Shown here in pieces: positions 1-64,000 of a stretch of 64,000 bases of DNA; position 1 is the first letter of the stretch; every line of letters starts with the position of its first letter. The notes under the pieces were generated by a model, which saw only the letters and a list, made by a program, of their open reading frames with translations, was not told the origin of the DNA and ran no database searches. The translations under genes were made by a program, and so were the position numbers. Source of the stretch: Cupriavidus sp. EM10 (GTDB taxonomy: Bacteria > Pseudomonadota > Gammaproteobacteria > Burkholderiales > Burkholderiaceae); contig NZ_CP076060.1 in the NCBI RefSeq assembly GCF_018729255.1, positions 1,116,001 through 1,180,000 of the forward strand, given 5' to 3'.

Positions 1-130
1 CGCTCGCCCGGCTTGAGTTGGATGGTCGCGCCGGCCACAGTAAATTCACTGGACGCCTGCTTCTCGAAGGCAGCGATCATGTCGCCGATTCGAGATTGCT
101 CTGCCTTGATGGCATCAAGCGTGATCTGCA
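1..130 (-). CDS. DUF1566-like phage protein, N-terminal part (cut by window edge)
   Basis: The start codon is at 130 with an AAGGAG ribosome site just upstream. The visible residues, beginning MQITLDAIKAEQ, are identical to the N-terminus of the next gene (161-613), because bases 1-201 repeat 484-684. The rest lies left of the window. It is the third member of a tandem family; the function is unknown, and the family is often found as a tail- or surface-associated C-type-lectin-like fold. Confidence 0.7.
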
Positions 131-160
131 TGCTGTGCTCCTTGTGAAATTGACGAAGGG

Positions 161-613
161 TTAAATGGGCAACCTGCGGACGGCTCGGGCGCGAAGCTCG
201 TTGTCCTGGGTGTTGCTGCTCTGGGTGCCGCGGCTGAAGCGCTGAAACCAAGCCCAGCCGGCGTTTTCGGCGTGCTTTTCGCCGGACCAGTAAGCGCGTT
301 CGTCGAACTCGCTCTTGAGGTTTGCGAACAGCAACGATTGCTCGCGCCGCGTCGGCAGACTGCCTTGCTGCTCGTCAGCCCATTTGCACGCAGCAGCCCA
401 GCTAAAGTCGTTGGCTTGACTCGGCAAGAGGATGAGGTGGTGGCTGAATGCGCCGCTATCGTCGAGGACGATACCTGCGTAACGCTCGCCCGGCTTGAGT
501 TGGATGGTCGCGCCGGCCACAGTAAATTCACTGGACGCCTGCTTCTCGAAGGCAGCGATCATGTCGCCGATTCGAGATTGCTCTGCCTTGATGGCATCAA
601 GCGTGATCTGCAT
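161..613 (-). CDS. DUF1566-like phage protein (tandem paralogue)
   Basis: A 150-residue protein with a C-terminal DUF1566/Lcl-like signature: G-x-LPTRREQSLLFANL, then YWSGE, then GWAWFQ, then an RAVR end. This domain has a C-type-lectin-like fold and occurs in many phage and bacterial surface proteins; its role here is unknown. The start at 613 is chosen for its AAGGAG site; codons further upstream lack one and read into the previous gene. It lies in a tandem array with 643-1002 and the partial copy at 1-130. Confidence 0.75.
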   Translation of the reverse strand: MQITLDAIKAEQSRIGDMIAAFEKQASSEFTVAGATIQLKPGERYAGIVLDDSGAFSHHLILLPSQANDFSWAAACKWADEQQGSLPTRREQSLLFANLKSEFDERAYWSGEKHAENAGWAWFQRFSRGTQSSNTQDNELRARAVRRLPI

Positions 614-684
614 GCTGTGCTCCTTGTGAAATTGACGAAGGGTTAAATGGGCAACCTGCGGACGGCTCGGGCGCGAAGCTCGTG
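484..684. repeat. Direct repeat of about 200 bp (copy 2 of 1-201)
   Basis: Bases 1-201 and 484-684 read the same. The unit covers the C-terminal end of one DUF1566 gene, the intergenic ribosome site and the N-terminal half of the next. It therefore has the form expected from unequal crossing-over within the gene array. The left limit of copy 1 is unknown because the window starts inside it. Confidence 0.9.
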
Positions 685-1002
685 GTCCTGGCCGTCGTAG
701 TCCTGGTCGCCGTAGCCGAAGGCCTGATACCAAGCCCAGCCGGAATTGCGGTGATGGACTTCATTGCTCCAGTACCACTCGCCCTTGAACTGGTCACGGA
801 AGTTGGCCCACAACATGGCCTGCTCGACGCGGGTCGGCAGATCACCGCCAATGGACTTAGCCCATTCCATTTGGGCCTGCCACGTGGCGTCATCGTTGTC
901 GCCAGGCAGGAGGACCACGTGATGGAAGTCACCGTTCTTGTCGCCGATGGCACCGATGTAGATTTCGCCTTCGGACAGCGGCGGGATTTGCAGTTGCTGC
1001 AT
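643..1002 (-). CDS. DUF1566-like phage protein (tandem paralogue, short form)
   Basis: A 119-residue paralogue of the neighbour at 161-613. It shares LPTRVEQAMLWANF, YWSNE, GWAWYQ and the same ELRARAVRRLPI end, but lacks the longer N-terminal helix of the other copies. An AAGGAG site precedes the start at 1002. Its last codons fall in the repeated block 484-684. The function is unknown; the region between AW and RAVR is where the copies differ most. Confidence 0.75.
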   Translation of the reverse strand: MQQLQIPPLSEGEIYIGAIGDKNGDFHHVVLLPGDNDDATWQAQMEWAKSIGGDLPTRVEQAMLWANFRDQFKGEWYWSNEVHHRNSGWAWYQAFGYGDQDYDGQDHELRARAVRRLPI

Positions 1003-1067
1003 ACATGCTCCTTGGGTGAAAGAAAAAGCGGCGCCCCTCGGGGTAGTGGGGCACCGCAAATGGGTAT

Positions 1068-1379
1068 TCAGTGGAGGCGCTCGGCGACCAGTTCGCGGGC
1101 GTCGGAGCGAGCGTGACGACGATCCTCGGCGGCGGCTTTGACCACGAGATCGACGTTGTCAGCGATGACCTGCTCGGTGAACTTGGCGAGCTTGCCGGAA
1201 ATGGCGATGTTCACCTGGCGGAGGTGTTCCATCACGGGAACGCCCGGCTTGGCGCGGGCATTGAACAACTTGACCAGTTCGCCCAGTACTTCCAGAGCGG
1301 TGTCGCCGTCGACGTACTCCTCGATGGCGCCGACGCGCAGGTTGCGTTCGATCTGTTCTTCTGCCTGATAGCGATCCAT
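1068..1379 (-). CDS. Hypothetical phage protein, 103 aa
   Basis: The start at 1379 has an AGGGAG site; upstream in-frame codons would overlap the next gene. The protein is mostly helical and charged (many Glu, Arg and Lys) with no membrane segment or recognised motif. It is in the leftward early operon, 13 bases after the 54-residue gene at 1393-1557. The function is unknown. Confidence 0.65.
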   Translation of the reverse strand: MDRYQAEEQIERNLRVGAIEEYVDGDTALEVLGELVKLFNARAKPGVPVMEHLRQVNIAISGKLAKFTEQVIADNVDLVVKAAAEDRRHARSDARELVAERLH

Positions 1380-1392
1380 GGCGGGCTCCCTG

Positions 1393-1557
1393 TCAGTGCA
1401 GATCAGCGCGGCGGATCGAGACGATCTCGCCATGGCAAACACCTACCTTTTCCATCAGATCGATGGCCGTCTCTTGTGCGTCGTCGCGGTCGAATGCGGC
1501 AACGTCGACGCTCAACTGGCCGAGGCTGGTTCTGAAGGTGACTTGGTAGGTGTTCAT
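1393..1557 (-). CDS. Small hypothetical phage protein, 54 aa
   Basis: A short frame beginning MNTYQVTFRT and ending RRADLH. It has a GGGAG site before the ATG at 1557, and a promoter with operator-like sequences directly upstream (1574-1628). It reads as an alpha/beta mini-protein with good codon use and is probably the first gene of a small leftward unit with 1068-1379. The function is unknown. Confidence 0.6.
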   Translation of the reverse strand: MNTYQVTFRTSLGQLSVDVAAFDRDDAQETAIDLMEKVGVCHGEIVSIRRADLH

Positions 1558-1573
1558 CTCTCGCTCCCGTTTT

Positions 1574-1628
1574 GCTAACGTATGTGCACACTATAGCAAC
1601 GAGATAACATGTGTGCAAGAACGTTAGC
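1574..1628 (-). promoter_or_regulatory. Leftward promoter overlapped by phage operator repeats
   Basis: On the minus strand, TTGCAC (1613-1618) and TATAGT (1590-1595) are 17 bases apart, a good sigma70 arrangement. Three copies of the 14-bp prophage motif lie here: gctaacgtatgtgc (1574-1587), gataacatgtgtgc (1603-1616) and the half-site gcaagaacgttagc (1615-1628). Two of them overlap the -35 region, as expected for repression. Confidence 0.6.
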
Positions 1629-1636
1629 GAAAGAAT

Positions 1637-2158
1637 TTAGCGAGGGATCAGGCCGGACCTCGCGAAGTACGGGTCCAACTCATCGAAAAAGCGCCCGGCT
1701 ACGGCCTGCAGGGCGACTTTCACGGTCGGTTCGTACCGCTGGATGGTCCGTTTATGGACGCCGATCTTCTCGGCGATCCGCTCGCACGACATGCAGCGCG
1801 TCTGGCCGAATTCGATGGTTCGGCGCATCAGAAGGAACCGCATCCGGTTGTTTCGAATCCCGGTGATGGCCGCCAGGTGTTGGTCGAGAGCGTGATTCCC
1901 GGCGCGGCGCTCGTCTTCCTCCCACGAATAGGCCGCCCAGCCGTAGGCTCCGAGCAGTTCCGGCAGACTTTCCACGTGGCCCCGGATCATTGCAGCCTGG
2001 GCGTGTTGGTCCTGGATACTCAGGTCGCCGTCGGCGCCCTTGTTGGTGGCGCTGGCGCCGGCCATGGCGCGCTGGGCGTCAGACACCTTGCAGATTGGCT
2101 GTTGGGGCAGGGCATAGGCCCAGCGCAGTACGGCGTCCGTGTCCCGAAATACCTTCAT
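1637..2158 (-). CDS. HTH phage protein, putative late-gene regulator
   Basis: A 173-residue protein. Residues 125-147 form a helix-turn-helix (CERIAEKIGVHKRTIQRYE) like those in phage antiterminator-Q/DUF1133-type and ArpU-type regulators. A GGGGAGA site precedes the start at 2158. It sits at the distal end of the leftward early operon, where many lambdoid phages keep their late activator, which supports but does not prove that role. An operator-bearing promoter follows downstream of its stop. Confidence 0.6.
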   Translation of the reverse strand: MKVFRDTDAVLRWAYALPQQPICKVSDAQRAMAGASATNKGADGDLSIQDQHAQAAMIRGHVESLPELLGAYGWAAYSWEEDERRAGNHALDQHLAAITGIRNNRMRFLLMRRTIEFGQTRCMSCERIAEKIGVHKRTIQRYEPTVKVALQAVAGRFFDELDPYFARSGLIPR

Positions 2159-2185
2159 TTTCTCTCCCCGGTGTTGTGTTGGCGG

Positions 2186-2470
2186 TCAGCGGCCGCCGTA
2201 AAGTTGCTGAATCGTCCAGGCCAGGCAGTCGAGCTCGCTGACCTTCATGACTTCCCACATACGGCGCTGGCCGTGAATTCCGTTAAAGCTGCCCTGGTGA
2301 CAGTCCTTGCACAGCGGGATGACGCAGAAATTCGGACTCTTTCGGCCCGGTGTGCGCCCCTCGAGGATGTGGTGGGCGTCGCTGGGCCCGGCGGCTCCGC
2401 AGACGGAGCAGTCCATGTTCTTGACGCGCTCGATGTGCCGGGCCTCGGCTTTGGTGGCGGTCTTGCTCAT
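2186..2470 (-). CDS. Ref-like RecA-dependent HNH nuclease
   Basis: A 94-residue protein with a zinc-bound HNH-like core: C21-x2-C24, AHHILEGR, then PLCKDCHQG and HG. This is the pattern of the C-terminal domain of phage P1 Ref, which cuts DNA at RecA filaments; that link is by family resemblance. It starts at 2470, overlapping the stop of the gene before it by ATGA, so the two are translationally coupled. It is shorter than P1 Ref because the N-terminal DNA-binding tail is mostly absent. Confidence 0.7.
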   Translation of the reverse strand: MSKTATKAEARHIERVKNMDCSVCGAAGPSDAHHILEGRTPGRKSPNFCVIPLCKDCHQGSFNGIHGQRRMWEVMKVSELDCLAWTIQQLYGGR

Positions 2471-2907
2471 GCCGCCTCCCATCTCAGTTTTCCCTGCGTC
2501 GGGTGCGTATCCACGCGCGGTCGGCTCGGGCAACTCCACGACCCGCCATCCGTCTGCGCGACTACATGCCAGCCAGCTGCGCGAAGGGATGCGCCGCCCT
2601 CCTCGGGAAGGGTGTAGGTGATCAATTTCTGAGAACCGAGTGCGCGGGCCGCGCGCCACGCCGCGGCATAGAGCATCGAGCAGGCATTCTTCGTACCGTC
2701 GGTGCAGCACCTGTTCACTTCCAACGTCCAGCCATCGTCTAGTGCGCGGGCGACCGGCCGGCCGACCAAAGCGACGCCAGCCACCTCGCCGGCCGTTGCA
2801 ACGGCCACGCAGAATTTTGTGCCAGCGACAGGCTTGTGGTGACGGTGGTGCCTCGCGACGAACTCGTTCGCCTCGGCAAAGGAAATCGGCACGATGCGCA
2901 GGCTCAT
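2467..2907 (-). CDS. XF1762-like (GNAT-fold) phage protein
   Basis: A 146-residue protein with the pattern FVARHHRHHKPV, then CVAVA, EVAGVALVGRPVAR, LEVNRCCTDGTKNACSMLY and an aromatic C-terminal half. This matches the XF1762 family found in phage and plasmid early regions, which looks like a GNAT-type acyltransferase. The substrate is unknown. It is coupled by ATGA overlaps to the genes on both sides. Confidence 0.65.
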   Translation of the reverse strand: MSLRIVPISFAEANEFVARHHRHHKPVAGTKFCVAVATAGEVAGVALVGRPVARALDDGWTLEVNRCCTDGTKNACSMLYAAAWRAARALGSQKLITYTLPEEGGASLRAAGWHVVAQTDGGSWSCPSRPRVDTHPTQGKLRWEAA

Positions 2908-3425
2908 CTTTCAAACTCCGAAAGAACGGCCTCAACCGCTTCCTCTGCCGCGTCAGGCTTCAGAGCCGGCCACAGGTAGCGCTGGGCGTGCGGCGTTCGC
3001 AGGAACGCTACGGCCGCCTCGTGGAACTCCCGCATCTCGCCTTCTTCCAGCTTCGCGTACGAGATCGACTTCGGTACCGGGAAGACGCCGCCCCTTGCAC
3101 CCGGCATCCACGTCACGTGGCCAGCGCCAAGCTTCAGCCACAAACGGAACTGTTCGAAGTCCTCGATCCGCTCCTGAGCTTCGAACACCCGTTGCTCAAG
3201 CGCCATGTGGAAACGGTGGAATGGGCCGCTGCGCGCCTTATGCGTGATGATCTCGACCATCTCGCCCGGCTCCAGGTTGAACAGGCCGTTCACGAAGCGG
3301 CGCCACTGTTTCTTGCCTTTCTCGCCCAGGCCGTCGACTGCGCCGAACAGCACGCGGCGCGCGGCCTCCCTGTCTGGCTGGGAGATCTCGGCCGTGGGCA
3401 TGCGCACTAGCGTGATTTCGCTCAT
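2904..3425 (-). CDS. DUF1367 family phage protein
   Basis: A 173-residue protein. The core GKKQWRRFVNGLFNL, then FRLWLKLGAGH, then PKSISYAKLEEGEMREF is the DUF1367 signature, common in lambdoid-type early regions. The start at 3425 lies five bases after the stop of the membrane-protein gene, and the stop overlaps the next start. The biochemical role of the family is not established. Confidence 0.7.
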   Translation of the reverse strand: MSEITLVRMPTAEISQPDREAARRVLFGAVDGLGEKGKKQWRRFVNGLFNLEPGEMVEIITHKARSGPFHRFHMALEQRVFEAQERIEDFEQFRLWLKLGAGHVTWMPGARGGVFPVPKSISYAKLEEGEMREFHEAAVAFLRTPHAQRYLWPALKPDAAEEAVEAVLSEFER

Positions 3426-3430
3426 CAGCC

Positions 3431-3682
3431 TTACTCGGCGTGCGGCGCCTTGGCGCTGGAATTGCGCCACTCGTGGCGGGCCTCCGGCGATCTGTCAGGC
3501 GCCGTGTTGGGGAACACCTCTTCGATGTCGTCCTCGCCCATCTTGCCGCCGGCGGTCAGCGACCAGCACACGCCGAGCGCCACGGCAACGACGATAACCA
3601 CCCACATGAGCAGCTTCAGGCCGAAGCCCAGCAGGAATCCTATAGCGATCAGCGTGATGGCAGCGGCGATGTTCTTTTTCAT
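3431..3682 (-). CDS. Small phage membrane protein, 83 aa
   Basis: Start at 3682 with an AAGGAAC site. Residues 4-45 are strongly hydrophobic (AAAITLIAIGFLLGFGL, then LMWVVIVVAVALGV) and form one or two membrane helices; the tail is hydrophilic and acidic. Its place in the early operon is compatible with superinfection exclusion or membrane modification, but nothing specific is seen. Confidence 0.6.
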   Translation of the reverse strand: MKKNIAAAITLIAIGFLLGFGLKLLMWVVIVVAVALGVCWSLTAGGKMGEDDIEEVFPNTAPDRSPEARHEWRNSSAKAPHAE

Positions 3683-3737
3683 GGCGTTCCTTACACGGTT
3701 TGGGTTGTAAAGCCGATTTACTACCGATACGTTGTAA

Positions 3738-3932
3738 TCACTTCCGCTTTCCCGATTCGCGCCAGGCGCCGGCATAGCCTTGCAGCCAGTTGTCGTGCAG
3801 GACTGTGCCGATCGGGTAGGGGTTGAAAGCGAAGCCCTTCGGCATGGCGTGCATGCACATGGCTTTGCCTTGCTCGAAAGCAGTGGCGCCTTCCTGTTCG
3901 ACGCCGGGGAGGGCGATCAGGGGATCAGTCAC
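3738..3932 (-). CDS. Small Rmf/CrpP-like phage protein, 64 aa
   Basis: A GTG start at 3932 overlaps the TGA of the gene before it (GTGA). The C-terminal half has GFAFNPYPIGT followed by NWLQGYAGAW, resembling the G-x-x-x-NPYP...W-x-x-G-W pattern of ribosome-modulation-factor/CrpP-like mini-proteins common in prophages. The similarity is short, so the function is only suggested. An internal ATG would give a shorter product. Confidence 0.5.
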   Translation of the reverse strand: MTDPLIALPGVEQEGATAFEQGKAMCMHAMPKGFAFNPYPIGTVLHDNWLQGYAGAWRESGKRK

Positions 3933-4120
3933 GCCGCTTCCGTCGTCCGGTCGGTCACTTGCAGGGACTGGACGAGCGCCCCGCATTTGGCGCAATACAC
4001 GTTGCCGGGGACTGTCATCCGGAAACTGGTGCTGCCGCAGGTGTGTTGGATGACGCCCTCGTCCTTCAGGTCGACGGGCATCTTCTGGGTAATGTTGAGT
4101 TCGTGGACGGTCGCGGTCAT
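3929..4120 (-). CDS. Zinc-ribbon-like phage protein, 63 aa
   Basis: Start at 4120, next to the TGA of the DUF1064 gene (TGATG). It has HTCG followed by YCAKCG, half a zinc ribbon with His replacing one Cys. It probably binds one metal and may contact nucleic acid or protein. The exact function is unknown. Confidence 0.55.
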   Translation of the reverse strand: MTATVHELNITQKMPVDLKDEGVIQHTCGSTSFRMTVPGNVYCAKCGALVQSLQVTDRTTEAA

Positions 4121-4470
4121 CAGAATGTCTCCACCGCCCAGCCGCCGCCGTCCTTCTTGGCTTTGGCCTTCACGGCAAGGAAGGTGAGGGGATACTGCTC
4201 GGCGGCTACCTTGATCTTCACGCGCGCGTCGTCCTGCCAGTAGCCCTTGACTTCGTGGCATTCAAGCTGGCCGTCGGCTGCCATGACCGCGAAGTCGGGC
4301 GTGTAGAACGTGTTGTCGGCGAGTCGCAGCTTCAGGCCTTCGAAGCGGAACCAGAGCACATGGCCGGCGGCGCTCTGCGATTCCAAGTGCGCGGCGTAGG
4401 CGGCTTCGGTCTTGTTCATGGCGCCGGCCTTGAGACGGCCGAGCGCGCGCATGCGGGCTTGGGCGCTCAT
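4120..4470 (-). CDS. DUF1064 phage endonuclease-like protein
   Basis: A 116-residue protein with the PD-(D/E)xK nuclease core visible as TPDFAV, then ECHEVKGYW. This identifies DUF1064, a small phage nuclease family thought to act on DNA junctions or in recombination. It overlaps neighbours by ATGA at both ends, a tight operon arrangement. Pro, Asp and Glu-x-Lys are all present, so it should be active. Confidence 0.72.
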   Translation of the reverse strand: MSAQARMRALGRLKAGAMNKTEAAYAAHLESQSAAGHVLWFRFEGLKLRLADNTFYTPDFAVMAADGQLECHEVKGYWQDDARVKIKVAAEQYPLTFLAVKAKAKKDGGGWAVETF

Positions 4471-4712
4471 GTCGGCACCTCGTCTTCGAGCGCCCGGCCG
4501 ATGATCTGCACGGCTTCAGCACGATCATCGGCGCTCGCATTCGGATATTTGCCCTGCAGCCATTGATCAAGCGTGCCGGCGTCGCGCTGCTCGCGCAGGG
4601 TGTCGTAGTCCCAGTCGCGGTAGTCGTCTTCGCCGACGTACCAGAGCGAAAACAACCCGTTGCAGTTATCGAAGGCGTACCAGTTGGAATGGCTCCAGCG
4701 GGCGTAGCTCAT
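4467..4712 (-). CDS. Hypothetical phage protein, 81 aa
   Basis: Start at 4712 overlapping the previous stop by ATGA. The sequence is acidic and rich in aromatics (YARWSHSNWYAF, LWYVGEDDYRDWDYD), a mix typical of DNA-mimic or small inhibitor proteins. That idea is inference; no family is recognised. Confidence 0.55.
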   Translation of the reverse strand: MSYARWSHSNWYAFDNCNGLFSLWYVGEDDYRDWDYDTLREQRDAGTLDQWLQGKYPNASADDRAEAVQIIGRALEDEVPT

Positions 4713-4975
4713 GCTGTCACCTCGTCGTGCTGCTCGTCGTGGACGGGAACGCCGCTGATGGGGAGCAGCCATGCGTCGGGGACGCGCGCTTGGTTGTGCG
4801 AAAGCACCCTACCGGAGCAACGGTGCGACAGTTCGTACCCTTTCGAGAATTGCACGACCCACGCCGGGGTCCCGTCTGTGCGATCGCTGCGGCGGAGCAC
4901 CTCGACGATTGCGCCTGACGCGCCAGAACCGCTGTCGCGGACGACGATTGCCATATCTCCGACTTTGCAGTTCAT
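4709..4975 (-). CDS. Small SH3/KOW-like phage protein, 88 aa
   Basis: Begins MNCKVGDMAIVVRDSGSG and reads as a short beta-barrel, with a VGDxAIVV opening and WVVQFSKGYEL, as in small phage SH3-like proteins. It couples by ATGA to both neighbours. The partner and role are unknown. Confidence 0.55.
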   Translation of the reverse strand: MNCKVGDMAIVVRDSGSGASGAIVEVLRRSDRTDGTPAWVVQFSKGYELSHRCSGRVLSHNQARVPDAWLLPISGVPVHDEQHDEVTA

Positions 4976-5325
4976 GCGTACCTCGCAAACGGTGCTTCTT
5001 CAGCGATGCGCCAGTGCGAGAACACGTAGGCTTCGTAGCCGCGCATGTCGCCCTTGTGCCGGTTGCGCTCGACCTCTCGCTCACTGACCGTGGGCGCCCA
5101 GTAGACGATCTCGCCGGCGATGTCGCGGCCCTTGCGGATGAGGGCGGACTCGGCCGCTCGGTTGGCGATCTTCCCGAGTTTCTCGGGCGTGGAACCGAAT
5201 CGCTCGACCAGGCCGGCGAGGGTGAACTGCTGGCCAGCGTGGGAGACCAGCGCGTCGACGATTTCGATCTGGCGTACAGCTCGCGTGCGGTCCGCCTTGG
5301 CGTTTCTCAGGACTGGGGATGGCAT
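4972..5325 (-). CDS. Hypothetical phage protein, 117 aa, winged-helix-like
   Basis: Residues 20-75 (RQIEIVDALVSHAGQQFTLA, then ERFGSTPEKLGKIANRA) look like a winged-helix fold with a recognition helix near 50. The C-terminal third is polar. It overlaps neighbours by a few bases on each side and could bind DNA. No family assigned. Confidence 0.5.
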   Translation of the reverse strand: MPSPVLRNAKADRTRAVRQIEIVDALVSHAGQQFTLAGLVERFGSTPEKLGKIANRAAESALIRKGRDIAGEIVYWAPTVSEREVERNRHKGDMRGYEAYVFSHWRIAEEAPFARYA

Positions 5326-5615
5326 TCGGTCTTCCTCTCCTCTTTTTCGAGTCTCATCACGTATTCGGGATTAGCGGCCCGGCGGTGCATCTCGCGCACT
5401 GCGGCGGACATCTGTGCTTGCGTTGCAATCTCGACCTGCTGGTCGTGCAGTTCGAGCGCTTGCTCGATGGCGGCGATTGCTGGACCGTCCAGGCCCCACT
5501 TGCCGGTGTGCGCCGCGCGTGCCTGGCAGCGAACCACCGCCTCCTGCCCCGCAATGGCTATCGCCAGGTATTCCTTGCCTATGTCCAGTTCCGCCAGCAG
5601 CATCGACAGGTTCAT
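5307..5615 (-). CDS. C-terminal part of a split phage protein
   Basis: Its ATG at 5615 overlaps the TGA of 5612-5812 (ATGA). Upstream codons in this frame (D-A-E-A-L-A-V-A) continue sensibly from residue 57 of the neighbour, so the two look like one protein of about 165 residues broken by a missing base near 5643-5650. The fragment is helical (IAAIEQALELHDQQVE). Either sequence error or a real split read by reinitiation is possible. Confidence 0.5.
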   Translation of the reverse strand: MNLSMLLAELDIGKEYLAIAIAGQEAVVRCQARAAHTGKWGLDGPAIAAIEQALELHDQQVEIATQAQMSAAVREMHRRAANPEYVMRLEKEERKTECHPQS

Positions 5616-5812
5616 GGCCACCGCCAGCGCCTCGGCGTCGAGTTCAGTCCCTTTCCCTGCGTAAGGGCGGTCAGGGACTGATGCGCAACCAGCGAGACGT
5701 CCTGCTGCTTGTCGAGTGCCATCGGCAGACGGGACGCGAACGCATCGACGATCGCCGTCGGGTTGATCTGCTTCGGGCGGTATTGCTTGCGCGGACGCTT
5801 ACTGCGAGCCAT
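5612..5812 (-). CDS. N-terminal part of a split phage protein, 66 aa
   Basis: Begins MARSKRPRKQYRPKQINPTA, a basic start typical of a family of early phage proteins of about 165 residues. The frame ends in a nonsense tail (TPRRWRWP) after GKGLNS, just where the partner frame of 5307-5615 takes over. One missing base (CTGGAAC read as CTGAAC) would explain it. The family function is unknown. Confidence 0.5.
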   Translation of the reverse strand: MARSKRPRKQYRPKQINPTAIVDAFASRLPMALDKQQDVSLVAHQSLTALTQGKGLNSTPRRWRWP

Positions 5813-5821
5813 GACGGGACC

Positions 5822-6019
5822 TCACCTACGACGCGCCCATTCGAGGCGCCTTTCTTCGAGGTCTTTCGGAAGACGCTCGAACGTGGCGCACTCGATCTCA
5901 CGATCTAACGCGCGGAACTTGCCGGCTTGGGTATCCTTCTCGCAGTGACCCCAGCCGAGCCGCGCCATGGCGGGATCGCTCTTGAGGTTGCAACTTTGGC
6001 AGGTAAGACAGGTCGGCAT
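5822..6019 (-). CDS. Small Cys-rich phage protein, 65 aa
   Basis: Starts at 6019 directly below two operator-like sites. It has C4-x2-C7-x2-C10 and a later HC, suggesting a small metal-binding knob, then a charged helix with ECATFERLPKDLEERR. Similar small proteins occur in phage early operons; the role is unknown. It would be first gene of a unit controlled by the 6022-6054 operators. Confidence 0.55.
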   Translation of the reverse strand: MPTCLTCQSCNLKSDPAMARLGWGHCEKDTQAGKFRALDREIECATFERLPKDLEERRLEWARRR

Positions 6020-6021
6020 AG

Positions 6022-6054
6022 CTAATAGCGGTGCAAAAAGCTAACGTGTTAGCA
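6022..6054. promoter_or_regulatory. Operator pair of the prophage 14-bp motif
   Basis: gctaacgtgttagc (6041-6054) is a perfect palindrome with a 2-bp centre, and gctaatagcggtgc (6022-6035) is a degenerate copy. They sit between the replication gene ending at 6061 and the start at 6019, so they can control an internal leftward promoter of the early operon. Confidence 0.6.
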
Positions 6055-6060
6055 TGATAG

Positions 6061-6738
6061 TCAAAAAGAAGAGACTTGTGGCGGGATTTCGTCAACCGTC
6101 TTACGAGCGTCGTTCGCTACCAATCGCAGCGCTTGTGTTTCGGGCCGGGTGATTTGGAGGAGCGGGGTATTGGTGCCGCGTCTGGCGACCATGGCAGCGG
6201 CATCCGGGTTTCCCAGCAGGAGCGGTGCTTCCACATGGAACCCAGCTTTTGCGTTCTGCGCCTCGGACATGCCAATCAGGTGAGGCGGATAGTCCGGAGT
6301 TTCACTGCGCATGCGATAGCCGCGGTACCGATTCACGAACTCGTTCCGAACGAAGGGCCATTCGTCTTCGGACTTTCGGCCGACTTCGATCCATCCGCCC
6401 ATTTCCGTCAGCACGCGATGGATGAGCGGATCGTCAAAGACGACAGACCGATAGGTGCCTACAGTCCGTACGGAACGGTCGACTTTCGCCCATGCGACCA
6501 GCGCGCTGTCCTGCGTCGAGCCTTGGAGCATCTTGACGACATCAGCCGGCTTGGGCATGAACTGGCCGGAATCCGGGTTGACGCAATGGCGGTTCAATGC
6601 GTCAGCGACTGCGGAGAACTCAAACGGCTGCATGGCGGCCCACCAGACTTTGACGGCGAACTTCGAAGAGTCCTGGCGGTAGAACGCATACACGTCGGAA
6701 ATCAGCTCGGAAAATGGCGTCACGTCTTGCGGGGTCAT
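6061..6738 (-). CDS. Phage replication protein, DUF6475-like
   Basis: A 225-residue protein. Residues 1-70 (SELISDVYAFYRQDSSKFAVKVWWAAMQPFEF, cut here) and the later W-x-E-V-G-R-K-S-E-D-E-W pattern match DUF6475 proteins that accompany phage replication initiators, in the place of lambda P-type helicase loaders. It overlaps the DUF1376 gene by ATGA. The helicase-loader role is inferred from position. Confidence 0.6.
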   Translation of the reverse strand: MTPQDVTPFSELISDVYAFYRQDSSKFAVKVWWAAMQPFEFSAVADALNRHCVNPDSGQFMPKPADVVKMLQGSTQDSALVAWAKVDRSVRTVGTYRSVVFDDPLIHRVLTEMGGWIEVGRKSEDEWPFVRNEFVNRYRGYRMRSETPDYPPHLIGMSEAQNAKAGFHVEAPLLLGNPDAAAMVARRGTNTPLLQITRPETQALRLVANDARKTVDEIPPQVSSF

Positions 6739-7691
6739 TGCACACCTCCAAGGATCTCAGCCGCCGCCTGCTCGGCTACGGCTCGATTATTTGCTTCAAG
6801 GGCTTCCTGACGGTTTGTCGCGCGGCGCTCGCCCTTTGTGCGCTGGCATACCGCTTTGAGGTACGCGACAGGATCAGCGGGCCGCTCGACCACCGCCGCC
6901 CGCACGGCATCCACCACGGTCTGCGGATCGTAGTCTTTGACCAGCTTGCCGACAAAGCTGCCGCATTGGTCCTTGGGCATGCCGGCCTGAGCGAGGAGAG
7001 ATTTTCCTGCCGCCCAAAGTTCGTCCTTGGTCATCTGGTCGACGGATTTCTCCGGCGGCTCGCCGCCCGATCCGTCAGGATCGGAATATAAGTCTCCCTG
7101 TCCCTGTCCCTCTCTCTGTCCCTCTCCCTGTCTCTTGGAGTGCGTTTCGCTAGGTACAGATGGTGATTGTCTCTGGCCTGTGGAGCCGGTGTCGCTAGGG
7201 ACAAACAGATGCTGTCCCGAGGGACAGCCTTGCGACATCCACTCATCGAACGTCGGTCTAGGTACGTTCGCGCCTTCGTGACGCTCGTTATGCTTCTTGA
7301 TGCGGCCGCATTCTGTGCGCCATCTTTGCTCCAGTTTTGCTTGCCAAGCATCGCGCGCCTTTTCGGCGACAACTGGGTGGTAGAGTCGGCCATCGCTGCA
7401 TTCGACCCATCCGCGCAGCGCACCTTCACGAACCTTCTTCCATGCTTTGTCGATCTTGCCGCGGATTGCATATCGAGCCTGCGTTGCGATCCACATCTCA
7501 TCGTTGGGGATCGAGCCGGCCGGGACTTGGTGCCAGGATGCCGCCCACAGCAATACAGCGGCCCAGCATGCTTCAGGCGTCTCGTTGGACGCCAGTTCAG
7601 AGTCGCGCAAGCGCGATACGTCGAGAGGCATGAAGGCGAAGTCCTGCAATTCGCAATCTGCCGGGGTGAGGGGAGCGGGTCTGTCGCTCAT
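6735..7691 (-). CDS. DUF1376 (YdaU-like) replication initiation protein
   Basis: A 318-residue protein. Its N-terminal 100 residues (LQDFAFMPLDVSRLRDSELA, then WAASWHQVPAGSIP) are the DUF1376 winged-helix domain of phage replication initiators. A low-complexity linker rich in Gly, Gln and Glu (about 185-205) is encoded by a run of CCTGTC/CCTCTC-like repeats at 7090-7136. The C-terminal part is helical. In lambdoid phages the origin lies inside the O gene, so the repeat tract here is a candidate origin. Confidence 0.7.
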   Translation of the reverse strand: MSDRPAPLTPADCELQDFAFMPLDVSRLRDSELASNETPEACWAAVLLWAASWHQVPAGSIPNDEMWIATQARYAIRGKIDKAWKKVREGALRGWVECSDGRLYHPVVAEKARDAWQAKLEQRWRTECGRIKKHNERHEGANVPRPTFDEWMSQGCPSGQHLFVPSDTGSTGQRQSPSVPSETHSKRQGEGQREGQGQGDLYSDPDGSGGEPPEKSVDQMTKDELWAAGKSLLAQAGMPKDQCGSFVGKLVKDYDPQTVVDAVRAAVVERPADPVAYLKAVCQRTKGERRATNRQEALEANNRAVAEQAAAEILGGVQ

Positions 7692-7833
7692 GGCCTATTC
7701 CTTACCTCTGTCTGCATGGGGTCGGGCGCGCGCGAGCCGGAGGCAAAGCCCGCGCGGCGGTGGCCACCGCCTGCCCGATTGATCGGTAGTGCGAGAATGC
7801 GACGCACACATGTGAGCGGGCGTCGCTGGTTCG

Positions 7834-8094
7834 CTAGAGCGCTTCCGCCTCGCGCAGCTCAGGCATCTGGTCGAGAACCTTGAACTCGGCGAAAGTCCCT
7901 TTGGTAGCGTGTTCGAGACGCTTTGCCAGGCCCGTTCCGAGCTTCCCGCGGCTGTGGGCGTTTCTGATGGTGTTCATGTTGGTCCCCGCCTTTGTGAGAA
8001 CCCGTTCTCTGTACTGGCGGCGGCGCTCTCTTTCGCCGGAGGTGATGTCAGAACCGTTGATGCGCGTGGCTTCCAGCCATTCCAGAAGGTTCAT
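7834..8094 (-). CDS. Cro-like HTH protein, 86 aa
   Basis: Start at 8094 with an AAGGA site, divergent from the repressor at 8201. Residues 36-68 (AGTNMNTIRNAHSRGKLG, then GLAKRLEHATKGTF) look like a Cro/YdaS-type helix-turn-helix and resemble the C-terminal half of the repressor's own HTH. It is the first leftward gene beyond the control region, the normal place for cro. About 140 bases with no clear gene separate it from 6735-7691. Confidence 0.65.
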   Translation of the reverse strand: MNLLEWLEATRINGSDITSGERERRRQYRERVLTKAGTNMNTIRNAHSRGKLGTGLAKRLEHATKGTFAEFKVLDQMPELREAEAL

Positions 8095-8122
8095 GTCGCG
8101 TCCTTTCGCGTGTTGATCTAGC

Positions 8123-8153
8123 GCTAACAGTTTAGCAGAGATAACAAGTTATC
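8123..8153. promoter_or_regulatory. Divergent control region operators
   Basis: Two back-to-back palindromes, gctaacagtttagc (8123-8136) and gataacaagttatc (8140-8153), lie between the Cro-like and repressor genes. They are 17 bp apart centre to centre. The second is a perfect inverted repeat with a 2-bp centre. They fit the consensus found elsewhere in the prophage and are probably the main binding sites of the repressor and Cro-like protein. Confidence 0.7.
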
Positions 8154-8166
8154 TTTTGAACATGGA

Positions 8167-8194
8167 TTGACTCCTGAGCGGCCCCGCATACAAT
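8167..8194 (+). promoter_or_regulatory. Repressor promoter, probably leaderless mRNA
   Basis: TTGACT (8167-8172) and TACAAT (8189-8194) are 16 bases apart. The repressor ATG begins at 8201, six bases after the -10 box, and no ribosome site precedes it. Transcription would start at or next to the A of ATG, as in the lambda cI message from PRM. Confidence 0.65.
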
Positions 8195-8200
8195 AGCGAA

Positions 8201-8635
8201 ATGGACATCAAAACTATCCGCAAGATGAACGTCCTCCTGCTGGAACGGGAGATTCGGAGCCGGTCGGCGCTCGCGCGCATGGCCGGGACCTCCCAGTCGT
8301 ACCTTTCCCAGTGCGTTGGACCGGCCGCCATCCGTTCAATCGGGGATCAGTTGGCGCGCCGCCTTGAGCACGCGATGAACAAGCCGCATGGGTGGCTCGA
8401 TGAGCCTCATTCGGACGAGAACGACATGATGCTGGCGCGTAGGGTCTACGATCGCCTGCTCCTGGTGCCTCGGCCCAAGCTCAATGCCATCGCTGAATTG
8501 CTCGACGTCCGTCTGGAAGACGAGGAGATGCCCATAGAAGAGGCGGGAAAAGAAGTGAACCAAAAACCAACGGCAACGGGACGGGTCATTACCCTGGAAG
8601 ATGATGGAACAACCAAGAAACGACGCGGTCAATAA
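8201..8635 (+). CDS. Phage repressor, Cro/CI-type HTH
   Basis: A 144-residue protein. Residues 17-62 (REIRSRSALARMAGTSQSYL, then QCVGPAAIRSIGDQLARRLE) form an XRE-type helix-turn-helix as in repressors of Burkholderia and Ralstonia prophages. The C-terminal part is short and acidic, with no visible LexA-type Ser/Lys self-cleavage domain. Induction may therefore need an antirepressor rather than RecA-driven cleavage. It overlaps the next gene and is transcribed from the promoter at 8167-8194. Confidence 0.75.
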   Translation: MDIKTIRKMNVLLLEREIRSRSALARMAGTSQSYLSQCVGPAAIRSIGDQLARRLEHAMNKPHGWLDEPHSDENDMMLARRVYDRLLLVPRPKLNAIAELLDVRLEDEEMPIEEAGKEVNQKPTATGRVITLEDDGTTKKRRGQ

Positions 8636-8840
8636 CGAAGACGTGGAGGTGCTGGAGGCCTTCGTCAGGGCTTATCGGGAGGGCAAGATACCCGGGGTGG
8701 TGATCAGCTACCAGACTGAGGAAGGGACGAAGCGCCACCACCTACTAGGCGAATTCACCTCGGACTACTCGGCGGTGAATAGCCAGATGGGAAGTTTGGA
8801 AATGGCAGTGAACCGCCTTTTTTTATGCCGCCCAAGCTAA
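8601..8840 (+). CDS. Hypothetical phage protein, 79 aa
   Basis: It overlaps the repressor by 35 bases in another frame, with a GGAAG site before its double ATG at 8601, so it is likely co-expressed with the repressor. Acidic helix first (NNEDVEVLEAFVRAYREGK), then a short beta segment. The role is unknown; it may help maintain lysogeny. Confidence 0.55.
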   Translation: MMEQPRNDAVNNEDVEVLEAFVRAYREGKIPGVVISYQTEEGTKRHHLLGEFTSDYSAVNSQMGSLEMAVNRLFLCRPS

Positions 8841-8891
8841 CATGTGTGCAAAACGTTTGCGTATATGCGCCGAGTTTGCTAATATGCGCGT
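8836..8891 (+). promoter_or_regulatory. Rightward promoter with operator repeats
   Basis: TTGCGT (8857-8862) and TAATAT (8880-8885) are 17 bases apart. Operator-like gctaacatgtgtgc (8836-8849), the palindrome gcaaaacgtttgc (8848-8860) and gctaatatgcgcgt (8878-8891) flank and overlap it. It could feed the tRNA cluster and, if terminators are bypassed, the late operon. Confidence 0.55.
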
Positions 8892-8935
8892 AGCTTAGCG
8901 ACTGGTCACCCAAAACCACATGAAGCGCCCCCAGT

Positions 8936-8959
8936 AGAGCCCGGCATCGTCCGGGCTCT
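8936..8959 (+). terminator. Hairpin, terminator-like
   Basis: Perfect 9-bp stem agagcccgg / ccgggctct with loop catcgt, followed by tggcgttt. It lies shortly after the 8857-8885 promoter, where an antitermination site would be expected. Confidence 0.55.
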
Positions 8960-9033
8960 TGGCGTTTCTGGACCCGGAAGAAATCGGAGCCGCCCATATG
9001 GCCCGCTGATCGATTGTACGCACGCCCCAAACG

Positions 9034-9063
9034 CAAAGAGCCCCACATCGGTAGGGCTCTTTG
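9034..9063. terminator. Bidirectional terminator
   Basis: Perfect 10-bp inverted repeat caaagagccc / gggctctttg with a 10-base loop and T-rich flank (tttgtcttgtt). The A/T tracts on both sides allow termination in either direction. Confidence 0.7.
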
Positions 9064-9271
9064 TCTTGTTCTGGGCTTGAGATCTGGCGCGGAGGGCAAC
9101 CCCCGGGCTCTTCCGGTGTTTAGCGCGCGACCCGTGCGCCAGGTACTTGGGGCCGCGCGCAAGCTCTTCTGCTCGCGCACCCTGGCGCCGTCGGTCTTCT
9201 GGCGCTGGATGGCGTGTATTGGCGGTTGTTCATAGGCGAGGCTCCAAGTCTGGTTGATCGTTTAGCGACAT

Positions 9272-9285
9272 GCTAATACATGTGC
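9272..9285. promoter_or_regulatory. Operator-like 14-bp motif
   Basis: gctaatacatgtgc fits the prophage consensus with two changes. It lies about 370 bases upstream of the tRNA cluster, with a nearby TATAGC box (9299-9304), and may mark another rightward promoter. Confidence 0.45.
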
Positions 9286-9655
9286 TGTTTGCGCAAAATA
9301 TAGCGCAGCGATTAGCGGAAGGCAAACAACTTTTCTGTGACAAGGCATTTCGGTGTGTCGCAGAAGCCTCAGGAGAAGGCGGGAGAGTGCTGGCGAGGCC
9401 GGTTGATCGGGCGCACTTATGCCGCCTACGGCTTGCCCGCTTTCCCCTGAGGTTGCATGCGCCATCACGACCGGGTAGGGCTTGCCCGGCTCCCCAGGCG
9501 CCAATGTGGGGAGACTCCTACCGGCGTCGCTGGCATGCCGGACAAGCCCGGGCCAGCTCGCTGCACGCAGCGCAGGACCTTCAGGGGCATGCGTAGTCGG
9601 ATGCGGGCACAGCGCGGACCTGCGCGGCGCCGGTGGAAGCCCGGCGACCTTCACG

Positions 9656-9731
9656 TGTGGCGTAGCTCAGTCGGTAGAGCCGAGTTGCCAGTTATGCAGA
9701 GGGGTCGCTGGTTCGAATCCAGCCGCCATGC
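9656..9731 (+). tRNA. tRNA-like gene, possibly tRNA-Asn(GTT)
   Basis: D-arm gctcagtcggtagagc and T-arm gctgg-ttcgaat-ccagc are canonical, and the acceptor stem (tgtggcg / cgccatg) pairs with two wobbles. The best anticodon stem-loop is ttgc-cagttat-gcag, giving GTT, but position 33 is A rather than U and the arm has extra bases. It may be degenerate; CCA is not encoded. Confidence 0.55.
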
Positions 9732-9788
9732 CTGAGGGATGAAGGTCACAAGCTCGCGCGTGCGCGGGATACCGACGTATCTCACGTC

Positions 9789-9860
9789 AGGTGGTAGCGC
9801 AGGGCGCGGGCCGGCCTCCAAAGCTGAGCCAAGTAGGTTCGATTCCTACACTGCCTGCCA
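9789..9860 (+). tRNA. tRNA-Trp(CCA), atypical
   Basis: Acceptor aggtggt pairs with actgcct using two wobbles; the anticodon loop ctCCAaa and T-arm gtagg-ttcgatt-cctac are clear, and CCA is encoded. The D-arm is unusually short, so folding should be checked. It is followed after one base by the next tRNA. Confidence 0.7.
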
Positions 9861-9861
9861 T

Positions 9862-9945
9862 GGATGGGTAGACCACTAAGGAGGTGGGCCGGACTGTAAA
9901 TCCGGCGCGTTTGCTCGCCAGGATCGTCACCTGGGCCATCCACCA
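9862..9945 (+). tRNA. tRNA-Tyr(GTA), class II
   Basis: Anticodon loop ctGTAaa on stem ccgga/tccgg, a long variable arm, T-arm ccagg/cctgg and encoded CCA. The T-loop (atcgtca) departs from the usual TTCGA and the acceptor has one G-G mismatch, common in phage tRNAs. Confidence 0.75.
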
Positions 9946-9951
9946 AGTTTC

Positions 9952-10026
9952 TGCGGAATAGCTCAGCGGTAGAGCGTGGGGCTCATAACCCCGAGGTCAC
10001 CTGTTCGATTCGGGTTTCCGCAACCA
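9952..10026 (+). tRNA. tRNA-Met-type (CAT anticodon)
   Basis: A clean cloverleaf: acceptor tgcggaa/ttccgca, D-arm gctcagcggtagagc, anticodon loop ctCATaa, T-arm acctg-ttcgatt-cgggt and encoded CCA. It could be elongator Met or an Ile tRNA with lysidine; the sequence alone does not decide. Confidence 0.85.
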
Positions 10027-10061
10027 GTTGTCTCCTCCCTGGCGTGCTGCAACACGTCATT

Positions 10062-10085
10062 GCCTGCTTCGGCAGGCCTTTCTAT
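10062..10085 (+). terminator. Terminator after tRNA cluster
   Basis: Perfect stem gcctgc-ttcg-gcaggc followed by ctttct. The stable ttcg tetraloop and T-rich tail are typical of a Rho-independent terminator or a 3' processing block. Confidence 0.65.
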
Positions 10086-10100
10086 TCCTGAGGTGTGCCC

Positions 10101-10187
10101 ATGTGGGGAATGACTTACGCCGGCTACTGTGCCGGCCTGTGGTTGCTCATGTGTGGCGTGCCGATGTGGCCGAACAACGACGGCTGA
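10101..10187 (+). CDS. Tiny hydrophobic peptide, 28 aa
   Basis: Reads MWGMTYAGYCAGLWLLMCGVPM (here broken off) to a stop four bases before the metallopeptidase ATG. A GAGGTG ribosome site sits correctly upstream. It may be a membrane micro-protein or only a coupling leader for the next gene. Confidence 0.4.
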   Translation: MWGMTYAGYCAGLWLLMCGVPMWPNNDG

Positions 10188-10191
10188 TCGT

Positions 10192-10842
10192 ATGGCAAAG
10201 GCAAAAGCCGCTCCGGCGCTGAAGCGCAAGCGGCCGATGCCGCCACCCGAGATCGGGGATTTCATTGACGGCCGCCGCATGCCGGCGTACATGCCCGCCC
10301 TCGAGATGTCCCAATGGGTGCATGAGACCTTTCTCCGCCCTGGTGGGCCGCTCCACAACGAAGAGCACCAGCACCTGGTCGACGCCGATATCGGTTTCCT
10401 CTGGGCGGCTGAGGCGTACACCAAGCAGATGCGCCGCATCCTTGGGCAGACCGAAGAGGTGCTGTTCCGGGTAGGGCGCTGGCAGAAGGGTAGGCAAGAG
10501 CAGCAGATGGCGGACTGGTTCGGCCGGGTGCCGGGCTGGCTCATCACGCTGGATGCGAACTACTGCGAAGCGTGCTCAGACGTCGAGTTCTGCGCGCTGG
10601 TCGAGCACGAGCTCTACCACATTGGTCAAGACCGAGACGACTTCGGAGCGCCTAAGTTCACCCAAGAGGGATTGCCGAAGCTGGCCATCCGTGGCCACGA
10701 CGTAGAGGAGTTCATCGGGGTGGTCAAACGGTATGGCATCGGGCAATCAGACGGCGCGCTGGCCAAACTGATCAGTGCGGGTAACGCTCAACCAGAGGTG
10801 GCACGGCTGAATCTCTCCCATGCCTGCGGAACGTGCATCTAG
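10192..10842 (+). CDS. Putative phage metallopeptidase
   Basis: A 216-residue protein with the zinc motif HELYH at 139-143 in VEHELYHIGQ, followed by an acidic segment. This places it in the phage metallopeptidase family found just before terminase genes. The substrate is not known; roles in capsid maturation or anti-defence have been suggested for such genes without proof. The start at 10192 is the first ATG after the small peptide gene. Confidence 0.75.
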   Translation: MAKAKAAPALKRKRPMPPPEIGDFIDGRRMPAYMPALEMSQWVHETFLRPGGPLHNEEHQHLVDADIGFLWAAEAYTKQMRRILGQTEEVLFRVGRWQKGRQEQQMADWFGRVPGWLITLDANYCEACSDVEFCALVEHELYHIGQDRDDFGAPKFTQEGLPKLAIRGHDVEEFIGVVKRYGIGQSDGALAKLISAGNAQPEVARLNLSHACGTCI

Positions 10843-10884
10843 CGTCACGCGTGCCCTTTACGCCGCATTTACTGATTCCAGCCT

Positions 10885-11358
10885 ATGGCAACGCTTAACG
10901 ATGACGTCAAAGCGTTCATCGTTCAGGCGCTGGCGTGTTACGACACCCCTAGCCAGGTGGTGGACGCCGTACAGGAAGAGTTCGGCATCGCGGTGACGCG
11001 GATGCAAGTTCAGACATACGACCCGACGAAGGCCCAAGGGAAGTCGCTCAGCAAGAAGTGGCGGGACGTCTTCGCCGCGACTCGTGCGCGCTTTCTGAAA
11101 GAGGCGGCCGAGATCCCGATCGCCACGCAGTCGTTCCGGCTTCGTGCGCTGCAGAAGCTGTACGAGAAGACGGCGGGGCGCGGAAACGTCGTGGTCGCTG
11201 CCCAGTTGATCGAGCAGGCAGCCAAGGAAACCGGCGGCATGTTCGTCAACCGCCTGCGCGGGGATACGCCGGACGACATACCGCCGGCGCCGAAGACCTT
11301 CACTTTCAAGGTGCAGGACGCGCGCCGGCCCGGGGACGACCCTGATGGGGATGATTGA
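10885..11358 (+). CDS. Terminase small subunit, DUF2280
   Basis: A 157-residue protein with an N-terminal helical DNA-binding part (KAFIVQALACYDTPSQVVDAV) and the DUF2280 core (KKWRDVFAATRARFLKEAAEIP). DUF2280 genes regularly precede large terminases and act as the small subunit that recognises phage DNA. Its end overlaps the large terminase start. Confidence 0.78.
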   Translation: MATLNDDVKAFIVQALACYDTPSQVVDAVQEEFGIAVTRMQVQTYDPTKAQGKSLSKKWRDVFAATRARFLKEAAEIPIATQSFRLRALQKLYEKTAGRGNVVVAAQLIEQAAKETGGMFVNRLRGDTPDDIPPAPKTFTFKVQDARRPGDDPDGDD

Positions 11359-12652
11359 GATGCTGTCCGATGGCATCGAAGCCACGCTGAACATCCCGCA
11401 AGCGCAGTTCCTGCAGATGCCGCACAAGTTCCGCGCCTACGTGGCGGGGTTCGGCTCTGGCAAGACGTGGGTAGGCTGCACGGCCATCGCCGAGCACTTC
11501 TGGAACTGGCCCGGGATCAACCAGGGCTACTTCGCGCCGACGTACCCCCACATCCGCGACATCTTCTACGAGACGATGGAAGAGGTGGCCTTCACCATGG
11601 GTCTGCGGGTGGTGATCAACCAGGCGAACCATGAGGTGCATGCCTTCGAGGGGCGCAAGTGCCGCGGTACGGTGATCTGCCGCTCCATGGAGCACCCGGC
11701 AAAGATCGTCGGTTTCAAGATCGGCCACGCGCTGATCGACGAACTGGACGTGATGCCGCTGCTTAAGGCGGAAATGGCCTGGCGCAAGATCATCGCGCGG
11801 ATGCGGTACAAGGTCCCCGGGCTGAAGAATGGCGTGGACGTGACGACGACCCCGGAAGGGTTCAAGTTCGTCTATCAGCAGTTCGTGAAGCAGCTCAGCG
11901 AGAAGCCAAAGCTGCGCGAGCTATACGGGCTGATCCAAGCCAGCACGTACGACAACGCGCTGAACCTGCCGGACGACTATATCCCGTCGCTGCGGGAGAG
12001 CTACCCGCCGCAGCTGATCAACGCGTACCTGCGCGGCAAGTTCGTCAACCTGACGTCTGGCTCGGTCTATCCGGACTTCGATCGCGCGCTGAACCATACG
12101 GACGACGCCCTGAAAGAGGGCGAGCCGTTGCACGTCGGCATGGACTTCAACGTCCTGAAGATGGCGGCCGTCGGGTACGTAATCCGGGACGGTGAGCCGC
12201 GCGCGGTGACGGAACTGACCGAGGTGCGTGACACGCCGGCCATGGCCAAGCTGCTCAAAGAGCGGTTCAAGGACAAGGGGCATCACGTCAAGATCTACCC
12301 CGACGCCAGCGGCCAGAACACGAGCAGCAAGAACGCGTCGGAGTCGGACCTCTCCATCCTGAAAGCCGCTGGCTTCCAGATCGAGGTGAATTCGACGAAC
12401 CCGGCTGTGAAGGACCGGCTGAACTCAGTCAACGCCCTGATCCTGAACGACCAGGGCGCGCGCCGCTTGAAGGTGAACACCAGGCTTTGCCCGGTCTACA
12501 CCGAGGCGCTGGAGCAGCAGCCGTACGACAAGAACGGCGAACCGGACAAGACGACCGGCCACGACCACGTCAACGACGCCGGCGGATACCCGCTGGTGAA
12601 GATGTTCCCGATCGTGAAGCGTCAGACGCGCGTCAGCACCCTGGCCGCATAA
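11345..12652 (+). CDS. Terminase large subunit
   Basis: A 435-residue packaging motor. Walker A GFGSGKT is at 35-41 and Walker B LIDELD at 130-135. The C-terminal RNase-H-like nuclease shows GMDFNV, YPDASG and DHVNDAGGY, giving the metal-binding acids. It pumps and cuts DNA during head filling. The start at 11345 overlaps the small subunit; ATGs at 11351 and 11360 are possible alternatives. Confidence 0.92.
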   Translation: MGMIEMLSDGIEATLNIPQAQFLQMPHKFRAYVAGFGSGKTWVGCTAIAEHFWNWPGINQGYFAPTYPHIRDIFYETMEEVAFTMGLRVVINQANHEVHAFEGRKCRGTVICRSMEHPAKIVGFKIGHALIDELDVMPLLKAEMAWRKIIARMRYKVPGLKNGVDVTTTPEGFKFVYQQFVKQLSEKPKLRELYGLIQASTYDNALNLPDDYIPSLRESYPPQLINAYLRGKFVNLTSGSVYPDFDRALNHTDDALKEGEPLHVGMDFNVLKMAAVGYVIRDGEPRAVTELTEVRDTPAMAKLLKERFKDKGHHVKIYPDASGQNTSSKNASESDLSILKAAGFQIEVNSTNPAVKDRLNSVNALILNDQGARRLKVNTRLCPVYTEALEQQPYDKNGEPDKTTGHDHVNDAGGYPLVKMFPIVKRQTRVSTLAA

Positions 12653-12663
12653 CCAAAAAAGTC

Positions 12664-14091
12664 ATGCAACAGGAACGCAACGTACGCACTCCCTCGCCGG
12701 AAGCCGCGGAAATGGCCAACAACTGGCCTTTGATCTCGGCTCTGATGGGCGGCACGAGCGCCATGCGGGCCGCTGGCAAGGATTTTCTCCCTCAGTGGCC
12801 GAACGAGCCGGATCCTTCATACAAGGCCCGCGTTGCTACGGCGACGCTGTTTCCTGCTTTCTCTCGCACGGTCGAGGTGTTGGGTAGCAAGCCGTTCTCG
12901 AAGCCACTGACATACGGCGATGACGTGCCGCCGCAGATCAAGGAATGGTGCGAAGACGTCGATCTACAGGGGCGGAACCTCCACACGTTCGCCGACAACG
13001 TCGCAGCGGATGCGCTGGCCCGTGGCATCGCTGGCATCCTGGTGGACTATCCGACGGTCACCGGGGCGACGACGGTCGCTGACGAGAAGAAGCAGGGAGG
13101 CCGACCGTACTTCGTGCAAATCTGCTTCGAGAACGTGCTCGGGTGGAAGTCGGAGCGCATCGCCGGGGTCGAAACGCTGACTCAGTTGCGACTGCTGGAA
13201 ATGGCTGTCGAGCCGGACGGCGAATTCCACGAGCAGCAGATTCCTCAGGTGAGAGTGCTGTACCGGGACCGATGGGAGACGTACCGCGAGAAGAAGGACA
13301 GCTTGAGCGGGGAGCCGAAATGGGTTCTTGAAGATCAAGGGACGATCTCGATTGGGGTGATCCCGTTCATCCCTGTCTACGGCAAACGCACTGCTTTCAT
13401 GATGGGGACGCCGCCGCTGTTGGAGCTCGCCCACATGAACGTCGAGCACTGGCAGTCGAAGAGCGACCAGCAGACTATTCTGCACGTTGCCCGGGTGCCG
13501 ATCCTGTTTGCCAGGATGCTCGGCAACGCCGGAATCGTCGTGGGAGCCTCCCAGGCGGTGGAAAGCGACAACGAGAAGGGCGATCTGAAGTACGTCGAGC
13601 ACACAGGTGCGGCAATCGACGCAGGGCGTCTTTCCATCCTTGATCTTGAAGACCGCATGCGCCAAATCGGCGCAGAATTGCTGGTCATCAAGCCGGGCAA
13701 CACCAGTATCACGCAGACCCTGGCCGACAACGAGCCGGGGATGTGCGCGCTTCAGCGTATCGCGCAGAGCGTCGAGGATGCACTCGATGCCGCCCTGCAG
13801 ATGATGGCCAAATGGGTAGGAATACCCGAGGCGGGCCACGTCCAACTGTTCAAGGACTTCGGCGTGCATACGCTGTCGGAGGCCTCGCTCGAGTTGCTGC
13901 GCGAGATGAATGTCGATGGAACGCTCTCGGATGAGCAGCTTTTCATTGAGGCCCAACGCCGGGGGCTCGTCAGTCCTGACATCAAGTGGGAAGACGAAAA
14001 GAAGCGAATCGCGCAGAACGTGCCTAAGCAGGGCATCCCCCAGGGGTCGGATGGCCCCGCCAGTAAGAAGAAGACACCGAGCCGCAGCTAA
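12664..14091 (+). CDS. Portal protein, DUF4055
   Basis: A 475-residue protein of the DUF4055 family, which fills the portal position beside terminases. It shows FPAFSRTVEVLGSKPFSKP and a long helical C-terminal half, ending in a basic tail. Portals form the 12-subunit ring for DNA entry and tail joining. The start at 12664 follows terminase by 11 bases; no strong ribosome site is seen, so coupling is likely. Confidence 0.8.
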   Translation: MQQERNVRTPSPEAAEMANNWPLISALMGGTSAMRAAGKDFLPQWPNEPDPSYKARVATATLFPAFSRTVEVLGSKPFSKPLTYGDDVPPQIKEWCEDVDLQGRNLHTFADNVAADALARGIAGILVDYPTVTGATTVADEKKQGGRPYFVQICFENVLGWKSERIAGVETLTQLRLLEMAVEPDGEFHEQQIPQVRVLYRDRWETYREKKDSLSGEPKWVLEDQGTISIGVIPFIPVYGKRTAFMMGTPPLLELAHMNVEHWQSKSDQQTILHVARVPILFARMLGNAGIVVGASQAVESDNEKGDLKYVEHTGAAIDAGRLSILDLEDRMRQIGAELLVIKPGNTSITQTLADNEPGMCALQRIAQSVEDALDAALQMMAKWVGIPEAGHVQLFKDFGVHTLSEASLELLREMNVDGTLSDEQLFIEAQRRGLVSPDIKWEDEKKRIAQNVPKQGIPQGSDGPASKKKTPSRS

Positions 14092-14107
14092 CCACTGCGG
14101 CTTTTTT
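14081..14107 (+). terminator. Terminator overlapping portal stop
   Basis: Stem gccgcag / ctgcggc with loop ctaacca (which contains the stop codon) followed by six T. Confidence 0.75.
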
Positions 14108-14118
14108 CATGCTCAGAC

Positions 14119-14176
14119 GGCGGATGCCGAAGAGCGCACCGCGGCGGATGCCGTATAGGACCAAAGGGCGGATGCC
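14119..14176 (+). repeat. Three 24-bp-spaced copies of ggcggatgcc
   Basis: The 10-mer occurs at 14119, 14143 and 14167, exactly 24 bases apart, in the untranslated gap before the scaffold gene. The bases between are not conserved. The function is unknown; it could bind a protein or modulate translation of the scaffold and coat genes. Confidence 0.7.
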
Positions 14177-14190
14177 CGGAGCTACCAACC

Positions 14191-14958
14191 ATGCCATTCA
14201 AGTACGACGCCGAAGGAAATCTGCTCACCCAGGAAGTTAACGGCCAGAAGCTGCCAATTTTCGTCAACGCCGAGGGCAAGGAATCGCCTTTCGATGGTGA
14301 CGGCACGGTGGCGACCATTTCTCGACTCAATGGCGAGGCCAAGAGCCATCGCGAGCGATTCGAGAAGGCTGAGACCGCCCTGAAGGCATTCGATGGACTC
14401 AGCGACCCCGCTGCTGCCATCGCGGCGCTCGAAACGGTCAAGAACCTGAACGACAAAAAGCTGGTGGACGCCGGCGAAGTCCAGAAGGTGAAGGACCAGG
14501 CCATTCAGTCCGTGCGCGCCGAATTTGAACCGGTGGTCAAGGAACGTGATGCGCTCAAGACGCAGCTCTTCGACGAGAAGATCGGCGGCGCGTTCGCCCG
14601 TTCCAAGTTCATCGGCGAGAAGGTGGCGATTCCGACGGATTTCGTGCAGGCCACGTTCGGCAAGCACTTCACGATCGAAGAAGGACGGATCGTGGCCAAG
14701 GATGCGAACGGTAACCAACTGTTTAGCACCACGCGCCACGGCGAGCCGGCCAACTTCGAGGAAGCGCTGTCGATGCTGGTCGACGCTCACCCGCAACGCG
14801 ACAGCATCCTCAAGGGGTCTGGCGCATCGGGAAGCGGAGCACAAGGCCATGGCGGCGGTGGTGGCAAGCGCAACCTGTCGCGCGCTCAGTTCGATGCTCT
14901 GCCCCCGGCCGAGCAAGGCAAGATGGCGCGTGACCCGAATGTAACGATCACGGACTAA
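14191..14958 (+). CDS. Head scaffold-like protein
   Basis: A 255-residue acidic, mostly helical protein with a coiled-coil-like centre (SHRERFEKAETALKAF, KVKDQAIQSV) and a Gly-rich then basic C-terminus. This is the usual make-up of a scaffold placed between portal and coat genes (similar proteins carry the name DUF6651). It should guide coat assembly and then leave the head. Confidence 0.7.
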   Translation: MPFKYDAEGNLLTQEVNGQKLPIFVNAEGKESPFDGDGTVATISRLNGEAKSHRERFEKAETALKAFDGLSDPAAAIAALETVKNLNDKKLVDAGEVQKVKDQAIQSVRAEFEPVVKERDALKTQLFDEKIGGAFARSKFIGEKVAIPTDFVQATFGKHFTIEEGRIVAKDANGNQLFSTTRHGEPANFEEALSMLVDAHPQRDSILKGSGASGSGAQGHGGGGGKRNLSRAQFDALPPAEQGKMARDPNVTITD

Positions 14959-14980
14959 GCCGTCCGCCCAAGCAACTCCC

Positions 14981-15007
14981 AAGCCGCCTAGTGCGGCTTT
15001 TTTCTTT
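14981..15007 (+). terminator. Terminator between scaffold and coat genes
   Basis: Stem aagccgc / gcggctt with loop ctagt and a T-rich tail (tttttctttt). Partial termination or 3'-end protection here could set the scaffold-to-coat ratio. Confidence 0.72.
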
Positions 15008-15022
15008 TAAGGGTCAACCCAA

Positions 15023-16345
15023 ATGAAGAGCACTTTCTCGAAGCTGCGTGTGATGGCGCTGGCCACGGTGGCGTTCGTCGTCGCCTTGTACCCGGTGGCA
15101 ACGGTGGCGAAGGTCGCCGGTCGCCTGTATGAGGTGATGCAGGGCGCGGTAACGCGACCCGCACAACACGGCGTAGCGGCCGCCAACACGCTGACCGGCC
15201 TGATTCCGACGCTCTACGAGGCGCTGGACATCGTGTCGCGCGAGATGATCGGTATGATCCCGGCTGTCACGCGGAACTCCTCGGCCGAGCGCGCCGCTCT
15301 GAATGAGTCGATCCTGGTGCCGATCACGCCGGCCACCACGCTGGCGGATAACACCCCGGCCGTGACCGCGCCGAACACCGGCGATCAGACCATCGGCAAC
15401 GTCGCCATGACGATCTCGAAGTCGAAGCACGCCCCGATCCGCTGGAACGGCGAAGAGCAACGCGGCATGCTGAATGCCGGCACTTACGGTGGCGTCCTGC
15501 GCAACCAGTTCGTGCAAGCTTTCCGTACGCTGACGAACCAGATCGACGTCGACCTGTTCACCACGGCTTACCAGAACTCGTCGCGGGCCTACGGTACGCC
15601 TGGCACGGCGCCGTTCGGTACCGCTGGCGACCTGAGCGACATCGCCCAACTGCGCAAGATCCTGGACGACAACGGCGCACCGCAGTCGGACCTGCAGTTC
15701 GTGATGGGTTCCGCTGCCATGGCTAACCTGCGAGGCAAGCAGAACGTCCTGTTCAAGGTCAATGAAGCCGGCACCGACCTGCTGCTGCGCGAAGGCATCA
15801 TCGGCCGCCTGGAAGGTTTCGACCTGCGTAACAGCGCAGCGGTAACCGCCGTCACGAAGGGCACCGGCGCTTCGTACACCACGTCGACAGCAGGTTTCGC
15901 GGTCGGTACGACCCAGATTCCGCTCATCACCGGTACCGGCACCGTCAACCCGGGCGATACCGTCACGGTCGCGGGCGACGCCAACAAGTACGTCGTCACC
16001 GCTGGCATCAGCGCTCCGGGCACGATCACCATCGCCGCTCCGGGCCTGCTGCAAGCCATCCCTGCGTCGGCAACGGCTGTCACGGTGGGCAATACCGCCA
16101 CGCCGAACCTCGGCTTCAGCAAGAGCGCGGTGCAACTGATCACCCGCGCACCGCAGATGCCGATCGGCCCCGACGGCAAGGCCATGGATATGGCCGATGA
16201 CGTGATCCAGATCACGGACCCGAAGACCGGTATCGTGTTCGATGTCGCCGTGTACCGCCAGTTCATGCAACTGGTCTACCACGTGCGCCTGGCTTGGGGC
16301 TGCCAAGCCATCAAGTCGAACCACATCGCCACGCTGCTCGGCTAA
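15023..16345 (+). CDS. P22-type major capsid protein
   Basis: A 440-residue coat protein. From residue 54 on (NTLTGLIPTLYEALDIVSRE) it matches phage P22 gp5, including an inserted beta-rich domain near 280-360. Residues 1-50 are an added N-terminal extension with a hydrophobic run (VMALATVAFVVALYPVATVA) that P22 coat lacks. Starts nearer the family start are not obvious: the first later ATG is at 15137. The extension may be removed on maturation. Confidence 0.88.
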   Translation: MKSTFSKLRVMALATVAFVVALYPVATVAKVAGRLYEVMQGAVTRPAQHGVAAANTLTGLIPTLYEALDIVSREMIGMIPAVTRNSSAERAALNESILVPITPATTLADNTPAVTAPNTGDQTIGNVAMTISKSKHAPIRWNGEEQRGMLNAGTYGGVLRNQFVQAFRTLTNQIDVDLFTTAYQNSSRAYGTPGTAPFGTAGDLSDIAQLRKILDDNGAPQSDLQFVMGSAAMANLRGKQNVLFKVNEAGTDLLLREGIIGRLEGFDLRNSAAVTAVTKGTGASYTTSTAGFAVGTTQIPLITGTGTVNPGDTVTVAGDANKYVVTAGISAPGTITIAAPGLLQAIPASATAVTVGNTATPNLGFSKSAVQLITRAPQMPIGPDGKAMDMADDVIQITDPKTGIVFDVAVYRQFMQLVYHVRLAWGCQAIKSNHIATLLG

Positions 16346-16411
16346 TCGCCGTTCGAAGGGGAGGCGGCGGATCGGCCGCCGTCTTCTCTGTCGATGACTA
16401 CTGGAGACCAC

Positions 16412-16678
16412 ATGCAACTGGAAACCGTACGCGTTGTTGCCCCGGAAACGGAAGACAACGACCAAGGGTTCATCGTCATTAACAAGTCGGACCTGACCGA
16501 TGAGCATGAACTGTACGTCGAGGCCACTGACGCGCCGCGAAAGCTCGGTATTGCGGAGTTGCGCGCTGCGCTGACCGAGAAGGGCATCGAATTCGATGCC
16601 GATGCCAAGAAGGCCGACCTGCAGAAGCTGCTCGACGCCGCCAACCAGGGTAATCCATGCTCACCGACGCGCAACTGA
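16412..16678 (+). CDS. Small phage head protein with HeH/LEM-like motif
   Basis: Start at 16412 with a GGAGA site. Residues 50-82 (KLGIAELRAALTEKGIEF, then KKADLQKLLDA) form a short helix-extended-helix of the HeH/LEM type, seen in several phage head-region proteins and thought to bind DNA or protein. It ends 22 bases inside the next gene. Confidence 0.6.
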   Translation: MQLETVRVVAPETEDNDQGFIVINKSDLTDEHELYVEATDAPRKLGIAELRAALTEKGIEFDADAKKADLQKLLDAANQGNPCSPTRN

Positions 16679-17052
16679 CCGATGTGCGCCGCTTCATGGG
16701 CTATCCGCTCGTGGGCACGACGATGCAGATCACGAACGATCAGGACACCGTCTATGGCTACTTCGGCTTGGTGGTCATGTCGCTGCATCAGCGGCTGACC
16801 TCGCTGTCGGCGAGCGAGGAAGCGGTCGTCGTCAACACGTACCTGACCAACCTTTACACGTTGGAGGGCGCCATTCCGGCCGCAGGAGAGAACCTTGACA
16901 CGGCTGAGGCCGCGGTTTGGGTCCATAACTCGCGCGAACAGGCCGACCGCGAGAAGCTGTTTGACTCGTGGAGGCGCCGTCTTTGCGGATTCATCGGCTT
17001 CGTGCCGGGACCGGACCTCGGCCCGGGCGGACTGAGCATCGGAAGGGCATGA
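16657..17052 (+). CDS. Head-tail connector protein
   Basis: A 131-residue mostly helical protein located between coat and tail genes, the usual place of the adaptor ring that follows the portal. It shows LTDVRRFMGYPLVGT and two long helices. No signature motif, so assignment rests on position and size. Confidence 0.6.
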   Translation: MLTDAQLTDVRRFMGYPLVGTTMQITNDQDTVYGYFGLVVMSLHQRLTSLSASEEAVVVNTYLTNLYTLEGAIPAAGENLDTAEAAVWVHNSREQADREKLFDSWRRRLCGFIGFVPGPDLGPGGLSIGRA

Positions 17053-17053
17053 A

Positions 17054-17710
17054 ATGGACGCGGCCAAGCTGCAGGACAAGATTTACGCCGGGTACGGCAA
17101 GGCCGCGAAGCGCATCGGTTACGTCTATGACGTGTTCCGGCCGGCTGGCGCCGCTGATCCGCTGACTGCCAAGGTCGCGAGCCTGAACGCGTCGTTTTCT
17201 GCTCAGGAATGGACGTACACGCGACCCAATCTGCCCGAAAAGCCGTACTGGTACTGCCTGATCGACGGTCGGCAGACGCAGGTCGGCGACTACCTGGTGC
17301 GCGGTGAGAGCGTCTATTTCATCGGCGGCATGCAGGATGAACTGCCTATCCTCGCTGTGGGCTGCAACCGGCGAATTTGGATCACCCGTCCGGCATCGGA
17401 TGGCAACGCGGTGGGCAACGTCGGCTATTCCGGGGTCTGCGCGGCAGATGACGATGTCGTTCTGGGCTCGCCTGGCGGTGCCGGAGGCTGGCCGTGTGCC
17501 GAACTGTTCGGCGGCAAGACGCGGACCCATGCCGAACTGCCCGCTTCGGGCGATGAGCACGGATTCCGCATCTGGCTGCCGGTCAGCGTGCCGATCGTGA
17601 TCACTTCCGGCGACATCGTGGTCGACGACCTTGGGCGCCGCTTCAGCGTCGGCGGCGCTGAACGCTCCGAACAGATGTGGCGGCTGGATCTGACTGAGGT
17701 GCACGTGTAA
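17054..17710 (+). CDS. Head-tail region protein, 218 aa
   Basis: A beta-rich protein with helical N-terminus (KLQDKIYAGYGKAAKRIGY). It begins one base after the connector and overlaps the next start, so it is part of the same unit. Such proteins form the stopper or completion parts of the neck, but no specific family is recognised here. Confidence 0.55.
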   Translation: MDAAKLQDKIYAGYGKAAKRIGYVYDVFRPAGAADPLTAKVASLNASFSAQEWTYTRPNLPEKPYWYCLIDGRQTQVGDYLVRGESVYFIGGMQDELPILAVGCNRRIWITRPASDGNAVGNVGYSGVCAADDDVVLGSPGGAGGWPCAELFGGKTRTHAELPASGDEHGFRIWLPVSVPIVITSGDIVVDDLGRRFSVGGAERSEQMWRLDLTEVHV

Positions 17711-18552
17711 TGGCCGGCCTAGCTGAGGTATCCAACGCGCTTGTGGCGCTGATCGCGCAACTCGTGTACCCAAACGGGACCGGGCAGCCGTCGATCGTCG
17801 GAAAGCCGGTCAAGGTCTACGGCGGGTGGCCGGTGCCAGGTGTTCTGGAGAAGGATCTGGCCGCCGGAAAGGTGCATATCTCGGTCTTCCCGCCCAATGG
17901 GCTGGAAAAGATCGTCGATACGGCCGTCTCCGACTGGCGGACCATGGTCGAGCCGGTGATTACGCTGTCGCTGACGCCAGCCGGCCAGACCGTGACAGTC
18001 GGTGGGACGGTCAGCCAGCCGCAAAACGCGGCGCTGGTGGTCGACGGCAAAGGCTATGTCCATGGCGTCCAATCAGGCGATACGCTGACCTCGATCGCTA
18101 CGGCACTGGCGACGCTGGTCGCGGCCGATCAGCCGGCGACATCGTCCGGCCCGGTGGTCACCATCCCAGGCGCCAAGTCGATATCGCCGCGGGTCGGCGG
18201 CGCCGGCACCAGCATCCGGGAATTGCGCCGGCAGGAGCGCTCGTTTCGCATCACCGTGTGGGCGAACTGCTTCGACTCGCGCGACCCGATTGCCGACCTG
18301 CTCGATGCGGAGCTTTCCGCGACGTTCCACCTGACTCTCCCTGACGGAATGATCGTCGCGCTGCGCTACAAGAGCAGCAGCCAGGACGACAGCGGGCAGA
18401 AAGAGAGCATATATCGGCGCGACCTGATCTACGCGGTCGAGTATTCGACGACGCAGGTCCGCACCGATACGCAGATCACCATCACAGAGACGAACGTCAG
18501 CGCAGGACCGACTCTCGACGATCAATTCCCGATCGCAACCATTGTGGAGTGA
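17710..18552 (+). CDS. Tail completion/terminator-like protein, 280 aa
   Basis: Starts on the last base of the gene before. The N-terminal 70 residues (EVSNALVALIAQLVYPNG, then KVYGGWPVPGVLEKDL) and the later ERSFRITVWAN and RRDLIYAVEYST fit phage tail-terminator proteins, with a LysM-like central stretch near 95-150 (VQSGDTLTSIATAL). It lies directly before the sheath gene. Assignment is moderate. Confidence 0.55.
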   Translation: MAGLAEVSNALVALIAQLVYPNGTGQPSIVGKPVKVYGGWPVPGVLEKDLAAGKVHISVFPPNGLEKIVDTAVSDWRTMVEPVITLSLTPAGQTVTVGGTVSQPQNAALVVDGKGYVHGVQSGDTLTSIATALATLVAADQPATSSGPVVTIPGAKSISPRVGGAGTSIRELRRQERSFRITVWANCFDSRDPIADLLDAELSATFHLTLPDGMIVALRYKSSSQDDSGQKESIYRRDLIYAVEYSTTQVRTDTQITITETNVSAGPTLDDQFPIATIVE

Positions 18553-18557
18553 ACCCC

Positions 18558-18704
18558 ATGAAGCTGATTGTGACCACGCCCTTTGCTGGCCACCAGATCG
18601 GAGACGAGATCACCGACGAGAAAGAGGTCGCCGCCGTGCTGGCGAGTGAACAGGCCGCCTACGTGACCAAGGTCACGGCGGATCCGCCTCCGGCCAAGAA
18701 GTAA
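18558..18704 (+). CDS. Small phage protein, 48 aa
   Basis: Begins MKLIVTTPFAGHQIGDEITD and ends PPPAKK, five bases after the gene before. Small proteins of this type regularly sit in front of sheath genes in such phages. Function unknown. Confidence 0.6.
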   Translation: MKLIVTTPFAGHQIGDEITDEKEVAAVLASEQAAYVTKVTADPPPAKK

Positions 18705-18713
18705 GCCGTCCAC

Positions 18714-18742
18714 AGCCGCCCGAGAGGCGGCTTCGTTCATTT
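18714..18742 (+). terminator. Hairpin before sheath gene
   Basis: Stem agccgcc-cgaga-ggcggct followed by tcgttcatttt. A moderate terminator; reads as a regulatory break before the highly expressed sheath and tube genes. Confidence 0.55.
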
Positions 18743-18783
18743 TGGGCTGCCTCCGGGCGGCCTTTTCGTTCCCGGAGGCACAA

Positions 18784-20316
18784 ATGCCGATTGTCCAGCA
18801 GGGCAGTATCAACACGACAGCCCTCATCGTTCCCGATCTCTACGTCCAGATCGTCCCGCCGCAGGTCACCCTGCTCAACGGCGTGCCGACGAACGTTCTC
18901 GGTGTCGTGGGTACCGCCCAATGGGGCCCGGTCAATTCGCCGACCATCATCGGCGACATGGCGTCGTACGCGCGCACGTTCGGTGGCATCCAGAACCGCA
19001 AGTACGACATGGGTACGGCGGTTGCTGCGGCCGTGATCAACGGCGCGAACAACTTCCGCTGCGTCCGCGTGACCGACGGCACGGATGCGGCCGCCACGGC
19101 GGTTGTGCAGACCAACTGCCTGACGTTCACCGCCAAGTACACGGGTACGCTGGGCAATACCGTTGTCGCATCCCTGGCCGCCGGCTCGGCTGCTAACACC
19201 TGGAAGGTGACGGTCGCCGCTCCGACACTGGCGCCGGAAGTGTTCGACAACATCGGCGCCGGGCTCACCGGAAACGCCCTGTGGATCGCGATCGCCGCTG
19301 CCATCAACAACGGCAACGGCATCCAGCGCGGCGCCTCGCAGATCGTCACGGCAACGGCCGGCGCAGGCGTCGCCGCTCCGGCCGCCGCCAGCTTCACGCT
19401 GGCCAGTGGCACCGATGGCGCGACGACGATCACCGGCTCGGTGATGATTGGCCAGGACACGGTTCCGCGCAAGGGCATGTACGCGCTGCGCAGCCAGGGC
19501 GTGTCCATCGGCGTTCTGGCCGATTGCGACGACTCGACGACGTTTTCGACGCAGTCCGCCTTCGGCCTGTCCGAGGGCATCTACATGATCGGCACGGGTC
19601 CGGCAGGCGACACCATCGCCAACGCCGTGACGACCAAGACGACGGCCGGCATCGACAGCTACGCCTTCAAGTGGATGTTCGGCGACTGGGTGTGGTTCCT
19701 CGACACGGCGAATGGAGTGACGCGCCTGATCTCGCCGCAGGGCTTCGTCGCGGGCCTTCTGGCGAACCTGTCGCCCGAGCAAAGCAGCCTGAACAAGCAG
19801 CTTTACGGTGTGGTCGGCACGCAGAAGTCGTACGCCAACCAGACGTATAGCTCGGCCGAGTTGCAGACTCTGGCACAGGCCGGCTACGACCTGATCACGA
19901 ATCCGGTTCCGGGCGGCAACTACTTCGGCTGTCGCATTGGCCACAACACGAGCTCCAACTCGCTGACGTACGGGGACAACTACACCCGTATGACGAACTA
20001 CATCGCCAGCACGCTGAACGCGGGCATGGGCAAGTTCGTCGGTCAGCTTCAGTCGACCACGAAGCGGCGCGAGGCATCGGCGACCCTGTCGAACTTCCTG
20101 AGTTCGATGGAACAGCAGGGGATGATCGGCGCCGTCAACGGCGGCCCGGCGTTCTCCGTGCAGATCGACGCCGCGAACAATCCGATGAACCGCGTCGCGC
20201 TGGGCTACATGCAGGCCGACGTGAAGGTGATCTACCTGTCGGTCATCGAGAAGTTCCTGATCAACGTCGAAGGCTCCCAAGCCACGGTCGTGCGCTCCTC
20301 GACCACGTCGCAGTAA
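18784..20316 (+). CDS. Tail sheath protein
   Basis: A 510-residue contractile sheath. The start at 18784 has a GGAGG site. The N-terminus (GVPTNVLGVVGTAQWGPVN) and C-terminus (MNRVALGYMQADVKVIYLSVIEKFLINVE, split here) carry the two conserved strands through which sheath subunits interlock. The central part is variable. The sheath contracts to drive the tube through the cell envelope. Confidence 0.9.
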   Translation: MPIVQQGSINTTALIVPDLYVQIVPPQVTLLNGVPTNVLGVVGTAQWGPVNSPTIIGDMASYARTFGGIQNRKYDMGTAVAAAVINGANNFRCVRVTDGTDAAATAVVQTNCLTFTAKYTGTLGNTVVASLAAGSAANTWKVTVAAPTLAPEVFDNIGAGLTGNALWIAIAAAINNGNGIQRGASQIVTATAGAGVAAPAAASFTLASGTDGATTITGSVMIGQDTVPRKGMYALRSQGVSIGVLADCDDSTTFSTQSAFGLSEGIYMIGTGPAGDTIANAVTTKTTAGIDSYAFKWMFGDWVWFLDTANGVTRLISPQGFVAGLLANLSPEQSSLNKQLYGVVGTQKSYANQTYSSAELQTLAQAGYDLITNPVPGGNYFGCRIGHNTSSNSLTYGDNYTRMTNYIASTLNAGMGKFVGQLQSTTKRREASATLSNFLSSMEQQGMIGAVNGGPAFSVQIDAANNPMNRVALGYMQADVKVIYLSVIEKFLINVEGSQATVVRSSTTSQ

Positions 20317-20333
20317 TCCCCATTGAACCCGAT

Positions 20334-20352
20334 GCCCGGCCGCGAGCCGGGC
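20334..20352 (+). terminator. GC-rich hairpin after sheath gene
   Basis: Stem gcccggc-cgcga-gccgggc without a clear T-tract. It may act as an attenuator or stabilise the 3' end of the sheath message. Confidence 0.45.
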
Positions 20353-20374
20353 GACTCTCTCCCAGGAGAAAGAC

Positions 20375-20806
20375 ATGCCGCTGAATGGCTATTCCGTCGG
20401 GCGCGACTTCACGTTGGTCCTCCAGACGCCGACCGGTCCGCTGCAAGTACCGAAAGTGACGGGATTTTCCCGCAAGATGGACGCCACGACCGAGCGCGTG
20501 AAGCGCATCGATGGCGTTACCGACAACGTTCGTTTCTTCGATGGCTGGTCGGGCTCGCTGCAAGTGCAGCGCACCGGTCCGGACGTCGATCGGTACTTCG
20601 CCACGATCGAGGCGAACTACTACGCTGGCCTGAACGAACAGCCGTGCCAGATCTACGAGACGATCACCGAGCCGAATGGTGCCGTCTCCCAGTTCCGCTA
20701 CGACGGCGTGATGCTGACCTATGACAACCCGGGCGACGTGGCCGGGGATGCTACGGTCAAGATGCAGTTGTCGTTCACGGCTTCGCGCCGCTTCCAGGTT
20801 TCCTAA
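20375..20806 (+). CDS. Tail tube protein
   Basis: A 143-residue beta-rich protein right after the sheath gene, with a GGAG site. It shows VGRDFTLVLQTPTGPLQV and MLTYDNPGDVAGDATVKMQLSF (broken here), fitting the tube protein that stacks in rings around the tape measure. Confidence 0.78.
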   Translation: MPLNGYSVGRDFTLVLQTPTGPLQVPKVTGFSRKMDATTERVKRIDGVTDNVRFFDGWSGSLQVQRTGPDVDRYFATIEANYYAGLNEQPCQIYETITEPNGAVSQFRYDGVMLTYDNPGDVAGDATVKMQLSFTASRRFQVS

Positions 20807-20812
20807 TCCGAT

Positions 20813-21184
20813 ATGCCAAAAGTCACCATCAATCACGACGCCCCGACGCCGTCGCAGCAGATCGTCGCCGCGGCGGCCGCTGAGGTCGTGGTCAAGGACG
20901 CGAAAGGCCGGGCACTGACCCTGCGCAAACCGGGCCTTTTGGCGCAGTTCCGCCTTATCGAGGCAATGGGCGCAGAGTCGGCCGCCAATGACGTGTATCG
21001 CATGATGTGCATGCCGCTTCTGTGCCTGGTCGCGATTGATGGCGAGGCAATCTTGCAGCCGACGACGAAGATGCAACTTGAAGCGCTGATCCAGCGGGTC
21101 GAGGAAGACGGATTCGTTGCGATTCAGGAAGGATCTGTGCAATTCGCGGGCGCATCCCAAGGGCTCGACGACGCAAAAAACTAG
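20813..21184 (+). CDS. Tail assembly chaperone, short form
   Basis: A 123-residue product when translation stops at the TAG after the slippery site. Helical with a conserved core LRKPGLLAQFRLIEAMGAE. Like lambda G or P2 E, it should coat the tape measure during tail assembly. It lies between tube and tape-measure genes as in other long-tailed phages. Confidence 0.75.
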   Translation: MPKVTINHDAPTPSQQIVAAAAAEVVVKDAKGRALTLRKPGLLAQFRLIEAMGAESAANDVYRMMCMPLLCLVAIDGEAILQPTTKMQLEALIQRVEEDGFVAIQEGSVQFAGASQGLDDAKN

Positions 21185-21357
21185 CCCAGGCTGCGGAGTT
21201 CCGGCGGGCACTCTGGCTGGTGAAGAACGGTGTCCCCTGGGATGTCGCCTTCGCCATGCCTGAGCACATGCGCTTCGCCGCGGCGGTTGTCATGAGCGAG
21301 CACGAAGGTGCCGAGTTTGACTGGGGCATCCTCAAGTTCAAGGAACCCGCGCCATGA
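20813..21357 (+). CDS. Tail assembly chaperone, -1 frameshift fusion (E/E' or G/GT type)
   Basis: A ribosome slipping back one base at A-AAA-AAC (21175-21181) avoids the TAG at 21182 and continues in a 58-codon extension (KKLAQAAEFRRALWLVKNG) ending at 21357, where TGA overlaps the next ATG. The extension is a well-formed helical domain, as in P2 E' and lambda T. The expected ratio is a few percent of the short form. Confidence 0.8.
21175..21181 (+). promoter_or_regulatory. Programmed -1 frameshift slippery site
   Basis: The heptamer A AAA AAC is in the zero-frame phase and is followed directly by TAG. It matches the X-XXY-YYZ class used by phage tail chaperone genes. Confidence 0.82.
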
Positions 21358-21827
21358 AGGAATTCCGTAGCCTGAGCGACTTCGCTGATCACCTGACGCG
21401 TCTGGCGGCCGCAGCACCGGTCGTGACCAATCACATGACCGAGCAGGCGGCCCAAAAGGTCGAAAAGATAGCGAAAGCGGAGATTGGGCACTACCAGCCA
21501 TCAGTTGGTCCGTTTCCAGCATGGGCGCAGTTGCAGCCAGACACCGAGACGGAGAAAAACCGCCTTGGCTACAAGCTCAACGCGCCGCTGGAACGGACAG
21601 GCGAAATGCGCAACAGCATCTCGCACGTGACGGCGGACAACGAGTCGGTGGTGGGATCGAACGACCAAAAGCTGGTCTGGCACGAGGAAGGGACGGCGAA
21701 GATTCCGCCCAGGCCGGTGTTAGGCCCGGCGGCTATCCGCGGGATGGCTGACATGCAGCCGCGCTTTGCTCTCACCGTCGCGGCGTGGCTCAGCGGCAGG
21801 AGTTGGCGAAAACCGCGCATCAAATAG
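21354..21827 (+). CDS. Tail completion protein, gp10/gpS-like
   Basis: A 157-residue protein with the pattern QAAQKVEKIAKAEIGHYQ, PFPAWAQLQPDTETEK, GEMRNSISHV and VWHEEGTAKIPPRP. This is the HK97-gp10/virion-morphogenesis signature; these proteins finish the tail end that joins the head. The start overlaps the chaperone fusion stop. Confidence 0.75.
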   Translation: MKEFRSLSDFADHLTRLAAAAPVVTNHMTEQAAQKVEKIAKAEIGHYQPSVGPFPAWAQLQPDTETEKNRLGYKLNAPLERTGEMRNSISHVTADNESVVGSNDQKLVWHEEGTAKIPPRPVLGPAAIRGMADMQPRFALTVAAWLSGRSWRKPRIK

Positions 21828-22022
21828 CGCGGAGAGTGCCGCGACGACGATGGATCCGATGATCCAGATGGCCGCCAGCGACCAAAACACGCGCCGAACG
21901 CGCCGGTCCAGCCTGACCTGGTCGACATCCTCCACGTCCGAAACCTTCAGAGGCTTTGGGTACTGGATCTTCGAAAAGTGGTCGGCTAGCCACTCGTGAA
22001 CTCGGTGTTTCAGCTTACGCAT
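21720..22022 (-). CDS. Possible antisense small membrane protein, about 100 aa
   Basis: A minus-strand frame fills the 235-base gap between tail genes and overlaps the tail-completion gene by 108 bases. From MRKLKHRVHEW it continues to RRVRRVFWSLAAIW and IIGSIVVAALSAL, a good membrane helix with positive inside flank. An upstream ATG at 22064 would overlap the tape-measure start. No strong ribosome site, so it is uncertain. Such genes can be exclusion proteins. Confidence 0.4.
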   Translation of the reverse strand: MRKLKHRVHEWLADHFSKIQYPKPLKVSDVEDVDQVRLDRRVRRVFWSLAAIWIIGSIVVAALSALFDARFSPTPAAEPRRDGESKARLHVSHPADSRRA

Positions 22023-22062
22023 GGGGTCGAAATCGGCTCCGGAATGACAAGTATAGGTCACC

Positions 22063-24009
22063 ATGCTCGACGCATATAAGATCGGCACCACTCTGGTCCT
22101 GCACGACATGGTCGGCCCGGCGCTTCTGAGGCTGGCCACCGAGTTCCGGAAACTGGACATCATGGCCGGCAACGTGAACCGGCACCTGGCGGCGATCGAG
22201 AAGCAGGCCGCAGGCATCCGGACCATCTCGCGCGCCAGTGCCACGTTGGCCACCAGCATGAGCAAGGCCAATATCGAGGCCGCCACGCTCGCCAAGAACA
22301 TCAACGCAATCCACGCGGCCAGCGCGGCAGCCCAACGCACCGCGGCGATGGGCGCATTCGGTACGTTTGGCCCCGGTGGGCGCGGTCCGGGTGGGCGTGG
22401 CCCGTCTCTTCCGAACCCTGGCGGGATCATTCCGATGCCGATGCGCCCTCGCTATGGCGGCGGGCGGCCGGCGGCCGGTGGTGGCGGTTTCGGCGGTGGC
22501 CACGGCGGCAACAACGTGCACGTCGGCCCGAACGGGTTCGGCGTGGGCGCCATCGGCATGGGCTTGCCTGGCGGCATGCTAGCGCCTGCCGCAGCGACAT
22601 TCGGGACCCTGTACGCGGGCAAGAAGCTCTACGACGCTGCCAAGGACTACGAAACGGCCGCCGCACGCTTCAAGATGCTGAACCTCGGCGAAGCTGTCGA
22701 CAAGGACGCTGACAAGTTTGCACGCGGCACCAGGGTGTTCGGAGCATCGAGCACGGCGCTCATGGAGACCCTTCGCGAATCTGTCGGCATGTTCGGCGGG
22801 ATGGACGTCGCTAAACAGGTCGCTCCGACCATCGCAGCGCTGAACGCCGCGAACTCAGGCCTTTTCGGCGGAAAGATCGGCTCCATCGATGAGGGTGCCG
22901 CGCGCTCCGTCAAGCGATTCAACGACATGCGCGGGAAGACCAACAACGCGAAGGAATTCCTCGCAGGTCTGGATCTCGCGCAGCGTATGGTGACCGGATC
23001 CGGTGGCGCGATTAACTTCGGCGACCTCGAGCAGTTCGCCAAGACCGGCGGCGCGGCTTTCAAGGGCCTGAGTGACCAGGGCATCATGAACCTGGCGACG
23101 CTCATGCAGGAGCAAGGCGGCGCGCGCACTGGTACCGCGCTGATGTCGCTGTACCAGAACCTTGTCGCCGGCCGCACGCCGAAGAAGACGATGGCGGCGC
23201 TGGTAGACGCTGGTCTGGCGGATGTCGGAGAAGTCACCAGCGGTAGCGTTGGCGGCAAGACGATCAAGTCCACCGTTTTGCGGAACATCAAAGACGAACA
23301 GATGCTTCGAGAAGACCCGGCGGGCTGGCTCATGAAATACGCCACAGCAGCCGCCGAACGTGCCGGCGCGAAGTCTGATTCCGAAAAGATCGGGTTCATC
23401 AACAACCTGCTGTCCAACCGCCAGGCCTCGAACATGGGTGCCAACTTCACCACGCAGCAGGCGCAGGCGCTGCGTGATGCAAATCTGGTGAAGAACGCCA
23501 AAGGCACGCAAGGCACAATCGACCAGTTCAAGAACACCGCAGGGGGCGCCGAGGCCGACTTCTTGGCCGCCTGGGAGTCGCTCAAGACCGAAATGGGGCG
23601 TGGTGTGCTGCCGCAGGTCACGAAGGTCTTGAACGCTGGCACCGAGTTCTTCCGGTCGATCAACGACTGGGGTCAGAAGAACGCCGGGATGATCCAGCAG
23701 ATGCAATCCGCTGGCACTCCGTTCGGCAACCCATTCGCGAACTTCGGTCTGGGAAGTGGAGGCAATGCGGGGTGGTTGTACAGGCAGGCAAAAGCGCTAA
23801 TCACCGGCGGCGGTGATTCGATGGCGGCCGCCAATCCCGTCAGCGGAGGCAGTCAAGCGCCGGTGCAGGTCAACAGCACCATCAAGATCGACAGCCGCGT
23901 CGTCGCGGAAGCGGTCACATGGCACCAGGGGCGCGAAATGTCGAGGCCGCAGACGGGTTCGTCCACGTTCGACACCGGAATGGCCATGCGGCCGCCGGCA
24001 CTGAGATAA
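22063..24009 (+). CDS. Tape measure protein
   Basis: A 648-residue protein that sets tail length. Helical N-terminus (KLDIMAGNVNRHLAAIEKQA), a Gly/Pro-rich stretch at 100-155, a hydrophobic segment near 165-190 (GMGLPGGMLAPAAATFG), then a large helical region. It is shorter than usual for a contractile tail, which predicts a short tail. The C-terminal end (STIKIDSRVVAEAV) resembles tape-measure ends. Confidence 0.8.
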   Translation: MLDAYKIGTTLVLHDMVGPALLRLATEFRKLDIMAGNVNRHLAAIEKQAAGIRTISRASATLATSMSKANIEAATLAKNINAIHAASAAAQRTAAMGAFGTFGPGGRGPGGRGPSLPNPGGIIPMPMRPRYGGGRPAAGGGGFGGGHGGNNVHVGPNGFGVGAIGMGLPGGMLAPAAATFGTLYAGKKLYDAAKDYETAAARFKMLNLGEAVDKDADKFARGTRVFGASSTALMETLRESVGMFGGMDVAKQVAPTIAALNAANSGLFGGKIGSIDEGAARSVKRFNDMRGKTNNAKEFLAGLDLAQRMVTGSGGAINFGDLEQFAKTGGAAFKGLSDQGIMNLATLMQEQGGARTGTALMSLYQNLVAGRTPKKTMAALVDAGLADVGEVTSGSVGGKTIKSTVLRNIKDEQMLREDPAGWLMKYATAAAERAGAKSDSEKIGFINNLLSNRQASNMGANFTTQQAQALRDANLVKNAKGTQGTIDQFKNTAGGAEADFLAAWESLKTEMGRGVLPQVTKVLNAGTEFFRSINDWGQKNAGMIQQMQSAGTPFGNPFANFGLGSGGNAGWLYRQAKALITGGGDSMAAANPVSGGSQAPVQVNSTIKIDSRVVAEAVTWHQGREMSRPQTGSSTFDTGMAMRPPALR

Positions 24010-24013
24010 CCAA

Positions 24014-24976
24014 ATGGCGGATGTCGTTCTGAAACTCGGGGATTTCACCTTCCAAGGTAACGAGATCCCCGAGTCGATCTCCTTTGGGGGAGAGCAAGCG
24101 CTCGCAGTCCACCGAATGGTCGGCGGCGTCAAGCAGGTCGACGCCATGGGCGACTTCATCGCGCCGATCGGGTGGACCGGGTGGCTTGAGGGAAAGGATG
24201 CAATGTCTCGCGCTCGGCAACTGCGCGACATGCGCGCGGCTGGTGTGGCGCTAGTCCTGTCGTGGTCCGAACTGCAGTACGCAGTGCTAATCAAGGAATT
24301 CGATCCGGATTTCCGCCGCTTCTACAAGATTCCGTACCGGATCGTGTGCGAGGTGATCGAAGATCTGACCCTGTCGACGGCTGGCAGCGGAGACCTAAGC
24401 ATCGATGACCTGATCAACGGTGACGTTGGGTCGATGAACGACCTGGCTGGACAGATCGGCGACATCTCGCTCAGCGGCCTAATGAGCACGGTCAATTCGG
24501 CGGTTCAAAGCGTTTCCAGCTTCGCGAACGCGGCTCAGTCGACCCTGAACAGTGTGCTGCAGCCATTGGCGGCGGTCAGAACGCAGGTCGGAACGCTGAT
24601 CGCTCAGGCGAACAACACACTTGTGAACGTCACGACGCTTGGCGGAATTCTGCCAAACAACCCGATTGCTCAGCAGGTCCAGAAGATGTCAAGCCAGATC
24701 GTCGCTGCGCAGCAGTTGCCAGTGCTGGTCGCCATGGACCGCACGGTCGGCCGGGTGCAGATGAACATCGGTTCGATTTACTCGAGCGCCAAGCAGATCA
24801 CGACCGCCGGCGGGAACCTGATGGACTTGGCCGTCAAGGAGTACGGCGACGCAATGGCATGGACAGGGCTGGCGAAGGCCAACCCGCAGTTGAACGGCGA
24901 TCCACAGGTCACCGGCATTCAAACCATCACGGTACCGCCCTCCAAGGACACAGACGGGGGGCTTCTGAACTCATAA
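24014..24976 (+). CDS. Tail/baseplate hub-proximal protein with LysM-like C-terminus
   Basis: A 320-residue protein. Residues 1-115 (LKLGDFTFQGNEIPESISFG) resemble tail-tip proteins in the place of P2 gpU. The last 60 residues (GGNLMDLAVKEYGDAMAWTGLAKANPQL, cut here) form a LysM-like gpX/gp53 module ending in ITVPPS. The two parts are separate genes in P2, so this looks like a fusion. Confidence 0.6.
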   Translation: MADVVLKLGDFTFQGNEIPESISFGGEQALAVHRMVGGVKQVDAMGDFIAPIGWTGWLEGKDAMSRARQLRDMRAAGVALVLSWSELQYAVLIKEFDPDFRRFYKIPYRIVCEVIEDLTLSTAGSGDLSIDDLINGDVGSMNDLAGQIGDISLSGLMSTVNSAVQSVSSFANAAQSTLNSVLQPLAAVRTQVGTLIAQANNTLVNVTTLGGILPNNPIAQQVQKMSSQIVAAQQLPVLVAMDRTVGRVQMNIGSIYSSAKQITTAGGNLMDLAVKEYGDAMAWTGLAKANPQLNGDPQVTGIQTITVPPSKDTDGGLLNS

Positions 24977-24977
24977 G

Positions 24978-26393
24978 ATGCTGAACACGCTTCCTCTACA
25001 GCCCGCTGCTCGCTCGCCGCGGGCTATCGTGAAGGTGGCGGGGGTCATCGTCCCGGCGTGGATCCGGTGGACAGTCGAAAACAACACGTTCTACCAAGCA
25101 GACACGTTCAGGGTCGAGTTCGCGGCCAATGCGCTGCCCGACGAGACGAATGCAAAGTGGTTTTCCGAGCAACAGGAAGCGTTCGTCGAGATTTTCGCGG
25201 GATTCCCGGCTGACCCGAACAACTTCAGCGAGACGGACCTCGATAGCCTGATCTATGGCCGCATCGACGATATCGACTATGACCCCGTCGATGCGAAGAT
25301 CACCGTCAGCGGTCGCGACCTGACGGCGGCGTTCATCGATCGCAAGACCACGATTCAGTATCAGAACCTGACCTCCTCTGAGATTGCTGCGAAGCTGGCG
25401 GTCTCGCACGGTATGTCCGTTGCCGGCCCGGCAACAAAGACTAAGGCGGGCTCGATCTACGCTTATGACCGCGTGAGCCTCACCGATCAGCGGAGCGAAT
25501 GGGATTTACTCACCTGGCTGGCGGCGCAAGAGGGCTTCCAGTGCTACGTGAACGGCAGAACCCTGCACTTTGAGCCGCGCGCAGAGGTGGAAGTCATGGC
25601 ATCCACCTTTGATCGCGAGGCCGTACAGAAGGAATTTGACCAGACGAAGGCCGCGTACGACTCAGAACTGAACAAGTCGATTGCTCTGTACGAGAAAGCC
25701 GCGGCGGCTGCGCGTGCTCGCACCGCTGCGCAGGATGCAGGCGATGCCGTGGCTTCGGCTGCTGCACAGAAGGAAGGGCTGGATGCGCTGGCCCAGGCCG
25801 ACCAAGTCCAGGCAGATGCGAACGCGAAGTACCTCGCGCGCTACAAGGACATGAAGAAGCAACTTGCCGGCCCTGACCCGACGCCTGATTCGCCGAACAT
25901 CTACGAGTTGCGATGGGAGATCGATGAACGCGGTCACCCGCACGCCAACGTGAAGGATTTGCGCATGTCACGCAGCTTGACCGTGGCGAAGGGCGTGACG
26001 GTGGTCGTGCGGTCGTGGAATGCCAAGCAGGCGAAGGCATTCACTGCCTCGTACCCGTCAAAGGCGAAGAGCATTCAGGCGGGAAAGGCATCGCCGTTTG
26101 GGGATACGCAGATCTACAGCATCACACGCGGCGGCCTTGATCAGGATTCGGCGCTGAAGCTGGCGCAGAAGATCCACAAGGAAATCACGCAGCACGAGAT
26201 GAAGCTGCGCGCGGTCCTGCCGGCCGACAACATCCTAAAGCAGACATCGATGGTCCGGCTGACCGGTACCGGGACGGCGTTCGATCAGGACTATTTCATT
26301 GACGGCCTGGCGCGGTCGATGAGCGTCGACAGTGGCTACGAAATGACCATCTCGGCTAAGAACACGAACCCGGAAACGGTGCCATCCATATGA
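24978..26393 (+). CDS. Baseplate hub protein, gpD-like
   Basis: A 471-residue protein with the gpD/late-control-D fold: an N-terminal barrel, YGRIDDIDYDPVDAKITVSGRDL (split here) and WDLLTWLAAQEGFQCYV. A long charged coiled-coil insertion (about 215-300, with AAAAARARTAAQDAG) interrupts the usual order. The C-terminus matches hub proteins that clasp the spike. Confidence 0.75.
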   Translation: MLNTLPLQPAARSPRAIVKVAGVIVPAWIRWTVENNTFYQADTFRVEFAANALPDETNAKWFSEQQEAFVEIFAGFPADPNNFSETDLDSLIYGRIDDIDYDPVDAKITVSGRDLTAAFIDRKTTIQYQNLTSSEIAAKLAVSHGMSVAGPATKTKAGSIYAYDRVSLTDQRSEWDLLTWLAAQEGFQCYVNGRTLHFEPRAEVEVMASTFDREAVQKEFDQTKAAYDSELNKSIALYEKAAAAARARTAAQDAGDAVASAAAQKEGLDALAQADQVQADANAKYLARYKDMKKQLAGPDPTPDSPNIYELRWEIDERGHPHANVKDLRMSRSLTVAKGVTVVVRSWNAKQAKAFTASYPSKAKSIQAGKASPFGDTQIYSITRGGLDQDSALKLAQKIHKEITQHEMKLRAVLPADNILKQTSMVRLTGTGTAFDQDYFIDGLARSMSVDSGYEMTISAKNTNPETVPSI

Positions 26394-27058
26394 TGCAGCA
26401 GGTCCGAAACCAAATTGTGCTGGCAGCCCAGATGGCGAGCTCACAGCGCGCGGAATGCGCTGTTGGAACGGTCACTAGCTATGACCCATCAATCCCAGCT
26501 GCTCGCGTGCGTATCGAACCGGTAGACCCCGACTTTCCCGATAACTCGCTGACCGGTTGGCTGCCTGTCGCGTCGCCATGGGTCGGTGACGGGTGGGGGC
26601 TGGACGCGCCGGTTAGTCCAGGCGATCAAGTCGAGGTGAAGTTCTTTGGGGGCGAGATTGAGAACGGCTACATAAGCGGTCGGTTCTTTAGCGACCAGGT
26701 GCGGCCTACCGGCGCGAAATCAGGTGAGTTTTTCCTGACGCACAAGTCTGGCTCGAAGCTCCAATTCCACAACGATGGCACTGTCACGCTGATCTCGGCG
26801 GGCACGCTCACGAGCCAAGCGCCCCAGTGGAATCACACGGGGCCAATGAATGTCGACGGGACCCTGCAAGTCACCCAGACCATCACCGGGCAGGGCGGTA
26901 TGGCTGTGTCTGGCGATGCGGGTGCCGGCAAGTCGCTGGTGATCACCGGGGATACGAATTTCACCGGGTCAGTCACTGCCAACGGCAAGCATATCGACAA
27001 CACGCACATCCACAGCAACGGAAATGGCGGCGCAAACACGGGAGTTCCTGTCACATGA
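26390..27058 (+). CDS. Baseplate spike protein, gpV/gp45-like
   Basis: A 222-residue protein with an OB-fold start, a repetitive beta-helix middle (GTLQVTQTITGQGGMAVSG) and the H-x-H tip THIHSNGNGGANTG near the end, which binds iron in P2 gpV. It forms the membrane-piercing tip. It overlaps the hub gene by ATGA. Confidence 0.82.
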   Translation: MMQQVRNQIVLAAQMASSQRAECAVGTVTSYDPSIPAARVRIEPVDPDFPDNSLTGWLPVASPWVGDGWGLDAPVSPGDQVEVKFFGGEIENGYISGRFFSDQVRPTGAKSGEFFLTHKSGSKLQFHNDGTVTLISAGTLTSQAPQWNHTGPMNVDGTLQVTQTITGQGGMAVSGDAGAGKSLVITGDTNFTGSVTANGKHIDNTHIHSNGNGGANTGVPVT

Positions 27059-27433
27059 CGCAACAACTCCTCAACGATCTATCGTTGTGGGTCGGCGATG
27101 ACCTCATCGCGTCAGCGACAGGCGATCTCGGTACAGCCAACGCCGACGAGCGCACGAACCAGCGCATCGTTCGCCGACTGGTGACCCGAAGGGCTCCTAT
27201 CTCTTCCACCCCGACTACGGCGCGGGCCTGCCACAGATGATCGGCGACACCGTCGATATTCGGGCGATCACGGGTGAGATCAGGGCTCAGATCCGAATGG
27301 AGGAGGGCGTCGCCCAGACCCCGAGCCACGCATCGACGTCAAGCCCATTCAGGATGGGGTGAGCGTCGGCATCTTCTACACCAGTTCGGCGACGCGCCGG
27401 CCGGTGTCTCTGCAGTTCAATGTGAACAAGTGA
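27055..27433 (+). pseudogene. Baseplate wedge protein, gp25/gpW-like, two frameshifts in this sequence
   Basis: Three frames must be joined to read one protein of about 126 residues: LWVGDDLIASATGDLG, then (shift near 27186-27190, where ACCCCG seems to be ACCCG) GSYLFHPDYGAGLPQMIGD, then (shift near 27322-27326, ACCCCCG read as ACCCCG) PRIDVKPIQDGVSVGIF and a normal stop at 27433. Both losses are one C in a C run. gp25 is needed for sheath assembly, so sequence error is likely. Confidence 0.7.
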
Positions 27434-27434
27434 C

Positions 27435-28577
27435 ATGGCATCCATTCAGACGCAGGACTTCGTGACACTGGTGCGCAACCAGGTCACTGCGGTACAGGGC
27501 TATGCCAAGGTTCTTGTCGACCTGACTGTCGGGTCGATCCTCCGTGCAGTCGTCGAGGCGAATGCTGCGGTGGCGATCTGGCTTCAGAGCCAGATATTGC
27601 AGGTTCTGGCCATCACGCGCGCGTCAACGTCAAGCGGCGCAGATCTCGACTCGTGGGTGGCGGACTTTGGCGTTACGCGCCTAGCTGCCACATACGCAAC
27701 CGGTCAGGTCACCTTTAGCCGTTTCACGTCGACACAGCAGGCGATCGTCCCGGTCACTGCGACTGTCCAGACCGGTGATGGTAGTCAGCAATACTCGGTC
27801 GTGGCCGATACGGCGAACCCGGCGTACAACGCAGCGCTGGCGGGCTACGTTCTTGCAGTTGGCGTCGGCAGCGTGACAGTGCCAGTGGTGGCAGTGGTCG
27901 CCGGTGCGGCAGGCAACGCGATTTCCGGTGCCGTCACGACCATTGCCGGCGCGATCTCCGGTGTCGACACGGTCACCAACGCAGCAGGATTCACCAACGG
28001 CGCCGATGCCGAGTCAGATGCCGCTCTGCGCCCCCGCTTCATCGCCTATGTTCGCAGCCTGTCGAAGGCCACGAAGGATGCTGTCGGCTACGCCATCACT
28101 TCGCTGCAGCAGGGAGTCACGTTTTCGCTTGTTGAAAACCAGACATACGCCGGCGCGGCTCAGATGGGCTATTTCTACGTCGTCGTCGATGACGGCACGG
28201 GGGCGCCGACAGGGACATTCCTCTCGACCGTCTACAACGCCGTTGATGCTGTCCGGCCGCTCACTGTCAGTTTTGGGGTCTTTGCCCCGGTCCTGGTCGG
28301 CGCGTCCGTGACGATGACCGTGGCGGTTGCCGCCGGATACGACGCGGCAGCGACGAAGGCGCTCGTTTCCGATGCCTTGAAGACCTTCATCAACTCGCTG
28401 CTGCGCGATCCGACAACGCAGGTTATGACGCTGCCATACAGCCGCTTGGCGCAGGTGGCCTATGACGCCTCCCCCGGCGTGACAAACGTTACCGGCGTGA
28501 CGCTCAACGGCGGCACGGCCGACCTGACCGCAAACGCAAAGCAGGTCATCAAGTGGTCATCCGTTACGGTGCTCTAA
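27435..28577 (+). CDS. Baseplate J-like wedge protein
   Basis: A 380-residue protein. It shows the gpJ pattern ADLDSWVADFGVTRLAATYATG and NAISGAVTTIAGAISGVDTV, then EDDAxLRxR-like DAALRPRFIAYVRSLSKAT and a C-terminal half with ASPGVTNVTGV. It links the wedge to the sheath start. Confidence 0.85.
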   Translation: MASIQTQDFVTLVRNQVTAVQGYAKVLVDLTVGSILRAVVEANAAVAIWLQSQILQVLAITRASTSSGADLDSWVADFGVTRLAATYATGQVTFSRFTSTQQAIVPVTATVQTGDGSQQYSVVADTANPAYNAALAGYVLAVGVGSVTVPVVAVVAGAAGNAISGAVTTIAGAISGVDTVTNAAGFTNGADAESDAALRPRFIAYVRSLSKATKDAVGYAITSLQQGVTFSLVENQTYAGAAQMGYFYVVVDDGTGAPTGTFLSTVYNAVDAVRPLTVSFGVFAPVLVGASVTMTVAVAAGYDAAATKALVSDALKTFINSLLRDPTTQVMTLPYSRLAQVAYDASPGVTNVTGVTLNGGTADLTANAKQVIKWSSVTVL

Positions 28578-29246
28578 ATGGCGACAGGTGATCAACAGGA
28601 TGTGTACCGCCGCCTGCGAGGGTATCTGCCGCCTTGGTTTGGCGATGAGTCTGATACTCCGCTGATCAATGGCGTGTTGAACGGCCTCGCCTATGTCGGC
28701 GCTTACGTCTACGGGTTGCTGAGCTACGCGAGGCTGCAAACGCGGATCAAGACGGCCACTGATGGCTGGCTAGACATGATCGCGGCCGACTTTTTTGGCG
28801 ATGCTCTGCCGCGCGGGGCCAATCAGTCCGATGAGTCATATCGTGGGCGCATCCTGATCAATCTCTTTCGAGAGAGGGCGACGCGCGCAGGGCTGATCAA
28901 GGTTCTTCAGGATCTGACTGGGCGGACGCCTATCGTTATCGAGCCTACGAGGCCGGCGGACACGGGCGCGTATGGCGGGCCGGCCATTGGCTACGGCGTC
29001 GCTGGCGCCTACGGCTCGATGCTTATGCAGTACCAGGCGTTTGTCACAGCGTTTCGGCCCACAGGCAGTGGTATTCCGCTAGTGGCCGGCTACGGCATCT
29101 CGACAGGTGGGTACGGGCAGCCATCGCGTTCTTCCTACGCATCGATGTCGACGATCCAAGGCTCAGTGACAGATGCGGATATCTACGCCGCAATCGATAG
29201 CGTAAAGCCGGTGGCCACGATCGTGTGGACGCGCATCACAAGCTGA
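28578..29246 (+). CDS. Baseplate/tail protein in gpI position
   Basis: A 222-residue protein following gpJ directly. The N-terminal half (YRRLRGYLPPWFGD, LINGVLNGLAYVGAYVYG, WLDMIAADFFGD) fits wedge proteins that carry the tail fibres; the C-terminal half is Gly/Tyr-rich. It should connect fibres to the baseplate, as P2 gpI does. Confidence 0.65.
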   Translation: MATGDQQDVYRRLRGYLPPWFGDESDTPLINGVLNGLAYVGAYVYGLLSYARLQTRIKTATDGWLDMIAADFFGDALPRGANQSDESYRGRILINLFRERATRAGLIKVLQDLTGRTPIVIEPTRPADTGAYGGPAIGYGVAGAYGSMLMQYQAFVTAFRPTGSGIPLVAGYGISTGGYGQPSRSSYASMSTIQGSVTDADIYAAIDSVKPVATIVWTRITS

Positions 29247-29306
29247 TCAGTAGCAACTCATCCCTTTCTATGGCGCCTCCGGGCGCTATCCTCATTTGGA
29301 GCGCAG

Positions 29307-30950
29307 ATGGATCGCCAGATCGCATATCCTGGGCAAATTCCGCTCGAAGCCGACCTGCTTAACTCGAACAAGTACGCGATGGTCGGGCTGGCCAAGCTTT
29401 CCGCAGCGATTCTCGGTACTGCAACCGTCGTCAACGGCTTGGCATGCGTGCCGACTGGCCCGGCGTCGCTGCAGGTTGTCGTGAACCCGGGTGAGATGTA
29501 CAGCTTGGTGGCCACCGATGCGTCGGCATACTCGTCGCTTTCAGCCGATGCTCACAATATTCTGAAGCAGGGCATTCTGCTCGATGCGGTGACGCTGACA
29601 TGCACGCCGCCTGCTACGGCCGGTCAGAGTATCAACTACCTGATCCAGGCCGCCTATCAGGATTCGGACACCGGCCTCGTTACGCTGCCGTACTACAACG
29701 CGAGCAATCCGTCGCAGGCTTGGTCGGGGCCCGGCAACAGTGGTGCGCAGCAAGCCACCGCCCGTAAGGGGATCGTCAACATCTCGGCTAAGCCTGGAAC
29801 GGCAGCAGCTACCGGCTCGCAGACAACGCCGGCGCCAGATGCTGGATTTACCGGCCTATGGGTAGTGACGGTGGCCAACGGTCAGACGACGATCACGTCG
29901 GTAAACATCGCCCAGGCCGCGAACGCTCCGATTCTTCCGACCGATATCCTGCATGCCATGCAGCAGTCGGCGACCATCGTCGGTGTGGACACTGGCGCAG
30001 CAAATGCGTACGCCGTGAGCTATAACCCCGCCATCACAGGTTTGGCGGATGGGATGGTCCTGTGGTTCAAGGTGAAGACGGCCAACACCGGAGCCTCGAC
30101 GCTGAACGTGAACGGGCTTGGCGCATCGCCGGTCGTTGGCGCCGCCCACAGCGCGCTCCAAGGCGGGGAGATGGTCGTTGGCGGCCGAGCACAGGTCGTT
30201 TGGCGAGCCGACATCAGTTCGTGGGTGCTGGAGAGTTGCACCGGCGCGGCGCTGCAAGTCGCGCCAGCCACGCAGAGCCAGCATGCGATGCAGTTCGGGC
30301 AGGCTGTTGGGCGCTACCTCGGTACCCGTGTGTTCACCGCGAACGGTACCTACACTCCCACGGCTGGGACGAACAGCGTCGTGGTTAGGTTGTGCGGAGG
30401 AGGTGGTGGCGGCGGCGGCACAAATGCCACGGCCGCGGGAAACGTGGCGGTGGCTGGTGGCGGTGGCTCTGGGGCTTACGCGGAAGGTAGGTTTACCTCC
30501 GGATTTTCAGGCGCAATGATTACCATCGGTGCGGGTGGAGTTGGTGGTCCTACCAGTACTAGTGGCGCTGTTGGTGGGGCAACATCGTTTGGGGTGTTGC
30601 TTTCCGCGGGCGGTGGTAGTGGCGGCGCTCCCGGTCCAAATAGCGCGCCGCCTTACTCGCAGTCTGGAGGGAATGGCGCAACGTTTCCCGTATCAGGAAA
30701 CATTCTAAACGTGCAGGGGGGTAACGGCTCATCTTGCAGCGCGTCGTCCACGTCCAGCTTTGTCGCGGGTGGTGGTGGTAGTGGTCCTCTTGGGAATGGA
30801 GCCCCTCCTATCGGTTCAACTACGGCGCCCGGTAACTCAGCGGCGGGTTATGGTGGTGGAGGTGGTGGAGCGGCAACTGGCCCTAGCGGCTCTGGGCAAG
30901 CGGGCGGGGCGGGCGCGCCTGGAGTCATCATCGTCCACGAATATGCATAA
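29307..30950 (+). CDS. Tail fibre protein with Gly-rich C-terminus
   Basis: A 547-residue fibre. The N-terminal 130 residues (DRQIAYPGQIPLEADLLNSN) attach to the baseplate. Residues 345-547 are extremely Gly-rich (GGGGGGGG runs), like phage adhesins with poly-glycine helices, and end in APGVIIVHEYA, a C-terminus common to such tail fibres. It should bind the host surface. A fibre chaperone follows. Confidence 0.75.
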   Translation: MDRQIAYPGQIPLEADLLNSNKYAMVGLAKLSAAILGTATVVNGLACVPTGPASLQVVVNPGEMYSLVATDASAYSSLSADAHNILKQGILLDAVTLTCTPPATAGQSINYLIQAAYQDSDTGLVTLPYYNASNPSQAWSGPGNSGAQQATARKGIVNISAKPGTAAATGSQTTPAPDAGFTGLWVVTVANGQTTITSVNIAQAANAPILPTDILHAMQQSATIVGVDTGAANAYAVSYNPAITGLADGMVLWFKVKTANTGASTLNVNGLGASPVVGAAHSALQGGEMVVGGRAQVVWRADISSWVLESCTGAALQVAPATQSQHAMQFGQAVGRYLGTRVFTANGTYTPTAGTNSVVVRLCGGGGGGGGTNATAAGNVAVAGGGGSGAYAEGRFTSGFSGAMITIGAGGVGGPTSTSGAVGGATSFGVLLSAGGGSGGAPGPNSAPPYSQSGGNGATFPVSGNILNVQGGNGSSCSASSTSSFVAGGGGSGPLGNGAPPIGSTTAPGNSAAGYGGGGGGAATGPSGSGQAGGAGAPGVIIVHEYA

Positions 30951-30958
30951 GGCAAAAC

Positions 30959-31471
30959 ATGAAAACGTACGCTCGTATTGAAGACGCGACAGTAGTGGAA
31001 GTGCTCTCAACCGATGGCAATATCAAGGAGATGTTCCACCCATCCATGAAATGGGTCGACTGCTCAAGTGTCACTGGGTGTGAGGTCGGCTGGCAGTACG
31101 AGTGCGACGTACTCTCTCCGCCTGACGGGCCCTCTATCGCAGAGGCCCGAAATAAGCAAATCGCCATAATCGAGGCGGCATACCGAGAGTCCATCCAACA
31201 GCCAGTCAGCTACATGAGCACCACGTTCCAGGCTGATCTGGATAGCCAGGACATCCTAGCAAAGTCTTTAGTTGCGGGGGCTCTTCCTGACGGTTTCTTC
31301 TGGCTAGACAAAGACAATGCTCAGGTCCCAATGACATTTGCGCAACTTCATGGACTGGCTGGCGCAATAATTGCTCAGGGGCAGGCCGCATTCTATAAGA
31401 AGACGACACTGAAGACACAGATCCGTGCAGCAAACTCCGTTTCGGAGGTGCAAGCAATAATTTGGGTATGA
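30959..31471 (+). CDS. Tail fibre assembly-like protein, DUF4376
   Basis: A 170-residue protein. The C-terminal 100 residues (ARNKQIAIIEAAYRESIQ, then FWLDKDNAQVPMTFAQLHGL) are the DUF4376 domain found right after fibre genes. It probably acts as a fibre chaperone or fibre tip component. It has lower GC than the structural genes, a sign of exchange. Confidence 0.75.
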   Translation: MKTYARIEDATVVEVLSTDGNIKEMFHPSMKWVDCSSVTGCEVGWQYECDVLSPPDGPSIAEARNKQIAIIEAAYRESIQQPVSYMSTTFQADLDSQDILAKSLVAGALPDGFFWLDKDNAQVPMTFAQLHGLAGAIIAQGQAAFYKKTTLKTQIRAANSVSEVQAIIWV

Positions 31472-31485
31472 GCGCGTCGTTTGCT

Positions 31486-32529
31486 CTATACGGACGGCAT
31501 TACGTTATCTACCCTCTGGAGGGTATGCTTGTCGATTAATCGTTTCGGGAGGAATGGGCTTTCCACGAAGCGATAGGAAAGATAGGCGGCCATCAGCGTG
31601 AGCGCCAGCGAAAGCATCATGCTCAACCACAAATTCTGCGTCGCTACGTTGATCACAATCTGCTGAATGGGGAAGGCATAGATATAGATGCCATATGAGA
31701 TGTCGAAGCGACCACGTATCAGCTTTTCACTGTATGCCGTGCCGATCATTATCGTCAATAGCGTCAGCGCTAGCGGGCCGACGACATTGATCTCTGGCCG
31801 ACCCCGAGTGATCAGGATGCCGACCGCCGCTGCTGCCACCAGGATTGCGCGATGCGGCTCCCATGCGGGCCGCGTCATGGACAATAGAGCGCCGCCATTG
31901 AAACAGATCCCGAACATCAGCAGATAACTCAGCGGCACGTTATAGAAGCTGTAGTTGTAGCCGGTTGCGACCTGCGCCACAGTTCCCACTACGCTGAGTA
32001 GAAACAGCCCGAGAGGCACCCGGAAATTCTTTGAGAACGAGAGTGCGGCCCCAATGATGAGATAGCACATAAACTCGATCGGCAGCGTCCACAGGCTGCC
32101 ATTGATAGCATGCGGGAAGATCCAGCCACCGAATGCGCCAGGGATGTCCTTTCCCAAAAAGACAGCGGTGGACAAGAAGGTCAGGAATGTGTCGTATGAC
32201 GCAATATACTCAATGGCAGGTTCGGTTACGAAGATCGGCGCGATAAGATAGTTCGTGATGAAGGTGCAGACGACCAGCCCCGGCAGCAGCCGGCGCAGAC
32301 GGCGTTTGATGAAGTCCATGAAGTTTCCCGACCGGATGAAGCTCCCGGGCATGAAATAGCCGGAAATCGAAAAGAATATCGCCACCGCGAGGAAGCCCAG
32401 CGTATCCCACTCCGGGATCTCCGGCTCGCGGTATCCCGTCAGAGCGAACTGATGGCTGTAGAGGACCATTAGAGCGGCAATGTGGCGGATGATGTCGAAG
32501 CAGTTTCCACGGTTGTCGTCGGATGCCAT
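31486..32529 (-). CDS. Acyltransferase 3 family membrane protein (O-antigen acetylase-like)
   Basis: A 347-residue protein with about ten membrane helices and the acyltransferase-3 start FDIIRHIAALMVLYSHQFAL (R and H catalytic). These enzymes move acetyl groups to O-antigen or other surface glycans and often change phage receptors in lysogens. It is read against the late operon and lies downstream of the SGNH-like lipoprotein, with which it may work. Lower GC suggests recent acquisition. Confidence 0.8.
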   Translation of the reverse strand: MASDDNRGNCFDIIRHIAALMVLYSHQFALTGYREPEIPEWDTLGFLAVAIFFSISGYFMPGSFIRSGNFMDFIKRRLRRLLPGLVVCTFITNYLIAPIFVTEPAIEYIASYDTFLTFLSTAVFLGKDIPGAFGGWIFPHAINGSLWTLPIEFMCYLIIGAALSFSKNFRVPLGLFLLSVVGTVAQVATGYNYSFYNVPLSYLLMFGICFNGGALLSMTRPAWEPHRAILVAAAAVGILITRGRPEINVVGPLALTLLTIMIGTAYSEKLIRGRFDISYGIYIYAFPIQQIVINVATQNLWLSMMLSLALTLMAAYLSYRFVESPFLPKRLIDKHTLQRVDNVMPSV

Positions 32530-32665
32530 ATTTTTTCTTGTTTGTCGGTAATCCCGGACTATCAGGCCCGAGCTTTGTCAGGGAGTAATTGTATAGGGTT
32601 GGCGGCTCACCGTTCGGAATGGCAACGTCCGAGTCGGGTGGCCGCAGTTTATGGGCTACTTTACG

Positions 32666-33499
32666 TTATGGTGCACCAGCCATCTTTAAGACAATCGCCC
32701 CCAACACCTCAGCCTGATGCTGCGCCTTGATCTGCAGCAACCACTCATCCGGATAAAAACACGCTCCCATGTGAGACTCCCAGTTCGGCAACGTCTTGAT
32801 GTAGTCATATTGCTTGACCAGCGGCACCTTGTACGCCTCGGCGATGCTCTGCATCGTCGCCACGTAGTTTTCCAGCCACGGATGGTTGCCGTCGCAAACC
32901 GGATTCGGCTCTTCGAGAATCGGGATCTTTCCGGCATCGCGCACGACCTTGATCCACTCAATCATGGCGTCCGCGTATGGCGCTAGGGACTGCATGAGGT
33001 TGTCGTTGATTGCATGATTCATAAGTACGATCTGCGCCTTCGACCCCGCGATCCGCTCGGCAAACGGAGGGCCGCCGCCATCGACGCCGCGCATCATGTT
33101 GACCAAGCTGCTGGCCGTCCCGCCGGACGCGCGATTCGTGATTGTGATAGCCGAATTGTTCAACTGCGCCAGCAGTAGCGCCTGCGACTGAATGGTTTCG
33201 GTCTGCTCCGCAACCCTCAACATTGATGTTAGTCCCATCATCGCGTCATCGCCGTAGACCTCGATCAGGATCGGTTGCGGCGCTGGCGTCGAGGTGGGAG
33301 GTTTTGCAATTGGCTTCGGTACCGGTTCTGCAACTGGCTCGGCAGGCTTGACGATCGCCGGCGGGACTACCTGGGGCACTTCTGCTGGCGCTGTCACCTG
33401 ACGAATGGGCGCGGTGGTCTGCAGATCCTGATCACCATCTCCGCCGCACGCTGAAAGCAAACAGGCGACGGCCACTGCAGCAAGTCTTTCGAATTTCAT
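32666..33499 (-). CDS. SGNH-like lipoprotein with altered catalytic residues
   Basis: A 277-residue lipoprotein: signal peptide with lipobox LLSAC, then a Pro-rich linker (PAEPVAEPVPKPIAKPP), then an SGNH/GDSL-like domain. Block I reads YGDDAMMG, with Asp where the Ser nucleophile of GDS should be, and the C-terminal block reads YPDEW, with Trp where His is expected; the block III Asn (NHAINDN) is kept. It may bind acyl-glycan without hydrolysis. A GAGGAG site precedes the start. Confidence 0.65.
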   Translation of the reverse strand: MKFERLAAVAVACLLSACGGDGDQDLQTTAPIRQVTAPAEVPQVVPPAIVKPAEPVAEPVPKPIAKPPTSTPAPQPILIEVYGDDAMMGLTSMLRVAEQTETIQSQALLLAQLNNSAITITNRASGGTASSLVNMMRGVDGGGPPFAERIAGSKAQIVLMNHAINDNLMQSLAPYADAMIEWIKVVRDAGKIPILEEPNPVCDGNHPWLENYVATMQSIAEAYKVPLVKQYDYIKTLPNWESHMGACFYPDEWLLQIKAQHQAEVLGAIVLKMAGAP

Positions 33500-33528
33500 C
33501 CTCGTCTCCTCGTGAACGGTTGCGCGTT

Positions 33529-33556
33529 ATGCACACATGTATGCTAATACGTTAGC
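33529..33556. promoter_or_regulatory. Operator pair upstream of cargo genes
   Basis: gctaatacgttagc (33543-33556) is a near-perfect palindrome of the prophage motif, next to a second copy containing tgcacacatgt. They lie about 40 bases upstream of the lipoprotein start, so the cargo promoter is probably under the same regulator as the early operon. Confidence 0.6.
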
Positions 33557-33585
33557 AAAGTGTTTACAAGGGGGAATTTGATGTG

Positions 33586-33606
33586 CCCGCCGCGAGCGGG
33601 ATTTTT
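33586..33606 (+). terminator. Terminator before tail gene 33627
   Basis: Stem cccgc-cgcga-gcggg followed by atttttctt. It separates the operator region and cargo genes from the rightward tail genes. Confidence 0.65.
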
Positions 33607-33626
33607 CTTGCCTAAGGGAAACGTAG

Positions 33627-34039
33627 ATGGCATCAAATCTGAAGTACTCGGCGGCACTCAAAAACGCCCAGCAAAACGCGATCACGTCCACACTGGGAGC
33701 GAATGCTGTGCTGGAAATCTACAGCGGAAGTCAGCCCGCCAACCCGGACACCGCCATTTCCTCGCAGGTTTTGCTTGCGTCGCTGACGTGTAATGCGACT
33801 TTCGCACCGGCGGCCTCGGGCGGGGTGCTCACCCTCAACGCTATCGCCAACGGGACCGGTACGGCGGGAGCGGGGGCGGCACTGTGGCCACGTGGTATCG
33901 CCTGAAGACCTCAGGCGGAACAGCTCATATCGATGGCACGGTGGGCATCTCGGGCGCCGACCTGAACCTCAACAACACGAACATTGCGACGGGGCAGACC
34001 GTCAGTATCAGTTCCAGCACCTACAGCAACGCCAACTAA
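33627..34039 (+). pseudogene. Phage tail-region structural protein, frameshifted in this sequence
   Basis: The frame from MASNLKYSAALKNAQ reads well to TGTAGAG, then turns to nonsense and stops at 33905. The next frame carries TVATWYRLKTSGGTA and ends NSN-like (STYSNAN) at 34039. One extra G in gcgggggcgg near 33868-33873 restores a single protein of about 137 residues, of a type common near phage fibres. Function unknown. Confidence 0.65.
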
Positions 34040-34048
34040 GGGCGAATC

Positions 34049-35695
34049 GTGGCAACTTTTACCCTCACATCGGGCTCATCAACGGTCCTTCCGTCTGACT
34101 GGTCGGATGCCAATACCATTGAGTGTTGGGGTGGGGGTGCTGGTGGCGCAGCAAACAACAAGACGGCAAACGTAAAAGGCGCGGGCGGTGGCGGTGCGTA
34201 TGCTGCCATCACCAACCTCACGGGGCTGCTACCTGGCGCAACGGTCAACTACCAGATCGGTGCCGGTGGAGCCGGCGATACGAGTACGGTCGCCCCTACC
34301 GCGGGTGGCGACACTTGGTTCAGCACCTCGTCTACCGTTCTTGCCAAAGGCGGCTCGGTGTCCACGGGCACCGGCGGCGGCGCTGGCGGCCAGGCTTCTT
34401 CGAGTATCGGAACTACGAAGTTCAGCGGCGGTATTGGTGGGGGCACTACTACAGGCGACGCCGGAGCTGGCGGTGGAGGCGCTGGCCGCTCCACCGTTGC
34501 TGGGACTGCTGGTGCGAACGTCACCACAGCCGGTGCTCGTGCCGGTACTGCGGGGGGCGCTTCGGCCGGCGCTGGAGGCACCGCAGGCACCTCTGGTGGC
34601 GGCAACGGCGGTGCGGGGACTGCGAACGCAGCTGGCGGCGGCGGTGGAGGTGGTGGCGGTACAAATGCAGCCGGCGCTGATGGGAACGGCGGTGCCGGCG
34701 CTCTCCCGGGAGGTGGCGGTGGCGCCGGTGGTGGATCGCAAGGGCCGGGCGGAACTCAAAAGGGTGGTGCTGGCGGTAGCGGCCAGATCGTCGTCACCTA
34801 TACGTCGGCCTCTGGAATTTCCGGGGCCGCTGCGTCCACGCAGACTGCGAATGCCGGGGTGACGGCTGGTTCGTTAGGCATTTCGGGTGCCGGCGCCGTT
34901 ACTGAGATCAAGGATGTTGCCGCGGCCTCTGGTTCGGTCGCTGTAAGCGGAGCGACAGCGGTCAATGCTGGAAAGAATGTCGGAGCATCGTCGGGGGCAA
35001 CTGCAATCTCCGGGGCTGGCGCTTCTTCAGAGGCGAACGATGTTGGGGCTGCTGCAGCTTCCGCCAGCGTCGCGGGTGCAGGTGCCGTCAACGAGACGAA
35101 GGATGGCGCTGCTGCCAGCGGCGCAGTTGCGGCCTTTGGATCGGGTGCTTCAACGCAATCCGCTCAGACGTCAACGGCTACCGGATCGATCGCAGTATCG
35201 GGCTCTTCGGCTAGCGGTCAACGCCTTGGTGCCGGCTCGACATCTGGGACGACCGCAATCAGTGGAGCGGGCGTCGCTGGCCAGGCGCCTAGTATTGCTA
35301 GCGGAACAGGGGTAATCGGCAACGTATCGCAAGGCAATGCAGCCAGTGCTCAGTTTCTGAACGTCGCGTCGGCGTTAGGCGGCGTGGCGGTCACTGGTAC
35401 GGCCGCCTCGGCCCAGGCAAGGGACGCAGCCGCGTCAACAGCAGTCAGCGCCGCCTCAGGTTCGGCCGCGAGCACCGAGCAGCCAAACTCAGCCAGCGCG
35501 GCAGGGCGCGTCGATGGCAGTGTTGCGCCGGAACCGATCGTCATCGTTATCCCGTCAGAGGCCCGGGCTACCTCAATGCAGCCAGAACAACGCACGATCA
35601 CGCTGCCAAGAGAACTCCGGATCATCGCCATCTCGGCCGAAGATCGAGCAGCGGCGGTTGAACCCGAAACACGCGTCTTGGAGATACCTGCATGA
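34049..35695 (+). CDS. Large Gly/Ala/Ser-repeat tail protein, 548 aa
   Basis: N-terminal 55 residues form a small fold (FTLTSGSSTVLPSDWSDANT). Residues 60-250 are very Gly-rich, like the fibre at 29307-30950. Residues 255-480 consist of about nine imperfect units of 23-26 residues centred on AISGAGA. The C-terminal 60 residues are different (EPIVIVIPSEARA). It is probably a fibrous tail or decoration protein; no close family is recognised. Confidence 0.6.
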   Translation: MATFTLTSGSSTVLPSDWSDANTIECWGGGAGGAANNKTANVKGAGGGGAYAAITNLTGLLPGATVNYQIGAGGAGDTSTVAPTAGGDTWFSTSSTVLAKGGSVSTGTGGGAGGQASSSIGTTKFSGGIGGGTTTGDAGAGGGGAGRSTVAGTAGANVTTAGARAGTAGGASAGAGGTAGTSGGGNGGAGTANAAGGGGGGGGGTNAAGADGNGGAGALPGGGGGAGGGSQGPGGTQKGGAGGSGQIVVTYTSASGISGAAASTQTANAGVTAGSLGISGAGAVTEIKDVAAASGSVAVSGATAVNAGKNVGASSGATAISGAGASSEANDVGAAAASASVAGAGAVNETKDGAAASGAVAAFGSGASTQSAQTSTATGSIAVSGSSASGQRLGAGSTSGTTAISGAGVAGQAPSIASGTGVIGNVSQGNAASAQFLNVASALGGVAVTGTAASAQARDAAASTAVSAASGSAASTEQPNSASAAGRVDGSVAPEPIVIVIPSEARATSMQPEQRTITLPRELRIIAISAEDRAAAVEPETRVLEIPA

Positions 35696-35982
35696 ACACT
35701 ACTATCCCGCCGAAGGACCCCGGTGCGATGCTGGACTATTTGATGGATTGGTCTGCGTGGCTCGCGGCTGGCGAAAGCATTCAAGGAACGCCCGCAGTCA
35801 CGGCCGACACGGGGCTAGATGTCAACCCGGCCGGCCATTCCACCACCGTGGCAGCGGGAAAGGTAACTTTTTGGCTTGGCGGGGGCGTCAATAACAAGGC
35901 CTATACCGTTGCATGCCAGATCACCACATCACAAGGCCGCACTGATCAGCGGTCGTTTCAGCTTGTCGTTTCCGACAGGTAG
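35692..35982 (+). CDS. Fibre/tail adaptor-like protein, 96 aa
   Basis: Overlaps the repeat protein by ATGA. An Ig-like beta fold is suggested by STTVAAGKVTFWLGGG and ACQITTSQGRTDQRSFQLVV (divided here). This type of protein is named phage fibre-tail adaptor in related genomes. It ends the structural operon before a strong terminator. Confidence 0.6.
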   Translation: MNTTIPPKDPGAMLDYLMDWSAWLAAGESIQGTPAVTADTGLDVNPAGHSTTVAAGKVTFWLGGGVNNKAYTVACQITTSQGRTDQRSFQLVVSDR

Positions 35983-36006
35983 CAGGGTCACCAGCTTTTC
36001 CATCCC

Positions 36007-36029
36007 AGCCCGCTTCGGCGGGCTTTTTT
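36007..36029 (+). terminator. Strong terminator after structural genes
   Basis: Stem agcccgc-ttcg-gcgggct followed by six T, with a stable tetraloop. Confidence 0.85.
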
Positions 36030-36048
36030 ATTATCTCCGGGGAAATTA

Positions 36049-36255
36049 ATGATCGAGGCCGACATGGCAAACGAAGCAGTGAAGCTCGCGCCTGCAGCGC
36101 CCGTAACCGTGATGACCTTCATGGGCTACAGCGTCCAGGACTGGGCCAGTTGGCTGACCGCCTTCTATGTGCTGCTGCTGATCGGTAGTTTCATCTGGAA
36201 GACCTTGCGTCCATGGTTCCAAGGTAGTCGGGACAAGGAGGGGCCGGATGCTTAA
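36049..36255 (+). CDS. Holin
   Basis: A 68-residue protein with one clear membrane helix (WLTAFYVLLLIGSFIWKTL) and a charged tail (RDKEGPDA). It directly precedes and overlaps the lysozyme gene, the classical holin place. It should form the inner-membrane lesion that times lysis. A second in-frame ATG at 36064 could give a shorter form, a start duality known in lambda S. Confidence 0.7.
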   Translation: MIEADMANEAVKLAPAAPVTVMTFMGYSVQDWASWLTAFYVLLLIGSFIWKTLRPWFQGSRDKEGPDA

Positions 36256-36754
36256 GCAACGGATTGCTGTGGCCGCACTCACTATGTCGTCGGCCGGATT
36301 TGCTACGTGGCAGGCGTCCGAAGGCTACACCGACCGCGCCGTCATCCCGACGAAGGGAGACGTGCCTACCATCGGGCATGGTTCGACGAGGTACGAGGAC
36401 GGCCGCGCAGTCCGGATGGGCGATACGATCACGCGCGAGCGGGCGTCTTTGCTTGCTAGAAACCTGATGACGGCCGATGAGAAGCGATTCGCGGCCAGCC
36501 TGCCTGGCGTGAAGCTCTACCAAGCGGAGTTCGACGTCTACATGGACTTCGTCGGCCAGTTCGGCATGAGCAACTGGCGCGGCTCGTCGATGCAAAAGCG
36601 GCTTCTGGCCGGGAACTACGTCGGCGCGTGCAACGCCTTGCTGCTCTACAAGTACGCCGCCGGCTACGACTGCTCGACACCGGGGAACAAGCGTTGCTAT
36701 GGCGTGTGGACTCGCCAGCAGGAGCGCAACCGCAAGTGCTTGGAGGCCCAATGA
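36248..36754 (+). CDS. Endolysin, lysozyme-type (GH24), probable SAR form
   Basis: A 168-residue muramidase. Glu25 starts the EGYTDRA motif and PTIGHGST carries the conserved Thr; a Cys-containing C-terminal part follows. The N-terminal 23 residues (VAALTMSSAGFATW) are weakly hydrophobic, like signal-arrest-release sequences that let lysozymes be exported without holin. The gene overlaps holin and the next membrane gene. Confidence 0.8.
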   Translation: MLKQRIAVAALTMSSAGFATWQASEGYTDRAVIPTKGDVPTIGHGSTRYEDGRAVRMGDTITRERASLLARNLMTADEKRFAASLPGVKLYQAEFDVYMDFVGQFGMSNWRGSSMQKRLLAGNYVGACNALLLYKYAAGYDCSTPGNKRCYGVWTRQQERNRKCLEAQ

Positions 36755-36918
36755 GATACGGAAGCCGGAAATTCATCGCCGCTTTGCTTGTCATCGCGTC
36801 CGCCGACGCCATGCTCATGATCGGCACTATCGATGCCGCAGTATGGGGCGCAACCGTGGCAACCGTGGTCGCAGCCTACATCGCTGGCAATGTCACCCAA
36901 AAGGCGGTGACCAAGTGA
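36751..36918 (+). CDS. Second small membrane protein of lysis cassette, 55 aa
   Basis: Start ATGA-overlaps the lysozyme stop. Two short membrane helices (FIAALLVIASADAMLMIG, WGATVATVVAAYIAG) suggest a holin, pinholin or antiholin. Two holin-like genes in a lysis cassette often act as holin and regulator. Confidence 0.6.
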   Translation: MRYGSRKFIAALLVIASADAMLMIGTIDAAVWGATVATVVAAYIAGNVTQKAVTK

Positions 36919-37283
36919 GCGCCGTGATCGCGCGCGCGGTGGGAGTCCTTGTCCTCGCTCTAGCCGTCTTTTCTGCCGGCTGGATGACAAACGGATGGCG
37001 GAAGGACGCCGAAGTCGAACGGATAAATGCAGAGGCAGTCAGGGCAGATCTATCCGACGCAAAGGCCGCGCTGTCAGCCCTGAAGACTGCCGGCGAGACG
37101 ATTCGCGCAAAGGCTGACGAGTTCAGCGTCGCGCAAACGAAGCTCGGCGCCAAACTAGACGCCATCCAGAAGGACATGAAAAATGCGAAGCCTTTGCCTG
37201 CTGATTGCCGCCCTGACGATTTCCGGATGCGCAAGCTGTCCGACGCCGTCGAAGCTGCCAAGCAAGCCGCCGCCGCTCGATAG
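36915..37283 (+). CDS. Rz-like inner-membrane spanin
   Basis: A GTG start at 36915 overlaps the previous TGA. An N-terminal membrane anchor (GVLVLALAVFSAGWMTNGW) is followed by a long coiled coil. This is the i-spanin structure; it joins the o-spanin across the periplasm to fuse membranes at lysis. Its end overlaps the Rz1 gene by 101 bases. Confidence 0.78.
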   Translation: MSAVIARAVGVLVLALAVFSAGWMTNGWRKDAEVERINAEAVRADLSDAKAALSALKTAGETIRAKADEFSVAQTKLGAKLDAIQKDMKNAKPLPADCRPDDFRMRKLSDAVEAAKQAAAAR

Positions 37284-37431
37284 CGCACTTGCCGCGCCGT
37301 GCCAAATCCCTGACGCGCCGGAGGTGGCCGACTATGACGTCTGGCAAAACTGGGCGATGAAGGACGTCCTTGGTGCACTCGGTGAATGCGCTGCCAAGCA
37401 TCGGAAGACGGTGGAGGCGTGGCCCAACTAA
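37183..37431 (+). CDS. Rz1-like outer-membrane lipoprotein spanin
   Basis: A signal peptide with lipobox TISGC is followed by a Pro-rich segment (PTPSKLPSKPPPL), as in o-spanins. It starts inside the Rz gene in the +1 frame, the partly nested Rz/Rz1 arrangement seen in many phages. Confidence 0.78.
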   Translation: MRSLCLLIAALTISGCASCPTPSKLPSKPPPLDSALAAPCQIPDAPEVADYDVWQNWAMKDVLGALGECAAKHRKTVEAWPN

Positions 37432-37494
37432 AGGATCTTTCCGGCATGCCGATATACCTGACTCACTTTACGTGAGCCCAAGTAGGAGATTGAG

Positions 37495-37527
37495 GGGCCG
37501 GCGTCCCGCGCGCTGGCCCGCCTTTTT
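37495..37527 (+). terminator. Terminator between lysis genes and convergent ligase gene
   Basis: Stem gggccggcg / cgctggccc (one G-T pair) with loop tcccgcg and tail gccttttta. It overlaps the stop of the leftward ligase gene and may serve both directions. Confidence 0.65.
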
Positions 37528-38155
37528 ACCGTTTGAACCGCTCTGGTGGCACGGCGCCGGGCCGCTTCACCTTGATCCAGTCCGACGACCGAATGCCGTC
37601 CTGGTAGGTCGAGCCCGCGCGCTTCCCGACGACCCCTTCAAGTTGCAGATCGAGGGCTGACTGGTATAGCCAACGCCCATCGTCCACGCTCGTGACATGC
37701 AGCACGCGGTCGGAGTGCGCCCGCAGCAGCCGGGCCAGCGCCGCCTTCCGTTTGTCTAACGCCGCGGTGCGCAGATCCTTTCCCTTGTCCACCAGCATGT
37801 CGAACACGCAGTAGACGACCAGCTCCGCCCCCTCGTACCAGCGCTTGCGCCGCGCCCGGGTGTGCAAGCGGTTGAAGTCGCTCCGGCCCAGGTCGTCCAG
37901 GACGCAGACTTCGCCGTCGAGGATAGTTCCGGATGGCATATCAGCGAGGGCCGCGGCCACCTCCGGGAACCACCCGGTGGCGTCAATCCCGCCGCGGCTC
38001 TTCAGTCGGGCCGTGGACCCGGTACTGGCCAAGACGCGGTATCCGTCGAACTTGATTTCGTAGAGCCAGCCGGCCTCGCGCGGTATGGCCTTTCTCTCGA
38101 CCAGGAGCATGGGCGAAAGCTGATCCAGCGTCGGCGCGGGCGTGCCGCGCGGCAT
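37526..38155 (-). CDS. ATP-dependent DNA ligase, adenylation domain only
   Basis: A 209-residue protein resembling the LigD ligase domain. Motif I is KFDGYR within YEIKFDGYRVLAS (Lys is AMP-linked), then DGEVCVLDD, VYCVFDML, EGVVGKR and WIKVK. The OB-fold domain that follows in most ATP ligases is missing, so it is a minimal core or needs a partner. It could seal nicks in replicated phage DNA or support phage-encoded repair. Confidence 0.78.
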   Translation of the reverse strand: MPRGTPAPTLDQLSPMLLVERKAIPREAGWLYEIKFDGYRVLASTGSTARLKSRGGIDATGWFPEVAAALADMPSGTILDGEVCVLDDLGRSDFNRLHTRARRKRWYEGAELVVYCVFDMLVDKGKDLRTAALDKRKAALARLLRAHSDRVLHVTSVDDGRWLYQSALDLQLEGVVGKRAGSTYQDGIRSSDWIKVKRPGAVPPERFKR

Positions 38156-38160
38156 GGCGT

Positions 38161-38379
38161 CTAGCCCTTGATATTGCGCGGATCATGGCCGAACGAGTTT
38201 CGCTCGCGGATCTGACCATCGCGTCCGTGGATCAGTAACTCGACCTTGTCCGCCTGGGCGCGCTCAGTACCGGCCTCAATCGCTTCCTCCTGCGTTGCGA
38301 ACATGGTCCGCTTGCCTCCGCCAGCTGCTTCGACTGCCCAGCCTTCGCCGGCCGGTACGACGTGGATGTCTGCTGCCAT
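38161..38379 (-). CDS. DUF2188 family protein, 72 aa
   Basis: Matches the small DUF2188 pattern: IHVVPAGEGWAVE, then GGGKRTMFATQEEAIEAG, then LLIHGRDGQIRERNSFG. These proteins occur widely in bacteria and phages with no known function. An AAGGAG site precedes the start. It directly follows the region upstream of the ligase and may be co-transcribed with it. Confidence 0.7.
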   Translation of the reverse strand: MAADIHVVPAGEGWAVEAAGGGKRTMFATQEEAIEAGTERAQADKVELLIHGRDGQIRERNSFGHDPRNIKG

Positions 38380-38506
38380 GATCGTCTCCTTTTGGTGGGT
38401 GCCCTAGTTTGGCGCTCCCCACGCCGCCAGGAATATCCGGCGCGCTCCTACATCCCTCTCACTGCGGCAACGTCGCGCGTATCTTTCCAAGCACCCGCAG
38501 TGCGTT

Positions 38507-38911
38507 TCATAAGTCTCCAGATGCGTGTTTTTCACGGGGCGGCTCGGCAAACGCAGCCGCCCAGACCACCTCTGCCACCCCGCGAAATCCGAAGTCACGC
38601 CCAGCCGTCTGAACTGCCTCAGTCTTCCAGACGCGCTCGAAGGCTTCCGGATCAAAGTCTGCGCCGGTCAATATCCTGGACTGGTGCGGCGTCTCCGCGA
38701 GTAGCACCTCCAGTTCTCGTCTAGCCTCCTCGACCGCGTCTCCGGCCGGTTCCCCGCGTCCGTTTTCCCAGCCATGGAAGCCAAGCGCTTCCGTCCCTGC
38801 CGTCAATTGATCCAATGCATCCAAAAGCCGTCGCGCGGCATCCCGCACTGATGGCCTGGCTTGCACGGGTTCCGCGAACTGGCATCCGGCCGCTGATTTC
38901 GTGTTTCCCAT
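38507..38911 (-). CDS. Hypothetical phage protein, 134 aa
   Basis: Mostly helical, with ARRLLDALDQLTAGTEALG and the C-terminal FERVWKTEAVQTAGRDFGF. The start is at 38911; the SOS-like promoter region lies about 105 bases upstream, but points the other way. Not recognised. Confidence 0.5.
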   Translation of the reverse strand: MGNTKSAAGCQFAEPVQARPSVRDAARRLLDALDQLTAGTEALGFHGWENGRGEPAGDAVEEARRELEVLLAETPHQSRILTGADFDPEAFERVWKTEAVQTAGRDFGFRGVAEVVWAAAFAEPPREKHASGDL

Positions 38912-39014
38912 CCCATCCTCTTGTATCTAATGTATGCCGCCCAATGGGTGTCAAGAAGCACATTGAAAAACCCAATTGGCAGGTTGTGGCAACTGCACTC
39001 ACACTGGCTATATA

Positions 39015-39030
39015 CTGTATAAACATACAG
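39015..39030 (+). promoter_or_regulatory. LexA (SOS) box
   Basis: ctgtataaacatacag matches CTGT-N8-ACAG exactly. It overlaps a TATACT-like -10 element in the gap between two divergent genes. It would repress the rightward gene at 39049 until DNA damage. Confidence 0.75.
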
Positions 39031-39048
39031 TAGTTGTAAAGGGGTACG

Positions 39049-39393
39049 GTGGGACTTGCGCGGGTCCCCCGTCGGTCAGGCAGGATGGTCAAACCAAAAA
39101 GTGAGGGGTACGTGAACGCAATGAACGAGAGAAGCACGCCGCCGGTGCCGGCCGGCCTGGAGGGGGCAAGGAAGATCGCGGAGGGTGTCGCTGGCATCTT
39201 CAGCGCCTTGCAGGCGCTGGGGGTCGATGACCAGGAGGTCGAGCGGCTTTGCCAGGTGGGAGCTGCGCTAACCCAGAACCTAAGCAACGAGCTCGAGGTA
39301 GAGCAGGCGGAGAGGGCGTCGCGGCCTCAGTTGCGGGCCGTGCCGGTGATCGACTTCTTCAATGCCGAAGACTCGACGCGAGACGAGCATTAG
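39049..39393 (+). CDS. SOS-controlled hypothetical protein
   Basis: A lone rightward gene in an otherwise leftward arm. GTG start at 39049 with an AAGGGG site; an internal ATG at 39121 after GAGGGG is an alternative start of 90 residues. The core is EGARKIAEGVAGIFSALQAL followed by an acidic helix. Not recognised. Its LexA-type promoter is like that of the phage 186 tum antirepressor, so an induction role is plausible. Confidence 0.55.
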   Translation: MGLARVPRRSGRMVKPKSEGYVNAMNERSTPPVPAGLEGARKIAEGVAGIFSALQALGVDDQEVERLCQVGAALTQNLSNELEVEQAERASRPQLRAVPVIDFFNAEDSTRDEH

Positions 39394-39499
39394 ACGGAAG
39401 CCTGGGCCCGCGCAATCGCCACAAGGCGCGGGTTCGTACCTGATTCTGCGATGCCCCACGCACGGCGCTAGGTCTCGATGATGCGCTCTGCTGCTTCGA

Positions 39500-40036
39500 T
39501 CATGCTGCGTCGAGACTCCGTTCGATGTCTCGGTACGTATCCAGGAACATCATTTCTGCCGCGGCGGGAGCCAGGGGAAAGATGTGAGCGGCGTCTGGTT
39601 CGATACCTTCGAGGGACGTCCACAGCCCGCCGATTTTGTTCATCAAATCGCGTTGCTCAGTGCGCAGCGCCACACGATCTGCATGCTTAACGGCAGGGTC
39701 TAGCGTCGCAGGCAGACCGAAACCGGCCAGAATCGCCGCCTCGCATCGTTTCTCCAAAGCCTTGTATTCAGGGATTAACCGCTTTAACGGACTGACCATG
39801 TCGCCGACCACGGTCTCGACGGCGTCATGAAATAGCGCCTGCTTGCGTAGATGCTTCGGGACCAGGCGCGAGACGACGACGCTATGCTGAGCGACGCTGT
39901 AGAACTGGCGGCAATGTCCGGTGAATCGACAGATTTTTGAAAGGGCGTGAGCGACCTCTTCGACGGTCAGTGTGCACGGATTCGTGAAGTCGAAGTACCG
40001 ACCAGTGGATAGGAGGATGGTGGGCGTGCCTTCCAT
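39500..40036 (-). CDS. HD-domain phosphohydrolase (YfbR-like nucleotidase)
   Basis: A 178-residue HD protein: RFTGHCRQFYSVAQHSVVVS, then QALFHDAVETVVGDM and KHADRVALRTEQRDL. The H, HD and later D are the metal ligands of YfbR-type 5'-nucleotidases that cut dNMPs. In phages such enzymes adjust nucleotide pools or act against nucleotide-based defence. A GGAGA site precedes the start. Confidence 0.78.
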   Translation of the reverse strand: MEGTPTILLSTGRYFDFTNPCTLTVEEVAHALSKICRFTGHCRQFYSVAQHSVVVSRLVPKHLRKQALFHDAVETVVGDMVSPLKRLIPEYKALEKRCEAAILAGFGLPATLDPAVKHADRVALRTEQRDLMNKIGGLWTSLEGIEPDAAHIFPLAPAAAEMMFLDTYRDIERSLDAA

Positions 40037-40113
40037 GGCTTTCTCCTCAATTATTGGTTTTGAATAATTTGGACTAAAGGCGCGGGGAAGCGCTCCCCCG
40101 TTGCCTGGCTCGT

Positions 40114-40716
40114 TCAGCCATGATCCGCCTCCGAGCTATTCACCGCAGAATCTGCGGAGATTATGGCCGTATTCGCCGCACGGGCGGCTTGAACGCTCGG
40201 CCCCGTTTGCCTATCGTGAAGGTCCGCACCTTCAGAAAGGAGGCGGTCATGTGGATCTGCATCCGTTGCCGCGCCGAAATTGCTTTGGATGCCGTCGAGC
40301 CTGGCATTGACGACTTCGGTATCTATTTCCTCTGTCCGCACTGCGGCCGGCGCAACAAGCTGATCAACGTCAGCGCGCGGGACAGGTACGGTCGCCGGCA
40401 CGGTGGTTTGCTTCTCCAGCAGACTGGGGATTGACACCTTGTTGCCGACCATCGCCCGGATCTGAAATGCGATCTCTTCTGCAGCTTCCTTTGCTTCCTC
40501 CCGCCAGCAGCATTCGCAGATCGTGAATTCGGCCTTCACGGCCGCATCTTCGAGAGCCTGCTTGCGCGAGGCTTGCCATGCGAGCTCAAGCTGTTCAATC
40601 AGCCAAATAACGCAAGGGGCCGACACATCGGCGGCCACCAATTCGCCACCGACTGCCACCCGCTCAGCCATTCTCGCCTTGAGCTTAGCCAAGCTCTTCT
40701 CAAATTCCTCGTTCAT
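40114..40716 (-). CDS. Hypothetical phage protein, 200 aa, antisense overlap at its end
   Basis: A GGAGAGAGGG site precedes the ATG at 40716. Residues 1-90 are a charged helical region with ICECCWREEAKEAAEEIAF. The last third has low similarity to anything and overlaps the zinc-ribbon gene 40249-40434 on the other strand. Either the C-terminal part is true, or the frame is extended by chance. Function unknown. Confidence 0.5.
   Translation of the reverse strand: MNEEFEKSLAKLKARMAERVAVGGELVAADVSAPCVIWLIEQLELAWQASRKQALEDAAVKAEFTICECCWREEAKEAAEEIAFQIRAMVGNKVSIPSLLEKQTTVPATVPVPRADVDQLVAPAAVRTEEIDTEVVNARLDGIQSNFGAATDADPHDRLLSEGADLHDRQTGPSVQAARAANTAIISADSAVNSSEADHG
40249..40434 (+). CDS. Zinc-ribbon protein, 61 aa
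   Basis: ATG at 40249 with a very strong AAAGGAGG site. Two CxxC pairs (ICIRCRAE and LCPHCGRR) make a zinc ribbon, followed by a basic tail (ARDRYGRRHGG). It is antisense to the C-terminal part of 40114-40716. Probably a small nucleic-acid-binding or regulatory protein. Confidence 0.6.
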   Translation: MWICIRCRAEIALDAVEPGIDDFGIYFLCPHCGRRNKLINVSARDRYGRRHGGLLLQQTGD

Positions 40717-40725
40717 CCCTCTCTC

Positions 40726-41145
40726 CTAATCGAATAGGTCAGCGACTGCTTTGCGGTCATGGCGTGTCTTGGCCGCGTTCTTCCGGTGGTGCTCGGCGTC
40801 GTAAGCCAGGTGGCAACGCTGGCACCAGGCGCGCAGGTTGTCCGGCTCGCAGTTCTCTGGCGTATGGTCGAGGTGGGCGATAGTCAGCACGATCTTCACG
40901 CCATTTCCGTTGCACTCGTACTCCGACATGCGCCGCTGGCCCAGGTATTCGCCTGTCTCAGAATCGAACACATCGGCCTCGTGAGTCATGTAGGTGCCGG
41001 CATCTCTGCCAAGCCCACGCACGATGATGTCGCCGTTCTGGGCCTTGCATTTCTCGCACTTGTCTTCGGCGCGTTTCAGAATCTCAGCGCGGATCTGCTT
41101 CCAGTTGGCAGGATATCGGCCGCGATTCTCAGGCTTGATCGGCAT
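40726..41145 (-). CDS. HNH endonuclease
   Basis: A 139-residue protein. The pattern CEKCKAQN, then TIAHLDHTPENCEPDNLRAW, then CQRCHLAYD gives the HNH metal site plus a four-Cys zinc site. HNH nucleases of this form take part in phage DNA packaging or homing. A GGAGAGAGGG site precedes the start. Confidence 0.78.
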   Translation of the reverse strand: MPIKPENRGRYPANWKQIRAEILKRAEDKCEKCKAQNGDIIVRGLGRDAGTYMTHEADVFDSETGEYLGQRRMSEYECNGNGVKIVLTIAHLDHTPENCEPDNLRAWCQRCHLAYDAEHHRKNAAKTRHDRKAVADLFD

Positions 41146-41464
41146 CCCTCTCTCCTGTGGCGGTGCGGGCAAAGATAGATGCCACTGAGGCATTCCTTGC
41201 CTGCTGACTGGTCGTCACCGTTTCGGCCAAATCTCGGAAATCCACTTTTGCACTGGATCGTTGCAACGTGTATCCATGTTGTGCCATGAACCACAGAAAC
41301 ACGTCAATAACGTAGCACTGGCCCTGCACCCAATCGATATGCCCGGCGATTGAGTGGCTATCGACGCTGACCGTATCGTGCATCGCCTTGAACAGATCCT
41401 TCTGGTTGTGGAAATCGCGCAAGTCCCGAGGCAGGTACGCTGCTGACTCCAGCCATTGCTTCAT
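41129..41464 (-). CDS. Hypothetical phage protein, 111 aa
   Basis: Start chosen at 41464; an ATG nine bases earlier (41473) overlaps the previous gene's end. It has aromatic and His-rich helices (YVIDVFLWFMAQHGYTLQR) and a long charged end. It overlaps the HNH gene by 17 bases. Not recognised. Confidence 0.5.
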   Translation of the reverse strand: MKQWLESAAYLPRDLRDFHNQKDLFKAMHDTVSVDSHSIAGHIDWVQGQCYVIDVFLWFMAQHGYTLQRSSAKVDFRDLAETVTTSQQARNASVASIFARTATGERDADQA

Positions 41465-41465
41465 G

Positions 41466-41675
41466 TCACGCATTCCCCTCTCCCTTCTTCCTTCCGATCT
41501 CGGCGGCGGCGATCAGGTCTGCCGCATCTTGTGTGCGTTGCGATGCTTGTTCTGCCCATGAATCTCGGTCGTCTTCGAGGGCCTGAATGTATGCTGCTAG
41601 CTCTGCATATCCACCGACCTTAATGACGACATCCCAGCGCCCCATCCAATCGTCCAAATCCAGTTTCTCGTTCAT
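41466..41675 (-). CDS. Hypothetical phage protein, 69 aa
   Basis: Start at 41675 with a GGAGAAGAGA site. A Trp/Asp-rich start (LDLDDWMGRWDVVIKVGGY) and two helices end in KKGEGNA. Not recognised. Confidence 0.5.
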   Translation of the reverse strand: MNEKLDLDDWMGRWDVVIKVGGYAELAAYIQALEDDRDSWAEQASQRTQDAADLIAAAEIGRKKGEGNA

Positions 41676-41700
41676 TCTCTTCTCCGCGCCGCGAGGGCGG

Positions 41701-43407
41701 TTAGTCCCGCGCCTGATCGACCATGGCGGCGTCGACAATCTCCAGATAGCTGCGAATCCCTCTTTCAGAATTCCCTTCCTGGCGCATTAGCCGCAAATGA
41801 GTGCGCCAACGCGCCGCATCCCTCGCATCCGCCCCCGCCTCGCCAACCGTTAAAGAATCCTTAACAGTTGCGTCCGCCTGCGCAGCGGGTGCCGGTTCGT
41901 CGCCATACCCGCATTCCGGGCAACGCTCGAACTCCATGGCATTGCCGTCCGACTCCCGGCCGCTATGCCCTACGGCATGTTGGCCCGTGTCGTTGCAGGT
42001 GTCGCACTGCGGCGCTGGTGCGGCGGGTGCCGGGGCACTAATACGTGATGGCGCATTGCATTCCTGCTCAACTTGCGCCCATGTCTTATGGACACTCACG
42101 GTCGTCGCTGGTGCGGCGGGCGCGGCGAGTAGGGCGCGCTCTGCCTGCGTCTTCATGCGGTCCAGCGCGCCTTGCTCATGCTTCCAGTAGTCGGCGCTGT
42201 CCTTGTCGCCAGAATCGATGCGCTCCAGTTCCGATGCGCGGCATGTGCCTTTCAGCGCGGCATGATGCGAAATAACGTCTTGCAAGCACTCGCGCGCATC
42301 GTCCGTCAGACCTTGCCCCGTCGCTGCGTTGCTGGCATCCGCAGATTGGGCGGATAGAACGTATTCCAGCATTGCACGTGCTTGTCCTGCATGTAGCAGG
42401 TTCGTTCCGGTCGGCCACGATGCATTCGGTGCGGATGCCTTGTCACGGTCAAACGAGACGTAGCAATCCGGGTAGAAGTCTTGCGGCAGCTTCCACCCAA
42501 GGAAGCGGGACACCATTTCGTCGGTGACGGTCAGCCCCGTCGCTGCGTTGCTATTAGCCGCCCCAGCAAACAATTCCTCGACGTCGCTGAAAAGCACCCA
42601 TTCGCCATCAGGGCTTTCATCCATATGAGGAAAAGATTTGTTGAAGCGCATAAGATTTAACGGCGTTTCGTTTCTGGTGAGTGCATGCCGATACACGGGG
42701 AACCCATCGGACCAAAACTCTGGATTGATGGCCTTGTAATGCGGCGTGACCAACGTCACACCGCCATCCGGGCGGGCGAGATATTCCGATAGCCATGCGA
42801 TGGGCTCTCCGGCCCCCTCTTTGCAACCTTGGCACTCGCTATCCGCGCACTCGCCCTTGTGCTTCGCCACTTCGATTTCCTCGTTGCGGCTGGCGTAGCC
42901 GTTGTGGAAGGCTTCGCGGCGCAGTTGGTCATATTGGTCCTGCGTGTACATGTGCTGGCCCGTCACGCGGTCGTGCCATAGCCGGTGGTCTTGGAAGAAT
43001 CGCTCGGGCGCAGCGTTGCTGGCATCCAAGCTATCCACCAGCTTTTCATAGGCGTCGCGGTAGGTGATCGCATAGCGCGTGACCAGAGTCAGCACCGTGT
43101 TGCCGCCAGCCGCGTGCAATTCCAACTCACTGAGCGGCGGCATAGGTGCGTTGCTGGCATCTGCAGATTGGGCGGCGAGGGCGTCAGCGATAGCGGCTTC
43201 GCGGCTGGCGTCGTTGGTAACATACTGGCCGGCGCGGTCCAGGAAATCAGCGATCACGGCATGGGCGAATTGGACCACAGCATCGTGTCCCGCATGGCGC
43301 TCATGCACGAAGATGTTCCAGCCGTCCACCGTATGGATATTGTGTCTACGGGCCAATTCGACGATTGCTTGGTCCGTCAGCCCCGCCTGGCGGGCGTTGT
43401 CTGTCAT
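41701..43407 (-). CDS. Large modular phage protein with repeated AQSADASNA linkers
   Basis: A 568-residue protein made of short modules joined by repeats of AAQSADASNA, SLDASNAAPE, SAQSADASNAATG and NSNAATG. One module carries a Cys cluster (CADSECQGCKEG) and another a four-Cys zinc site (CDTCND, CPECGYGDE); the last (DARDAARWRTHLRLMRQEG) is common at the C-terminus of Burkholderiales phage proteins. The role is unknown. It ATGA-overlaps the next gene. Confidence 0.6.
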   Translation of the reverse strand: MTDNARQAGLTDQAIVELARRHNIHTVDGWNIFVHERHAGHDAVVQFAHAVIADFLDRAGQYVTNDASREAAIADALAAQSADASNAPMPPLSELELHAAGGNTVLTLVTRYAITYRDAYEKLVDSLDASNAAPERFFQDHRLWHDRVTGQHMYTQDQYDQLRREAFHNGYASRNEEIEVAKHKGECADSECQGCKEGAGEPIAWLSEYLARPDGGVTLVTPHYKAINPEFWSDGFPVYRHALTRNETPLNLMRFNKSFPHMDESPDGEWVLFSDVEELFAGAANSNAATGLTVTDEMVSRFLGWKLPQDFYPDCYVSFDRDKASAPNASWPTGTNLLHAGQARAMLEYVLSAQSADASNAATGQGLTDDARECLQDVISHHAALKGTCRASELERIDSGDKDSADYWKHEQGALDRMKTQAERALLAAPAAPATTVSVHKTWAQVEQECNAPSRISAPAPAAPAPQCDTCNDTGQHAVGHSGRESDGNAMEFERCPECGYGDEPAPAAQADATVKDSLTVGEAGADARDAARWRTHLRLMRQEGNSERGIRSYLEIVDAAMVDQARD

Positions 43408-44066
43408 GCTTGCTCCTTCGGGAAGGTCTGCGTCTTGATAGTGACGGCTATTTCGTCGGCGATCTCTTGCTTGATCTCGTCGTCAATGTCATCCAGCACG
43501 CCGCGTCGATCTTCGAGGTTTGCGATGATCGTCAGCGCCACTCGCATTGCCGCTTCGTCGCTAACCCCCGCAGCGCCCAACGCTTCCGGGGCGGGGCGGG
43601 CGACATAGCCGCTGTGCTTGTCGGCGTCGTAGTCCAGGATGTCAGGGCGGTCCGCCAGTTCTCCAAGCAGATAGCGCAGGCGGTCAGCTTCGTAACGAAC
43701 ACGATCCGGGAATTCGGAACGCTCAATAGTGATCCCATCCGCCAAATCTAGGACGTCGTTGCCGTTGTCGCGGTACAGAATGGCCGTGTAGTTGTGTTTG
43801 CCGTTGCTTTCAGGCATCGGGCCATAGAACACGCGCAGCTTCGACTCTGGCCCGAAGGGCGCAGAGCGCTTTCCACAGCGCGGGCAATTCGCGCCGACAT
43901 TAACGCCGAGGTGCCCACACTCATTGCAATCTGTCGTGTCCGGCATTGCGGTCTGCAACGCCTCCCGCGCATCAATATCGCGTTGGTCCTGCGGCCAGGC
44001 ATTCGCCATACCGTCGCCGATTGCGGCAGGCGAATCCGCGTCGTTTTGGCGATTTACGTCTTTCAT
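43404..44066 (-). CDS. Zinc-ribbon phage protein, 220 aa
   Basis: Start at 44066. CNECGHLGV and CPRCGKRS at about 49-68 form a zinc ribbon; then FYGPMPESNGKHNYTAILYR and an acidic C-terminal helix. It may be a restriction-alleviation-like (Lar-like) protein, judging by the small ribbon, but similarity is not strong enough to name it. Confidence 0.55.
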   Translation of the reverse strand: MKDVNRQNDADSPAAIGDGMANAWPQDQRDIDAREALQTAMPDTTDCNECGHLGVNVGANCPRCGKRSAPFGPESKLRVFYGPMPESNGKHNYTAILYRDNGNDVLDLADGITIERSEFPDRVRYEADRLRYLLGELADRPDILDYDADKHSGYVARPAPEALGAAGVSDEAAMRVALTIIANLEDRRGVLDDIDDEIKQEIADEIAVTIKTQTFPKEQA

Positions 44067-44077
44067 TTTTCGTCTCG

Positions 44078-44182
44078 TCAGTTCACAGGGCGGGCGAGGG
44101 ACACCCGGGCGGATCTGGTCCACGGACAGCCGGCTACCGTGTGGTCGCCGGCACCGCAGTAGCAGCAAACGAACGTCTTCAT
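44078..44182 (-). CDS. CCHC zinc-knuckle mini-protein, 34 aa
   Basis: Reads MKTFVCCYCGAGDHTVAGCP and a basic tail. Cys6-x2-Cys9-x4-His14-x4-Cys19 is the exact CCHC knuckle spacing known from nucleocapsid-type RNA/DNA binders. Its start overlaps the stop of the membrane peptide gene, so they are coupled. Likely a small nucleic-acid-binding protein. Confidence 0.6.
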   Translation of the reverse strand: MKTFVCCYCGAGDHTVAGCPWTRSARVSLARPVN

Positions 44183-44259
44183 CGCATCAGTCCCAGAACG
44201 GGCACGCCGACGACTGCCAGGAACATCACTGCGGCGCAGATCATTACGAAGTCATCCAT
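44179..44259 (-). CDS. Membrane micro-peptide, 26 aa
   Basis: MDDFVMICAAVMFLAVVGVP continues to LGLMR. It is a single membrane helix, with an AGGGAG site seven bases before the ATG at 44259. Coupled to the zinc-knuckle gene by ATGCGATGA. Function unknown. Confidence 0.5.
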   Translation of the reverse strand: MDDFVMICAAVMFLAVVGVPVLGLMR

Positions 44260-44286
44260 GTCCAGACTCCCTGTAGTTGAGGGTGC

Positions 44287-44556
44287 TCAGGCGGCCGTGG
44301 CCGGCTCGATATTGGTGAAGGGGTACTTCGTCACCTCGGGCTTGATGAACTTGCCGAAGTGGGCGCCGATCGATTCGGCGCTCTTGAACGCCTCGAACTC
44401 GGCCGCCGGGAAGTTGGCGTAGTGGTACAGGCTGCCGGCGCCGGCCTTGCTCTTGAAGCGGATGGCCAGGGTGTTGCTGTCGGCGTCGTGGCCAATGCTA
44501 TGGATCTGCGACGACTCGACTTCTTGCATGGTGATTTGCGGCACGGTGTTTTCCAA
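44287..44556 (-). CDS. KTSC-domain phage protein, 89 aa
   Basis: Has the KTSC pattern SSQIHSIGHDADSNTLAIRF, then AGSLYHYANFPAAEFEAF and an S-x-G-x-x-F-x-x-x-I end. KTSC is fused to nucleases and tRNA synthetase-like proteins elsewhere and is thought to bind nucleic acid; alone, as here, it is common in phages. Confidence 0.7.
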   Translation of the reverse strand: MENTVPQITMQEVESSQIHSIGHDADSNTLAIRFKSKAGAGSLYHYANFPAAEFEAFKSAESIGAHFGKFIKPEVTKYPFTNIEPATAA

Positions 44557-44568
44557 GTGATGAGGGGG

Positions 44569-44703
44569 TTAGCGATAGGCGCCGGTCAGGAACGGAAAGG
44601 CCATCGCCAGCGCGGCGAGTACTGCGATGCCGATCACGGTCCAGCGCCGGATCTGCTTGCTGGAGCGGAGGCGGACGAAGATGGGGTCGTGCGGGTCGAT
44701 CAT
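44569..44703 (-). CDS. Small membrane protein, 44 aa
   Basis: MIDPHDPIFVRLRSSKQIRR is followed by a helix VIGIAVLAALAMAFPFL. The start ATGA-overlaps the previous gene. Similar to single-span phage peptides that interact with host membrane proteins; no family assigned. Confidence 0.55.
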   Translation of the reverse strand: MIDPHDPIFVRLRSSKQIRRWTVIGIAVLAALAMAFPFLTGAYR

Positions 44704-44903
44704 TGGGTGGTCCCCAGTTCGATACGCATGCAGATCAGGGCGTACTTCGCGTCGGCGGTCAGCTTCCCGATGGCGGAAGGGTCTTTCAGGTCGATCACGT
44801 CCATGCGTTGCAAGACGTCCTGCAGCAGATCAACCGTGTCGGGTCGCAAGTGCTTCAGGTTCTCGTGGTCTGCCTGTCTGGCGACGGCTTGGGAGGTGTT
44901 CAT
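44700..44903 (-). CDS. Hypothetical phage protein, 67 aa
   Basis: Helical with TVDLLQDVLQRMDVIDLKD and a compact C-terminus. Located between the first gene of the arm and the 44-residue membrane gene, all in one leftward unit. Not recognised. Confidence 0.55.
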   Translation of the reverse strand: MNTSQAVARQADHENLKHLRPDTVDLLQDVLQRMDVIDLKDPSAIGKLTADAKYALICMRIELGTTQ

Positions 44904-44906
44904 GGC

Positions 44907-45170
44907 TCAAGCTCCGAAGCGAACCATGAAGCGATTCGACTGCAGAGATTTGTAGGCTTCGCCGCCGGTGCGCTCGGCAGCTGCAGTCGCCTGGGTCAGA
45001 TTTGCGAAGACGCGGGGCGAACCCCCGCGGCAGAGATGAAGGACGCCATTGCGCAGGGGTTCGATCGATTCCTGTTTGGCCAGCTTGGCTTGCTCGCGCT
45101 TGTAGGCGTCAATCTGGGAATCGATGTTGCCGCGTTTGGCCAGCGGCACGTTCACGATTGCGTTGTCCAT
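44907..45170 (-). CDS. Hypothetical phage protein, 87 aa, first gene of the right accessory arm
   Basis: Start at 45170 with AGGAG. It has a basic helix (SQIDAYKREQAKLAKQES) and ends GGEAYKSLQSNRFMVRFGA. It lies just below two operator copies, so it is the first gene of a repressor-controlled leftward operon. Function unknown. Confidence 0.6.
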   Translation of the reverse strand: MDNAIVNVPLAKRGNIDSQIDAYKREQAKLAKQESIEPLRNGVLHLCRGGSPRVFANLTQATAAAERTGGEAYKSLQSNRFMVRFGA

Positions 45171-45200
45171 CCGAAGCTCCTGCGCGTTTGTTATCAACAT

Positions 45201-45226
45201 GCACACATGTTAGCACACGCGTTAGC
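45201..45226. promoter_or_regulatory. Two operator copies at head of right accessory arm
   Basis: gcacacatgttagc (45201-45214) is the exact reverse complement of the site at 8836-8849, and gcacacgcgttagc (45213-45226) is a second copy sharing two bases. A possible -35/-10 pair (TTGCGC, TAACAT) of the leftward promoter overlaps them. Confidence 0.65.
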
Positions 45227-45347
45227 AAGCGCAAGGAGGGAGATGCGAGATTTTTTTGCGGGGAAGACGAATGGGGCGCGCCTAGAACGGCGCAAAGATG
45301 GGCGTAACTTTTAGCGTAGGTCGCTGCTGGAACCCAATGCTGGCTTG

Positions 45348-45557
45348 CTACACACACTGCAGCATCATTGGCGTGTGTTTTTCGGCCTTGTCTGCCTTGT
45401 CCGACCTGCCCGACGTCCCTTTGCGACGGGAAGTGCCTTCGGCGGCAGCCAGGGCGTCGGCGGACAGGGCCCCGTCGCCGGCTTCGCGGATGTCATCCTC
45501 GCGCGATGCGCTGTCGGGCGAGTTGGTGGACAGGTTGGAAAGGGCTTCAGCGGACAT
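45348..45557 (-). pseudogene. mutS: mutS 5' end, interrupted by prophage
   Basis: The frame from 45557 (AGAGGA site) encodes an acidic N-terminal extension and then KHTPMMLQ, the start of MutS domain I; two phage-derived codons and a stop follow. MutS is the mismatch-recognition ATPase. Only about 67 codons remain here; the rest should lie beyond the left end of the prophage. Without excision the cell should lack MutS. The extension length differs from E. coli, as is usual in this group. Confidence 0.8.
45350..45362. other. Prophage-chromosome junction inside mutS
   Basis: Read on the minus strand, MutS sequence runs to CTGCAG (45357-45362) and is replaced by tgtgtgtagcaagcc of the phage. 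The expected MutS continuation (YL, as in HTPMMQQYL of E. coli) is missing. The last phage bases on the plus strand end in CACACA. The exact attachment core cannot be set without the left junction. Confidence 0.75.
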
Positions 45558-45762
45558 GCATTCCTCTCGGGCGGCGCCACATCGGGCCGCCGGTATATCG
45601 GGGTGCCACGGGCAGGAAGTTCGTCGGCAGACGTCCGGCGTTTCCCGGCGTCACCGACCTGTTCCCGACCGCAGCGCAAAGCGGCATTTTACTGCCAGCC
45701 CATCTCGGAACCTCGTCCCCGATTCTCATTTTTGCGTGGAAGTTCGGGGCGTTTGTCCGGGC

Positions 45763-46167
45763 TCATGCGTCACTGGCCATGGCTTCGAGCGCGGCGCGGG
45801 CCAGGAAGCCGCTGCGGGTCTCGTGGCGGGCACCGACGAAGGTGTCGATCTTGTGCAGCACGAAGCGGGGCAGGCTGATGTTGATACGCTCGGGCCGCGT
45901 GTCGAGCTGGGTCATGTCGACGTCGGCCAGCGCCCAGACCGCACCGGCGAACTCGGGCCGCAACGCCAGTTCGGCGATCGGCGTGGGCGTCAGCGCGATG
46001 TCCTCGCCCAGCGTCAGCAGCACCTCGAAGTGGCTGACGATCGCCTCGCGTGCATTGCGGATGGCGTCCTCGACGGTGTCGCCAGAGGAGTAGCAGCCTG
46101 GTACGTCGGCTACGGTCACCCCGAAGACACTGTTCGGGTCCTTGTGAATGGCAATCGGAAATTCCAT
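45763..46167 (-). CDS. hicB: HicB antitoxin
   Basis: A 134-residue protein. The N-terminal HicB fold (GVTVADVPGCYSSGDTVEDA) is followed by an RHH-like DNA-binding C-terminus (RINISLPRFVLHKIDTFVG). It neutralises HicA and represses the operon by binding the palindrome at 46401-46418. It lies 28 bases after hicA. Confidence 0.85.
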   Translation of the reverse strand: MEFPIAIHKDPNSVFGVTVADVPGCYSSGDTVEDAIRNAREAIVSHFEVLLTLGEDIALTPTPIAELALRPEFAGAVWALADVDMTQLDTRPERINISLPRFVLHKIDTFVGARHETRSGFLARAALEAMASDA

Positions 46168-46195
46168 GTCCTTCCTCTCGATACTCGCGCCCCGT

Positions 46196-46378
46196 TCATA
46201 CCAGTCGTGCCGTCCGCATGATGCTGCGCACCGTGCCGGTCGGCAGGTCCTTCCGGGGGTGCGGCACGGTGACGATCTGTGTGCGCGACGGATGCTTGTA
46301 GGTGAGATGACTGCCCTTGGAGCGAACCAGCTGCCATCCCTCGCGTTCCAGCAAGCGGATCAATGCCGTTGAATGCAA
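46196..46378 (-). CDS. hicA: HicA toxin (mRNA interferase)
   Basis: A 60-residue product using a TTG start at 46378 after AGAAGGAGG. The order LIRLLEREGWQLVRSKGSHL, HPSRTQIVTVPHP and KDLPTGTVRSI is typical; the active His lies in GSHLTYKHP. An ATG at 46423 would add 15 residues but would place the operator inside the gene, so TTG is preferred. HicA cuts mRNA when HicB is lost. Confidence 0.85.
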   Translation of the reverse strand: MHSTALIRLLEREGWQLVRSKGSHLTYKHPSRTQIVTVPHPRKDLPTGTVRSIMRTARLV

Positions 46379-46400
46379 AAGCGCCTCCTTCTGGCGATCC

Positions 46401-46418
46401 GTGTGTAAAGATACACAC
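46401..46418 (-). promoter_or_regulatory. hicAB operator palindrome
   Basis: gtgtgtaaagatacacac: arms GTGTGTA and TACACAC around a 4-bp centre, 22 bases upstream of the hicA TTG start. HicB proteins bind such palindromes to autoregulate. Confidence 0.65.
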
Positions 46419-46423
46419 GACAT

Positions 46424-46754
46424 TGAAGGGGGCGCAAGCGGTTTGTGTATGAGGAAAGACTTTATGTGCCGCAGATCAAGAAGTCTTGGGCCGGATTCTC
46501 AAAATGAGGTGTGGGCGACGAGATTTGTCACCGGCCTCGGCTGCGCGCAGCAAACTTGTCAGTCATCGCGGTCTGTAACCAGATGTTTCCGACAAAATCT
46601 GTCACTCGCGGCGCCTGATCGGCCTGGCACGGTCCTTGGATATGTCAGGGCGTACCGGCACGCAGAGGCCGGCAACAAGACGGGTCGCGCAATGGAAAAA
46701 GCAAGGACGGGAAGATGGCCGGGGAGGGCCGCAGCAGGGGTCACGGTAAGGTGC
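46424..46754 (+). other. Non-coding region with pilin promoter elements
   Basis: No clear gene in about 330 bases. It contains three TGTCA repeats (46526-46530, 46557-46561, 46600-46604) upstream of a sigma54-like promoter, as for pilin genes driven by PilR, whose sites contain TGTC. A spurious frame runs through but has no ribosome site. Confidence 0.55.
46625..46640 (+). promoter_or_regulatory. Sigma54-like promoter of pilin gene
   Basis: TGGCACGGTCCTTGGA matches the -24/-12 consensus TGGCACG-N4-TTGCA with one change in the -12 part. It is 115 bases before the pilin ATG. Confidence 0.6.
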
Positions 46755-47213
46755 ATGGCCTGGCGGTCAGCGCCACACCGCGGATTCACGCTCATCGAGT
46801 TGATGATTGTGGTGGCGATCGTGGGCATTCTTGCCGCGATCGCCATTCCCACTTACCAGGGCTTTGTCGTGAAATCGGAAATCGGCCGCGCCTTCTGGGA
46901 GGCATCGGCGTACAAGATTCCGGTGGAAGAGCGGCTGCAGAATGGCCAGAACGCGTTTCCGAATCCGGCCGATTCGCTGGGTTACGTCCAGTCGGCGCTG
47001 ACCGCCACGCCCAATACGTTCGTGTTCAACGCGGACGGCACGGGCAGCATCGTCGTCACGCTAGATGGTGACGTGCATCCGGCGCTGCGGGGCACACGGC
47101 TCACGGTGGGCCGTCTGGCCGACGGCACGTGGAACTGTGCGGTGCGCGTTGGCAGCGACGCCGTGACGGCGCAGCAACTGCCAACCGCCTGTTCCCTCGA
47201 TTCCGCGGGCTAG
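46755..47213 (+). CDS. Type IV pilin (PilA/PilE-like)
   Basis: A 152-residue prepilin. After a 10-residue leader (MAWRSAPHRG) the class III cleavage site G/FTLIELM is followed by VVAIVGILAAIAIPTYQGF, with Glu5. Two C-terminal Cys (NCAV, TACS) can close a D-loop. It is cleaved and methylated by PilD and assembled into pili. A shorter or longer leader start is possible; the chosen ATG has an AAGG site. It precedes suhB in opposite orientation. Confidence 0.85.
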   Translation: MAWRSAPHRGFTLIELMIVVAIVGILAAIAIPTYQGFVVKSEIGRAFWEASAYKIPVEERLQNGQNAFPNPADSLGYVQSALTATPNTFVFNADGTGSIVVTLDGDVHPALRGTRLTVGRLADGTWNCAVRVGSDAVTAQQLPTACSLDSAG

Positions 47214-47225
47214 GCGCCGCGCGGC

Positions 47226-48059
47226 TTATTCGCCGATGGGCTTCAGCGACGTCTTGACGTTGTCCAGCGAGAACGGCGCCAGCAGGCGCACCATCTGCGC
47301 GAATGCCTTCGGATTGCCGGCCAGCACTTCGCCCTGTTCCATCTGGCGTGATTCGCCGTTGTAGTTGCCCACCAGGCCGCCGGCCTCGGTGATCAGCAGC
47401 ATGCCGGCAGCCATGTCCCACGGCTTCAGGCCGCGCTCGAAGAAGCCGTCCAGGCGGCCGCAGGCCACGTAGGCCAGGTCCAGCGCGGCGGCGCCCGGGC
47501 GGCGCAGGCCGGCGCAGCTGCGCGTCATCAGCGAGAAAATTTCCAGGTATTCGTCCATGCCTTCCAGGTCACGGAACGGGAAGCCGGTGCCGATCAGGCA
47601 ATCGGCCAGCTTGTCGCGGCGCGTCACGCGGATGCGGCGGTTGTTCAGGAACGCGCCGGCACCCTTGCTGGCCGTGAACAGTTCGTCACGCGTGGGATCG
47701 TAGACCACGGCCTGCGACGGCACGCCCTTGTGCAGCAGGCCGATCGACACGGCGTATTGCGGAAAGCCGTGGATGAAGTTGGTGGTGCCGTCCAGCGGAT
47801 CGATCACCCAGGTGTATTCGTGCTGGTCGTCGCCCTCGGCCCAGGACTGGCCGGACTCTTCCGCTAGAATGGCGTGGTCGGGGTAGGCGGTGCGGATGAT
47901 CTCGATGATGGCCGCTTCGGCCGCGCGATCGACTTCGGTCACGAAATCGTTGTGCTGTTTGCGCGAAACGCGGACCAGGTCGACGTCGATCGACGCGCGG
48001 TTGATGATGGAACCCGCCTTGCGGGCCGCCTTGACGGCGATATTGAGCATCGGATGCAT
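47226..48059 (-). CDS. suhB: Inositol-1-monophosphatase SuhB
   Basis: A 277-residue enzyme. The metal/phosphate motifs are [17 protein letters not shown] and KPWDMAAG. SuhB hydrolyses myo-inositol-1-phosphate and also takes part in rRNA antitermination in E. coli. GGAGA precedes the ATG at 48059. It is divergent from trmJ. Confidence 0.93.
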
Positions 48060-48288
48060 GAATTCTCCAGGGGCCGCGCGGGGCATGGTTCGCAACGGCG
48101 GCATCCGCCGGCGATGGGCGATTGGCGCGCGAACCGCCCGGCAGTGGCCGAACAGCACAACAGATTGTAGAAGAACGAGGGGCATCGCCCGGATGGGCGC
48201 CGCTCCGCAATTGGAAGGCGCCATTGTATAGGAACCCGGCCCGCAGTACGAGCCGACGGCGGCAAACGCCGTGGCAGGGGCATCCCAG

Positions 48289-49176
48289 ATGAGTCGAGCA
48301 TTGAATTCCCAGGCTGAACCCATTCCCGTAGAAGCTACTGAAAGCGCCGTATCAGGCATTTTTTCGCGTGTGCGCGTGGTGCTGGTGGAAACCAGCCACC
48401 CCGGCAACGTGGGCTCGGTGGCGCGGGCGATGAAGACCATGGGGTTTGGCGGCCAGCCCGGCAGCCTGGTGCTGGTGTCGCCGCGCGAGCCCGGTGTGCT
48501 GGCGCACCCGGATGCCGTGGCGATGGCCAGCGGCGCCGACGACGTGCTGGCAGGCGCCCGCATCGTCGACGATGTGGAAAGCGCCCTGGCCGGTACGGCC
48601 TTCACCGTGGCGATGACCGCGCGCCAGCGCGAATTCGGGCCACCGCGCCTGTTGCCGCGTGCCGCCGCCGCGCGGGGCCACGACGTGCTGGCGGCGGATG
48701 GCGGGGCCATCATCGCCTTCGTGTTTGGCAACGAACGCTACGGGCTGCCCAACGACGCCGTGCTGCGCTGTTCGGCCGTGACCCATATCCCGGCGAATCC
48801 TGCCTATGCGTCGCTGAACCTGGCGCAGGCGGTGCAGCTGATCACCTACGAGATGCGGCTGGCACTGCTGGAAGGGCAGCCGGGGCAGTCGGGTCCGGGC
48901 GAGGCGTCGGACGGTACGCCCAATATCGGCTATGCTGGTGAGCCTGCCACGGCGGAGCAGGTCGAATCGATGTTCGATCATCTGCATGCCGGGCTGGTTG
49001 CCATCGGATTTCTCGATCCGGACAACCCGCGCAAGCTGATGCCGCGTCTGCGGCGGATGTTCGCCAGGGCCGGACTGGAACGCGAAGAGGTCAACATCCT
49101 GCGCGGCATCGCCAGGCGCATGCTGATGGCGCGCGATGGCCAGGACACGCCGGCAGACGGCAACAAGGAAAGCTGA
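48289..49176 (+). CDS. trmJ: tRNA (cytidine/uridine-2'-O)-methyltransferase TrmJ
   Basis: A SpoU-family protein: [20 protein letters not shown] (motif 1), [10 protein letters not shown] (motif 2) and [13 protein letters not shown] (motif 3), forming the SAM-binding knot. It methylates position 32 of tRNAs. ATG at 48289 is preferred; a GTG at 48271 is an alternative. Followed by cysE after a 300-base gap. Confidence 0.9.
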
Positions 49177-49475
49177 ACCGTGATCTCCATCCCGGCACAC
49201 CACATGCGGCACGAATCCGCTGGCCCGACTCCCGGCCAGGCGGGTGTTCGCGCGTGCGTCGGGCTGCCGGCGCGATGTTGAAGCCGTCGCGACCAGAAAA
49301 GCCCTGATGGCCTCAGGGCCCGGCGGCAGGCGCACAAATCTCTTACACTCCCTGCTCGCACGCGCCCAGGCCGTCCCCACGCAATCAAGAAGCACAAGAC
49401 CGGCTCCTGACCGCGCCGGCGACCGTTCGCATTTTGGCGAACGGCGCATCGGCGCGGCAACACGACACGACGAAG
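49177..49475 (+). other. Intergenic region trmJ-cysE with a hairpin
   Basis: No gene seen. It contains a perfect hairpin ccgttcgc-attttg-gcgaacgg (49423-49444) about 30 bases before the cysE start, which could influence cysE translation or be a terminator remnant. No known riboswitch is recognised. Confidence 0.4.
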
Positions 49476-50219
49476 ATGTTCACTCGCCTGAAGGAAGATA
49501 TCGATGCCATCATGCGGCGCGACCCCGCCGCACGCAGCCGCCTGGAGGTGCTGACCTGTTATCCGGGGCTGCACGCCGTGATTTTCCATCGCGTGGCCCA
49601 TGCGTGCTGGGGCAGCGGATTCCACTGGCTCGGCCGCTGGATATCGCACTGGTCGCGCTGGCTGACCGGGATCGAGATCCACCCGGCGGTCAAGCTTGGC
49701 CGCCGCGTGTTCATCGATCACGGCATGGGTGTGGTGATTGGCGAAACGGCCGAGATCGGCGATGACTGCACGATCTACCAGGGCGTGACGCTCGGCGGGA
49801 CGTCGCTCTACAAGGGCCAGAAGCGCCATCCGACGCTGGGCGCCGGCGTGGTGGTCAGTGCCGGTGCCAAGGTGCTGGGCGGGTTCGAGGTGGGTGACGG
49901 CGCCCGCGTGGGATCGAATGCCGTAGTGCTCAAGCCGGTGCCGCCAGGCGCCACCGCCGTGGGCATTCCGGCCCGCATCATCATGCCCGACGCCCCGCCG
50001 CAGCAGCAGGGCGCGAAGCAGGAGTTCTCGGCCTATGGCATCACGCCGAACGCCGACGATCCCGTTTCGCTGGCGCTCAAGAGCCTGATCGACAACGCGG
50101 CCAAACAGCATGACCGCATCGAGGCCGTGCTGGCCGCGCTCGACCGGCTCGGCGAACATCTCGAGAACACCCCGAACGACCGCTTCGACGCGAGCGAACT
50201 GCGCAAGATGATGAAATAG
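49476..50219 (+). CDS. cysE: Serine O-acetyltransferase
   Basis: A 247-residue protein with the hexapeptide repeat domain: [19 protein letters not shown], then [11 protein letters not shown] and [19 protein letters not shown], ending in GIPARII plus a 60-residue helical tail. It makes O-acetylserine, the first step to cysteine. The start at 49476 ([10 protein letters not shown]) matches the family; a longer in-frame start at 49434 is less likely. Confidence 0.92.
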
Positions 50220-50282
50220 GGGTGCGGGCGACGGACTGGCACGCCGTGCGGCGCGGCACGGCGGATCGGCTGGCGCGCATCG

Positions 50283-51073
50283 TCAGTCCACCTGCGGCAA
50301 TAACGTGAAGCCGCCGGTATCCAGTTGCAGCACGGCCGCGCGGGGATGGCGGCCATCGAGGTCCCAGTCGGTCAGCACCCAGCGGTCGCCGCGCGCGTGC
50401 GCATGGCGGGCCGGCCGGTGCGTGTGGCCATGGATCAGGGTGGGGCGTGGCTCGACGCCAGCAGTGCGTCGACGGCGGCCGGAGCCGCGTCGCCATAGTC
50501 TCGCGGTGCGACGCCTTCGGCCTGGTGTGCCCGGCCCGCTTCGCTGTCGGCCCGCAACCGGCGCGCGATCTTCATCCGCGTGGCAAGCGGCAGCGCCAGG
50601 AACAGGCGCTGCACCCAGCCCTTGCGGGTCCAGCGGCGGAAGCTGTTGTAGCGCGGGTCGTCGGTGCACAGCATGTCGCCGTGGCTCAGTACCACGCGCT
50701 GCCCGGCGCAATGGATGACCGAAGGGTCCGGCAGCAACGTGGCGCCTGCCGCGTCGGCAAAACGCCGGCCAATCAGGAAATCGCGATTGCCGTGCATCAG
50801 ATAGACCGGCACCCCGGCGAGGGCCAGCTGGCGCAAGGCAGCCGCAACGCCGGCAGCGAACGGCGTCTCGGTCTCCTCGTCGCCCACCCAGAACTCGAAG
50901 AAATCGCCCAGGATGAACAGCGTGCGCGCCTGTTGCGCGGCCTGGTCCAGCACGCGCTGGAACGCGGCCATCGTGCGCGGCATGCCCGGCGTGAGATGCA
51001 GGTCGGAAATGAACCACGCCGGCGCCTGCACCTGGATCGGTGCGGACGCCGGCGTGCGGTCGGATGCGGTCAT
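50283..51073 (-). pseudogene. lpxH: UDP-2,3-diacylglucosamine hydrolase LpxH, frameshifted in this sequence
   Basis: The frame from 51073 reads as LpxH (FISDLHL, GDFFEFWVGDE, GNRDF, LSHGDMLCTDD) to VDALLASS, then fails and stops at 50435. The next frame holds the missing end LIHGHTHR and LTDWDLDG to 50283. One missing base near 50438-50446 (a run of C on this strand) explains it. LpxH makes lipid X for lipid A and is normally needed, so error is likely. Confidence 0.8.
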
Positions 51074-51133
51074 GCGGGTCGGAAAGATGTGTTCACGAGC
51101 GGCATGCCGCCATCGCGGGGAGGTTGCCGAGGA

Positions 51134-51634
51134 TTACTCGACGATGGTGGCCTTCTCGATCACCACGTCGTCCATCGGCACGTCCTGGTGGAAGCCCGAG
51201 CTGCCCGTGCGCACGCCCTTGATGGCGTCCACGACGTCCGTGCCTTCCACGACCTTGCCGAACACGGCGTAGCCGAAACCTTGGGGCGTGGGCGAGCTGA
51301 AGTTCAGGAAGTCGTTGTCCACCACGTTGATGAAGAACTGGGCCGTGGCCGAGTGCGGCGCGTTGGTACGGGCCATGGCCACCGTGTAGCGGTCGTTCTT
51401 CAGGCCATTGCCGGCTTCGTTCTCGATCGGGGCGTCGGTGTCCTTCTGCTTCATGCCGGGCTCGAAGCCGCCGCCCTGGATCATGAAGTTCTTGATCACG
51501 CGATGGAAGACCGTGTTGTCATAGTGGCCCTTGCGCACGTACGACAGGAAGTTCTCCACCGTCTTCGGGGCCTTTTCGGCGTCCAGTTCGATCGTGATGA
51601 CGCCTTGCGTCGTTTGGAGTTGTACCTTGCTCAT
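51134..51634 (-). CDS. ppiB: Peptidyl-prolyl cis-trans isomerase B, cytoplasmic cyclophilin
   Basis: A 166-residue cyclophilin without signal peptide. [30 protein letters not shown] and [15 protein letters not shown] are the conserved blocks. It speeds proline isomerisation during folding. An AGAGGT site precedes the start. Confidence 0.93.
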
Positions 51635-51684
51635 GGGTTACCTCTGTTCTGTGACGGTTGTGGCCACGCGCGGTGCGCGCGGTA

Positions 51685-52293
51685 TTACTTGGTGACGACG
51701 GTGGCGGATTCGATCACGATCGGTGCGGCCGGCACGTTGCGCATGGCGCCGTAAGCCGTGGTCGGGGTGTTCTTGATCTTGTCGATCGTGTCCATGCCCT
51801 CCACCACCTTGCCGAATACGGCATATCCGTTGCCATCCGGCTGCGGGTAGTCGAGGTTCGGATTATCCACCACATTGACGAAGAACTGCGCGGTGGCGGA
51901 ATTCGGATTCGACGTCCGCGCCATGGCCACCGTGCCGGCCTTGTTCTTCAGGCCGTTCTGGGCTTCCAGCGGAATCGGCGCGCGCGTGGGCTTTTCGCGC
52001 ATGTCGCGGTCGAAGCCGCCGCCCTGCACCATGAAGCCGTTGATCACGCGATGGAAGATCGTGCCGCCGTAGAAGCCGCTCTTCACGTATTCCATGAAGT
52101 TGGCGACGGTCTTCGGGGCCGCGTCGGGGTACACCTCGATGGTGAACTTGCCGGCGTTGGTGACGAACTGCACACGCTCGGTCTTCGGCGCGGCGGTGGC
52201 CGGGCTGGCGCCCTGTGCCAGGGCTGCCAGCGGGGACAGCGCGGTGGTGGCGGCCACCAGGCCAGCCAGGACGATGCGGCGGGAAAGGGTCAT
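51685..52293 (-). CDS. ppiA: Peptidyl-prolyl cis-trans isomerase A, periplasmic cyclophilin
   Basis: A 202-residue cyclophilin with a signal peptide (RRIVLAGLVAATTALSPLAALA, split here) and the blocks FHRVINGFMVQGGGF, FFVNVVDNPNL and [12 protein letters not shown]. It works in the periplasm and is a paralogue of the neighbouring ppiB. Confidence 0.92.
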   Translation of the reverse strand: MTLSRRIVLAGLVAATTALSPLAALAQGASPATAAPKTERVQFVTNAGKFTIEVYPDAAPKTVANFMEYVKSGFYGGTIFHRVINGFMVQGGGFDRDMREKPTRAPIPLEAQNGLKNKAGTVAMARTSNPNSATAQFFVNVVDNPNLDYPQPDGNGYAVFGKVVEGMDTIDKIKNTPTTAYGAMRNVPAAPIVIESATVVTK

Positions 52294-52378
52294 CTCTGGA
52301 ACTCCGTCTTGCAATGCGGGTGAGCAGATCGGGCAGGCGGCCGGCGCGACATGCCACACCGGCCGCCTGCCAGGTGAC

Positions 52379-53094
52379 TTAGCGGGCCGCCGGCGCGCTG
52401 GCGGGTGGCTTGCGCGATCTGGATGTGGCAGCCGGGGAAGCAGCCGGCGCGGGTGCCGGAGCCGCCGCCGGATCCGCGCCCAGCTGACGCAGGCCGGCGG
52501 CGGCGCGCGTGTCGGCCGGGTTGCGGCGTACCGCGTCGCCGTATGCCTTCTCGGCCAGGCGGCGATAGACATCGCCCAGGTTGCTGTAGGCGATGGCGTA
52601 GTCGGGCTTGGCGTCGATGGCCAGCAGCAGCTCGGCCTCGGCGCGCTTCAGGTCGCCGCGCTTGGCGTAGAGCAGGGCCAGGTTGTTGTGCGGCTCGGGC
52701 AGCTCGGGAAAGTCCTGCGCCATTTCGGCAAAGGCCTGGATGGCTTCGTCGTCATGGCCGGCTTGCGCCATGGCCCACGCGCGCTGGAAGCGGGCCTGGG
52801 CGTTGCGTGGATTGCTGGCCAGCACCTTGTCGAAGCCCTTGATGGCATCGTCGTAGCGCTTGTCGTTGACGGCCTTCTGCGCCGGCACCATGCCCGGGTC
52901 CACGGACACCACACCGCTGGGGGCGCCGCCGGGGCGGGCATCGACACCGGCCCGTTCTGCGCCAGGGCCGGCGCGGCCGCCAGGGCCGCCGCCATCGCCA
53001 GGACGCCGCTGGCGGCGCGAAGGGCGGCGCGGCCGGGAAGGCTGGCGCCGCGTCGGGCCGTTGCAAGGAGGATGGTGGGCAGAAGCAGGCTCAT
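52379..53094 (-). pseudogene. Periplasmic TPR protein, frameshifted in this sequence
   Basis: The signal-peptide frame starts at 53094 (LLATARRGASLPGRAA to APALAQ) and runs into nonsense after PAPAAPP. The TPR frame continues with SVDPGMVPAQKAVNDKRYDD and ends at 52379. Adding one C in the run near 52919-52924 joins them into about 238 residues. Three or four TPR units (52-160) follow. It probably scaffolds envelope proteins beside the cyclophilins. Confidence 0.7.
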
Positions 53095-53260
53095 GTAAGG
53101 GCGGTCCGTTATACTCCGCGGCATTCTAGCAAAGCGGCAGGGCGTGCAGGACAGGGCGCAATGCCGAGACCCGCCTCCGGTCGGCCCGACAACCTTCCGG
53201 TAAGATATGGGGCCCGTGCGCCATCGCGCGCGCCGCATCGTCATCCAATCACATCGCTCC

Positions 53261-54649
53261 ATGCAGCAACTGAACATCTACAACACGCTTGCGCGTGAAA
53301 AGCAGCCTTTCGTGCCTATCGAACCCGGCAAGGTCCGCATGTACGTGTGCGGGATGACCGTGTACGACTACTGCCACGTGGGTCATGCGCGCGTGATGGT
53401 GGTGTTCGACATGGTGCACCGCTGGCTGCGCGCCGCGGGCTACGATGTGACGTACGTGCAGAACATCACCGATATTGACGACAAGATCATCCGTCGCGCC
53501 GCCGAGAATGGCGAGACCATCGGCCAGCTGACCACGCGCTTCATCCAGTACATGCACGAGGACGCCGCCGCGCTGGGCGTGATCCGTCCCGATTATGAGC
53601 CGCGCGCCACGGAATTCGTGCCGCAGATGCTCAATATCATCGAGAAGCTCGAGGCCAAGGGCCTGGCCTACCAGGCGGCCGATGGCGATGTGAACTACTC
53701 GGTGCGCAAGTTCCCGGGCTACGGCAAGCTGTCCGGTAAGTCGCTGGAGGACCTGCGCGCCGGCGAGCGCGTCAGCGCCAATGACGCCAAGCAGGACCCG
53801 CTGGACTTCGTGCTGTGGAAGTCGGCCAAGGAAACCGAGCCGCCCGAGAGCAAGTGGGATTCGAAGTGGGGCTCTGGCCGGCCGGGCTGGCACATTGAAT
53901 GCTCCGCCATGAGCTGCACGCTGCTGGGCGAGCACTTCGACATCCACGGCGGTGGGGCCGACCTGCAGTTCCCGCACCACGAGAACGAGATTGCCCAGTC
54001 GGAAGGCGCCAGCGGCAAGCCGTTCGTCAATATGTGGATGCACAACGGCTTCGTGCGTATCAATGACGAGAAGATGTCGAAATCGCTTGGCAATTTCTTC
54101 ACCATCCGCGAAGTCCTGAAGCAGTACGACCCCGAGGTCGTGCGCTTCTTCATCCTGCGCGCGCACTACCGCAGCCCGCTGAACTACAGCGACGCCCACC
54201 TGGACGACGCCCGGCATGCCCTGACGCGCCTGTACACGGCGCTCAAGGAAACGCAGCCCGGCGGTTGCGCCGTGGACTGGGCCGAGCCGCAGGCCCGGCG
54301 CTTTGCCGACGCAATGAATGACGATTTCAACACGCCGATCGCCATGTCGGTGCTGTTCGACCTGGCCAGCGAAGTCAACCGTACCGGTTCGGTCCAGGCT
54401 GCCCACCAGCTCAAGGCGCTGGCCGGCACGCTGGGCCTGCTGGAGCGCGATCCCCATACCTTCCTGCAGGGTGGCGCGGCGGCCGATGGCCTGAGCGCCG
54501 AGCAGATCGACGCACAGATCGCCGCACGCCGCACGGCCAAGGCCGAGCGCAACTTCGCTGAAGCCGACCGCATTCGCGCGGATCTGCTGGCGGCCGGCGT
54601 GGTGCTGGAAGACAAGCCAGGCGGTGCCACCGAGTGGAGGCGTGCTTGA
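53261..54649 (+). CDS. cysS: Cysteinyl-tRNA synthetase
   Basis: A 462-residue class I synthetase. [17 protein letters not shown] carries the HIGH-like motif HVGH and a zinc Cys; the second zinc ligands are in WHIECSAM and [13 protein letters not shown] is the KMSKS loop. The start at 53261 (MQQLNIYNT) is the family start. Confidence 0.95.
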
Positions 54650-55479
54650 ACGCTGCCGTGCGCAAGCCAAAGTCCGCTGCCGTGGCGCCGAAGCCTGCCG
54701 GCAAGACTGCGGCAAGGCAGGCGCCCAAGGTGTCGGCGAAGGTGCCGGCCAGGGACGCGGCCAAGGCGCCCGCGACGGCCAGGGCCGGCGGCAAGGCGCG
54801 CAAGCCCGAGTTGCCCGAGGCGCAGGCCGTTCCGTTGCCGGTGGAGACCGTGGTCGACGCGGTGCGTCCGGCCTACTGGGACGAAGCCTGCGCTGACCTG
54901 ATGAAGCGCGACCGCATCCTGCGCAAGATGATCCCGACGTACGGCCCCGCGCACCTGGTGTCGCGCGGCGATCCGTTCATCACGCTGGCGCGGTCGATCG
55001 TCGGCCAGCAGATTTCCGTCAAGGCCGCCCAGTCGGTGTGGGAGCGCCTGGTGACGCTGTGCCCGCGCGTGACCCCGGCCCAGTGCCTGAAGGCGGGTAC
55101 CGACCAGCTGGCGGGTTGCGGTCTGTCCAAGCGCAAGGCGGAGTACATCACCGACCTGGCGGAGCATTTCAAGGCCGGCACGGTCCATGTCAAGGAATGG
55201 GCCGGCATGGACGACGAGGCGGTGATCGCCGAACTGACGCAGATCCGGGGGATCGGCCGCTGGACGGCAGAGATGTTCCTGATGTTCAATCTGATGCGGC
55301 CAAACGTGCTGCCGCTCGATGACGTTGGCCTGATCAACGCGATCTCGACCAACTATTTCAGTGGCGAACCCGTTACTCGCAGCGAGGCGCGCGAGGTGGC
55401 GGCCAACTGGGAGCCCTGGCGTACCGTGGCCACCTGGTATATGTGGCGCAGTCTGGACCCGCTGCCAGTGACGTATTAG
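54646..55479 (+). CDS. DNA-3-methyladenine glycosylase II (AlkA-like)
   Basis: About 277 residues, using TTG at 54646 after GGAGG and overlapping the cysS stop. A Lys/Ala-rich unstructured start of 60 residues precedes the HhH-GPD domain: [31 protein letters not shown] and [12 protein letters not shown] with the catalytic Asp. It removes alkylated bases from DNA. Confidence 0.88.
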
Positions 55480-55614
55480 TTACTGGATCGATGGGTTTGC
55501 AGCAGTGACGGGGTTGATTCTTGCCAAATATGCATAAGAATCAACATATTGGGCGGCGGATTTCTGGGCTTTTTCCGGTAGAATGCGCCCCTTCACAGAC
55601 AGGTCCGCGTTTTT

Positions 55615-56586
55615 ATGAAAACCACCTTCCTGGATTTCGAGCAGCCGATTGCCGAGCTCGAGGCAAAGATCGAAGAACTGCGTTTTGTGCAGGACGATTC
55701 GGCTGTCGATATTTCCGAAGAGATTTCGCGGCTGGCCGGCAAGAGCCAGCAGCTGACCAAGGATATCTATGCCAACCTGACCCCGTGGCAGGTTGCGCAG
55801 ATCGCGCGTCACCCCCAACGTCCCTATACGCTGGACTACGTGCGCGAGATCTTCACCGACTTCCATGAATTGCACGGCGACCGTGCCTTTGCCGACGATC
55901 TGTCGATCGTGGGCGGGCTGGCGCGCTTCAACGGCCAGGCCTGCATGGTCATCGGCCACCAGAAGGGCCGCGACACGAAGGAACGCGCGCTGCGCAACTT
56001 CGGCATGTCCAAGCCCGAGGGCTACCGCAAGGCCAAGCGCCTGATGGAACTGGCCGACAAGTTCGGCCTGCCGATCTTCACGTTTGTCGACACCCCGGGC
56101 GCGTTCCCGGGCATCGACGCCGAAGAGCGCGGCCAGTCGGAAGCCATTGGCCACAACCTCTATGTGATGGCCGGCCTGAAGGTGCCCCTGATTGCCACGA
56201 TCATCGGCGAGGGCGGTTCGGGCGGCGCCCTGGCGATTGCCGTGGGCGACGTCGTGCAGATGCTGCAGTTCGCCACGTACGCGGTGATTTCGCCGGAAGG
56301 CTGCGCGTCGATCCTGTGGAAAACCGCCGAGAAGGCGCCGGAAGCCGCCGAGGCGCTGGGCCTGACCGCGCACCGCCTGAAGGCACTGGGCCTGATCGAC
56401 AAGATCATCAGCGAGCCGCTGGGCGGCGCGCATCGGGATCCGAAGGGCATGGCGACGATGCTGAAGCGCACGCTGGCCGAATCGCTGCGCCAGTTCCAGG
56501 GCATGAGCGTCAAGGAACTGCAGGCCCGTCGCCACGAGCGCCTGATGGCCTATGGCAAATTCAAGGAAACCGGCGCCCAGGAGTGA
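55615..56586 (+). CDS. accA: Acetyl-CoA carboxylase carboxyltransferase alpha subunit
   Basis: A 323-residue protein with the conserved [31 protein letters not shown] and [17 protein letters not shown] blocks. With AccD it transfers the carboxyl group to acetyl-CoA, the first step of fatty acid synthesis. It is followed directly by tilS. Confidence 0.96.
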
Positions 56587-56587
56587 T

Positions 56588-58018
56588 GTGAGCGCTGAAG
56601 ATTCGACGCACCTCAACGCGCGTCTGACCGACAAGGTCGCACAGGCTGTCCAGGCCAGTGCGGCCTTTGTTGTTTCTGAGGACGACCGGCCCGTGACCGT
56701 CGCGGTGGCGCTGTCTGGCGGGCGCGATTCGGTGGCGCTGCTGCATGCCGCCCGCAACGCATTGGCGGCGGCATGGCCAGCGGCGCGGGTGGTGGCGCTG
56801 CACGTGCACCACGGCCTCCAGGCAGAGGCCGATGACTGGGACCGCTTCTGTGCGGCGCTGTGCACCGACCTGCGGGTACCGTTGGCGAGCACGCGGGTGA
56901 CGGTGCAGCCCACGGCGGGCGAGGGCATCGAAGCGGCCGCGCGGCGCGCCCGGCATGCGGCGCTGGGAAGGATGTGCCGCGAGCAGGGCGCCCGGCTGCT
57001 GCTGTTCGCCCACCATCGCGACGACCAGGTGGAAACCGTGCTGCTGCGGCTGTTTCGCGGCACGGGAGTGGCCGGCATGGCCGGCATGCCTGCAAGCCGG
57101 CCGCTCGATTCGCTGGGCGATGCAAACGGCGAAGTACGGCTGCTGCGGCCGTGGCTGGACGTGCCGCGCGCCGATATCGATGCCTATTGCGCGGCGCACG
57201 GCTTGCGCTGGATCGACGACCCCTCGAATACCGATACACGCTTCGCGCGCAATGCGCTGCGTGCCCAGTTGCCGATGTTACTGCAGGCCTTTCCCGCGCT
57301 GTACGACAACGTAACCCAGGCTGCCGCGCATTTTGCGCACGCCGCCGGCATGCTCGACGCGCTGGCCGAACGATCCCTGTCCGGTCTGGTATGCAGCGGA
57401 CGCGACGCCGACACCCTTTCCGAACTTGACCTCCCTGGCCTGCGCGCCTTGCCTTCCGAGCATGCCGACGCGGTGCTGCGTCACTGGCTGCGCGACCTGG
57501 GCACCCAACCCCCCTCGACGGCGCGCCTGGCCGCGATGCGCGCGCAACTGATCGAGCACGACGGCGGAGAGCCGGCCATCGCGCATGATGGCCTGACGCT
57601 GCGGCGGTTCCGTGATCGCGTACTGGCCTGCCGCGCGGTGCCTGGGGGGGCGCCAGCCCCCTTTGCGTTCGAATGGCGCGGCGAATCGCGCATCGTGGTG
57701 CCCGCCTGGCGCGGAGAGTTGCGGTTCGATCGCGATGACTCATTCGGCGTGCCGGAGGCCGTCCTGCGCGCGCCGTTGTGCCTGAAAGCCCGGGCTGGGG
57801 GCGAGCGCATCGTGCTGCGTCCCGGCGGGCCGGCGCGGGCGCTCAAGCAGGCCTATCAGGAGGCGGATATCCCGGCCTGGCGGCGTGCGCACCTGCCGCT
57901 GCTATGGAGCGCTGACACACTGGTGCTTGCGGCGGGACTGGGCATGCATCGCCGTTGGCCGGCTGATACGCCCCACGCGCCGCGCTGGCGCGTGGAGTGG
58001 GTAACACGGCCGGAATAG
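56588..58018 (+). CDS. tilS: tRNA(Ile)-lysidine synthase
   Basis: A 476-residue enzyme starting with GTG at 56588 next to the accA stop. The PP-loop is SGGRDSVALL; AHHRDDQVETVLLRLFRGTG follows, and a C-terminal TilS domain ends it. It changes C34 of tRNA-Ile(CAU) to lysidine. Operon with accA is likely. Confidence 0.92.
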   Translation: MSAEDSTHLNARLTDKVAQAVQASAAFVVSEDDRPVTVAVALSGGRDSVALLHAARNALAAAWPAARVVALHVHHGLQAEADDWDRFCAALCTDLRVPLASTRVTVQPTAGEGIEAAARRARHAALGRMCREQGARLLLFAHHRDDQVETVLLRLFRGTGVAGMAGMPASRPLDSLGDANGEVRLLRPWLDVPRADIDAYCAAHGLRWIDDPSNTDTRFARNALRAQLPMLLQAFPALYDNVTQAAAHFAHAAGMLDALAERSLSGLVCSGRDADTLSELDLPGLRALPSEHADAVLRHWLRDLGTQPPSTARLAAMRAQLIEHDGGEPAIAHDGLTLRRFRDRVLACRAVPGGAPAPFAFEWRGESRIVVPAWRGELRFDRDDSFGVPEAVLRAPLCLKARAGGERIVLRPGGPARALKQAYQEADIPAWRRAHLPLLWSADTLVLAAGLGMHRRWPADTPHAPRWRVEWVTRPE

Positions 58019-58214
58019 GGTGGGGCACCTTGGCGAATCGATGCCACGTCGTCGAATAAATAGGGACAGATCTATTTCCCATGTGAGTATTTTCACATAA
58101 AAAGGGTGCGAAAAATACGATGTTTTTGCGCGTTTTCCGCCTGTCGGCCTTTACGGGTAGCCACTCTTCGTGTAATTTCATCGGCTTTGCACAATCGCTG
58201 GCGTCGACAAGAAG

Positions 58215-59464
58215 ATGGCTCTCATCGTTCACAAATACGGCGGCACTTCGATGGGTTCCACGGAACGCATCAAGAATGTCGCCAAGCGCGTAGCCAAGTG
58301 GCACCGCGCCGGTCACCGCGTTGTCGTGGTGCCTTCGGCCATGTCGGGCGAGACCAATCGCCTGCTGGGCCTTGCCAAGGAAATTTCCGCGCAGCCGGAC
58401 CCGCGTGAACTGGACATGCTGGCCTCCACGGGCGAGCAGGCCAGCGTGGCGCTGCTGGCCATCGCGCTGCATGGCGAAGGCATCGACGCGGTCAGCTATA
58501 CCGGCTGGCAGGTCCCGGTGAAGACCGATTCGGCCTTCACCAAGGCCCGTATCGAGTCGATCGATGACGAGCGCATCCTGGGCGACCTCGATGCCGGCAA
58601 GGTGGTGGTGGTCACCGGCTTCCAGGGTATCGACGACGAGGGCAACATCACCACGCTGGGGCGCGGGGGTTCGGACACCTCGGCCGTGGCGATTGCCGCC
58701 GCCATCGAGGCCGACGAGTGCCTGATCTATACCGACGTGGATGGCGTGTACACGACCGATCCGCGCGTGGTCGAGGACGCCCGCCGCCTGGACCAGATCA
58801 CCTTCGAGGAAATGCTGGAAATGGCCAGCCTGGGCTCGAAGGTGCTGCAGATCCGCTCGGTCGAGTTCGCCGGCAAGTATCGCGTGAAGACGCGCGTGCT
58901 GTCGTCGCTGACCGACCCCCTGATGCCGCTCGAACAGGAAATGCATTCGGGCACGCTGATTACTTTGAGGAAGAATCTGAAATGGAAGCAGCCGTCATCT
59001 CCGGCATCGCCTTTGCCCGTGACGAGGCCAAGATCACCGTGCTGGGCGTGCCGGACAAGCCGGGCATCGCCTACCAGATCCTGGGCCCGATCGCCGACGC
59101 CAACATCGACGTCGACATGATCATCCAGAACCAGTCGGTGGACGGCAAGACCGACTTCACGTTCACCGTGCCGCGCGGCGACTACCAGCGCGCGCTGACG
59201 ATCCTGAACGACGGCGTGAAGGCCCATATCGGTGCCGGCAGCGTGTCGGGCGACCCGAAGGTGTCGAAGGTGTCGGTGGTGGGCGTGGGCATGCGTTCGC
59301 ACGTGGGCATCGCCAGCAAGATGTTCCGCACGCTGTCGGAAGAGGGCATCAACATCCAGATGATCTCCACCTCGGAAATCAAGATCTCGGTGTTGATCGA
59401 CGAGAAGTACATGGAGCTGGCCGTCCGCGCCCTGCACAAGGTGTTCGAACTGGATCAGGCGTGA
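58215..59464 (+). pseudogene. lysC: Aspartate kinase LysC, frameshifted in this sequence
   Basis: The frame from 58215 ([36 protein letters not shown]) reads to HSGTLIT near 58963 and then goes wrong. The next frame carries [16 protein letters not shown] and both ACT domains to the stop at 59464. A missing T (ACTTTTGAGG read as ACTTTGAGG, 58964-58966) explains it. LysC feeds lysine, methionine, threonine and diaminopimelate, so a true null is unlikely. Confidence 0.85.
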
Positions 59465-59600
59465 TCCGCTTCTGACAATTCGGGCGCGGCAGGATTGACA
59501 TGATTTTGTCACGGGTCACGAGAAATTCATTGACCAGTCGAGACTGCCTCGCTAGAATACGCGCTCTGTTGTGCAGCCTCCCTTGCACAACAAAAGTTTG

Positions 59601-59694
59601 GGAGACGTGGCCGAGAGGTCGAAGGCACTCCCCTGCTAAGGGAGCATCCGGGCCAAAACCTGGATCGAGGGTTCGAATCCCTCCGTCTCCGCCA
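59601..59694 (+). tRNA. tRNA-Ser(GCT)
   Basis: A complete class II cloverleaf: ggagacg/cgtctcc acceptor, anticodon loop ctGCTaa, long variable arm, gagggttcgaatccctc T-arm and CCA. Its 3' end is the usual integration site type for tyrosine recombinases; an integrase remnant follows. Confidence 0.95.
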
Positions 59695-59803
59695 GTAATG
59701 GCGAATGTGGACCCCAGCCCTTGAGGGGCTGGGGAATCCGCTAAGAGACAGTCTTACACCGCTGCACCTTCCGCGTGTCACTTACACCGAGGGAGAGTCA
59801 GCG

Positions 59804-60331
59804 ATGCACATCACCCGCCGAAACGGCGTCTACTACTTCCGCAAGAAAATCCCTGTTGATCTCGTTGCCGCGTATGGCAGGCGGGAGATTATCTATAGCC
59901 TCCGCACCAAAGATCGCCCTATGGCGGCCCGCCTTGCACTTCGTGCTGCCGTCCAGCTTGATGACGAGTTCAGCCTAAAGCGGGGTGAACCAGTCGCTCG
60001 CCAGCAGGTTGCTGTTACGTCGGCCCCGGCTGCATCTGTGAGCACGCAGGGTGGGGTCGAGACGCTTGCGCCGAAGGCGAACAAGGTCACACTGGCCTGC
60101 CTCATCCCCATCTGGCGGCGCGAGAACAATCCCACTGACAAGACGGCGGATGCGGTAGCTCGTGGTGTAACGGAAGTGGGCAACCCTGACATCCGCGTAT
60201 CGCCGGAGTCGGTGATTCAGTGCGGCACGCCATTCTTGGGCATGCAGAGCAGGGTACTTCAGGTGCGTATGGGAGCGGTGAATTGCCTGCGCGTCTATTG
60301 GTCGAGGCTGTCATGTTGGTGGTCGATCTAA
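59804..60331 (+). pseudogene. Tyrosine integrase remnant (DUF6538 N-terminal domain)
   Basis: A 175-residue frame. Residues 1-60 (HITRRNGVYYFRKKIPVDLV, then SLRTKDRPMAARLALRA) are the DUF6538 arm-type domain of phage/island integrases. After about residue 105 the sequence no longer resembles the core-binding or catalytic domains and stops early. It lies 110 bases after tRNA-Ser, the typical place for an island integrase, so it is probably the scar of a lost element. Confidence 0.75.
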
Positions 60332-60569
60332 TTAGCCGGTGCTACTAGTCCTTACGCTGCAAAACCGAACGAATAGCCGAAACTCCGTGTCAGCGTCAGT
60401 TCGTCATTGGATAGCAGACGCTCGCGAGACATATAGCAATGGCCGAGAATGGCCGCTATGCGCCGTTTGCGCATAACCATGTGCGCGTTTGTTCGTTCCT
60501 TGTATAGGCGGTAGCCCCTAGAGTCGGTGGCTTGTCCCCATCCGATCCAAGAACTATTGGGCCTTAGCC
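60332..60569. other. Intergenic region between integrase scar and rhodanese gene
   Basis: No convincing gene. A minus-strand frame crosses it without ribosome site or family likeness, and it may be decayed mobile DNA. The promoter of the rhodanese gene should be in the last 100 bases. Confidence 0.4.
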
Positions 60570-62807
60570 ATGACCGCATCCCAGATATTGCATGCTGCCG
60601 CTTCAGGAACCGACACCGCCAGCCGCCGCCAGCAGGCCGTGGCACGGTTTATCGCCGAGACGCGCCGTATCCTCGGCCACGCTGATGTGACAGACAAGTC
60701 CCAACTTGCGCCGGTGGCGAGGTTGCTCGAATCGCTGGGCCAGCAACGCGAGCTATTTCCTGATGCGCACTTTCCGGTGTCGGCCAGTAACCCCGCTCAG
60801 GTCTACAGGCTGGCCGAGGACCTCGATGGCCGATTCGCCCTGTATGTCTCGGCCGGTCTCCCGGGCAAGGCACAGCCGCCGCACGACCACACCACGTGGG
60901 CGATCATCGCCGGCGTCACCGGCCGCGAGCGCAACAACTTCTATGCGCGGGAGGCCACGGACGACCCGGCGCGCGACAAGCTGCGCGAGATCGAGGAGCG
61001 CGATGTCGTGGCGGGCTCGTCGGTAACGCTGTTGCCCGACGACGTGCATACCATCGAACTGATTGGCGAGGAGAACGGTCTGCATCTGCATTTCTATGGC
61101 CTCGCACTGGATCGGCTCGCGGGCCGCGTGGTGTTCGAAAGCAAGGCAGGTGGCAGCTATCGCCGTTTCGGGCCGCCGCGCCGGCTGGCCGCGCCCGTCA
61201 CGGACGTTGCCTCGTTGAAGGCTGGGCTGGCAGACGGGCAGGAGATCGCCCTGCTCGATGTCCGCGAGACTGGCGTTCATACAAAGGGCCATCCGTTGCT
61301 GGCTGCTTCCGCCCCGCTGTGGCGACTGGAACTGCTGATCGATCGGCTGGTACCGAGGCGCAACACGCGCATCGTCCTGCTCGACGGTGGCGACAATGCC
61401 GACGCGCTCGCGCACCAGGCCGCGGCAAAGCTGGTACGGCTGGGCTGGGGCAATGTGTCGGTGCTGGAGGGTGGCGTGGCGGCCTGGGTGGCGGCGGGCA
61501 ACGAACTGTTCACCGGCAGCAACGTACCAAGCAAGGCCTTTGGAGAAATCGTCGAACACGAGAAACACACGCCGTGGATCGATGCCGACGAATTGCACCG
61601 CCGTATCGAGGCGGGCGCAGACATCGTCGTGGTGGATAGCCGCACAACGGAGGAGTTTGCCGATTTCAGCCTGCCGTTCGCACATAGTCTGCCTGGTGCG
61701 GAACTGGTCTACCGGATCGGCGAGTTGGCGCCGAACCCCGACACGCTCGTGGTGGTCAATTGCGCAGGCCGCACGCGCAGCATTGTGGGGGCGCAGACGT
61801 TGATCGATGCGGGCATCCCCAACCCGGTGGCGTCGCTCAAGGACGGCACCATGGCCTGGCTGCTGTCGGGCCGGACACTGGCACAAGGACGCGTGACGCC
61901 GCTGCCGGAGCCGACGGCTGCCGCGCTCGAAGGCGCCCGTTCCCGCGCCGAAGGCGTGGCCGCCCGGGCCGGTGTGCGCCGGATCGACGAATCCGGCCTG
62001 GCAGCGCTGGAGGCAGCATCGCAGACGCACACCCTGTACCGTTTCGATGTGCGCACGCGCAGCGAGTATGAATCCGGCCATCTACCCGGCTGGCGCTGGG
62101 CACCTGGTGGCCAATTGGTGCAGGCCACCGACGAGTATCTCGCCACGCGTCGTGCCCGCATCGTGCTGGCGGACTTCGACGGCGTGCGCGCTCTGACCAC
62201 GGCCGCCTGGCTGGCGCAGCTTGGCGGGCACGAAGTGTTCGTCTACGCACCGTCGGCCGACGCGGCTCTCGTGACCGGCCAGGAGCCAGTCCGTGTGCTG
62301 GCATCGCGTCCCGCTGCTGTCTCGGTATCAACACAGCAGGCCGCGCAACGGCTGACCTCCGGCACGGCGAGGCTGTTCGACGTGGAGCGAAGGTCAGCCT
62401 ACGAGAAGCGTCATGCAGCGGGTGCGTACTTCGCCGTCCCGGATCGGCTCGAAGCGCTGATCGCCGACGTTCCGGCCGAGCACGCCATTCTGGTCACCTC
62501 CTCTGATGGCGTGCTCGCCCGCGTGGTGGCCGCGGAACTGGCGGCGCGAACGGGCCGCGATGTCCGCTACGTGACTGGCGGCACGCAGGCCTGGGCGGCT
62601 GCAGGTCTACCCGTCGGTACGGGCGGCGAGCGGGTGCTGACCGGTGACGACGACTACTGGTTCAGCCCGTATCAGCATGCCGACTTGGCACAGCGCAATG
62701 CCGGCTTCCAGGCTTACCTCGACTGGGAGGTCAATCTTGTGGAACAGCTCGGGCGCGAGGGCGATATCGGCTTCCGATTGATCCGGGCCGCCGAGACAGC
62801 AAGCTGA
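60570..62807 (+). CDS. Cupin (cysteine dioxygenase-like)-rhodanese fusion protein
   Basis: A 745-residue protein. Residues 30-195 form a cupin of cysteine-dioxygenase type (PPHDHTTWAIIAGVTGRERN, DDVHTIEL, LHLHFYG with metal His). Four rhodanese-like domains follow; only the second has the active Cys (VNCAGRTRSIVGAQ, Cys398). The others have LLDGGDN, LADFDGV and VTSSDGV in that loop. It probably oxidises and transfers sulfur from thiols. Confidence 0.82.
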   Translation: MTASQILHAAASGTDTASRRQQAVARFIAETRRILGHADVTDKSQLAPVARLLESLGQQRELFPDAHFPVSASNPAQVYRLAEDLDGRFALYVSAGLPGKAQPPHDHTTWAIIAGVTGRERNNFYAREATDDPARDKLREIEERDVVAGSSVTLLPDDVHTIELIGEENGLHLHFYGLALDRLAGRVVFESKAGGSYRRFGPPRRLAAPVTDVASLKAGLADGQEIALLDVRETGVHTKGHPLLAASAPLWRLELLIDRLVPRRNTRIVLLDGGDNADALAHQAAAKLVRLGWGNVSVLEGGVAAWVAAGNELFTGSNVPSKAFGEIVEHEKHTPWIDADELHRRIEAGADIVVVDSRTTEEFADFSLPFAHSLPGAELVYRIGELAPNPDTLVVVNCAGRTRSIVGAQTLIDAGIPNPVASLKDGTMAWLLSGRTLAQGRVTPLPEPTAAALEGARSRAEGVAARAGVRRIDESGLAALEAASQTHTLYRFDVRTRSEYESGHLPGWRWAPGGQLVQATDEYLATRRARIVLADFDGVRALTTAAWLAQLGGHEVFVYAPSADAALVTGQEPVRVLASRPAAVSVSTQQAAQRLTSGTARLFDVERRSAYEKRHAAGAYFAVPDRLEALIADVPAEHAILVTSSDGVLARVVAAELAARTGRDVRYVTGGTQAWAAAGLPVGTGGERVLTGDDDYWFSPYQHADLAQRNAGFQAYLDWEVNLVEQLGREGDIGFRLIRAAETAS

Positions 62808-62862
62808 GGCCAGCGGCAAGGACTCGGGACGACACAAAGGGGCAATGCCCCCTTTGTGTCAT

Positions 62863-64000
62863 TCAGCCACGCCAGATGGCATGCTCGTAAAGGTCTGGAT
62901 CGAAGTCGGGCGTCACGTCAGCGAGCGCGCGTGCCTGGTGCAGCTCCAGGTCGGCGTGAAACAGGTCGTGGCTGACGCGCGACACGATCCGGGGGATGTC
63001 GCGCCGCATGCTCGGGATATCCCCCAGTGGAATGCCAGTGCTGGCGTATCCAGCGGGATTGAATATGTGGATCGCGCCGAGCCAGGGAGCGGCCCCCCGA
63101 TGCTTTTCGGTGTATTCAAGGCCGGCGCCGAGATAGGGCGAAGCGCCAAGCGCGTCATCGCGCTCGCCCGGTAGTGGTTCGTACCGGTCGCGCCAGCGGG
63201 CGATCAATGGTGCGATGCTGGCCAGTTCGGCGCGGTCGGCAGGGTCGGTGGTGTAGCCCGTGCCGGCGATCACGAAGTCGAACGCAAATGTGTGGTCTGC
63301 CACATGGGCTTCAACGCCGCCGTCTCGTAGCGTGGCAGCCTGCCACGGCGAGGACAGATGCAGATGGAAGTTCGGGTGGACGGTGGCGCGCTTGACGGCA
63401 TCGGGCGGCGGCGTCGAGCCGGCGCGGCGATAACGTACCGCGTGCTGCCAGCGCTGCGCATCGGACAGGCTTGCGTAGTTCTCGAAGAAGCCGGGGTACA
63501 TGCGTGGCTTGGCCACGGCCTGCGCCGCAATGTGATCACGCCGGGAGAACAGCCGTACCGCCTGCGCGCCAGCTTCCAGCGCCACAGCCGCCGCATCGAA
63601 CGCCGAGGCTGCCGCGCCGATCACCGCAACCGTCTTGCCGCGTAACTCCGAAAAGTCGATGGCATCGGCCGTATGCGCAGCGAGTCCCGCCTGCGCAGCG
63701 GCCTGCAGGTAGGCCGGTATGAATGGCGCACCGTTGCCGGCTACGCCATTGGCCAGGATCAGCTTGCGCGCCGTTTCGAAGTGCCTCACACCGCCGACTT
63801 CCAGCGTTAGCCGCAGGGCAGACGGACCAGCGTCTTCAGCCGGAGCGATGTCGACGAGCCGGGTGCCGTGGCGAACGTCGATATCGAGAAAGTCGCGGAA
63901 CCAGGCGATATACGCGGCCCAATCGGCGCGCGGAATGCGGTCGAGCGCCGCGAAGGCGTCCAGGCCGTGTCGGGCTTCGAACCACTGCTGGAAGCCCAGC
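62863..64000 (-). CDS. FAD/NAD(P)-binding monooxygenase-like protein (cut by window edge)
   Basis: The frame is open from the window end to the stop at 62863; its N-terminus is missing. It has a second dinucleotide site (KTVAVIGAAASAFDAAA) and the pattern FVIAGTGYTTD and HIFNPAGYASTG, as in flavin monooxygenases. It converges with the rhodanese gene, suggesting a shared sulfur-compound pathway. Confidence 0.75.
   Translation of the reverse strand, partial: LGFQQWFEARHGLDAFAALDRIPRADWAAYIAWFRDFLDIDVRHGTRLVDIAPAEDAGPSALRLTLEVGGVRHFETARKLILANGVAGNGAPFIPAYLQAAAQAGLAAHTADAIDFSELRGKTVAVIGAAASAFDAAAVALEAGAQAVRLFSRRDHIAAQAVAKPRMYPGFFENYASLSDAQRWQHAVRYRRAGSTPPPDAVKRATVHPNFHLHLSSPWQAATLRDGGVEAHVADHTFAFDFVIAGTGYTTDPADRAELASIAPLIARWRDRYEPLPGERDDALGASPYLGAGLEYTEKHRGAAPWLGAIHIFNPAGYASTGIPLGDIPSMRRDIPRIVSRVSHDLFHADLELHQARALADVTPDFDPDLYEHAIWRG

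Follow-up and report, generated by a model that had tools for sequence, protein, structure and literature searches.

A prophage in mutS of Cupriavidus sp. EM10 appears to replace the start of the gene and to keep it in frame

A prophage lies in mutS of Cupriavidus sp. EM10, and it appears to have exchanged the start of this mismatch-repair gene for one of its own. The account we favour, and in which we have high confidence as a whole, is that a tyrosine integrase would have inserted a 55-kb contractile-tailed prophage early in host mutS, at a 26-bp site coding for KHTPMMLQ, an event that would have severed the host promoter, the start codon and the first ~60 codons of the gene and stranded them at the right end of the element. 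In return, the mutS body would have gained a phage-borne ribosome-binding site, a GTG start and a 41-codon leader, all situated between mutS and the divergent integrase gene (int); because the phage-borne start is joined to the mutS body, the lysogen would have mutS in one piece. On precise excision, the host's own form of the gene would be restored in frame.

Results

We analysed a stretch of 64,000 nucleotides (the window, G000:C1:1116001-1180000) along with the stretch to its left (L002, G000:C1:1098001-1116000). The features at the two prophage ends are:

Window 1..45383, no strand: prophage portion in the window; the left 10 kb, with the integrase and attL, lies outside it
Window 45348..45557, minus strand: orphan host 5' end of mutS, 69 codons and stop, severed from the mutS body by the prophage
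Window 45358..45383, no strand: attR core, 26 bp; partner attL at L002:8016-8041 (G000:C1:1106016-1106041)
Window 45313..45321, plus strand: putative arm-type repeat AGCGTAGGT at the right end, so read from its position and repetition
L002:8271-9566, divergent from mutS: integrase gene, Phage_integrase and Arm-DNA-bind_3 (PF00589, PF13356)

The orphan opens with an ATG at 45557-45555 (minus strand), which starts a 210-base frame of 69 codons plus stop that closes at 45348. Its translation ends in DKAEKHTPMMLQCV and a stop, that is, in KHTPMMLQ followed by CV and the stop, the final two codons and the stop being phage sequence. An earlier note on this DNA had placed the interruption of mutS after about 67 codons, which is the portion of the 69-codon frame through KHTPMMLQ; it had also taken the frame for the start of MutS running into a stop in phage DNA, and HTPMM for the motif at which the prophage integrated. 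These claims held up: the orphan is homologous to the MutS N-termini of relatives, and the join falls at HTPMMLQ on both sides.

The note had also expected MutS to be lost while the prophage is resident, and here we arrive at a different picture. The mutS body, which lies 10 kb to the left of the window at the opposite end of the prophage, forms a single 917-codon stop-to-stop frame (G000:C1:1103420-1106170, minus strand), and it is within this frame, free of stops, that a profile search of the genome placed its sole MutS_I match (PF01624; C1:1105697-1106032, minus strand). The continuation of MutS past the left prophage end is present and open, and the MutS_I search revealed no second mutS copy in the genome, where the note had allowed for an intact one. 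On the phage side the hybrid gene begins with AGGAG, nine bases and GTG, then TTSVDAVNEIDRKDGKTVPTKVLRDKTTSDQTVTKTAAEK and HTPMMLQYLRLK. This replacement leader, the GTG plus 41 codons, is in frame with the mutS body at HTPMM, so that one frame of 913 aa, read from the GTG, joins the body to a phage start. The product retains the Walker-A motif GPNMGGKST and the F-Y-E motif. In 623 codons compared with MutS of G042, there are 19 differences at first, 9 at second and 145 at third codon positions, a pattern as expected for a protein under purifying selection, albeit one measured over the whole branch and not only after integration.

The attL and attR cores, whose starts are 55,342 bp apart, are identical at 25 of 26 bases, the core being TGCAGCATCAT[C/T]GGCGTGTGTTTTTC. 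The mismatch occupies the third base of a proline codon (CCG left, CCA right) and is silent in mutS. Relatives with a similar host start read CCA (G022, G053, G028) or CCC (G042, G029, G031) at this codon, a faint hint that the left CCG may be phage-derived and that exchange may have occurred in the 11 bases 3' of CCG in mutS. When the host flanks are joined, the predicted empty site is an open in-frame MutS of 932 aa; precise excision is thus predicted to close the host gene in frame and to leave no mutator scar.

This bears on a scenario in which MutS works with the element in place and excision causes a frameshift that yields a mutator. Such a reverse switch has been shown in V. splendidus 12B01, at the same motif and with the same replacement of promoter and start, where a 27-kb element takes 2 bp with it on excision and so breaks mutS (Chu et al. 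2017, PMC5296598). Here, however, the two cores share one mutS frame, and no stop interrupts the predicted empty site. In addition, Chu et al. sequenced three further elements that excise, and these were scarless, mutS being scarred in 12B01 only (PMC5296598). We therefore consider a reverse switch extremely unlikely in the present case, scarred excision of the 12B01 kind having been rejected on the sequence-based prediction of an in-frame empty site. A mutator switch of the mutL type, turned on and off by excision, had been entertained in the earlier note and fares no better, in that a full MutS is predicted to be encoded both with the prophage in place (913 aa) and in its absence (932 aa). 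The Streptococcus pyogenes phage island that inspired this idea likewise is a phage element at a mismatch-repair locus; it lies between mutS and mutL and halts mutL transcription (PMC5296598), whereas mutS here keeps an in-frame start and mutL, intact and open for 699 codons, is 1.75 Mb away. A quantitative change in mutS expression is possible.

What lies between int and mutS? The int ATG and the mutS GTG are 112 bp apart, within the 300 bp used as a criterion for mutS-resident elements. The 8-mer GCGTAGGT has five copies in the ~55.4 kb element, four of which lie between int and mutS (L002:8179-8270); the fifth, at window 45314-45321, belongs to the right end. A random 8-mer would be expected ~1.7 times (55,400 x 2 / 65,536, assuming equal base use), and chance copies would not be expected to fall all at the two element ends. 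Between one and four copies are found in the loci of G019, G024, G203, G074 and G128, and none in G094; in a four-sequence alignment, the gap is conserved more than the leader. The repeats in the gap and at the right end are thus candidate integrase arm sites and, if read in this way, would set the phage-supplied mutS start inside the attachment region. A crude consensus scan for sigma-70-like promoters returned 0 matches in the phage region before mutS, against 0.4 expected by chance, and no match at either prophage end. Given these zero matches, transcription of mutS from the phage region is something we only infer. We presume that this region holds a working promoter, that mutS is expressed in the lysogen, that hybrid MutS is active and that the element continues to excise.

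Our preferred account leaves room for a regulatory switch without loss, in which MutS would be present in both states and its level or timing would differ, with the int-mutS region taking the place of the host promoter. The replacement start and the divergent int start lie close together, and the gap between them holds four GCGTAGGT repeats, an arrangement consistent with such a switch; differing mutS level or timing is discussed by Chu et al. for their non-12B01 elements (PMC5296598). Keeping in mind that it refines the favoured account and does not contradict it, we regard a regulatory switch as a serious, if tentative, possibility.

The leader evolves differently from the body that it precedes. 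Differences at its codon positions 1, 2 and 3 number 13, 16 and 17 versus G019, 12, 13 and 22 versus G024, and 20, 25 and 21 versus G203, with zero indels in 41 codons in all three comparisons. A conserved leader peptide was rejected on these grounds, differences being spread across codon positions and amino acids barely conserved; the reading frame is kept while the amino acids drift. We also rejected derivation of this leader from a host mutS start of the genus, given that its DNA similarity to such starts is not above that of shuffles. A resemblance to host starts was evident in one of seven element leaders tested, that of G016 (48-57 versus a shuffle maximum of 33).

Turning to relatives, the orphan is homologous to the MutS N-terminus in 6 of 56 same-genus genomes (G042, G029, G022, G053, G031 and G028), where local scores run from 107 to 222 and the best of 100 shuffles scores 45-56; G037, which follows in the ranking, is a borderline case (54 versus 48). 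Note that the 56 genomes include G019 and G024, both carriers of such elements, and leave out G045 and G017, whose MutS was missed by the motif pattern; G047, a 54% complete genome, has no MutS_I match. In all six relatives with an orphan-like N-terminus mutS is uninterrupted, in frames of 963-987 codons without stops, so that the intact mutS that the earlier note had suggested seeking in related strains does exist. An integrase match upstream of mutS was seen in 2 of 58 relatives, G019 and G024, with up to ~12 kb considered (shorter in G011 and G046); beyond these and the window's own genome, no mutS-adjacent integrase of such kind was found in the genus in the upstream region examined.

Two further genomes in the genus show unusual arrangements. 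In G016, a related integrase lies 150 kb from mutS (L048, G016:C1:2023559-2024854) beside a leader that ends in HTPMMQHYRGVKH plus stop, and the neighbour of mutS itself (L121) is a different ORF of 562 aa, whose match to an arm-binding domain is weak and falls below the Pfam cut-off; stacked elements are one possible explanation. At the DNA level, the G016 leader is similar to native mutS starts in G059, G050, G015, G034 and G043, which suggests exchange of mutS starts between phage and host. In G011 (L083, G011:C21:1-6500), a second copy of the mutS start is present 4.3 kb upstream, and the start adjoining the mutS body, together with its upstream sequence, is almost the same as the orphan start. 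This looks like a small insertion that would carry a host-type start; no integrase of the mutS-resident kind was found upstream of mutS in G011.

To place the element more widely, we collected 41 bacterial loci with integrase relatives, 11 from a genome-contig search and 30 from a family-genome search (398 genomes, with 36 places in 34 genomes, 30 of which gave loci). The integrase flanks mutS in 20 of the 41 (7/11 and 13/30), or 18 distinct loci given identical leaders in L004/L055 and L007/L047. All 20 are in frame at the join, with 25 to 55 codons upstream of HTPMM and an ATG, GTG or TTG. Downstream, five of the seven genome-contig loci are open to a stop 853-877 codons away, L006 is cut by the contig end, and in L013, a MAG, the mutS frame breaks far downstream, at ~codon 772, with a shifted second piece; in the 13 family-search loci mutS is open to the locus end (422-429 codons). 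The remaining 21 integrase relatives, some of them partial genes, are not beside mutS within the flank examined, and the integrase family at large is accordingly not bound to mutS. Among these 21, the G016 locus L048 still has a leader ending in HTPMM.

The in-frame joins are difficult to reconcile with the idea that the prophage disrupts MutS and makes the lysogen a mutator that reverts when the phage leaves. True, the body has been parted from the mutS start of the host, and the scan gave no promoter match for the replacement region, as such a model would have it. Against this, the body is open and in frame with a new start and ribosome-binding site, every one of the 20 mutS-flanking relatives keeps frame at the join, and the same arrangement was inferred to yield functional MutS in 12B01 (PMC5296598). 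We judge a disrupted MutS very unlikely and retain replacement of the start by the phage as the better explanation.

Integrase relatives were also found on 49 viral contigs, 22 of which have enough upstream sequence to examine. Eleven enter MutS in frame, two of these (L180, L181) only briefly, at the end of the stretch; in four, the leader reaches HTPMM and a stop follows, which is what an unintegrated attP should look like; and seven show neither. Acidovorax phage Aval (OP131589.1, 39.6 kb), whose integrase is 58.7% identical, shares a leader ORF beside int that ends in HTPMM, but its frame stops directly after the motif (HTPMMH, stop), as expected of a free attP. Burkholderia phage KS9 has a related integrase (55.3%), and no HTPMM leader was found at the record ends examined. 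The attP-like leader ending in HTPMM in Aval and the four viral contigs means that phage DNA carries part of host mutS along.

Twenty prophage proteins were compared with PHROGs, and Pfam was also run. The principal matches in the window, all on the plus strand, are:

11345..12652, plus strand: terminase large subunit (phrog_2, 2.4e-57)
12664..14091, plus strand: portal protein (phrog_145, 1.3e-125)
15023..16345, plus strand: major head protein (phrog_283, 1.8e-104)
18784..20316, plus strand: contractile tail sheath (phrog_23, 1.9e-46)
27435..28577, plus strand: baseplate wedge protein (phrog_6, 3.9e-50)
36284..36754, plus strand: phage lysozyme (PF00959, 3.5e-16)

Further PHROGs matches comprise a tail fibre, two exonucleases, a Bet-like annealing protein and a reverse transcriptase. 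Judged by these genes, the element looks like a prophage of the contractile-tailed type, of ~55 kb. It also contains four clustered tRNA genes (Asn, Trp, Tyr, Met; window 9656-10026) and, in its right arm, an ATP-dependent DNA ligase domain (window 37526-38155, minus strand; PF01068, 6.8e-27). Just beyond the right prophage end, upstream of the orphan start, is a HicB-like antitoxin gene (window 45763-46167; PF15919, 3.3e-48).

The reverse transcriptase belongs to a diversity-generating retroelement that spans L002:15936-17779 and window 161-745:

L002:15936-16841: reverse transcriptase (phrog_1423, 2.3e-85)
L002:17047-17140: template repeat
L002:17281-17655: Avd (phrog_3206, PF22296)
L002:17689-17779, window 170-261 and window 652-745: three variable repeats

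The variable repeats carry 13, 11 and 13 mismatches to the template, every one on a template adenine, and the three target genes are tandem near-copies of one another. The presence of both features in one element invites a joint reading, namely that the phage co-opts mismatch repair: arm-site binding by Int and excisionase at induction would shut mutS off and thereby spare A-to-N changes made by the retroelement, which would go into the three variable repeats with help from the Bet-like annealing protein and would not be removed by MutS. The retroelement link has evidence against it. Of 15 genomes that carry elements of this type or close kin of them, one has Avd near mutS; among 37 related phage records, some of them fragments, the count is 0. 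The base rate of Avd in the genus is 7/60. What is more, the cassette recurs at ~80% DNA identity in G029:C14:5610-5978 and G031:C1:45513-45881 with no other matches to the prophage around it in the 40 kb and 80 kb examined, which argues that the retroelement moves separately from the mutS-targeting integrase. We accordingly rejected an association between retroelement and mutS, the pairing in this prophage looks incidental, and the joint reading, repair shut-off and sparing of changes together, strikes us as very improbable.

Discussion

The split of mutS, the att core, the in-frame join, the homology of the orphan to relatives and the open MutS are all directly visible in the DNA. In hundreds of Beta- and Gammaproteobacteria, the HTPMMQQ motif of mutS is occupied by mobile elements, in some cases prophages, from which the gene gains a new start and promoter (Chu et al. 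2017, PMC5296598). The prophage shares with them the HTPMMQQ site, an orphaned host start, an in-frame element start and an int that adjoins mutS, and they include prophages such as that of Burkholderia multivorans CF2; it differs in carrying a diversity-generating retroelement. By its sequence-level features it is a new member of the mutS-resident elements as Chu et al. describe them (PMC5296598), the main text of which has 0 occurrences of Cupriavidus. In the available text of the C. metallidurans genome paper mutS is mentioned only as a listed gene, and that of an Achromobacter paper on mutS deletion mentions no prophage in mutS.

Gene-restoring integration also has a precedent at another locus. 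SXT-type elements in prfC replace the host 5' end with a new promoter and N-terminus. The prophage here presumably resembles them in replacing a host 5' end, with a different target gene and element type.

The case is ordinary in kind, and a clear example, as orphan, hybrid gene and empty-site relatives are all available. What appears to be a mismatch-repair knock-out becomes a probable promoter-and-start swap, and for annotators, half-genes at prophage ends call for a look at the other end. The integrase-mutS architecture recurs in 18 distinct bacterial loci. Should lysogen and cured cells differ in mutS expression, phages would set the mutation rates of their hosts while leaving the gene unbroken.
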